Assembly: GCA_946612115.1 (NCBI GenBank)
Contig: CAMOEI010000011.1
Location: 1-32,755 of the forward strand
DNA length: 32,755 bases
Direction: 5' to 3'
From: an uncultured Caryophanales bacterium
GTDB taxonomy: Bacteria; Bacillota_I; Bacilli_A; RFN20; CAG-826
Below, one piece after another: positions 1-32,755 of this stretch. Position 1 is the first letter of the stretch; every line of letters starts with the position of its first letter. A program made the position numbers and the translations under genes. A model generated the notes under the pieces. It was not told the DNA's origin and searched no databases. It saw only the letters and a list, made by a program, of their open reading frames with translations.

Positions 1-56
1 CCAGACTATCTGGGGGTTTTAACTCGCTCAGCCTTTGCAGACTGGCTCAGACAAAG

Positions 57-86
57 AAAAAACTGGGATAACCCAGTTTTATTTTT
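57..86 (-). terminator. Bidirectional terminator ending the ten-gene operon
   Basis: A 9-bp hairpin (arms 59-67 and 72-80, 4-nt loop) has A-runs on its left and T-runs on its right, so it can end transcription on both strands. On the minus strand it overlaps the stop codon of the last operon gene by two bases. Bases 1-50 hold a smaller inverted repeat (CCAGA/TCTGG at 1-13, followed by GGGTTTT). They may be the tail of a convergent plus-strand gene outside the window, but no reading frame there can be chosen with confidence. Confidence 0.85.
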
Positions 87-3000
87 CGTAAGAGATCAAC
101 GCTGTGATTAAGTCTGCACGAGTGAGTGGTTTATAGAGGTAGTAACCTTGGACCATCATCTCATCATCAAGATCTTTAAGCATCATGAGTTGATTTTCGT
201 TTTCAACACCAACAGCAGCCACTCCCATCTTTGCTTTCTTAGCGTTATTAACCATTTCTCTAAGGGAGTTATATTTAACTTGGTCAGTCTCGATAGCTAA
301 GATAATGTCTCTAGCAACTTTCACTTCTTTAAATCCTAAAAATGAAAGTTCTTCAATATCAATATATTGACCTGTATATCTATCGCAAGAGAATAAAATC
401 TTATATTTCTCGAGTTGAGAAGCAAAGCTTCTAATCTTTTCTTTGTTATTAGGAATAACTTCTTCAGGAATTTCAAGAGAGACGAATCCATTTGGAAGAT
501 GATTCTCTTCACATAAAGAGATAAGCTTAGCAACTAATTCTTCGTTATCTAAATATGTTTGGTCAATGTTAATAGCAATACGGTTAAATTGGTTAATCTT
601 AAAGATGTTGTTTCCGTATTCTTTATACATCATACCGACAAAGTTAATGATAGATTCGGTAATCATGCCGGTCTTATTTTCTTGTTCGGCAATTGTGGAA
701 ATCTCTTGAGCGTTAAAGAAGACGTTTCTATGCGCGTCAGCAATACGTAAAAGAATTTCAGCTCCATAAATATGTTCATCTTTAACTCTGACGATTGGTT
801 GTAAGTTCATCGATGTTGAATTGTGTCCTGAGAATTCTTTCTCCAATGTAGAGATCATGAATTCACGTTTAGATGCACTTCTTTCGATATCGTAATCAGA
901 GAAGTAAATATAATCTTTGTGTTCTCTTCTTTCTCTATAGAATTCACCTAAATGTCTAAATAAGTCTTCTGCATGCGCATAGCCACGAGGATAACCTGTA
1001 GCAAGATAGGTAATGCTAAGAGGATGGAAGTCATTATTGTTATAGTATGACTGTTTACTAAGTGGATAAATATTCTCAATTTTAGTAATGATATCTTTAT
1101 GTCCGTTGGATGGTAAATGGATCGCCAAAGTTGAGGCATTATAGTAATAAATATCGTCAATTCCGAGCTTATTCTTTAAATTTCTCACGTAATCTCTAAC
1201 TAAATAGGAATATCCTTCTCCGCCAATTTTATGGAGAATATCTTCAACGTTTTCAATTTTTAATAAAAGAATATATCCACGCCCGCTAGAGATGAATTCA
1301 TTTTTTATCGCGTTAAAGAACGCTCTATAGGAATAAACTAAGAAGTCCTCTTGATATAAGTCTCCAACAAGTTCATCTTTCTCTAAATGTTTAATAAAGA
1401 CCACTCCATCTTTATCATTTTTATCTGATAAAGTCATAGAAGCCTCAAAGGAGTTATCTTGAATTTCGAAGTACTTTTTCTTCTTTGCAGAATATGGACA
1501 ATCGCGGCATCTTTTATCTAGGCCAAACATTGCCTTGTAACATTTTTCTCCAACTTTAATTTTTGGGAAAATCTTTTTCATGTTATTAGATAAATATGTA
1601 ATGTTGTAATCATTATCGATGTGATAAGCATACATATTGGATAAGGCTAAGATACTTTCATTTTCATTCTGCTTACTATCCGCATAGTCAGCAATCTCAC
1701 GTTTTTCAAAATAGTTTTCAATTCTAAGAGCGACAATATAGAAGGTTTCTCTTAAATATGTATTCAACTTTAAATCTCTATTTCTATTAAAGATATAAAC
1801 AACAGCAATAATTCTATTATTATCTAAATCCTTAATGACGTAATAAATACCACTTTGGATACCATACTGTCCTAAGCATTGTTGAAGTGATAAGTTAGCA
1901 TGAGTACTTGTTGAAAAATAATAAGCATCATCTTCATCAGTGGTTTCACCCAATGTCTTAATAAAGTCTTCTTTAACAATTCCATCAGCAAATAATCCAG
2001 TTTTGCTAGATGCAATATATGAATAATATTGGTTCATTGATTTGTTATAAGCGATGATTCCACCTTCATCAACATCAATGAAATTACAAATCGCATCAAA
2101 GATGTTCTTTAATAATGCATCGTTTTGTTCATTATTAGTGGATGAATAATCTAAGTTAGATAAGGCATTAACAATTTTAGAAGTATAGTTAAGGTTCATT
2201 GATGTATTCATCATCAATTTAGTGCCAACATTGTTTTTAAGTCTTGATGGCAAATATAAGTTATATGGCTTTCCTTGTTGCTTGGCGTATTTTAAATCAC
2301 CTAAAATCATTTCCTCATTTGAATAAGGATAAGCAACAATCGCATATTTTGCTAAGACGTTCCTTAAGCCTCTTTCATCGCGGATCATAATTGATGATTT
2401 AGTAACCACTAAATTGAGTTTCTCTTTGATCTCTGCGAAAGAATCAATGACAGGAATATAAATCAAAATTGATTTATTATTTTCACCGAACATATATAAA
2501 ACATTATCGTGTTCTTTAAATAAATCACGATATAAGCTTAATAATCTATTCTTATCCACATCAGTCAATTCAAAGCCACTAGGCAACTCAAAAAACGCCT
2601 CGATGACAACATTTCTAAATGATTGAGAGACGAAGATAATATTAGAGATATTGTTTTTAAAACTCTTATAAGTGATAAGATTTTTCTCTTTATCAACATA
2701 TTCTAAATTGATATGAGAATAATCAGGATCTTTAAGCATCAAGAAAGAAGATTCTAATTTAGATTTAATATCGTTCGTAGCTTTATCAAGCATCTGAATC
2801 TCACGAATATTACTATCTCCATAACTAACGAGATTCATATCATTATTTCTAATCTTATTAATATTTGTATAAGTAGTTTCAAATAACTGTTTATAGAAAG
2901 TCTTTTTTAATCTTCTAGATAATCTGATATAGAAAACAAAATATGCGACTAAAGTAACAAGAGCGACTGCGTCAAAAATAAAAATAAAGACTAAAGAACG

Positions 3001-3123
3001 CGTATATGCATAAGAAGTGATTAAAGCGATTGTAGACACTAAGAAAACCGCAACAGTGAATGCAGGAATAAGCGTATAGCCTTTATAAGTAGAGAGGAGA
3101 TTTCTTTTCTTTTTATTCTTCAT
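79..3123 (-). CDS. Membrane protein with degenerate GGDEF, GAF, PAS and EAL domains
   Basis: This 1014-residue protein has two N-terminal membrane helices (about 17-40 and 43-67). A GGDEF-like fold without its motif follows (about 150-295), then a GAF-like region (310-475) and a PAS-like segment (490-560) with cysteines C528, C539 and C542. A second GGDEF-like domain has the motif replaced by residues 662-666, and a C-terminal EAL-like domain spans 770-1010. Key EAL residues are lost: the signature reads EIL at 789, the DDFG position reads CDRY at 913-916, KID reads KVA at 935, and the glutamate of EGVE is V971. It is therefore probably not an enzyme but a c-di-GMP or redox-responsive receptor or scaffold (inference). 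The start has GGAG 8 bases upstream and lies 5 bases after the previous stop. It is the last gene of the riboswitch-controlled operon. Confidence 0.85.
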   Translation of the reverse strand: MKNKKKRNLLSTYKGYTLIPAFTVAVFLVSTIALITSYAYTRSLVFIFIFDAVALVTLVAYFVFYIRLSRRLKKTFYKQLFETTYTNINKIRNNDMNLVSYGDSNIREIQMLDKATNDIKSKLESSFLMLKDPDYSHINLEYVDKEKNLITYKSFKNNISNIIFVSQSFRNVVIEAFFELPSGFELTDVDKNRLLSLYRDLFKEHDNVLYMFGENNKSILIYIPVIDSFAEIKEKLNLVVTKSSIMIRDERGLRNVLAKYAIVAYPYSNEEMILGDLKYAKQQGKPYNLYLPSRLKNNVGTKLMMNTSMNLNYTSKIVNALSNLDYSSTNNEQNDALLKNIFDAICNFIDVDEGGIIAYNKSMNQYYSYIASSKTGLFADGIVKEDFIKTLGETTDEDDAYYFSTSTHANLSLQQCLGQYGIQSGIYYVIKDLDNNRIIAVVYIFNRNRDLKLNTYLRETFYIVALRIENYFEKREIADYADSKQNENESILALSNMYAYHIDNDYNITYLSNNMKKIFPKIKVGEKCYKAMFGLDKRCRDCPYSAKKKKYFEIQDNSFEASMTLSDKNDKDGVVFIKHLEKDELVGDLYQEDFLVYSYRAFFNAIKNEFISSGRGYILLLKIENVEDILHKIGGEGYSYLVRDYVRNLKNKLGIDDIYYYNASTLAIHLPSNGHKDIITKIENIYPLSKQSYYNNNDFHPLSITYLATGYPRGYAHAEDLFRHLGEFYRERREHKDYIYFSDYDIERSASKREFMISTLEKEFSGHNSTSMNLQPIVRVKDEHIYGAEILLRIADAHRNVFFNAQEISTIAEQENKTGMITESIINFVGMMYKEYGNNIFKINQFNRIAINIDQTYLDNEELVAKLISLCEENHLPNGFVSLEIPEEVIPNNKEKIRSFASQLEKYKILFSCDRYTGQYIDIEELSFLGFKEVKVARDIILAIETDQVKYNSLREMVNNAKKAKMGVAAVGVENENQLMMLKDLDDEMMVQGYYLYKPLTRADLITALISYEK

Positions 3124-3128
3124 ATCGT

Positions 3129-3857
3129 TTACTCCAAAATATCACTTCTACTGATGTCGTTGATCGTTGAAATAACCGCTTTACCTAAATCGATATATGT
3201 AGATAATACATCTGAATAAGATTCTAAATTATTAACTCTAGAAAGATTATTCTCAACAACCTTACAGGCAACAAAAGGAACTTTCCTTAAAGTTGATGTA
3301 ACAGCGATACCAGCAGTGTTTTGATCAACAACAATCATTTCATTGTCTAAACTAAAAGCGGATTTTCTTTCTTTCAATGTATTTAGCATTTCATTAGAAA
3401 AATTATTTGTAGAAAGGAAAACGCCTTGATAATAGTTGATTTTAATTCTTCGATCTAAACCTTTACAAATATAGCCTAAAATGTCATTTTGAACCGCAAA
3501 TTCCCTATCAAATCCCGGAATTTGTCCAATCGCGACATTTTCAAACATCGTTAAATCAACATTCGCATCAATGACTTTTTTACTAACAACGATATCGCCG
3601 TTTTTAAGTTTACTTGACACGGACATACATCTACCAACAGAGATAACTAAATCAACGAAATAATTGTCAAGAATGTGCATTAAAATCGAACTTGATAAAG
3701 TCGAAGTGTATAAGTCTGAAACAATAATCGCATCTTGAGAGAAAATTGTTCCAATAGAGATTTTATATTTCTCTAAAATTACTTCTTCTCTACGGTTAGC
3801 AAGAACGGAGTCAAAATATAAAATATCGTCGTGAGTTTCACCTACAATAACAATCAT
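3129..3857 (-). CDS. Catalytically degenerate MTA/SAH nucleosidase-fold protein
   Basis: The 242-residue product follows the nucleoside phosphorylase / 5'-methylthioadenosine nucleosidase fold: an N-terminal VIVG strand, a GDIVVS segment, then V-D-L-T and GQIPGF, and a late VPFVACK strand. All three residues essential in the E. coli enzyme look changed by hand alignment. Glu12 is Asp, Glu174 in the EMEA segment is Asn within VDQNTA, and Asp197 of the SD motif is Asn within VENN. It may bind a nucleoside or nucleotide without cleaving it (inference). Its ATG overlaps the TAA of the upstream EAL gene by one base (TAATG), with AGGAG about 10 bases upstream, so the two are translationally coupled. 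The fold call is fairly firm; the loss of activity rests on a hand alignment. Confidence 0.7.
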   Translation of the reverse strand: MIVIVGETHDDILYFDSVLANRREEVILEKYKISIGTIFSQDAIIVSDLYTSTLSSSILMHILDNYFVDLVISVGRCMSVSSKLKNGDIVVSKKVIDANVDLTMFENVAIGQIPGFDREFAVQNDILGYICKGLDRRIKINYYQGVFLSTNNFSNEMLNTLKERKSAFSLDNEMIVVDQNTAGIAVTSTLRKVPFVACKVVENNLSRVNNLESYSDVLSTYIDLGKAVISTINDISRSDILE

Positions 3858-5422
3858 TATTTTTTCGCTCCTTTCTTTTCTTCTTTTTCAAATTGAGCTT
3901 TAACAAGTTCATTATAATCTCCAATTGGAAGAGGTCTAGAATAATAGAACCCTTGAATGGTGTCGATCTTAAGCTTACGTAACAAATCAACTTGTTCTTT
4001 TGTTTCTACACCTTCAATAATCGCTTCCATGTTATTAACATGAGCGAGCTCGATAAGGTAATGAACAATCGATTCAGTTCTTGTATCGGTTAAGATTCTA
4101 TCAGTAAATGATTTATCGATCTTAATCGCATCAAATGGAATTTGTCTAATGTTATCAATTTGAGAATAACCAACACCAAAGTCATCCATTAAAACACGAA
4201 CCCCTAAAGACTTTAATCTTCTAATAACAGATAAAGATAAGAATTTATTAACTTGAGATGTTGTTTCAACAATTTCAATTTCTAGATATTTAGGTGGAAC
4301 ATCATACTTTTTTAAAGTATCCACAATAGTATCTAGGAATGATCTAGAGAAGAATTCATATAATGAGAAGTTAACTGAAACAGGTAAGACATGCCTTCCT
4401 CTTTTTAGAGCCTCTCCTAAATCTTTAACAGCGAGTTCAAAAACTCTAACGTCAATCGCATTAAGTAAACCAGCCTTTTCGGCGTCATCGATAAATTTAT
4501 TTGGACCTAAAACACCGAGTTCTGGATGATTCCATCTCGCTAAAGCTTCACAAGAAACAAATCTTTTTTCCTTAACGGAATATTTAGGTTGATAGAAAGG
4601 AATAATTTCATTATTCTCTAAGGCTTTATAGATTCTAGAACTACTACTTGCAGTAATATCTCTAAAAGACTTTTTAAAGTATGTAAATGATTCATAATTC
4701 TTTTCAGAATAATCTCTAGCAATAAGCGCGTCTTCAATCGCTGAAACGATGGATTCGTCTTTCTCCATTAACTTAATCCCGTAGAAAGGTTGAACCCAGA
4801 TTTTAACTTTATCTTCATTAACCATTCTGAAGCATTCATTAGAGATATCACTCATTAATTTAGACACTAATGAATTATCGTTAGTGAATAAACAGAACAA
4901 GAACATTCCTCTAGAGAAACCATAGACGATATTTCTAGAATCATAAGTTCCATTATTTCTCGCAAATAACTTGTCTAAGAATTTCGCTAATTGAAGATTT
5001 AAATTAGTGAGAATTCTTTCTCTACCTCTATTAGAGGTAATCTCTAACGCGGTCGGAGTAAAAATCATTACATATCGATCTTTTTTAAGATATTGACGTC
5101 TATGAGATAATCTATCAGCTCTCAACTTGAAAGCGTCAAGATTATAGAATTGAGATGGCTCTCCTAATGTATAACTATTTTCAATAATTAATTGATTAAT
5201 GAATCTCTTTTCAGAAGTAATCGCTAATCCTGAAGAAACAAATATCACAGCAAAGCCAACTTCAAAGACTGCAAATAAAACAATAAGGACGACTTGTTTA
5301 TCTTTAAAGACACTAGGTAAAGCCGCTGCAACAACGATGAAAACAATAAAAGCCACCATTAAAGCAAAGCTTAACCATAAAATAATACGATAAAGAGTAA
5401 GAGGCTTAATTTTGAATTTCAT
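3857..5422 (-). CDS. Membrane EAL-domain c-di-GMP phosphodiesterase
   Basis: The protein has 521 residues from the ATG at 5422, preceded by AGGAG 7 bases upstream. A TTG at 5461 would add 13 residues but has no such site. Two membrane helices (about 10-34 and 41-66) are followed by a GGDEF-like region without its motif and a complete EAL domain (about 265-510). All hallmark residues are present: EALAR at 292, N351 in VNFS, the EIVE metal site, DDFGVG at 413, KID at 434, EGVE at 470 and the QGFYYSRP end. It should hydrolyse c-di-GMP to pGpG at the membrane. It overlaps the end of the signal peptidase gene by 17 bases. Because the operon is led by a c-di-GMP riboswitch, this enzyme would lower the signal that switches it on. 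Confidence 0.92.
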   Translation of the reverse strand: MKFKIKPLTLYRIILWLSFALMVAFIVFIVVAAALPSVFKDKQVVLIVLFAVFEVGFAVIFVSSGLAITSEKRFINQLIIENSYTLGEPSQFYNLDAFKLRADRLSHRRQYLKKDRYVMIFTPTALEITSNRGRERILTNLNLQLAKFLDKLFARNNGTYDSRNIVYGFSRGMFLFCLFTNDNSLVSKLMSDISNECFRMVNEDKVKIWVQPFYGIKLMEKDESIVSAIEDALIARDYSEKNYESFTYFKKSFRDITASSSSRIYKALENNEIIPFYQPKYSVKEKRFVSCEALARWNHPELGVLGPNKFIDDAEKAGLLNAIDVRVFELAVKDLGEALKRGRHVLPVSVNFSLYEFFSRSFLDTIVDTLKKYDVPPKYLEIEIVETTSQVNKFLSLSVIRRLKSLGVRVLMDDFGVGYSQIDNIRQIPFDAIKIDKSFTDRILTDTRTESIVHYLIELAHVNNMEAIIEGVETKEQVDLLRKLKIDTIQGFYYSRPLPIGDYNELVKAQFEKEEKKGAKK

Positions 5423-6296
5423 CTTTCTTCTCCTGTTCTTTGGCTTTACGTTTTTCTTCAATCATTTGATCTAAAAGCTCTCTCTTAAGCTTTTCTTTTT
5501 GAGCGTCATTTAAAGACGCTAATCGACCTTCACTAGAGGCAACGCTTTCTGCTTCTTCTGCTGTTTTTAATGTCTTAAAGATATCGATTGTGGATGTGAC
5601 AATTAAATATCCTGCCGGTACTAATAAAACAATGATAAGTCCAATTGGTGAAACAATAAAGTTAAAAACTTTACCTAAGAAAACATTAGTAACTTTAACT
5701 GTTCCTAAATATTGTTTTTCAGTAAATACCTGGTATTGTCCTTCTTTAGATTGTTCACCTTCATTATTAATACCAGAAGCTACAAAGATGTATCTTCCTT
5801 GTCCATACTTTGTAGTTGCGTCATAGTGAATTTCTTTAAGTCTATGGGTCATAACTCGATTAGTAACAACAACTTCTCCAGTTTGATATTCAGGAGTATC
5901 AGGAACAAATCCAGGAATGACCACTCTTTCATTTGCAAAAGTAATATCGATTTTTGCGCCTTTTTCAAAACTCTTTCTTACCGCTTCAAGATCTTCTTTG
6001 TAAGTGATAATTGCACTACTTTTTGGAATCTCAGGTTCCATAGAATCTGTTAATACAATGAAACTACCAATTCCAAATCTAATTGATTGACCATAATTTT
6101 CTTTTTTATGGATTTCTCCACTGATGTTGCCTGCAATAATAAAAGCAAAAATAAGGCCAAAAAGGACAAAGAGAATCCACTCAATAATAATACGAGCTTT
6201 GCTCTTCTTCTTTTTTGCTTTCTTTGTGGTATTATCCACCACATTATTTGTGGTTGGTTCGGTTGCCACGACATTATTCATGATTTCTTCACTCAT
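5406..6296 (-). CDS. sipW: ER-type (SipW-like) signal peptidase I
   Basis: This 296-residue protein has a charged cytoplasmic tail, a membrane helix at about 34-56, a catalytic region, a second helix at about 211-236 and a charged C-terminal tail rich in E, K and Q. The nucleophile is S85 in TDSMEP. The TNRVMTHRL segment gives H151 where bacterial type I peptidases carry lysine, which marks the ER/SipW type with a Ser-His pair. SipW enzymes process TasA-like fibre proteins in Bacillus. Here the same operon encodes several proteins with the matching signal (hydrophobic stretch ending in AWY or AWF). Start and preceding stop overlap as ATGA, so translation is coupled to the DUF2357-like gene. 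Confidence 0.92.
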   Translation of the reverse strand: MSEEIMNNVVATEPTTNNVVDNTTKKAKKKKSKARIIIEWILFVLFGLIFAFIIAGNISGEIHKKENYGQSIRFGIGSFIVLTDSMEPEIPKSSAIITYKEDLEAVRKSFEKGAKIDITFANERVVIPGFVPDTPEYQTGEVVVTNRVMTHRLKEIHYDATTKYGQGRYIFVASGINNEGEQSKEGQYQVFTEKQYLGTVKVTNVFLGKVFNFIVSPIGLIIVLLVPAGYLIVTSTIDIFKTLKTAEEAESVASSEGRLASLNDAQKEKLKRELLDQMIEEKRKAKEQEKKDEIQN

Positions 6297-8515
6297 AATT
6301 TAACAACCTTTCCACCCATCTTATTTTTGATTTCATTGGCTTTATTAAAGTCATCAAAAATATGAGCATCATTTTTATAGATAGATGTTTTCTTACTATT
6401 GATGTAATAACCTTCGTTAGTCTTAACGATGAATTTACCTGGGATAGGCGCTAATTCTTCTTTTGCTGGTTTAGCCTTTTTCTTAGGAGCTGGTGTTTTC
6501 TTTGGCTCTGGTTTCTTTTTAGGGGCAGGTTTTTTCTTAGCAGCCTTTTTAACTGGTTTTGGCTCTTCAGATTTTGCCTCTTCAACTGGTTTTACAGGCT
6601 TAGGTTCTTCCTTAGGCTTTTCCTCTTTCTTTGAAGTAGCCTTCTTTTTCGCTGGAGCTTTCTTTTTGGCTTTAGTCTTCTTTTTAACAGGTTCAACTGG
6701 TTTTTCTTCAGCGATTGGAGCTTCTTCTTTTGGTTCTTCCTTAACAGGTTCTTCCACTATTGGAGATTCAGTAACTGGTTCAGGAACATTTTCTTCTATA
6801 ACAGGTTCGCTAACTGGCTCTGATTTAATTTCTTCAATAGGAGCAGTTGGCTCTTCTGGTTTAGTTTCTTTCTTCTTAGTAACTTTCTTTTTCGCTGGAG
6901 ATTTTTTACGAGGCTTTCTTTGTTTTGGAGCAGGTTTTTCCTCTTCAATTGGTTCCTCTTCTTTAACAGGCTGCTCGCTAATCTCCTCTACTTTTTCCTC
7001 GCTAAAAATAGGTTCTTCTATTTGAACTTCTTCGGCCTTTTCTTCTTGTTCTATTGGAGATTCAGTAACTGGTTCTTCTTTAACTGGCTCAGATTGAATT
7101 TCTTCATTTTGAGCAGGATTTGCAGGAATTTCCTTAGATTTTGCGGCTTTTTTAGGTTTTTTATATTTTTTGTTATCGGTGTAGTCGCCTTTTGCTGCGG
7201 CGATAATTTCTGCACGCTTTTGATTGAGGATATCTTCTTGTTGTTGGCGAAGTTCAGCAATCTTAGCTTTGTAAGCTTCAGCCTCTTCATAATTGCGTTG
7301 TTCGATTAATTTAGCGACTTTCTTTTCGTATTTTTCAATCGCCTTTCTAATGCGGTTAAGTAAAGCTTCGATGCTCTTGATTTCATCACTGATATCTTTT
7401 TTCAATTTATATTCATCTTGGTAATAAACTTTTTCACTTCTATTAGGTTTAGCAGGTAAATCTTTTGGAGATAATTTATTTAAGTAATTGATATAAGATT
7501 CATCCGCACGGACAAAATCAACTGGTCCTTTAACTAAATCATCATAAATAAAAGATTCATCATCGATAGAATGAAGCAATTTTGGTTTATAAACTTTATT
7601 AACTTGCTTATAGACCTTATCGTTTTCAGTGTTTTCTAAGAATAAGAGATTAGAGAGTAAGATATGACCTAAGTCTTTTCTTTCTTTTTCATTGAATTCT
7701 TGGAAGTTACGATCAACTTTGAAGGCAACTCCTAAAGAATCAAACTTTTCAATGAAAAGGAAAGTTTCATAACACTTATGGTAAAGTGGATTCTTCTTAA
7801 TGATGTTAGTTAATAAAATTGGTCTTCTAACATCTTTTTCGGTCTTAAATTCCTTCATGAATGGGGAATTATAATAATAACCAATATATTCTTTTAACTT
7901 ATCAATACGGGCGATATATTCTCTAGCGGCGATACTTAAATCATCCTCTAAGGCACGCTTAACAGTAATCTTGGTTTCAATTTCAACTTCTTGACCATCG
8001 ACGATTGATTTATTTTTGACATACATGATTTCTTTTTCATCTAAAGAAACGGTCTTTTTAATAAATTCATATCGCTTGTCTATGAATAAAATTAAGCGAC
8101 GGATAAAAGTCGCTATAAATCTATTTTCGTAGGTGTGAAGTTCCTCTTTATTATATAAACCAAGAATTTTAGCAGGAACGACATCACCGTTATCTTTAAT
8201 CTCTTTAATAAACTGCGAATGGCTCGCTAAATGTTGAACGGATTCATAGTTAATCTTTTTGGCGAGCTCAATAGGCATAACTGAACCTTCTGTTGTCGTC
8301 ACTTCTCGAGGATTATTAGTGATTTGATCAAGCTCATACATACAATCTTCAATTCTTCTAATCCATTCTGGATTAAAGATGGAAGATCCTTTAAACTTCA
8401 TTCTCAAATAAGAAGTTTGTCCATGATAAATATCTTCATTCATAAGGAAATAACGTTGGTCTTTAATAGAACCAACCTTATCTAGATACTTCAAGAAGAG
8501 TTCTTTATCATTCAT
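6293..8515 (-). CDS. DUF2357-like protein with long K/P/E-rich tail, partner of AAA+ ATPase
   Basis: The 740-residue product has a globular N-terminal half (about 1-360) resembling DUF2357 proteins: an HTYENRF segment at 127-133 and a later segment about positioning at LLTN and NPLYHKCYE. A coiled-coil stretch follows (about 375-435). Roughly 240 residues rich in Lys, Pro, Glu and Ala come next, with AKKKAPAKKK-type and EEPVKEEP-type repeats. The last 50 residues form a small folded-looking module ending in GGKVVKL. DUF2357 proteins normally sit beside McrB-type AAA+ ATPases and often carry a nuclease domain; none is visible here, its place being taken by the tail. The start is 7 bases after the ATPase stop and has no clear Shine-Dalgarno site, suggesting coupling. 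It is probably cytoplasmic; the tail may bind nucleic acid or cell wall (speculative). Confidence 0.65.
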   Translation of the reverse strand: MNDKELFLKYLDKVGSIKDQRYFLMNEDIYHGQTSYLRMKFKGSSIFNPEWIRRIEDCMYELDQITNNPREVTTTEGSVMPIELAKKINYESVQHLASHSQFIKEIKDNGDVVPAKILGLYNKEELHTYENRFIATFIRRLILFIDKRYEFIKKTVSLDEKEIMYVKNKSIVDGQEVEIETKITVKRALEDDLSIAAREYIARIDKLKEYIGYYYNSPFMKEFKTEKDVRRPILLTNIIKKNPLYHKCYETFLFIEKFDSLGVAFKVDRNFQEFNEKERKDLGHILLSNLLFLENTENDKVYKQVNKVYKPKLLHSIDDESFIYDDLVKGPVDFVRADESYINYLNKLSPKDLPAKPNRSEKVYYQDEYKLKKDISDEIKSIEALLNRIRKAIEKYEKKVAKLIEQRNYEEAEAYKAKIAELRQQQEDILNQKRAEIIAAAKGDYTDNKKYKKPKKAAKSKEIPANPAQNEEIQSEPVKEEPVTESPIEQEEKAEEVQIEEPIFSEEKVEEISEQPVKEEEPIEEEKPAPKQRKPRKKSPAKKKVTKKKETKPEEPTAPIEEIKSEPVSEPVIEENVPEPVTESPIVEEPVKEEPKEEAPIAEEKPVEPVKKKTKAKKKAPAKKKATSKKEEKPKEEPKPVKPVEEAKSEEPKPVKKAAKKKPAPKKKPEPKKTPAPKKKAKPAKEELAPIPGKFIVKTNEGYYINSKKTSIYKNDAHIFDDFNKANEIKNKMGGKVVKL

Positions 8516-8522
8516 AAATTAA

Positions 8523-10037
8523 TTAGTTATTTTTAATAAGGCTTTCAATATATGATTGGGCTCTTGGGAATTTTCCTTTGCCGTATAACTTATCTAAATA
8601 GTTAGAGAGTTCTTGCAATTCTTCTTTTAAGAAGGCGATATTTAAAGATTCGAATTTCTTTAAGATTTTGTTAGTAAAGATAAAGTCAAATGCGTCGACT
8701 TCAGTTCCACCACAAGCAACATAGCAAGGAACAAATGTTTCAAGTTGCTTTAAAATACGGTTACCAAAGGCGAGTTTGAATTTCTTAATAACAAAGTTAT
8801 CAAGTTCATCAAACTTATCAAGCATAGCTTGAGAAATGCCATATTGTTTCTTTGCTTCCGTAAATAAGGCTTCTAATTGAGCGTAAGGAATAGATAATGG
8901 TTCTTGTTCTTCCGCGTTAAATGGTCTTCCTTTATCATCAAAGAATAAAGAAATCGCACGGTCATAAACCTTATCGGAAATTGTGAATGTCGAATCATCG
9001 TTATTCGCTGTACCAATAAAGAGAACGTTTTGAGGAATTCTTAATTTACCTTCTTCTAAATGAATTGGATCATCCTTTTCTTGAGAAGGAATTAAATCAA
9101 TCACCCAGTTTTCTTTATCTTTCATTTCCATGACAGATAAGAATTCTGCGAAATAATATTCGATTCTCGCTAAGTTCATTTCATCGAGAACAATAACGTT
9201 TAAGTCTTTACGATAAGTTGCGATATATAAGGATTTTAAGAATTCTGTTTCATTAAATTTCTTAGTGAATTCGTTATAGTAACCTAATAATTCGGAACGG
9301 TCTTTCCAAGATGGTTGTACTGGAATGATTGAAGAATCAAAACAGAAGAACTTACCTAAAGCGTACGCTAAGGAAGTTTTACCTGTACCAGAAATACCTT
9401 CTAAAATGATTAATTTAGAAGTCGCCATACCAGCGAAGAGTTGTCTAACAACATCAATCGTATAATAGAAACCTAATTTACTCGCCGCGTAGTTTCTAAA
9501 AGAATTACACAATTCTTCTAAGGATAAACCTTCTTTAAACATAATTGAGGTATTACGTTCTTTATAGTTATTATCAACAGAGGTGAGTTTTGGGAATCTA
9601 GAAGTAACTTCTTTAATTTCTTCCGCTAAAGCTTGATCTTCAGCAGGTTTTAAGCCCATATATGCTGTTTTAAGGTTTAAAATCTTATCTTTTTCTTGTG
9701 TGGCAGTATATAGCTCATAATTAAGTCTTTCGACTTGTCTCCTTAATTCATCCTTATCGAGTTCTTTTTTCACAAAGCGAATATATTTTCTTAAAACGAT
9801 AAATAAACCGAATAAGATCGCTCCGATAACTCCGATAAAGAATAATAAGAATAAAACATAAAAGAACCAGCCCCAGAAACCAAATTCTCCTTTAAAAGAA
9901 TTAAAAATGGAATTGTAATTATTAAAATTGTTTCCAACATCTGACCATGGAGAAATAAATACCTTAAATAGGAATGTTCCTAGGTCAGTGAAAAATGCCA
10001 CAAGCATTTCCCTTAAATATTCAAAATATGCACTCAT
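8523..10037 (-). CDS. Membrane-anchored McrB-family AAA+ ATPase
   Basis: In this 504-residue protein an N-terminal amphipathic stretch and a strong membrane segment (about 53-83) lead into a coiled coil (90-125) and a McrB-type AAA+ domain. Walker A is GISGTGKT at 214-221 and Walker B is VIVLDEMNLAR at 281-291. The sensor segment is IGTANNDD at 341-348, and SDKVYDR ends at R360, a likely arginine finger. DEMNLAR followed by EYYF is characteristic of the McrB/DUF2357-associated branch. A transmembrane anchor is unusual for McrB. It lies 2 bases after the stop of a surface-protein gene and directly ahead of the DUF2357-like gene, so it probably drives assembly or export at the membrane rather than DNA restriction (inference). 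Confidence 0.88.
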   Translation of the reverse strand: MSAYFEYLREMLVAFFTDLGTFLFKVFISPWSDVGNNFNNYNSIFNSFKGEFGFWGWFFYVLFLLFFIGVIGAILFGLFIVLRKYIRFVKKELDKDELRRQVERLNYELYTATQEKDKILNLKTAYMGLKPAEDQALAEEIKEVTSRFPKLTSVDNNYKERNTSIMFKEGLSLEELCNSFRNYAASKLGFYYTIDVVRQLFAGMATSKLIILEGISGTGKTSLAYALGKFFCFDSSIIPVQPSWKDRSELLGYYNEFTKKFNETEFLKSLYIATYRKDLNVIVLDEMNLARIEYYFAEFLSVMEMKDKENWVIDLIPSQEKDDPIHLEEGKLRIPQNVLFIGTANNDDSTFTISDKVYDRAISLFFDDKGRPFNAEEQEPLSIPYAQLEALFTEAKKQYGISQAMLDKFDELDNFVIKKFKLAFGNRILKQLETFVPCYVACGGTEVDAFDFIFTNKILKKFESLNIAFLKEELQELSNYLDKLYGKGKFPRAQSYIESLIKNN

Positions 10038-10039
10038 AA

Positions 10040-11107
10040 TTACGCTTCCCTTTCAATCTTAAACGCTAGGTTTGATATAAAATTAGCACCCATCGTATAG
10101 TTGATACTATCGAGGTCCCATCCCTCAATATAAATAGATAAAACAATCTCCTGGGGTTTATCTCTATATACTGGGAAGATGAATGGCTTATCTAATTGAT
10201 TAAAATCTTCAGTTGTTAAAGACTCTTCAGTTTTATAAACCACGCTACTAGCTTCTCTACTATATCTTTTAACTCCGGCTTTATGTCTGGCGTTAAATGC
10301 GCTTGGGTCTTCATCTTCATCGACAAATGATGAATCTTCTGGAAGAGCGTCCTCATAGACAACTTCTCCTTCATAATCTCCATAGACCCTTTCATAAAGC
10401 AAGTTATCAGATGTTTTCTTAAAATAATCGAAATATTGATCGACATCGTTATCTAGAAGTCCTCCAAAGGAGGTCACTCCTTCTTTATTTGGGTCAATGA
10501 TACAGAAATTATAATCTTCTGTGTCTGTGACCAAAATTGAATAACGCATCGCGTTCACTAATCGATTCAAACGATTTTCAATATCTTCTTTAGTAAGTTG
10601 TTTTAATGATTCATCCACTCCACTTTGATATGTCTCATAAAGCTTTTCAGCGTAGATTTTATTGTAATCTGGATTTGGATGAATATATGTCGCTTCAGGA
10701 TTGATAGAAACATAAACATCATCATCCGCTTTTAAGTAGAGCTTTTGAGAGAGGAATCCTCTTTCTGCTTCAATAGTAATTGGAGTATCTTCAAGTGGAG
10801 AAAAATTAGTGTCATCGTAAAAAATTACGTTGTCCGATTTTTGTTCTAACCAATCTCCTCTATGCGCGCTAGTCACAGGAATAAACACGCCCACCTCATC
10901 TAAATCATCTTTACTTAAATGGGCTTTATACCCGCTATCAGGGTTAGTAGAGATTGCTAATTGACGATTACAGTCAATAGTGATTAAAACGCTTTCGATA
11001 CGAAGTCTCGTAGAGGCTGCATACCAAGCTAAGGACATCGATAATGTAGCGACGCTTAAAGCAATCGCTGAAACGTAAAACGATAATATTAATTTCCTTT
11101 TGTTCAT
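10040..11107 (-). CDS. SipW-signal surface protein, paralogue 4 of the operon
   Basis: The 355-residue protein has an N-terminal hydrophobic signal ending in SLAWYAAS (about 26-33), the pattern recognised by SipW-type peptidase. The mature part is acidic. It contains a FGGLLDNDVDQYFDY segment, aligned in position with the DLDGDG segments of the two preceding genes but without their complete calcium-loop-like pattern. It ends with IYIEGWD (about 325-331), a motif shared by all the small SipW proteins here. It is probably secreted as a fibre or matrix subunit (inference). Its ATG overlaps the previous TAA by one base (TAATG). Confidence 0.8.
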   Translation of the reverse strand: MNKRKLILSFYVSAIALSVATLSMSLAWYAASTRLRIESVLITIDCNRQLAISTNPDSGYKAHLSKDDLDEVGVFIPVTSAHRGDWLEQKSDNVIFYDDTNFSPLEDTPITIEAERGFLSQKLYLKADDDVYVSINPEATYIHPNPDYNKIYAEKLYETYQSGVDESLKQLTKEDIENRLNRLVNAMRYSILVTDTEDYNFCIIDPNKEGVTSFGGLLDNDVDQYFDYFKKTSDNLLYERVYGDYEGEVVYEDALPEDSSFVDEDEDPSAFNARHKAGVKRYSREASSVVYKTEESLTTEDFNQLDKPFIFPVYRDKPQEIVLSIYIEGWDLDSINYTMGANFISNLAFKIEREA

Positions 11108-12225
11108 TAAGATCTATTTACTTCGAATCTAAGTCCTAAATTGAAGGAATATCCAGCAGCTTTATCAACAACTGCATGATCCCAACCTTCAATAAAGATT
11201 GTAAATGTGGCATATCCAACTCCATCATCACTATCAGTGGTGGCAATTGGCATACCTGTGGCACCAGAATAGTACGTTCCATTAGCGTCCACTAATGGCT
11301 TAACAGTACCAAATGTTTGATACTCAACGACTTTCGGTGTCAATTGTTCAAGGTCAACACAATAAGTATGTTCATAATGCTTCGCGTAGAATGTTGATTC
11401 GACAAGTTCTTCTACTCCGTTGACGTTATCGTATTCGGCGTGTTCTTTGTCGATTCCATATTCGCTTGTGTCATTAACGAGTGTACCGTCATATTGACCG
11501 TAATAATATTCATTTAAATATGTTTGGTTATAGTCGTAGGTTCCATCTCCATCGAGATCTAATAAACCTCCAACTTTTGTTGATCCGGTGTTTGTAGTTC
11601 TATCAGCAGGTTTCATTAAGAACTTACGTTGGCTATTTTCTATAAATAAACGGACTGCTTGATGGATGTTTTCGCCAGATGCTTGCACTGAGGTATCAGT
11701 GAGCCAAATATCAATGTCTTCGATGCTGCTTCCATCGATATCCGACATACGGAATGCGAGTGGAAGTCTCACATAGTGAGAAGTTAAAGCAGTTTTAGTT
11801 AGTGAAGTCTCTCCGTAGTTTGGTGATTCATATAGTTGTAATGCACCAGTCTCGGAAATACCACGAGCTTGAGTAGATAGAGGGAAGAGCATATCAATCG
11901 CGTAAACGGAACGTCTTAAATATTCTCTAATCGCACGATAATCTAAACCGTCAGTCTTATGAGTAAAGACAATCGAGTGATTATCATATTCTTCTCTAGT
12001 AAGTTCATATAACGCTAAATGTTCATCATCGATGTAATGGGAATCATCAACGATTCCAACATTGAGTAATGCAGATTTAGCAATACTGGTTCCAATAAAG
12101 GATAAAGTGACACTTCTAGAGTAGGCATACCACGCTAAAGAACCAGCAGTTGCACCCACAACCGAAATTGCGGTCAATGCTGTTCCTAACAATAATCCAA
12201 AAGTAATTTTACTTTGCTTTTTCAC
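11107..12225 (-). CDS. SipW-signal surface protein with DLDGDG motif, paralogue 3
   Basis: This 372-residue protein starts at a GTG with GGGAAGG 7 bases upstream. The signal ends in SLAWYAYS (about 29-36). It is followed by SFIGTSIA, closely matching SFIGTSVA in the next gene upstream, so the two are tandem paralogues. A GGLLDLDGDGTYDY segment around residue 225 resembles a calcium-binding loop. The C-terminus carries IFIEGWD. It is likely an exported beta-rich subunit processed by the operon's own signal peptidase. A 32-base gap separates it from the previous gene, the largest inside the operon. Confidence 0.82.
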   Translation of the reverse strand: MKKQSKITFGLLLGTALTAISVVGATAGSLAWYAYSRSVTLSFIGTSIAKSALLNVGIVDDSHYIDDEHLALYELTREEYDNHSIVFTHKTDGLDYRAIREYLRRSVYAIDMLFPLSTQARGISETGALQLYESPNYGETSLTKTALTSHYVRLPLAFRMSDIDGSSIEDIDIWLTDTSVQASGENIHQAVRLFIENSQRKFLMKPADRTTNTGSTKVGGLLDLDGDGTYDYNQTYLNEYYYGQYDGTLVNDTSEYGIDKEHAEYDNVNGVEELVESTFYAKHYEHTYCVDLEQLTPKVVEYQTFGTVKPLVDANGTYYSGATGMPIATTDSDDGVGYATFTIFIEGWDHAVVDKAAGYSFNLGLRFEVNRS

Positions 12226-12257
12226 GGTTTGCCCTTCCCTATCTAATTCAATTTATT

Positions 12258-13325
12258 TTATAAACTACCTAAATTTCTTCCGGCATCAAAAGTCATACCA
12301 ACACGGACTGGAATATTTGATCCACTTAAAATTGGATTCCAGATTGTGCCTTTTTTGCTGGCATCAGTCGCGTTGTTATTTAATAATTGCCAACCTTCAA
12401 GCCAAACGGTAACAGTAATTTTAACTGTCCATGCATCTGTGCCATCTTTGGTAAAGCAGATGGTTTTTGCATTTCTTTGTTCTGGTGTACTTGCTGGCAT
12501 ATCACCTTGGGCATCTCTATGTTGAACAATGCCATCATCATCGGCTGTTGCACCAATTGTGGTTTGATATTCACCATTAATGCCATAGATGACTGTTTGA
12601 CCCTTATTTGGATCCCAATCATATCCACCAAATTTATCAGATTCACCATCTCCATCGAGATCTAATTCGCCAAATAATGGTAACTTATTTGCTTCAGCAA
12701 TCTTTGCTTTGGAAATAAGTCTATTTGGATTTGTTGCACCTTCAACATCGAGGTGAATTCTAACGGCGTCAGAAATGGTTTTTCCACCAGCAGCGTATTG
12801 TGCTGTTTCTCCAACACCTTCGATATGAACGTCTGATAAATAAACAGGTTTAGCAACTTGTTTGTATCCTGGAGCGACGTCATGAGAGGCGTCACCTTCA
12901 GCGGATGCGTCCGCTTCAAGAGCTCTTAAATAGATATCATATTGATAGTAACCTGTGCTCATTACTTCCCAACCAGATGTGTAGTCATTACCACCTTGTC
13001 TACCTGCTTCTGGACGGCCATAAGCCTTATCGCCTAAGCAGTTAGCTTTGTTATCTGATGTTCTAGTTTTTAAAGCACCAAATGTGACTGGCACTATTTT
13101 TGCATTTTCTTTAACGAGGTCTCTACCCCAAACAACTTTGTGAGCATCATCGTCATAATAACCGATTTGGAGTAATCCACCTTCGGCGACGGATGTTCCG
13201 ATAAAGGAAGTAGTGACTTGGCTACTGAATTGATACCACGCAAAAGCTCCGCCTAATCCTCCTGCCACGGATAAACCGATGACTGAGGAAAGAAATGGAA
13301 CGATAACTTTTTTATTCATTTTCAT
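12258..13325 (-). CDS. SipW-signal surface protein with DLDGDG motif, paralogue 2
   Basis: The 355-residue protein has a signal ending in AFAWYQFS (about 27-34), followed by SFIGTSVAEGGLLQIG, similar to the next gene downstream. A GELDLDGDGESD segment sits at the same relative place as in that paralogue, and the C-terminal motif reads VWLEGWQ. The first ATG (13325) lies within the last codons of the preceding gene (14-base overlap). A second in-frame ATG at 13319 is equally possible; AGGAG lies 15 bases before the first. It is predicted to be a secreted matrix or fibre subunit; the fold assignment comes from shared motifs only. Confidence 0.82.
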   Translation of the reverse strand: MKMNKKVIVPFLSSVIGLSVAGGLGGAFAWYQFSSQVTTSFIGTSVAEGGLLQIGYYDDDAHKVVWGRDLVKENAKIVPVTFGALKTRTSDNKANCLGDKAYGRPEAGRQGGNDYTSGWEVMSTGYYQYDIYLRALEADASAEGDASHDVAPGYKQVAKPVYLSDVHIEGVGETAQYAAGGKTISDAVRIHLDVEGATNPNRLISKAKIAEANKLPLFGELDLDGDGESDKFGGYDWDPNKGQTVIYGINGEYQTTIGATADDDGIVQHRDAQGDMPASTPEQRNAKTICFTKDGTDAWTVKITVTVWLEGWQLLNNNATDASKKGTIWNPILSGSNIPVRVGMTFDAGRNLGSL

Positions 13326-14112
13326 ATGCGTTTATTTCAACTCCTAATTTAATTGTTGCACCCCTAGGGGCGAATTCTTCATCACTTGATCTGAAACCTT
13401 CAAGCCAAGTAACGATTGTGTACCTTCTCGCTTCTCCTATGTTTAATTGTTGACCACGAAATGCCGTGACAACACTTGAAGAACTAAATGTCTCCGCATA
13501 TCCCATAAATGGGAATTCGTCTGTTGCTCTATCTTCATCAACTGAAATAGGTGCACGATAATCATCGCCGCCTTCAGTATGAGGTTCTGATAAAGCTTTT
13601 CCGTAGACAGTTTTTTCACCATCTACATAAACCATGACTCTAACCGTGTCTAATAATGATCTTCCATCACTAGATTTAACGTTTTCGATTACGTTAAGAG
13701 ACCAATCATATTTAGCAGGAACTTTTCCAACATTCTTCACATAATATGTGTATTTGAAGAAATTAAGAGAAGTAAGCTTTTGATCTTCGGAATAATTTCC
13801 TCCGATGGTTGAACTTGTGTCCTCATTATCGAGAACTTCATCTCCTCCGTCTCTTTCAAAGAAACTATATGTGTATTCTTGGAAAGGCGCTAAAGTGTTG
13901 ACTCTTAAAAACGAAGAATATTGCGAAGAATCTTTCTTCTCCAATAGCGCTAGACTGACATTTCGAGTTTCTAGACTTACTGTAAATGTCCCAACGAATC
14001 GGCCTAAGAAAGCGACTATAGCAAAAGTCGTAACAACCATTGCTGAAATACCTCCAGCAATCGCTACGAGTCTTCTTCTTTTCCGTTTTTTCACATACTC
14101 TAGTTTGTACAT
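13312..14112 (-). CDS. TasA/TapA-like surface protein, first gene of the riboswitch operon
   Basis: This 266-residue protein has a very basic start (KKRKRRR), a hydrophobic segment at about 15-37, then a beta-rich region with YTYYVKNVGKVPAKYDW, a phrase typical of TasA-like SipW substrates. The C-terminal motif TWLEGF matches the EGWD motif of its neighbours. The AWY/AWF box of the others is missing (LGRFVGTF instead), so the segment may stay uncleaved and serve as an anchor, as suggested for TapA (inference). An in-frame stop lies 9 bases upstream, fixing the ATG. The AAGGT ribosome site is part of a small hairpin at 14121-14135. The riboswitch lies immediately upstream. Confidence 0.8.
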   Translation of the reverse strand: MYKLEYVKKRKRRRLVAIAGGISAMVVTTFAIVAFLGRFVGTFTVSLETRNVSLALLEKKDSSQYSSFLRVNTLAPFQEYTYSFFERDGGDEVLDNEDTSSTIGGNYSEDQKLTSLNFFKYTYYVKNVGKVPAKYDWSLNVIENVKSSDGRSLLDTVRVMVYVDGEKTVYGKALSEPHTEGGDDYRAPISVDEDRATDEFPFMGYAETFSSSSVVTAFRGQQLNIGEARRYTIVTWLEGFRSSDEEFAPRGATIKLGVEINAYENE

Positions 14113-14120
14113 AGTTTTTT

Positions 14121-14135
14121 ACCTTGCGAAAAGGT
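14121..14135 (-). promoter_or_regulatory. Hairpin covering the ribosome-binding site of the first operon gene
   Basis: The minus strand reads ACCTT, a 5-nt loop, then AAGGT, 9 bases before ATG at 14112. The right arm is the only Shine-Dalgarno-like sequence there. The hairpin could moderate translation, but with 5 bp the effect may be small. Confidence 0.4.
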
Positions 14136-14154
14136 GTGTGTCCCAATGAAGATA

Positions 14155-14216
14155 CAAAAAACGCCATTTGCCTATCATCCTCACAACGTGTTTGTTGTAC
14201 TTCTAAGGCAACTGGC
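14155..14216 (-). terminator. Riboswitch-coupled intrinsic terminator
   Basis: On the minus strand the 5' arm GCCAGTTGCCT (14206-14216) pairs with AGGCAAATGGC (14163-14173), leaving one mismatch. The run GTTTTTT follows at once (14156-14163). An inner hairpin ACAAC/GTTGT lies in the loop. The 5' arm contains TTGC, the 3' strand of aptamer helix P1, so aptamer and terminator cannot both form. Ligand binding should therefore favour read-through. Confidence 0.8.
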
Positions 14217-14275
14217 TATCTAATATAATTAGACCCTATAGCTTTGCGTCACCAAATTACTTCGGTTTTGCTTTT
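14203..14275 (-). promoter_or_regulatory. Cyclic di-GMP-I (GEMM) riboswitch 1, predicted ON switch
   Basis: The minus strand shows the GEMM-I order. GCAAAACC (14264-14271) is followed by a hairpin closed by a GTAA tetraloop (ACCGAA/TTTGGT). The conserved GACGCAAAGC comes next, then a second hairpin (TCTAAT/ATTAGA) and the closing AGCCAGTTGCC. GCAA at 14268-14271 pairs with TTGC at 14208-14211 as helix P1. The element sits just after a promoter and before ten co-directional genes for surface proteins, their peptidase and c-di-GMP proteins. Family assignment is by recognition of conserved blocks, not by a covariance search. Confidence 0.88.
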
Positions 14276-14287
14276 TTCTCACCTACT

Positions 14288-14315
14288 ATATTACACGATT
14301 TTTTTCATCGGTCAA
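14288..14315 (-). promoter_or_regulatory. Sigma-A-type promoter of the ten-gene operon
   Basis: The -35 box TTGACC (14310-14315) and -10 box TAATAT (14288-14293) are 16 bases apart on the minus strand. Transcription would start near 14280, directly ahead of the riboswitch. The promoter lies just past the terminator of the previous gene, so the operon is independently transcribed. Confidence 0.7.
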
Positions 14316-14331
14316 ATTATTTTTTATTAAT

Positions 14332-14361
14332 AAAAAGAACCCCTCTACGAAAGAAGGGTTC
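14332..14361 (-). terminator. Terminator of the single SipW-signal gene
   Basis: A 10-bp hairpin (GAACCCTTCT paired with AGAGGGGTTC, loop TTCGT, one G-T pair) is followed on the minus strand by TTTTTATT. It separates the single surface gene from the ten-gene operon. Confidence 0.9.
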
Positions 14362-14395
14362 AATTTGTTTAATTAAATCTTGTTTTTAAACCTAA

Positions 14396-15340
14396 TTATG
14401 CAGCTGGTTGTAGTTCGATAGCTTCGAATGTTAATTGAGATGCAACAGATTGATAATTAGCATCTAATGCTTGATTAACAATGTTTTCATCAGTTCCTTC
14501 GAACCACGCAACAACTCTAATTGTGATTGAAACTTCAGCTTGGCTTGCAAATTTGAATGTTCCAAGGTAATCAGCTCTTGCAAGAGCATCTGCTCTTGAT
14601 GTTGAAGTTGTTGGTAAAGGGTCACTGTAGGCGCTATCAATTAACGCAGATCCTGTATATGCTGTACCAGCATAGTTATCTTTACCGGCAACGTATTTGC
14701 ATTTTCCAGATTCTTGTAAATCCGCGAAAACTTTTTGCGCACCTGCTGATCCAGTTGGAACCGAAATTGGGTAGAATCCCATTCTGAATCCTTTAGCTGT
14801 AATTGGTGTAGCTGCATCAGTAGAAAATTTAGAATTATCACCTGTGCAGTTTAAGAACAATCCGATATCTGCTTCAACAGCACCAAAGTTAACTGTGAAT
14901 GTGATATCAAATGTTGCAGCTGTATAAACTTTAACGTTAGATGATCCAACTTTAACGGTTGCTCTTTCAAGAGAAGTAGCTACAGCAGATACTTCATCTG
15001 CCTTGGTGGCATCATAAGAAACGACATCAACTTCACCACGTGCGGTTTGGTCAATTGCCTTTCCGTCTGCAGTAGGTTGATAAACTTTACCACTTGTGTG
15101 GTTATATGAACCATCGGTAAGTCTTCCACCAAAGGTGACAGTTTTACCATCAACGCTTGTTCCAACGCCTGCAGCTAATTTAACATCTAAGTTTGATGTG
15201 GTCTTAACAACCGCGTATGTGCCAGCACTGATAACGGCTTGTCTACTAGCAGTAAACCAAGCAACAGATCCAGCAATAGAAGCAGCTGTTGAGAATGCAA
15301 TCATCGCTACGGCAGGAACAATAACTTTTGATTTTTTCAT
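14396..15340 (-). CDS. Stand-alone SipW-signal surface protein, candidate major fibre subunit
   Basis: This 314-residue protein starts at ATG 15340, which has AAGGAG 7 bases upstream; an upstream in-frame ATG at 15370 lacks such a site. The signal ends in SVAWFTAS (about 25-32), matching the SipW pattern. The mature part is rich in Ala, Thr, Ser, Gly and Val with little charge, as expected of a repetitive extracellular subunit. The C-terminal motif AWFEGTDEN corresponds to the EGWD motif of the operon paralogues. It has its own promoter, a long structured leader and a strong terminator, so it is a one-gene transcript that can be expressed at a different level from the riboswitch operons. A role as the main structural subunit is inference. 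Confidence 0.82.
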   Translation of the reverse strand: MKKSKVIVPAVAMIAFSTAASIAGSVAWFTASRQAVISAGTYAVVKTTSNLDVKLAAGVGTSVDGKTVTFGGRLTDGSYNHTSGKVYQPTADGKAIDQTARGEVDVVSYDATKADEVSAVATSLERATVKVGSSNVKVYTAATFDITFTVNFGAVEADIGLFLNCTGDNSKFSTDAATPITAKGFRMGFYPISVPTGSAGAQKVFADLQESGKCKYVAGKDNYAGTAYTGSALIDSAYSDPLPTTSTSRADALARADYLGTFKFASQAEVSITIRVVAWFEGTDENIVNQALDANYQSVASQLTFEAIELQPAA

Positions 15341-15361
15341 ATTTATCTCCTTATAAACGAC

Positions 15362-15397
15362 AAAAATCATTCAACTGTTATTTTTTTAAATTGAATG
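15362..15397 (-). promoter_or_regulatory. Possible attenuator hairpin in the leader
   Basis: The minus strand forms CATTCAATT paired with AGTTGAATG (9 bp including a G-T pair, 12-nt loop), followed by ATTTTTG, 20-30 bases before the start codon. It looks like a weak terminator between the structured leader and the gene. Confidence 0.4.
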
Positions 15398-15410
15398 GAT
15401 GATAGTATAG

Positions 15411-15470
15411 GTACATCATTTGTCGATTATAAGGATTGGGACGTCCTTAATCACTACATTTGTGATGCAC
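15411..15470 (-). ncRNA. Structured 5' leader, possible three-way junction
   Basis: On the minus strand GTGCATC (15464-15470) can pair with GATGTAC (15411-15417). It would enclose two hairpins: ATCAC/GTGAT (15450-15466) and TAAGGA/TCCTTA (15430-15449). The outer helix shares three bases with the first hairpin, so it shortens to 4 bp when both form. The structure begins at the predicted transcription start. It does not match the conserved blocks of the c-di-GMP-I, c-di-GMP-II, purine or TPP riboswitches as I know them. A new regulatory RNA or simply a stabilising leader are both possible. Confidence 0.4.
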
Positions 15471-15474
15471 ATAT

Positions 15475-15504
15475 ATTATTGAATATTTTTCTAATTTCTC
15501 GCAA
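15475..15504 (-). promoter_or_regulatory. Predicted promoter of the stand-alone SipW-signal gene
   Basis: TTGCGA (15499-15504) and AATAAT (15475-15480) are separated by 18 bases on the minus strand. The start would fall near 15468, at the first base of the structured leader. The -35 box is a weak match, so confidence is moderate. Confidence 0.5.
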
Positions 15505-15507
15505 GAA

Positions 15508-15538
15508 AAAAATAAAAAGATGTAATTAATTACATCTT
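15508..15538 (-). terminator. Terminator of the GGDEF-EAL / GGDEF pair
   Basis: A perfect 22-base palindrome (15517-15538, arms AAGATGTAATT/AATTACATCTT) is followed on the minus strand by TTTATTTTTTT. It sits 8 bases after the stop codon of the diguanylate cyclase gene. Confidence 0.88.
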
Positions 15539-15546
15539 AATATTTT

Positions 15547-16434
15547 CTAAATTGAAGATCCTTTATAACAATCTTTTCCGTTCTGCTTCGCGTCGTAGAG
15601 ATTTTTATCGGCGATCTTTATTAGTTTTGTGTAGTCATGATTTTCATTAATTGTCCCATCTACGAATCCAGCGGAGAATCTCACTAAATTGTCTTTGTCT
15701 GAGCCTAGAAGTTGTTTGAAATCTTCTAGTCTTTCCATAAAATCATCGACCGATAATTCTGACAGAACTAAGAATTCATCTCCACCATAACGGTATGTGT
15801 GTTCATGAGAGAACATTGCTGCTAATTCGTTAGCGAAATGACTTAATGTTAAATCTCCGTTTTGATGTCCTAATGTATCATTGATCTCTTTGAAGTTATC
15901 AATATCCAAAATCATTATGATTATTCTTTTGTTTTGATATTGTTTAATATCATTCCTAAATGCATAACGGTTTTTAACCGCAGTTAAAGCGTCTAAATAG
16001 ACGATATTGCTCAATTTACGATTATTTTCTAATAAAACTTCTTTTTCGGTCTTATTTGTCCTTCTATATAAAACTACTATTAACGCGCATATGAACGCAC
16101 CTATAACTATTACTATTAATTTATTAAGATTTATTTCAGTGTACTCAAAAAATGAATGATTCTTTGAAAAGAAGAACATCGAATAGATGACCATATCTAA
16201 AAAGGCCACTATCGCACCTTGAATACTAAATACAGCGGAACAAACAACTAATCCAGTAATCAAAATCATATTTGGATTAGGAATTGAGGAGTAATAAACA
16301 AGCGCGGTTAACCCTGCCATAATAATCGCAGAAACAACAACCCTAAAAATTCCTCTTAAAAGAGGATTCCTTAGAAAGGAAATATTATCGATTACAGAAA
16401 AAATCTTATTCAGAAATAATCTAAACTTTCTCAT
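15547..16434 (-). CDS. Membrane diguanylate cyclase (GGDEF)
   Basis: The protein has 295 residues from ATG 16434, which is preceded by AGGTG at the correct distance. The GTG at 16443 is rejected because it is part of that ribosome site. About four membrane helices occupy residues 28-124, followed by a full GGDEF domain: DALTAVKNR at 148, DIDNFKEIND at 177, and intact RYGGDEF with GGDEF at 217-221. It should make c-di-GMP from two GTP. The RxxD inhibitory site expected five residues before GGDEF is absent (FSHE instead), so product inhibition is probably weak. It starts one base after the stop of the GGDEF-EAL gene, so a synthase and a hydrolase are co-translated. Confidence 0.93.
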   Translation of the reverse strand: MRKFRLFLNKIFSVIDNISFLRNPLLRGIFRVVVSAIIMAGLTALVYYSSIPNPNMILITGLVVCSAVFSIQGAIVAFLDMVIYSMFFFSKNHSFFEYTEINLNKLIVIVIGAFICALIVVLYRRTNKTEKEVLLENNRKLSNIVYLDALTAVKNRYAFRNDIKQYQNKRIIIMILDIDNFKEINDTLGHQNGDLTLSHFANELAAMFSHEHTYRYGGDEFLVLSELSVDDFMERLEDFKQLLGSDKDNLVRFSAGFVDGTINENHDYTKLIKIADKNLYDAKQNGKDCYKGSSI

Positions 16435-16435
16435 A

Positions 16436-18634
16436 CTAATCACCTAAATCACTGGCGATAACAAATTTTCCAGTTTTAATTCCTTCATTTAGATCTTTAT
16501 AAGAGACTGGTTTAGAAATTAAATAGCCTTGAAGCTTTTCGCAACCAATGCTCTTTAAAAATTCTGCTTGCTCTTCTGTTTCAACACCTTCCGCTAAAGT
16601 TCTCATCTTAATTTGATTGGCCATTTCAATAACCGCTTTAATAAGTGGTCTAGATTTTTGATTAGTGTCAAATCCTTTTAAGAATTCTTGGTCTAGCTTC
16701 AAAACATCAAAGGAGTAATCTTTTAAAGTATTAAATGAAGAATATCCACTACCGAAATCATCAAGCCAAATAGAGAATCCGTTTTCTTTTAATCTATTCA
16801 TAGCATCTTTTAAATCGACATGTTCATCCAAAAGAGCGCTTTCAGTGATTTCAATATGCAAATATTTGGTTGGAATATTGTACTTTGATGTGATTCTAAT
16901 AACTTCATTAGGAATATCAACGATTGAGAAGTCCGCTCTTGAGAAGTTGATGGAAGTTGGAACAATAACTCCACCTTCATCTAAAACTCTTCTCATATTC
17001 TTACAAACAATCTCAAGCATCTCTAAATCTAACTTATAAGCAAGTTGAGCGTCTTCTAAAGCTGGAATGAAGGTTCCAGGATTGAGAAAACCATATTTTG
17101 GATCAACCCATCTAGAAAGAGCCTCAACTCCACATAACGTTCTATCTTTAGAAAAGACAACCGGTTGATAGTAAGCTTGAATCCTTCCTTCTGCTACCGC
17201 ATCATCAATTTGAGAGACAACGTATTGAATTAACTTATATTTCTTACTGATTTCTTGGTCGTATAAAAGATAATGTTGATGGCCATATTCTTTTAAAATC
17301 GAGAAAGCGTAACGAGCTTTTTCAATTGAATTATGAGTGTCTTCTTCTTTCTTTCTAAATAGGTATCCACCAACTTTAACTCCAGGTTTGACATCGAGAT
17401 CTAATTCCTTAACTCTTTCGCCAATTATCTCAATTTCTTGCTCAATTCCCTCACTTTTTGCAAAAACTACGAAATGATCATCGCCTTGTCTAGTAATCAA
17501 TGCATCCTTTCCTAAAACCTCTGTGAGGATCTTACCAACATGTTTTAAGAAACGGTTTCCGTAATCAAAACCTTTCTGATCGTTAAGGATCTTAAATGAG
17601 ACGATATCCATGAACAAATAGATGTATTCGTTTTCTTTAATTTCTTCATCTTTAATCTTCTCTGCGACTAACTTATTGAAATACTCAAAAGCGTGTAAAC
17701 CAGTAAGTTTATCTCTAGTCGCTAAGATTTCTAGTTCTTCATCTTTTTCAGCTTCAAGATGACGTTGGGAATAAATAGATACCGACACCATAACAAGAGA
17801 AATAAAGAACGTGATGTAGTTAACAACATCGCCTTCTGGTAATTGTCTAATTCCAGGATTTGTAATTTCAAAACTCTTAAGAAGGAAATAGAATCCTAAG
17901 AAAATTGATCCGACGATTGCAATAGAGATATATGGTCTCCAAATGAGCAAACAGCCAACATAAATTGACATCATCAAGAAACAGATGATTTGTTTATAAT
18001 CTGGATTAGCAGCGCCATTTTTAATAGAAGTGAAATCTCCATAGGAGACTTTAATACCAAAAACTAATAATGCGGTCGCAAAGATTGTAATAACCGCAAC
18101 AGATTGTAACCAATCAGCTTTAATACCCTTATTTTTAGTTAAGGTCGCAATAACAACTAGGATGTGATATAGCAAAATTGTTGCATATAAAGAAATTAAT
18201 AAAATTGTGTCGACTAATCTTTTTGGATTGTAGTTTTTAATTCGATTTTCCAAAGGAATTAGTGTGCACAAAGCAACACCAATAGAAGAAAACACCAATA
18301 CCGCAATCATTAATCCTTTGTTGTTCTTCTTTGAAGAAAGATAGTATAGACAATATAAAAACATTGAAACACCAAGAACCATAAGGAGCCAATATAAGGA
18401 GGTATTTCTAAATAAGGAATCAAAATATGAATATTTGCCACTACTAACTTCATCAACGATATATTTTGTGTGTTGTCTAATAACTAACCAAACTTCAAGA
18501 ATAGCGACAACCGCAGACATAAATAAACCAGAACGGATGTTCGCTTTATGAATATATGCGTTAACATAAGCAGAATTTCGTCTTAGACCAAGAAAACCTA
18601 AGACTCTAGTAACACCATTTCTAAATTTTCCCAT
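16436..18634 (-). CDS. Polytopic membrane GGDEF-EAL protein, probable c-di-GMP phosphodiesterase
   Basis: This 732-residue protein has about eight membrane helices (36-295), a GGDEF domain (about 305-460) whose motif reads RQGDDHF at 382-388, and a complete EAL domain (about 470-725). The GGDEF motif is altered and unlikely to make c-di-GMP; it may bind GTP as a regulator. The EAL residues are all present: EALSR at 504, SINFS, EITES, DDFGSG at 625, KLD, AEGVE at 681 and LQGYLISKP. The likely activity is hydrolysis of c-di-GMP at the membrane in response to an unknown signal. GAGGA lies 10 bases before ATG, partly inside a 9-bp hairpin. A good promoter lies about 70 bases upstream. Confidence 0.92.
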   Translation of the reverse strand: MGKFRNGVTRVLGFLGLRRNSAYVNAYIHKANIRSGLFMSAVVAILEVWLVIRQHTKYIVDEVSSGKYSYFDSLFRNTSLYWLLMVLGVSMFLYCLYYLSSKKNNKGLMIAVLVFSSIGVALCTLIPLENRIKNYNPKRLVDTILLISLYATILLYHILVVIATLTKNKGIKADWLQSVAVITIFATALLVFGIKVSYGDFTSIKNGAANPDYKQIICFLMMSIYVGCLLIWRPYISIAIVGSIFLGFYFLLKSFEITNPGIRQLPEGDVVNYITFFISLVMVSVSIYSQRHLEAEKDEELEILATRDKLTGLHAFEYFNKLVAEKIKDEEIKENEYIYLFMDIVSFKILNDQKGFDYGNRFLKHVGKILTEVLGKDALITRQGDDHFVVFAKSEGIEQEIEIIGERVKELDLDVKPGVKVGGYLFRKKEEDTHNSIEKARYAFSILKEYGHQHYLLYDQEISKKYKLIQYVVSQIDDAVAEGRIQAYYQPVVFSKDRTLCGVEALSRWVDPKYGFLNPGTFIPALEDAQLAYKLDLEMLEIVCKNMRRVLDEGGVIVPTSINFSRADFSIVDIPNEVIRITSKYNIPTKYLHIEITESALLDEHVDLKDAMNRLKENGFSIWLDDFGSGYSSFNTLKDYSFDVLKLDQEFLKGFDTNQKSRPLIKAVIEMANQIKMRTLAEGVETEEQAEFLKSIGCEKLQGYLISKPVSYKDLNEGIKTGKFVIASDLGD

Positions 18635-18646
18635 AATGACTCTTTC

Positions 18647-18672
18647 CTCATCAAAACAAAATATTTGATGAG
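18647..18672 (-). promoter_or_regulatory. Leader hairpin adjoining the ribosome-binding site
   Basis: The minus strand forms CTCATCAAA paired with TTTGATGAG (9 bp, 8-nt loop). The last GAG of the stem is the first half of the GAGGA ribosome site for the GGDEF-EAL gene, so the hairpin may limit translation. There is no resemblance to a c-di-GMP aptamer. Confidence 0.45.
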
Positions 18673-18702
18673 TTTCTCCTTATTAAGTATTTCAACAAAA
18701 AA

Positions 18703-18731
18703 ATTATATTTGAATAGAATATGCCATGCAA
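18703..18731 (-). promoter_or_regulatory. Sigma-A promoter of the GGDEF-EAL / GGDEF pair
   Basis: TTGCAT (18726-18731), a 17-base spacer and a perfect TATAAT (18703-18708) on the minus strand. It gives a leader of about 60 bases. Confidence 0.75.
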
Positions 18732-18774
18732 TTATGTATAGTTAAAAACATAAATGTTTTATTTTTCTGAGCAT

Positions 18775-18801
18775 AAAAAAACTTAGCCAATATTGACTAA
18801 G
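18775..18801 (-). terminator. Terminator of the second riboswitch operon
   Basis: CTTAGTCAA pairs with TTGGCTAAG (18782-18801, one G-T pair). Seven T follow on the minus strand. It lies 20 bases after the HD-GYP stop. T-runs also follow on the plus strand, so it may act both ways. Confidence 0.85.
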
Positions 18802-18821
18802 ATTTTTTAAATTATTGAATA

Positions 18822-19712
18822 TTAATATTTAACCTCGTCTGGAATACAAGCGATAAGCTCTTCTTTAGGAATACTCATGAAAATTGAAACAAGGTTTTTA
18901 TCTAACTGAGTTCCAGCAACATCTTTCATAATCGCTATCGCTTCTTCATGAGTTCGAGGTTCCTTATAGGATCTTCTCATTGTAATCGCAGCGTAAGTAT
19001 CCGCAACAGCGATAATCTTTGCAGCCATTGGGATTTGATCTTCTGGAATTGAATAATAACCTTTTCCATCAATTCTTTCATGGTGATACATAATCCAATT
19101 AGAAATTGCATCAAAGGTCTTTAATGGTTTTAAGATTTTCACTCCTAGTTTAGGATGTGTTTTCATAATCTCCCATTCTTCATCAGTTAATTTTGCAGGC
19201 TTATTCAAAATTGAATCTGGAATACCTAATTTACCAATATCGTGAAGCAAAGAAGCAAACTCCAAGCTAACATGATTAATCGCTAATCTAGTTGGAATAG
19301 GTAAATGACGATATAAAAGCATTGTCACATCTTTAACATATCTACTATGTCCATCAAGGTTAGGATCTCTAGCGTCAACCACACCAATTAAGACTTCAGC
19401 GATTTCAATTGATCTCTCTTTAGAGGTTTGAATTAATTTTGATAAAATTAATAAAACCACAGAAACAAAGATGCTACCAAAAAATAAGATAAACGCTGTA
19501 ACTAAATGAGGAGTTCCCCAAATCGCCACAAAAATATAACCAAACAAGAAGAAAACGAGTAACGTCAAACCTAGATAAAGGAGAATTTCGTCTCTTCTTT
19601 TTCCAGTAGAAAGAACGTCTCTAGTTCTTCTAATAAAGACGATATACCAACCGATGTTGCCTACCATTAAGACAGCACCAGCAATAATCAAAATCAAAAT
19701 TACAATATCCAT
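18822..19712 (-). CDS. Membrane HD-GYP c-di-GMP phosphodiesterase, GYY variant
   Basis: In this 296-residue protein three membrane helices (about 3-25, 43-63 and 69-92) precede an HD-GYP domain. The metal-binding residues are in place: H122 in DGHSRY, HD at 157-158 in LLHDIGKLGIPD, H186 in KTHPKLG and HH at 210-211. The signature reads HHERIDGKGYY (210-220), with tyrosine in place of the proline of GYP. It should degrade c-di-GMP, although variants of this motif can differ in activity. AAGGTG lies 7 bases before ATG. It is the last gene of the second riboswitch operon, 11 bases after the repeat protein, so it probably gives feedback on the signal that controls the operon. Confidence 0.88.
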   Translation of the reverse strand: MDIVILILIIAGAVLMVGNIGWYIVFIRRTRDVLSTGKRRDEILLYLGLTLLVFFLFGYIFVAIWGTPHLVTAFILFFGSIFVSVVLLILSKLIQTSKERSIEIAEVLIGVVDARDPNLDGHSRYVKDVTMLLYRHLPIPTRLAINHVSLEFASLLHDIGKLGIPDSILNKPAKLTDEEWEIMKTHPKLGVKILKPLKTFDAISNWIMYHHERIDGKGYYSIPEDQIPMAAKIIAVADTYAAITMRRSYKEPRTHEEAIAIMKDVAGTQLDKNLVSIFMSIPKEELIACIPDEVKY

Positions 19713-19723
19713 ATCTATTCACC

Positions 19724-22700
19724 TTAGTTATTAGAGAAATAAGTTCTTGCGTCAATAGCACTATTAATCAAAATGTATTCTCCAGCTGAGTTCTTTGTCC
19801 AATACTTAATTGATGAAGAGTCAGTTGATGGAATATCACTAGCGCTAGCAGCGTAGTAATAGACATTATTTCCCTTTGATCCGAAACATTTTGCGTTGTA
19901 ATGAATTTGGGCGTTGTGACTCTTACCAAAATCGTGGTGAGCGTATTCAGCAGTTTCACCAACTAAAACATTGATTGATTTGTTGTCTTCAATAATTTGA
20001 CCGAAGGATTTATCAAATGATAGAGCTTCAGGGTCATAACCCATATATAAAGAGGATTGATTATTAACTCTAGGATTATTTGGTAAGTGGATAAACTTAA
20101 CCTGCGAACAACCCTTGAATGCATTTTTATCAATAGATCTTAGATTGCTGCAACCACTTAAATCTAAAACACTTTCATTATCATTAGTTCTTCCTGTGAC
20201 AGCTGTATATGTGTTATTGCTGTTATAACGTTTATAAATATACTCTGTTGAACCAGACATATACTTCATTTTGCCGCATCCTTCAAACGCTGACATACCA
20301 ATTTTTCTTAATTCAGTCATCGCCTTAAAATCAATAGTTTCAAGGGCATTATCACCGTTAAAAGCGCCGTAAAGTGATTCAATTTGTGCTCTTGGTTCAA
20401 AAGCGTAATCACGGAAATCAGTATTGCCAAAAAGAGTAGATAAAGAGTTATCATAAACTTCAGTATACCCACTATCTGACCAACTAGTAGCTAATCCGGA
20501 AGCGTTTTCCATAGAACCGATATATCTTAGACTACTGGTTCCTTCCACAGTCGTTAATTTACTATTTTTAGAGATTGCACCACCATAGATAGTTGTTAAC
20601 CCACTTGGAAGAATAACTTTTGTATATAAAGTATTTGCAAGAGAATACATTCCTAATGCTTTTGTGCCAGTATCTAAAGTGAGTTCTGATGCGTGATTTT
20701 GAGTTTGATATAAAAGCATCTTTTTGTTGCTATTGCCAACATAATAAATGCCATTGTTAATTACCTCAAAATTTGTGTCATCACTATTGAGTGTAATTGA
20801 TGTAGTTGTTGCTCTAGCATTACCGTTTGCATTGGCAATATAGAAAGCACCAACACCAAGATAATTAAGAGTGCTGCTAATATAAACAGTTTCAAAAATA
20901 TGATTATAGAATGCATCGTTACCAATCTTTTTAACCGATGATGATAGCACACAGAAGCCTCTTCTATTCTTATCGGGATCTTTAGTTGTGGACGTATTGA
21001 TTGTATCAATAGCAGAATCTAATTGCGCTTTTGTTAACTGTGTTGTCCCATCTGCGTCAAGATATTTTCCATCAGCGGTTTTATATGTAACTAATCGAAC
21101 ACCATAATAACCATTACCGTTTGCATTATCAGCTGTTTTTCTAAAGAAAGCACGCTCTCCAATTTCTGTAACTGTTGTAGGTAAGACGAAATATAATCCT
21201 TGTTGTCTATTTCTACTATTATTGGCGCCAGTAACCGAATTGCTAAAAGCAAAAGCTTCAGGGCCAATCTTAGTAAGCAAATTAGTTGTCCCATCAGAAA
21301 TATTTGGAATCTCAGTTAAGTCAATATAGTCGACACCCTTTCCTAATGATGGCTCAAGATAATATCTACCAACTGAATATTTACCAGTAGATTCATCTTT
21401 GATGAATGTTAAAATACCATTTTTGTAATCTTCTAACGCAAGAGGGAATCTATCATCATCTAATTCTTCTTTATTTTTTGGATCCCAATATGTAATACCG
21501 GTTTCAAAGTTAACATTGTAATAAGTTGGTACTGTGGTTCTATTTAAGTTTGTAACATTGCTATCGCCTGTGTCTGTGCCTCTAGTTTCGTTAGTATAGC
21601 CACCATAGGTTTCAGCGTTCCATCTTGTGTTAACTTGAACACTAGTGCCTTCTGCTGTCAATGTATAATTCTCTAAACTTCCTGGAGCAGCGGCACCATC
21701 AACATAGCAAACAACTTCTGGGCTAGCACCAAAGAATAATGAACCACCATATTGGCCATCTTCTTCATTAATACACCATGGATAAGGGTGTCCACTTGCT
21801 TGAGATTTGGCGGTGGTTAAGAAAACCTCTCTTAATCCGGATGTCTTTTTAAAAACGTCTTTTCCAAGGAACTGTAAATTCTTACTAGCTTTAAATCTAA
21901 TAATGTTAGTTGCAGTATGGAAAGAGTTAGAGTAGAAGGAACAAGTATAATTCATATCGTTTTCATGGTCTGGATCATCTTCCATTTCAACGCTTCTAAT
22001 ACAGTTTGCTTCATTAAAGATGTATTTACCAACTGCATAAAATCTAGTGTAGTCTTCATGTTTGTAACTACTTTTAGCAAGGTGCTTAAAATATGCTTTA
22101 GCAGCAGCAGCGTCATTTAACGATTTAGGTAATGTTAAATCAACTTTAGCGTTTGTAATAGCAGAACCTAATCGATAAAACGCTAAGTCATCAATCGCTT
22201 GAACATTTGCAGGTAAGCAGAACTTATTTACCTTTGTAAAGTTAGCAAAAGCGTATCCACCAATATACTGTAAGCAATCCGGTAAGATTAACTCTTCTAA
22301 TTTTGTGTCTTTCATCGAATCTGAGGCATCATGGAAGACTTGATAGCTAATTTCTATTAAATCTTCACAAAGATGGAAATCAAGATCTTCAATATTCATG
22401 CAGTTATAGAAAGCTTTATTACAAATCTGCACTAAGCTTTTATTAAATATGACTTTTTTAATAGCGGTGTTATTCGCGAAAGTTTGGCTTCTAATAATCT
22501 TAACTTTTTTACCGCCTAATTCATCAGGGATAGTTAATGTGCCATTACTAACATCAAAGGCTCCATCAGATACATTTGGAGTATCAAATTTATAAATAAC
22601 TGCATACTCTTCAGTATTGTTTTCAGGAATAACCCAAACTTGACAGTTGTCTTTCAAATCTTGGGAGGAATCTAATTTAGCAGAATCTTTGACAACCGTA

Positions 22701-23686
22701 TAACGAATGGAAGGATATTCTTCATCAGTGTGAATTGTTGGTTGTTTGATTGAAATAGGAATATCTCCAGTTTGATTAGTGGCGATATATTTTCTTCTCC
22801 ATAAAGATTGATTAACTTGAGTTCCGTCCACTAAACGTTTAAATGATGGGTTTTTAGTACCATTATAGTAAATTCTTGCGTTAGCAGAGCAATCAACAAA
22901 CGCGTAATTATCAATTTCTTTCATGTTGGTTTCAAAATAGATAAACGTTAAAGAAACACAATCAGCGAAAGCGTAAGGTCTAACAGTGATATAGTTTTGA
23001 ACTACGCCTTCCACTTTTACTTCCGAAGGGAAATAGAAGTTAGCAATCTTACGACAATTTTGGAAACAACTCTCACCAAAATAAGTAACGTTTTTAGGAC
23101 AATAGAAGTCTCTTAATGCAATACAGTTAGTGAAAGCGTGATCTTCAATAGTGGTAAGATTTTCACTGCTAAAAGCAGTGCCACCACTCGAATTTGTGTA
23201 GTGAATAGATTCCATTTGTCGGCAATCAATAAATGTCGAAGGATATATCTTGCTGACTTTATATGGAATATCGAATGTTCTTAAATTACGACAATAGGCA
23301 AAAGATTCTTCATACATCGCTTCAATAGTTGTTGGAAGACTAACATATTGGAAATCGCAATATCTAAATCCACCTTTAGCGATGGCCTTAACAACATAAT
23401 CTTTAGTTCCATCATTAGCGGAACTTGGAATATGTAATACATCTCCATCACCATCGGGAGTGTTGGCAGGATCTTCACCCCACGCAATAGCGACGCTATT
23501 AGGGTCATCTTCAAATTTATAACAAGTATAGGTGTGACCGCCATAACTATAATCAAATGGCAATAGTTCTTCTTCGGTATCATCAGAGGCAAATACAGGA
23601 GCGACAGTTGAAACTGTCACGAAAAGAGTAAATCCACTAATCGCTAAGATTGAAGATAATAATTTGAATCGATTTTTGGTTTTCAT
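19724..23686 (-). CDS. Secreted BspA-like leucine-rich repeat protein
   Basis: This 1320-residue protein has an ordinary Sec signal peptide (cleavage likely after VFA, about residue 33), unlike the SipW type of its neighbours. Many LRR_5/BspA-type repeats follow, such as AFTNCIALRDF, CFQNCRKIANF and AFADCVSLTFI, interrupted by longer non-repeat segments, with further repeats toward the C-terminus. BspA-like proteins bind host proteins or other cells. No LPxTG motif or C-terminal membrane anchor is visible, so it may be held on the surface by partners made from the same operon (inference). A perfect AGGAGG lies 7 bases before ATG, and 15 bases separate it from the preceding gene. Confidence 0.88.
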   Translation of the reverse strand: MKTKNRFKLLSSILAISGFTLFVTVSTVAPVFASDDTEEELLPFDYSYGGHTYTCYKFEDDPNSVAIAWGEDPANTPDGDGDVLHIPSSANDGTKDYVVKAIAKGGFRYCDFQYVSLPTTIEAMYEESFAYCRNLRTFDIPYKVSKIYPSTFIDCRQMESIHYTNSSGGTAFSSENLTTIEDHAFTNCIALRDFYCPKNVTYFGESCFQNCRKIANFYFPSEVKVEGVVQNYITVRPYAFADCVSLTFIYFETNMKEIDNYAFVDCSANARIYYNGTKNPSFKRLVDGTQVNQSLWRRKYIATNQTGDIPISIKQPTIHTDEEYPSIRYTVVKDSAKLDSSQDLKDNCQVWVIPENNTEEYAVIYKFDTPNVSDGAFDVSNGTLTIPDELGGKKVKIIRSQTFANNTAIKKVIFNKSLVQICNKAFYNCMNIEDLDFHLCEDLIEISYQVFHDASDSMKDTKLEELILPDCLQYIGGYAFANFTKVNKFCLPANVQAIDDLAFYRLGSAITNAKVDLTLPKSLNDAAAAKAYFKHLAKSSYKHEDYTRFYAVGKYIFNEANCIRSVEMEDDPDHENDMNYTCSFYSNSFHTATNIIRFKASKNLQFLGKDVFKKTSGLREVFLTTAKSQASGHPYPWCINEEDGQYGGSLFFGASPEVVCYVDGAAAPGSLENYTLTAEGTSVQVNTRWNAETYGGYTNETRGTDTGDSNVTNLNRTTVPTYYNVNFETGITYWDPKNKEELDDDRFPLALEDYKNGILTFIKDESTGKYSVGRYYLEPSLGKGVDYIDLTEIPNISDGTTNLLTKIGPEAFAFSNSVTGANNSRNRQQGLYFVLPTTVTEIGERAFFRKTADNANGNGYYGVRLVTYKTADGKYLDADGTTQLTKAQLDSAIDTINTSTTKDPDKNRRGFCVLSSSVKKIGNDAFYNHIFETVYISSTLNYLGVGAFYIANANGNARATTTSITLNSDDTNFEVINNGIYYVGNSNKKMLLYQTQNHASELTLDTGTKALGMYSLANTLYTKVILPSGLTTIYGGAISKNSKLTTVEGTSSLRYIGSMENASGLATSWSDSGYTEVYDNSLSTLFGNTDFRDYAFEPRAQIESLYGAFNGDNALETIDFKAMTELRKIGMSAFEGCGKMKYMSGSTEYIYKRYNSNNTYTAVTGRTNDNESVLDLSGCSNLRSIDKNAFKGCSQVKFIHLPNNPRVNNQSSLYMGYDPEALSFDKSFGQIIEDNKSINVLVGETAEYAHHDFGKSHNAQIHYNAKCFGSKGNNVYYYAASASDIPSTDSSSIKYWTKNSAGEYILINSAIDARTYFSNN

Positions 23687-23701
23687 GTTTTTGCCTCCTT
23701 T

Positions 23702-26668
23702 CTACCCTGCTGTATATGAGTAATTTTGTAATTCCGTCATCGTGTTATTTATATAATGCGTATGTGGTGTACGCCGTGAATACGTCAGTAAGTTAATGAT
23801 AAACGCCGGAGAATTGTTAAATTGTATTCTCGCGTATTTCTTATCACCTATGGTGATCACATCAGTGGTAATTAATCCAGATGTGGTGTTGAAATAGGCT
23901 CTATATGAGAATAATGCTTTGCTTAATCCGGCTGGGAAGTTTGCTAATGTTGGGGCTTCTAGTAAGAAGTCGACATCATTAATCGCATCATCTAAAGAAA
24001 TGATATCTTTAGAACCGATAGTACCTTCGGTTTGTCCTTGAACCGCTAAGAAGAAGATGTTGGCGGTTCCATTAGTGCCACCAATAACATAGTCTCCTTG
24101 AGGAAGAGTGAAAATGTGTCCATATAACGCAGTGTTATCACTCATATTTCCAGCGTAAGGAAGAACTTGAGTAGAAGTCGCACCACTTGCAACATCATAG
24201 GTAAAGTATCTATGGCTATCAGTGCCACTAACGTTAGCGGATTTCATCGTAAATCTTGGAGATACCTCTCCCTCTAAATGCATTGGATCATATTCATAAA
24301 TTGTAATGTCGTCGTTATTACCAACAACTGAGACGTTAGCACCATTTTCATTTTCAATTCTAAAGACAATCGAGTTAGCAGGATAATAACGTGTTTCACC
24401 AGTCTTCGCATCGATAAAAGCTGATTTTGCTCCAGGCTTTTTAACAGGCATATAGGAAGATAAAGATGAAAGAGTTTCATTTTCTGAAGAACGGAACATG
24501 AAACCAAATCTTTGAGATCCAGGAGTAACTGGTTTACCGTATTGATCAATAAGTTTAGAACTCAAGTAGTTAGAGAGGAAATCACTATCGGTGTTATACA
24601 TGTAGTTATTGCCGTGTGATTTTTCCATATCTTCTAGATTTAATTCAAAAACATAGTTTAAGTCTCTAGAGAATGGATAATTAAAGCTCATGAGGTCTGA
24701 ATAAGATGGTAAAGTATTCGCGCGATAAGGTTGATAATCTCCACCCCATTTAGCGCCATTAAATGAATGGTCTAGTTCAGCAGTAGAGAAATAAACTTTT
24801 TTCTTTTCTGAAGAAGTAACAATTCTACTTTCGCCGAGGTTATTAACCATATATTGGCCATAAGGTCCTTCTTTGGCTTCTTCATTATATGAAGTAACAA
24901 TTTTAAAGACACCAAGTCCTCTATCGATTCCATCTCCGTCATCAATAACTTTATTCCATAAGAAATCTACAGAGTTAAATTGAATTGGAATGGTACTTGG
25001 AACTGTGTAATTATGCCAAACTGAATCGGTAGACTGATACATACTGGTATCACCCGTAGAGGTGATGAATTCATATTCTTCTTTTTTACCATCGTAATAA
25101 CGTAAATAGTCAATGAATTTATCAATCGTTTCTTCGTTAACAAACTCCTTATATGAAATATAGTTAACCGCTTTAGTTTCTCCATATGGAGTTCTTTGTC
25201 CGGCTTTAACCACAGTTGACGTAGTCATATTGCTACGAATCATGCTGTAGATTTTAGAGAAGTTCATAACACCGATATCACCGTTAACCACTAATCCATA
25301 ATCTGGATCTAATTCATTAGCGACATTTTCACCAATTTCTCCAACTAAACAAGTTTGAGTTTCCGCGACAATTGGGTGGAAACCAGTTTCGTTAAATTGA
25401 AGCTTGCCGTTAAAGACATAGCAGTGTTTTAAGTTTCCATCAACGTGACCAGCGACTAAACCAACGTTATTGCCGTGGTGATAGCCTGTAACTTTATCGT
25501 CTTCAACACCTTGATCGATATAATCACAGAAAATCGACACGCTATAATTTCTATCTTCATAAGTACTTTGATTAGAATAAAATTCTAAAGAATAAGATTG
25601 AATGACTCTAGAGAATGTATATCCATCAACTTGAACAGAGGCAACTAGATAAATCTTGGAATTAACCTGAGAATCTTTTCCAGCGTTAAATGAGATGGAA
25701 TCATGTAATGGGGTTAAATCCATATATAAATCATTTTCACTACTTCCTTCCATAACTGAAGTATCAGTTACTTGTTTAAGAAGCGGAGAAGATGATATTA
25801 ATTTATAAGTAAATCTATCTCCTTCAACACTTGGGAAAGTTGCTTTGAAATAACCGTTATAGTGCATTGTTCCACTTACTAGGTGTTGCTCTTCATTAAT
25901 GCCTGGTAAATATGTACCGCTAGCACCATTGAGTTTCTTCAAAGGTTTTTCATCATAATCATGAGCGAGATAGTCGTAATCAAAGAATGATAAAGATGTA
26001 TCAGTGGCTAAATAAGACGCACTATGGAAAATATCATCGATATCTTCAGAGAATAACTTATTATCTGGAGAGGAAGAATTATTGTTATATCCTTGAGAAA
26101 CAACTTTAAGATTGTCAAAGACAATATTGTCTAATCTTCCTTGGTGAGCGATATAACCAAAAACACCGACATCTTCAGGATTACCATAAATGGTAAGGTT
26201 TTTAACTGGTAAACCTTGTCCATTAAATTCACTAACGAAAGGAACTCCTTCTCCTCCGATAGTCATAATTTTAGTTTGAGTGGAGAAAGCACCCATATCT
26301 AAATAATCAGTGTAAATAGGTTCGCCTTCTTCATAATGGTCAATACATCTAATGACTTCTTGACCTTCGATTTCGAATTTATGTCCAATTTGGAAATAAG
26401 TTTTCTCAGGGAAAATACCTAAGTTTTGTAATCTAGATAAGTTATATAAATGAATTGGTTGAACGATTTCATACGGATCAGAAGCAGTTCCATCTCCGGC
26501 AAAGAAATAATTTCTTAAACCAATATTACCATCGAGATAATGGTCTTCTTCTGTATTAATATTTGGTCCTAAAAACCATGATAAAGAGAACGCTCCTACG
26601 GAGAGGATGGTAATCCCCATAAGAACACTTGAAGCGATTAGAGCACGAACAGCGTTTTTCTTTTTCAT
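23702..26668 (-). CDS. Large SipW-signal surface protein with beta-helix-like N-terminal region
   Basis: The 988-residue protein has a hydrophobic signal ending in SLSWFLGP (about 28-35), the SipW pattern. The region after it (GDGTASDPYEI, LYNLSRLQNL, KNLTIYG, VGVFGYI, LDNIVFDNLKV) resembles GLUG-type right-handed beta-helix surface proteins. The rest is not recognised. AGGAGG precedes the ATG, which is 2 bases after the stop of the previous gene. It is probably a large adhesin or matrix protein processed by the signal peptidase encoded in the other operon, because no second peptidase gene is seen here. Confidence 0.82.
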   Translation of the reverse strand: MKKKNAVRALIASSVLMGITILSVGAFSLSWFLGPNINTEEDHYLDGNIGLRNYFFAGDGTASDPYEIVQPIHLYNLSRLQNLGIFPEKTYFQIGHKFEIEGQEVIRCIDHYEEGEPIYTDYLDMGAFSTQTKIMTIGGEGVPFVSEFNGQGLPVKNLTIYGNPEDVGVFGYIAHQGRLDNIVFDNLKVVSQGYNNNSSSPDNKLFSEDIDDIFHSASYLATDTSLSFFDYDYLAHDYDEKPLKKLNGASGTYLPGINEEQHLVSGTMHYNGYFKATFPSVEGDRFTYKLISSSPLLKQVTDTSVMEGSSENDLYMDLTPLHDSISFNAGKDSQVNSKIYLVASVQVDGYTFSRVIQSYSLEFYSNQSTYEDRNYSVSIFCDYIDQGVEDDKVTGYHHGNNVGLVAGHVDGNLKHCYVFNGKLQFNETGFHPIVAETQTCLVGEIGENVANELDPDYGLVVNGDIGVMNFSKIYSMIRSNMTTSTVVKAGQRTPYGETKAVNYISYKEFVNEETIDKFIDYLRYYDGKKEEYEFITSTGDTSMYQSTDSVWHNYTVPSTIPIQFNSVDFLWNKVIDDGDGIDRGLGVFKIVTSYNEEAKEGPYGQYMVNNLGESRIVTSSEKKKVYFSTAELDHSFNGAKWGGDYQPYRANTLPSYSDLMSFNYPFSRDLNYVFELNLEDMEKSHGNNYMYNTDSDFLSNYLSSKLIDQYGKPVTPGSQRFGFMFRSSENETLSSLSSYMPVKKPGAKSAFIDAKTGETRYYPANSIVFRIENENGANVSVVGNNDDITIYEYDPMHLEGEVSPRFTMKSANVSGTDSHRYFTYDVASGATSTQVLPYAGNMSDNTALYGHIFTLPQGDYVIGGTNGTANIFFLAVQGQTEGTIGSKDIISLDDAINDVDFLLEAPTLANFPAGLSKALFSYRAYFNTTSGLITTDVITIGDKKYARIQFNNSPAFIINLLTYSRRTPHTHYINNTMTELQNYSYTAG

Positions 26669-26670
26669 CT

Positions 26671-27606
26671 CTATTCGCCCTCCTCATCTTTAAAGAAGAA
26701 GAACTTAAAAGCAAAATCACAGACTGCTTTAATGTTTCTTTGATAAATAATCGTGGATGTGTACTCTAGTTGTTCCGGAGAATAATTCACATTCACATAG
26801 ATTGTTAATAAATTAACACCTGCTGTTTCATCATAAACAAAGGAAGTGTGTTTATCTCCCACTAGAGATTTTTCAGTATCACTGTCACTATAAAAATTAA
26901 CGTGGCTAGTTTCCAAACTAGATAAATACGCAATCTTGTAGTAGGTCTCTTCATCTTCGCTCATAGACTCTGATTTATCAATGTAATCTGGGTAATAAAG
27001 TTTTGTGTCATCTCCATCGATAAACTTTGGGTTAGAATCAGAAAGATCGCTATCAAAATAGATATCAAAATCAGCGCATTCACTGATGAAAATATCGTGT
27101 TCACCTTTAATCGCGTCGATGAGTTTACTAACAGAAGCGTTTAAAACAACATTCTCTAATTCAGGAGAAGAGATGACAAATTTATAAATTGAATTACAGT
27201 TTAATCTCTTAAGTCCACCACCATAAATTAATAAAGTGACTGGGTCATAAGTATTCATAGCTTCCACTGGATGCCATGTCCCATCATCATAACCAAAAGA
27301 AGATTCTTCTCTGTTGTAGCCATATTTATTAACATCACCATTTTGAGGATTTAAATAATCGATAACTGTAAAAACATTTTCACCATCATCATAGACGGTT
27401 GTCTGGTAGTCAAATTTGATGAGGTCGATTGAATATAAATCACAAGAACCAAGATTGACCACAGCAAATTCGGTGGTATCTGAAACTTGCTTCATTGACA
27501 ATGTGAACCAAGAATACGCTCCACCTATGACTGCTAATAACGAAAAAATTGCTACCGAAGAAGCAGCAATGATTTTTAAATTTTTCTTCCCAATCTTTTT
27601 CATCAT
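26671..27606 (-). CDS. SipW-signal surface protein, first gene of second riboswitch operon
   Basis: The 311-residue protein has a signal ending in YSWFTLS (about 31-37), matching the SipW type, and an acidic, beta-rich mature part including VNVNYSPEQLEYTS. The C-terminal EGWD-like motif of the other set is not seen, so it forms a different branch. Two consecutive ATG codons (27606 and 27603) are possible starts. No Shine-Dalgarno site precedes either, and the aptamer of riboswitch 2 ends only 15 bases upstream. The upstream reading frame stays open through the aptamer but offers no ATG, GTG or TTG. It is probably a fibre or anchor subunit. Confidence 0.8.
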   Translation of the reverse strand: MMKKIGKKNLKIIAASSVAIFSLLAVIGGAYSWFTLSMKQVSDTTEFAVVNLGSCDLYSIDLIKFDYQTTVYDDGENVFTVIDYLNPQNGDVNKYGYNREESSFGYDDGTWHPVEAMNTYDPVTLLIYGGGLKRLNCNSIYKFVISSPELENVVLNASVSKLIDAIKGEHDIFISECADFDIYFDSDLSDSNPKFIDGDDTKLYYPDYIDKSESMSEDEETYYKIAYLSSLETSHVNFYSDSDTEKSLVGDKHTSFVYDETAGVNLLTIYVNVNYSPEQLEYTSTIIYQRNIKAVCDFAFKFFFFKDEEGE

Positions 27607-27617
27607 GCTGTCTATAA

Positions 27618-27687
27618 TCTTGGCAACTGACGATCCCGATGGGACTCTGAAGTTTTGCGTCGCTGGATTACTCCAGGTTTGCTTTTT
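27618..27687 (-). promoter_or_regulatory. Cyclic di-GMP-I (GEMM) riboswitch 2
   Basis: The minus strand shows GCAAACC (27676-27682), then CTGGA/TCCAG closed by a GTAA tetraloop, the conserved GACGCAAAAC, a TCCC/GGGA hairpin and GTCAGTTGCC. GCAA at 27679-27682 pairs with TTGC at 27623-27626 as P1. The order matches riboswitch 1 and the GEMM-I family. No terminator hairpin or Shine-Dalgarno site lies between the aptamer and the start codon 15 bases away, so the mechanism and direction of control cannot be read from the sequence. It probably acts on translation start or RNA stability. Confidence 0.87.
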
Positions 27688-27696
27688 ACTAGTTAA

Positions 27697-27725
27697 ATTT
27701 TATTTAACCGACAAAGTCATGTCAA
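27697..27725 (-). promoter_or_regulatory. Strong sigma-A promoter of second riboswitch operon
   Basis: Perfect TTGACA (27720-27725), a 17-base spacer and TAAAAT (27697-27702) on the minus strand. Transcription would begin near 27690, at the edge of the aptamer. Confidence 0.85.
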
Positions 27726-27846
27726 TATTTTTCTAGAAAAATAGATATAGGCAACTATATATACATCGATACAGCCAATAATTATTTTTTGACTAAAAAT
27801 ATATATTCATCAATGAGAATAATTTACAAAGTAAAAGATTTTCATC

Positions 27847-27869
27847 AAAAAAACCGCATTTTTGCGGTT
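27847..27869 (-). terminator. Terminator of the 7TM-PAS-GGDEF gene
   Basis: AACCGCA/TGCGGTT hairpin (27852-27869) followed on the minus strand by a run of seven T. T-rich sequence also follows on the plus strand. The 120 bases between it and the next promoter are AT-rich with no feature I can support. Confidence 0.88.
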
Positions 27870-27884
27870 ATTTTTGTTATTTCA

Positions 27885-29384
27885 TCATCGTGATTCAAAC
27901 AACGTAAATCCACGTTTCCCAGAGAACTTAGTTTGGTATAAAGCGTGGTCAGCGTTATTTAATAATTCTTCACTATTTTCAGCGCCTTCTCCAAACGCTC
28001 CACCTGCAGAAATTGTTGGAGTTGGTAATCCGTTATCTTCCCCAGCAAGTTCATCATTAATGTCCTTAATTCTTTTACTAACCTCGTCGACAATGTTCTT
28101 ATCAACGTTATGTAAAACAATCGCAAATTCATCTCCACCTATACGGCATAATTCATCTTCTTCTCTAAAATGTTTTTTCACCACATTAGCGACTTCAACG
28201 AGAACCTTATCTCCAACATCATGTCCGTGGACATCATTAGTTTGTTTAAAACTATCTAAATCAAACAAAACCAAAAAGCATTTTGATAAATCAACATTGT
28301 TCATGATGTGATTATAGCCCGCTCTATTTTTGACTCCAGTTAATGGGTCATGAGTCGCGTTATATGCTTCCCTTTGAAGATTCTTTTGTTCGGCGGTTAC
28401 ATCTCTAATACTTAAGAAGGAACCAACTGAATGACCACGATCATCAAATACTTCGTGTCTTTCAATTTCGTAGCTTTCGTAATTGCTGCCTTTTCCCATT
28501 TCAAATGTCTTTTTCCATTCCTTGCCTTCATTTTTGTCAAAGTCAGGGAATTTCTCTAATATTAGAGAAGGTACTTGTTCATATTGTCTTTGTTCAATGC
28601 CAAAGAATTGAGCGGCTTGAGAATTAATCCAAATACATCTTTTAGATCTATCAAAAAAGCATAAAGACTCAGGCATCTTAGATGCAAGAGCAGCGAGTAA
28701 TCTATCTAATAATCGGAGAGGTCGATAATAAAGTGTAAAGAAGAAGACTAATAATCCAAACACTCCAAAGCCAATCATTGAACGATCCACTGGAGTTCTG
28801 GTGAAAATATAAATCGATTCCCAAATAATAATCGCAATCATGACAATGAGAATGATGAGATATTTTTCAGCGTAGACTCTCGGGGTAATAATTGTCTTAT
28901 AGACAAATAAGATGACAATTAATCCAATAATCGCGTAGTCAAGAACACGGTGGAATGTCTGACCGAAGAAAGGAATAATGCGGTAGAAATCAGAATCATA
29001 CTCTCTAATCATTTCGATAGCGAATGCATTGCCAAAATGGATGTTAACCATGATTTGAATAACATCCACTAATAAAATAGTTAAAAGAGCTATATCAATG
29101 ACTCTTACATGCTTCCATTCAAAGCCACAATATTTATAGGTAAATCGAGCCATTCCGTAGACAACTAAATCCATGCCAACAAAGTAGATGTAAAAGCCTA
29201 CAGTTGAAAGCATTAAAACATCAGAAGCAATAATGAAAAGGTTTCCAATAACAGGTGGAATTAAACACGCTAAAAAGAATGCAACAGCCCGGCTGTTTTC
29301 TCTTTTTGATTTTCTAGCAACAATGATACAAGTAATTAATGCTAGAACGATTAACGCAAATGTTATTGAAAAGAATATTCTCAT
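27885..29384 (-). CDS. 7TM-PAS-GGDEF diguanylate cyclase with inhibitory site
   Basis: This 499-residue protein has an N-terminal seven-helix membrane region (about 3-220, of the histidine-kinase 7TM type), a PAS domain (about 230-335) and a GGDEF domain (340-495). The motif is intact (CRIGGDEF, 416-420), as are the DPLTGVKNR and DLDSFKQTND segments. RxxD is present at R407-D410, exactly five residues before GGDEF, so product inhibition is expected. It should make c-di-GMP in response to an unknown membrane or PAS signal. No Shine-Dalgarno site is seen. A TATAAT box ends 10 bases before ATG, which suggests a leaderless mRNA. It is adjacent to, but separately transcribed from, the riboswitch operon. 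Confidence 0.93.
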   Translation of the reverse strand: MRIFFSITFALIVLALITCIIVARKSKRENSRAVAFFLACLIPPVIGNLFIIASDVLMLSTVGFYIYFVGMDLVVYGMARFTYKYCGFEWKHVRVIDIALLTILLVDVIQIMVNIHFGNAFAIEMIREYDSDFYRIIPFFGQTFHRVLDYAIIGLIVILFVYKTIITPRVYAEKYLIILIVMIAIIIWESIYIFTRTPVDRSMIGFGVFGLLVFFFTLYYRPLRLLDRLLAALASKMPESLCFFDRSKRCIWINSQAAQFFGIEQRQYEQVPSLILEKFPDFDKNEGKEWKKTFEMGKGSNYESYEIERHEVFDDRGHSVGSFLSIRDVTAEQKNLQREAYNATHDPLTGVKNRAGYNHIMNNVDLSKCFLVLFDLDSFKQTNDVHGHDVGDKVLVEVANVVKKHFREEDELCRIGGDEFAIVLHNVDKNIVDEVSKRIKDINDELAGEDNGLPTPTISAGGAFGEGAENSEELLNNADHALYQTKFSGKRGFTLFESR

Positions 29385-29394
29385 ATTTATATCT

Positions 29395-29423
29395 ATTATA
29401 TGAAAATATCATATAAAAGTTAA
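29395..29423 (-). promoter_or_regulatory. Promoter giving a probably leaderless transcript
   Basis: TTAACT (29418-29423), a 17-base spacer and a perfect TATAAT (29395-29400) on the minus strand. The expected start is 2-3 bases before the ATG of the diguanylate cyclase gene, leaving no room for a ribosome-binding site. Confidence 0.6.
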
Positions 29424-29518
29424 CAATATTTAAATCATTCTAGACTGGTGCAAGAAAAAAATTAAAATTTTGATATCACATTAAATAAGAAAAGTTCGAT
29501 AATATCGTTTGGTTTTTT

Positions 29519-30802
29519 ATGATTCCTACAATTGTTATTGCCTCCGCAACATTCGTATTAATAACTCTATCCATATTGTTCTTTCCAAATATTAAAATTG
29601 GAAAAATCAAGATTGGAACATATTGGGTTATAGCATTAATTGGTGCAATTATCTTGTTGGCGTTTTCTTTAGCACCTATAAAGGATGTTGGAAAGCAATT
29701 AGTTAGTTCATCATCAATCAATCCTTTAAAGATTTTAGTCTTGTTCTTTTCAATGACTTTAATATCAATATTTTTGGATGAGATGGGACTATTTCGTCAT
29801 CTAGCTAATTTAGCAAGTAAGAAAGCAAAAGGAAATCAATACGCATTGTTCCTAATTCTTTTCGGATTAATATCAATTCTTACTATTTTTACATCAAACG
29901 ACATAGTCATTTTGACATTCACTCCATTTATTTGTTTCTTCTGTAAAAATTCAAAGATCAATCCTATACCTTATCTAGTTATGGAATTCGCCGCTGCAAA
30001 TACATGGTCATTAATGTTTGTAATTGGTAATCCAACGAATATTTATTTAGCCACATCTTTTGGAATAGATTTCATTTCATATGTTAAAGTAATGGCGGTT
30101 CCAACTTTATTTGCTGGCATTACTGAACTAGGAATTTTATTACTTTTATTCCATAAGAAACTTAAACTACAAATATCAATTAGTGAAGAAGAAACCAAGA
30201 TAGAAAATATGCCATTATTATTTATTGGAATCGCGCATCTTGCTATCTGTTTAGTGTTTTTAATTATCTCAAGCTACATCAATTTTGAGATGTGGCTAAT
30301 ATCCTTAATTGCTGCTGGATCACTACTACTTTTTTCAATTGGATTTGGACTATATTCAAAAGAAAATTGGAAGTATTTAACTGGTTCACTAAAAAGACTT
30401 CCTTATCAACTTATTCCATTTTTTATTTCAATGTTTGTAATCGTTGTTGCGTTTAATTATCAAGGAATTTCCAGTCAAATCGCCCAATTTTTCGGCAATT
30501 CTCATTCAATTTGGATTTATGGATATACTTCTTTTATTGCAAGTAATCTAATCAACAATATCCCAATGAGTATTTTGTATTCTAATATTTGTAACAATTA
30601 TCAAGCGGTCTACGCTTCAATTGTTGGAAGTAATATCGGAGCCTTCCTTACTCCTATTGGCGCTTTAGCGGGCATTATGTTTACATCTTTAGTGAATAAA
30701 TGCGAAGTTAAGTTTACATTCTTAGATTTTATTAAGTATGGAACTATAATTTCTTTGCCAGTAATTACAGTTACATTATTAACCTTAAATTTATTCATTT
30801 AG
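29519..30802 (+). CDS. ArsB/SLC13-like membrane ion transporter
   Basis: This 427-residue polytopic protein has about ten to eleven membrane helices. Family-type features are LDEMGLFRHLA near residue 87, TSNDIVILTFTPFI, GNPTNIYLA, SNLINNIPMS and GSNIGAFLTPIGALAGIM. These are the paired asparagine/proline-rich segments of the ArsB/NhaD/SLC13 ion transporter group. The substrate cannot be told; arsenite, a carboxylate or sodium are possible. No arsR or arsC gene is nearby. It is the only plus-strand gene and its mRNA start is unclear: a GATAAT box (29498-29503) lies 15 bases before ATG with no Shine-Dalgarno site. It appears unrelated to the surface programme. Confidence 0.85.
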   Translation: MIPTIVIASATFVLITLSILFFPNIKIGKIKIGTYWVIALIGAIILLAFSLAPIKDVGKQLVSSSSINPLKILVLFFSMTLISIFLDEMGLFRHLANLASKKAKGNQYALFLILFGLISILTIFTSNDIVILTFTPFICFFCKNSKINPIPYLVMEFAAANTWSLMFVIGNPTNIYLATSFGIDFISYVKVMAVPTLFAGITELGILLLLFHKKLKLQISISEEETKIENMPLLFIGIAHLAICLVFLIISSYINFEMWLISLIAAGSLLLFSIGFGLYSKENWKYLTGSLKRLPYQLIPFFISMFVIVVAFNYQGISSQIAQFFGNSHSIWIYGYTSFIASNLINNIPMSILYSNICNNYQAVYASIVGSNIGAFLTPIGALAGIMFTSLVNKCEVKFTFLDFIKYGTIISLPVITVTLLTLNLFI

Positions 30803-30813
30803 CATATGAAAAT

Positions 30814-30832
30814 AGAGCTTGCAGGCTCTTTT
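30814..30832. terminator. Bidirectional terminator between convergent genes
   Basis: AGAGCT (30814-30819), loop TGCA, GGCTCT (30824-30829), then TTTT on the plus strand and ATTTTC on the minus strand. It lies between the transporter gene and the convergent HD-GYP gene, and nearly touches the latter's stop codon. Confidence 0.7.
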
Positions 30833-32531
30833 AATTTCCATTTTCTAAATAATATTTTTCAAATCTTTCTTTTGCTTTTAAATAGAACGGCTCAAGAGAT
30901 TTATCAAAGTGTTTTCCCATTCCCTCAATAATAATTCTATTGGCCTCTTCAAAGCTCATTTTCTCTTTATAGACACGTTTGCTCACTAAAGCATCGTAAA
31001 CATCCACAATTGCCATAATACGTGCTTCAAAAGGAATATCGTTTCCCTTCAAATGAGCAGGATATCCACTACCGTCCCATCTTTCGTGGTGATAATTAGC
31101 AACGTTGATTGCTAGGTTCATAAACTTAACATCGTCCGTTCCTTCTAAAACTTTCTTGATAATACGCGCTCCTTCTGCAGCGTGTGTTTTCATTATTTCA
31201 AACTCTTCGTCAGTAAACTTTCCAGGTTTTCTTAAAATAGCGTCATCAATAGCGATCTTCCCTAGGTCGTGCATAGGAGCAGCCCTAACTATGTTAGAAC
31301 AAAACTCTTCACTTAAACCTGGATAATTCTCTTCTTTCATAACATCGATAAGAATCTTCATGCACTCACTGGTACGTTTAATATGACCACCGGTGGAATT
31401 ATCTCGACCTTCAATCATCGTCGCCATACCAAGAACAAATTTGTTTTGGATTTCTTGAATATTTTTAGTCTTTTCTTTGACTTGCTTTTCTAACTCAGAA
31501 TTATAATTCTGAATAAGTTTGATATATTCTTGGTTTTTTGTATCATCTCTAATAAGAATTTGATATCCATGATAAAACCTAGAAATATTAAGTTGATTGA
31601 GATGGAAAAGATAGGTCTTTTTATCTAGTTTTAAATAAAATCTATTGTTATCAGGATTCTTTTTATATTCGTCGATATAGTTAAGAATATATGTTTTAGC
31701 GATATCAAAATTACCCACCGAACGATCTACTTTGTAGTTAGATATTTCTGGAATCATTTCTTTTGCGGTTAAATTACTTCCAAGATATCTACTTCTACTA
31801 TCAAAGGAAATGAATCCAGTATCGCCTTTTTCCACTAAAGAATCAGTTACTGAATCACTCGCATCATATAATCTTAATCTAGACGCAATGATTATAAATA
31901 TAATCATGCCTATGTTATATGTCGCTGGTAAGATTTCAAATTTATTGGTGATTAATCTACTTCCAAAAAATCCAAATACTGCAATTGTTAAAGATAGAAT
32001 AACCATGAACAGAATTCTTGCTGGTATTTGATGTTTCTTAATAACGCTTATAACTATTACCGCAATAGTGGCTAAATAGAATAAACCCACCATCACATAG
32101 AAAATCGTATGCATGAAGCCATAATGCTTATCGGTGATATACGAGGCTCCTCCAAAACTAGAAAGAGTAGGAATTCCTATATAGAAAATATCAAGGTGTC
32201 CAATTGTTAACGCAGTACAAAAAACCGCAGTAGAAACAAATAAGATCAACATTCTCATCCATGGTTTTAAATTCACTCCACAAATTTTGAAGATTAAAAA
32301 CATCGTAGAAGGTAATAAAAAACATCCACCTATATAAGTAAGTTTTAGTCCCGCTAAAGCTTCTAATATATTTGTCGAATGTCCTAAAATAACGAATCCC
32401 AGATTAATAACCGGCACTAAAATGGCCATGATGGTCATATTTACATCAAAGTGTTTATGAAATATAAAGGCGTAGACTAAAGCCATCACCAAAGAGATGA
32501 TTAGCATCGCGTAATAAAATCCTAAAACCAT
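30831..32531 (-). CDS. 7TM-type membrane HD-GYP c-di-GMP phosphodiesterase
   Basis: This 566-residue protein has seven membrane helices (about 5-218), a PAS-like region (230-330), a short coiled coil (335-365) and a full HD-GYP domain (365-560). The motif residues are complete: H383 in GGHIKR, HD at 421-422 in MHDLGKIAI, H450 in KTHAAEG and HHERWDGSGYP at 481-491. It should degrade c-di-GMP to pGpG or GMP. No Shine-Dalgarno site precedes ATG. A TAATAT box lies about 10 bases upstream, so the mRNA may be leaderless. The N-terminal architecture parallels that of the GGDEF protein at 27885-29384, so the two may sense related signals with opposite output (inference). Confidence 0.93.
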   Translation of the reverse strand: MVLGFYYAMLIISLVMALVYAFIFHKHFDVNMTIMAILVPVINLGFVILGHSTNILEALAGLKLTYIGGCFLLPSTMFLIFKICGVNLKPWMRMLILFVSTAVFCTALTIGHLDIFYIGIPTLSSFGGASYITDKHYGFMHTIFYVMVGLFYLATIAVIVISVIKKHQIPARILFMVILSLTIAVFGFFGSRLITNKFEILPATYNIGMIIFIIIASRLRLYDASDSVTDSLVEKGDTGFISFDSRSRYLGSNLTAKEMIPEISNYKVDRSVGNFDIAKTYILNYIDEYKKNPDNNRFYLKLDKKTYLFHLNQLNISRFYHGYQILIRDDTKNQEYIKLIQNYNSELEKQVKEKTKNIQEIQNKFVLGMATMIEGRDNSTGGHIKRTSECMKILIDVMKEENYPGLSEEFCSNIVRAAPMHDLGKIAIDDAILRKPGKFTDEEFEIMKTHAAEGARIIKKVLEGTDDVKFMNLAINVANYHHERWDGSGYPAHLKGNDIPFEARIMAIVDVYDALVSKRVYKEKMSFEEANRIIIEGMGKHFDKSLEPFYLKAKERFEKYYLENGN

Positions 32532-32565
32532 ACAATTAATATATTACTACTGAAATATTTAGATT

Positions 32566-32585
32566 AAAGAAAAAGCGCAACGCTT
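32566..32585 (-). terminator. Weak terminator-like hairpin upstream of HD-GYP gene
   Basis: The minus strand reads AAGCG, loop TTG, CGCTT, then TTTCTTT. The five-base stem is short. It could end transcription of a minus-strand gene lying to the right of the window. Confidence 0.4.
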
Positions 32586-32712
32586 AATTCTCTTTAGATT
32601 ATTTTTTCTTTTTGCACATTGAAGAATATAAATCCAAAGTTGAAAAATTGGTTTTAATCCAAATCTTTTTCTATGATTACGAATTAATAAACAATGTTAA
32701 ACAAATAAATAT

Positions 32713-32736
32713 CCACCGGACAATCCGGTGGTTTTT
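32713..32736 (+). terminator. Strong hairpin with plus-strand T-run near the right edge
   Basis: A perfect 8-bp stem (CCACCGGA/TCCGGTGG, loop CAA) is followed by TTTTT on the plus strand. No plus-strand gene is seen between 30802 and here. It may belong to a minus-strand gene beyond the window or end an unrecognised plus-strand small RNA within 32532-32712. That AT-rich stretch shows no coding region I can support. Confidence 0.6.
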
Positions 32737-32755
32737 CATAGACGGGCAGATATTA

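Follow-up and report, generated by a model that had tools for sequence, protein, structure and literature searches.

Results

The window, a stretch of 32,755 nucleotides, holds an operon of ten genes on the minus strand, reading from 14112 to 79 (open reading frames of the window). In the direction of transcription, the features are:

14288..14315, minus: promoter-like site TTGACC-16-TAATAT (9/12 consensus matches), directly preceding the aptamer
14204..14282, minus: c-di-GMP-I riboswitch aptamer (Rfam RF01051, covariance model)
14155..14216, minus: intrinsic terminator GCCAGTTGCC...GGCAAATGGC with a T-run, the putative expression platform (dG -19.1)
13312..14112, minus: g1, membrane-anchored exported beta-sandwich protein with a predicted TasA-like fold, the putative core subunit (AF2 model, fold match)
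12258..13325, minus: g2, exported protein with an AWY-type signal, kin of g3 and g4 (sequence)
11107..12225, minus: g3, exported protein with an AWY-type signal, kin of g2 and g4 (sequence)
10040..11107, minus: g4, exported protein with an AWY-type signal (sequence)
8523..10037, minus: McrB-type AAA+ protein with a membrane N-terminus and an NxDD motif (Pfam AAA_5, McrB matches in the PDB, hydropathy)
6293..8515, minus: DUF2357 protein with an McrC-like stalk domain, no nuclease and a long K/E/P-rich tail (Pfam DUF2357, VIA matches to McrC)
5406..6296, minus: SipW-type signal peptidase, one copy in the genome (NF046067, Ser and His motifs)
3857..5461, minus: EAL phosphodiesterase with two N-terminal membrane segments (EAL 216 bits, catalytic residues, hydropathy)
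3129..3857, minus: MTA/SAH-nucleosidase-fold (MTAN-fold) protein, catalytic residues lost (57 bits, alignment)
79..3123, minus: degenerate EAL protein (EAL 111 bits, residue loss)
59..80, minus: operon-end terminator (9-pair stem and T-rich tail)

The original prediction of ten tightly packed genes with gaps of 32 bases or less agrees with the coordinates. The widest intergenic gap in the operon is 32 bases, between g2 and g3, and stops and starts overlap at several junctions. The domain content was also as predicted, with two EAL domains, a nucleosidase fold, DUF2357, AAA_5 and a SipW-like peptidase all recovered. A terminator-like hairpin at 14361-14337 ends the preceding gene and sets the operon apart from it. 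A single promoter had been proposed as well. The site is well placed before the aptamer, but it has 9 matches out of 12, and such sites are no more frequent than in shuffled sequence (45 found vs 58.8 expected).

The predicted c-di-GMP-I aptamer before the operon scored 64.3 bits against a gathering threshold of 35. The 5′ arm of the terminator that follows is the 3′ strand of the aptamer, over its last 13 nt. Because these strands are shared, ligand binding should block termination, and we deduce from this architecture that the leader is an ON switch. Each of the six genus loci that were folded shows the same 13-nt overlap, their stems ranging from -22.9 to -27.1 kcal/mol, and the ON-type arrangement was found in 25 of 35 distinct leaders from the fetched loci. 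In some of the other leaders the hairpin starts still deeper inside the aptamer, and four have no hairpin. Rfam confirmed a c-di-GMP-I aptamer in the six genus loci, in three of eight further Bacillota loci and in nine of nine loci from the class, which a pattern match had selected beforehand.

The exported proteins fall into two groups. Four related proteins had been predicted, and the relationship holds for g2, g3 and g4 (hhalign 98.8-99.8%). It does not extend to g1, which forms a separate family that lacks the AWY motif and aligns to g2-g4 at only 35-78% over about 40 columns. As the g1 family had no match in Pfam or in PDB sequence searches, it was compared by fold. The AF2 model of g1, folded with its relatives (pLDDT 92.1, pTM 0.83), consists of a long N-terminal helix and a beta-sandwich. 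VIA ranks the TasA fibre of B. subtilis first (8aur; Z 7.1, 135 residues, rmsd 3.5), with a score within the range of common sandwich folds. Unrelated sandwiches follow closely behind, and then an archaeal filament and pilins. VIA lists re-examine Foldseek's own matches only, which leaves room for folds outside them. The predicted fold of g1 is thus suggestive of TasA. The role of SipW as the peptidase of TasA lends weight to the match, which supports a fibre or matrix role.

The peptidase encoded in the window scores 36.6 bits with NF046067, under the cut-off of 190 that was set for Bacillus SipW itself, and it keeps the Ser motif (TDSMEP) and the His motif (MTHR).

The AAA+ protein passes the Pfam AAA_5 gathering threshold (22.4 bits vs 22), and among PDB entries its profile picks out McrB of E. 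coli (E 2.5e-5). It carries Walker A, Walker B and a GTANNDDST motif. In all 101 relatives this motif reads GT(A/I)NxDDST with an invariant N-x-D-D, which would agree with the NxD branch that Bell et al. describe within McrB, although NNDD contains two aspartates and can also be read as NxxD, so that a shortening of the motif is not proven. Hydropathy places hydrophobic segments at residues 11-29 and 64-82, followed by a charged helical stretch. The protein had been called an ATPase. The AAA+ domain was confirmed, while the choice of nucleotide was a guess, the nearest solved relatives being the GTPase McrB. The placement of E. coli McrB and others in a tree of AAA domains was set aside due to very long branches.

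The DUF2357 protein scores 27.2 bits against a gathering threshold of 23.3, and the domain was found by Pfam in 51 of 52 members. Neither a profile comparison with E. coli McrC nor a profile search of the PDB linked the two; fold comparison alone did so. With a model of the domain folded with its relatives (pLDDT 87.6), the top VIA matches are four McrC structures (Z 7.8-8.7; next family 6.0), all confined to the N-terminal stalk domain. The Foldseek list by itself is weak, with McrC at rank 1 and E 0.056. No nuclease family was found in this protein, nor in any of ten full-length relatives; McrBC restriction systems carry a PD-(D/E)xK nuclease in the McrC partner. McrC activates the McrB GTPase via this stalk domain (PMC11090510), and a role as activator of the AAA+ partner is therefore a natural inference for the DUF2357 protein.

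The link between these proteins and the peptidase is closest in six genomes, from Ruminococcus albus and relatives (L108, L120, L123, L132, L145 and L150). Here DUF2357 and the peptidase form one polypeptide, encoded in one open frame of 973-1029 residues. The peptidase part is of the SipW type, with TGSMEP and THRI motifs and flanking membrane segments, and it matches the SipW family of the window (hhalign 99.5%, E 1.2e-22). No other single piece of evidence speaks as strongly as this fusion for an action of the McrC-like protein, and hence of its AAA partner, at the peptidase; the motor therefore most likely works beside it. Elsewhere in the order, the module adjoins an ABC transporter, and genes for proteins of 440 and 340 aa at these loci are relatives of DUF2357 and SipW (hhalign 98.8% and 97.3%).

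The last three genes encode the two EAL proteins and the MTAN-fold protein. An active-looking EAL enzyme had been predicted, and all eight catalytic residues checked are indeed present in the first EAL protein and kept in 15 of 15 aligned sequences. The prediction that the other two are degenerate also held. The second EAL protein lacks one active-site Asp and one Glu in all eight orthologs. The MTAN-fold protein has Asn aligned at both the Glu and the Asp positions that are catalytic in the nucleosidase family. A Spiroplasma Fib match of the MTAN-fold protein (24.7 bits vs a cut-off of 200) was taken as superfamily similarity.

The gene order g1-(g2-g4)-AAA-DUF2357-SipW-EAL-MTAN-EAL recurs in members of the genus and family. 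Among 19 genus genomes, eight have a full-length AAA gene, and exactly those eight have a strong SipW (p 1.3e-5, uncorrected for relatedness). The remaining genomes have neither, save for one SipW-like match of 22.7 bits and AAA genes of other sub-types. At least 588 relatives were found in species genomes. The nearest 80 of these include rumen MAGs named Erysipelotrichaceae and Oscillospiraceae, two Ruminococcus albus strains and Acholeplasmataceae. Forty-nine of the 80 loci have at least 4 kb on each side; DUF2357 was present in 46, EAL in 39, a motif-positive SipW in 31 and g1 in 49, the last count being partly circular because the g1 profile was built from those loci. When the profiles were restricted to the order of the window, 65 of the 80 loci, many of them incomplete, had g1.

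Across the class, an AAA gene matching at E 1e-30 or better was present in 105 of 296 evenly drawn genomes, some of these genes being restriction-type or other sub-types. Twenty loci were hand-picked from the 105 to span ten families (L158 is apparently the same contig as L100). DUF2357 was present in all 20, SipW in 19, a g4-type protein in 18 and g1 in 17. In the remaining locus, L160, the AAA and DUF2357 genes occur without SipW. An Rfam check of the two R. albus loci found no c-di-GMP riboswitch in either. Neither the riboswitch nor SipW is therefore obligatory. Loss of the AAA/DUF2357 pair from the SipW operon of relatives, the outcome that would have spoken against the original proposal, was not observed; the pair is kept with SipW in the genus, family, class and Clostridia. 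This conservation, together with the DUF2357-peptidase fusion, rules out a chance neighbourhood. The operon is well supported as a real genetic unit, a widespread surface-protein system, often controlled by c-di-GMP, with a motor derived from McrBC.

Discussion

The system in the window is most likely a member of CoCoPALM, the name that Bell et al. (eLife 2024; PMC11090510) gave, in one paragraph, to McrB-like GTPases that carry an FtsB-like membrane domain and are associated with a signal peptidase. The NxD motif of CoCoPALM GTPases is usually followed by E or D, and the authors suspected a role in pilus assembly and announced a separate paper (PMC11090510). The window shares with CoCoPALM the NxD-type McrB-like domain, the membrane N-terminus, the DUF2357 partner and the neighbouring signal peptidase. 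The main text of that paper is silent on c-di-GMP, TasA, SipW and EAL enzymes, and on any fusion of DUF2357 with a peptidase (PMC11090510). We found neither a follow-up paper on CoCoPALM nor one joining SipW with McrB in the literature searched. The original suggestion that the system was undescribed must thus be narrowed, since the combination of an McrB-like GTPase and a signal peptidase was named in 2024. What is new is control by c-di-GMP through an ON-type leader, a core subunit with a TasA-like predicted fold, the DUF2357-peptidase fusion and the measured co-occurrence of the genes.

Known TapA-SipW-TasA systems had been said to lack an AAA+/DUF2357 module, and neither of the two SipW operons that we compared has one. 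The B. subtilis tapA-sipW-tasA operon likewise combines a SipW-type peptidase with exported proteins, one of which has a TasA-like predicted fold in the window. It differs in its control by SinR, in having three genes and in the absence of AAA+/DUF2357 (PMC9674648), and there is no sequence match between TasA and g1. The C. perfringens sipW-bsaABCRSD operon is likewise a SipW operon, for a polymerising surface protein; it is under two-component control and has no AAA+/DUF2357 (PMC7395162). E. coli McrBC shares the McrB-type AAA+ domain, and the fold of the window DUF2357 domain resembles the McrC stalk domain. In the window, however, no nuclease was found, a membrane N-terminus replaces the DNA-recognition domain, and the motif reads NNDD in place of the NTAD of E. 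coli.

We consider it fairly probable that the operon encodes a c-di-GMP-induced surface-fibre or matrix system that has recruited a membrane-bound motor of the McrBC type to a SipW/TasA-type export pathway, where it works at the signal peptidase. Fibre assembly, nucleotide hydrolysis with its use of energy, and the exact role of the motor are parts of this model that we infer. At high c-di-GMP the aptamer would keep its 3′ strand, the terminator could not form and the operon would be transcribed. The proteins g1 and g2-g4 would then be exported, with SipW processing those that carry AWY signals. The AAA+ protein, held in the membrane by its N-terminus, would form a hexamer as McrB does, and the DUF2357 protein would plug into it and stimulate it as McrC does McrB, without a nuclease. 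With precursor subunits or the peptidase itself as its target, the motor could power extraction, gated cleavage or subunit incorporation. The intact EAL enzyme would lower c-di-GMP, providing negative feedback, and the degenerate EAL and MTAN-fold proteins may serve as receptors or scaffolds.

Several observations count against this reading. TasA and BsaA polymers are known to form without a motor (PMC9674648, PMC7395162). The lack of the riboswitch in R. albus, locus L160, the modest Z score of g1 and the defence label given to the AAA+ gene by PADLOC weigh in the same direction. A bolder version of the model is possible but somewhat doubtful. The nuclease-free McrBC machine may be a motor, driven by nucleotides, that is dedicated to assembling a TasA-like fibre in monoderms, physically joined to the peptidase and gated by c-di-GMP, and would then form a class apart from sortase pili, type IV pili and motor-less TasA assembly.

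AAA+ proteins commonly clear other proteins in quality control. The motor might thus be an unfoldase for SipW substrates that rids the membrane of precursors which are stuck or wrongly processed, and builds nothing. The tight link to the peptidase, including the fusion, would suit such a role, as would the placement of the module beside ABC transporters elsewhere in the order. We nevertheless regard it as rather unlikely, because neither a protease domain nor a partner is conserved next to the motor, and B. subtilis and C. perfringens have SipW operons that function without such a motor.

It is quite improbable that the McrB/DUF2357 pair still serves in anti-phage immunity, as a relative of McrBC or CoCoNuT that is linked to the membrane and lodged within a surface-protein operon. 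The pair does share its ancestry with McrBC, and PADLOC labelled the AAA+ gene a defence candidate of family PDC-M26A (E 4e-42 over the AAA region). Against defence stand the riboswitch control, the conserved SipW partner with its fusion in some species, and the finding of no nuclease in the DUF2357 protein of the window or its ten full-length relatives. The joint presence and absence of the AAA gene and SipW across the genus also argue against defence.

A motor that moves DNA through or along a surface filament for uptake is very hard to credit, since membrane segments stand in place of the DNA-recognition N-terminus, no nuclease was found and no DNA-uptake genes were seen among the operon genes, even though McrB is described as a DNA translocator in PMC7680126 and Bell et al. 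suspected pilus assembly (PMC11090510).

If the export and assembly model is correct, a restriction-enzyme-type motor has been put to new use within a c-di-GMP-switched machine for protein export and fibre assembly. Relatives of the AAA+ gene are common, even with some restriction-type and other sub-types among them, and the model explains, in a form open to testing, how c-di-GMP-dependent surface structures may arise in Bacilli and Clostridia of the gut and rumen. The PADLOC label also serves as a warning that defence-finding tools will mark this AAA+ gene as anti-phage. Finally, the DUF2357-peptidase fusion occurs in cultured Ruminococcus albus, which makes the coupling of motor and peptidase directly testable.

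A second candidate c-di-GMP-controlled operon

Besides the aptamer of the main operon, the window contains a second one.

27619-27693, minus strand: second c-di-GMP-I aptamer (50.7 bits)
27606-19724, minus strand: genes behind this aptamer
26671-27606, minus strand: exported protein with a YSWF signal, directly behind the aptamer

Only 12 bases separate the aptamer from the YSWF-signal gene, which is followed by genes for a 988-aa protein with an SWF signal and then a 1320-aa exported protein. This arrangement makes it likely that this is a second surface operon under c-di-GMP control, served by the genome's single SipW.

Other c-di-GMP elements and exported proteins

14396-15370: exported protein with an AWF signal, just upstream of the main operon
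15547-18634, 18822-19712, 27885-29384, 30831-32531: further c-di-GMP-type genes outside the main operon
G000:C3:24030-24111 (L070): third c-di-GMP-I aptamer of the genome, away from the main operon

The AWF-signal protein is perhaps an additional SipW substrate; its gene has its own terminator in between, an arrangement present in most loci of the genus. The c-di-GMP-type genes encode two intact GGDEF proteins, one degenerate-GGDEF plus EAL protein and two HD-GYP-like proteins, a density unusual for a 1.2-Mb genome. Ahead of some related operons (L100:3665-3894, L153, L154, L158), c-di-GMP-I aptamers stand in tandem, each with a separate terminator, which could steepen the response.

Variant loci of the AAA/DUF2357 module

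In other families (L056, L058-L064, L159), the AAA/DUF2357/SipW-like module adjoins an ABC transporter and a lipoprotein, together with several exported proteins; no riboswitch was noticed at these loci. A separate sub-type (L054, L055, L057, L160), without a recognised SipW alongside, places one DUF2357 gene between two AAA genes and is adjoined by very large proteins.
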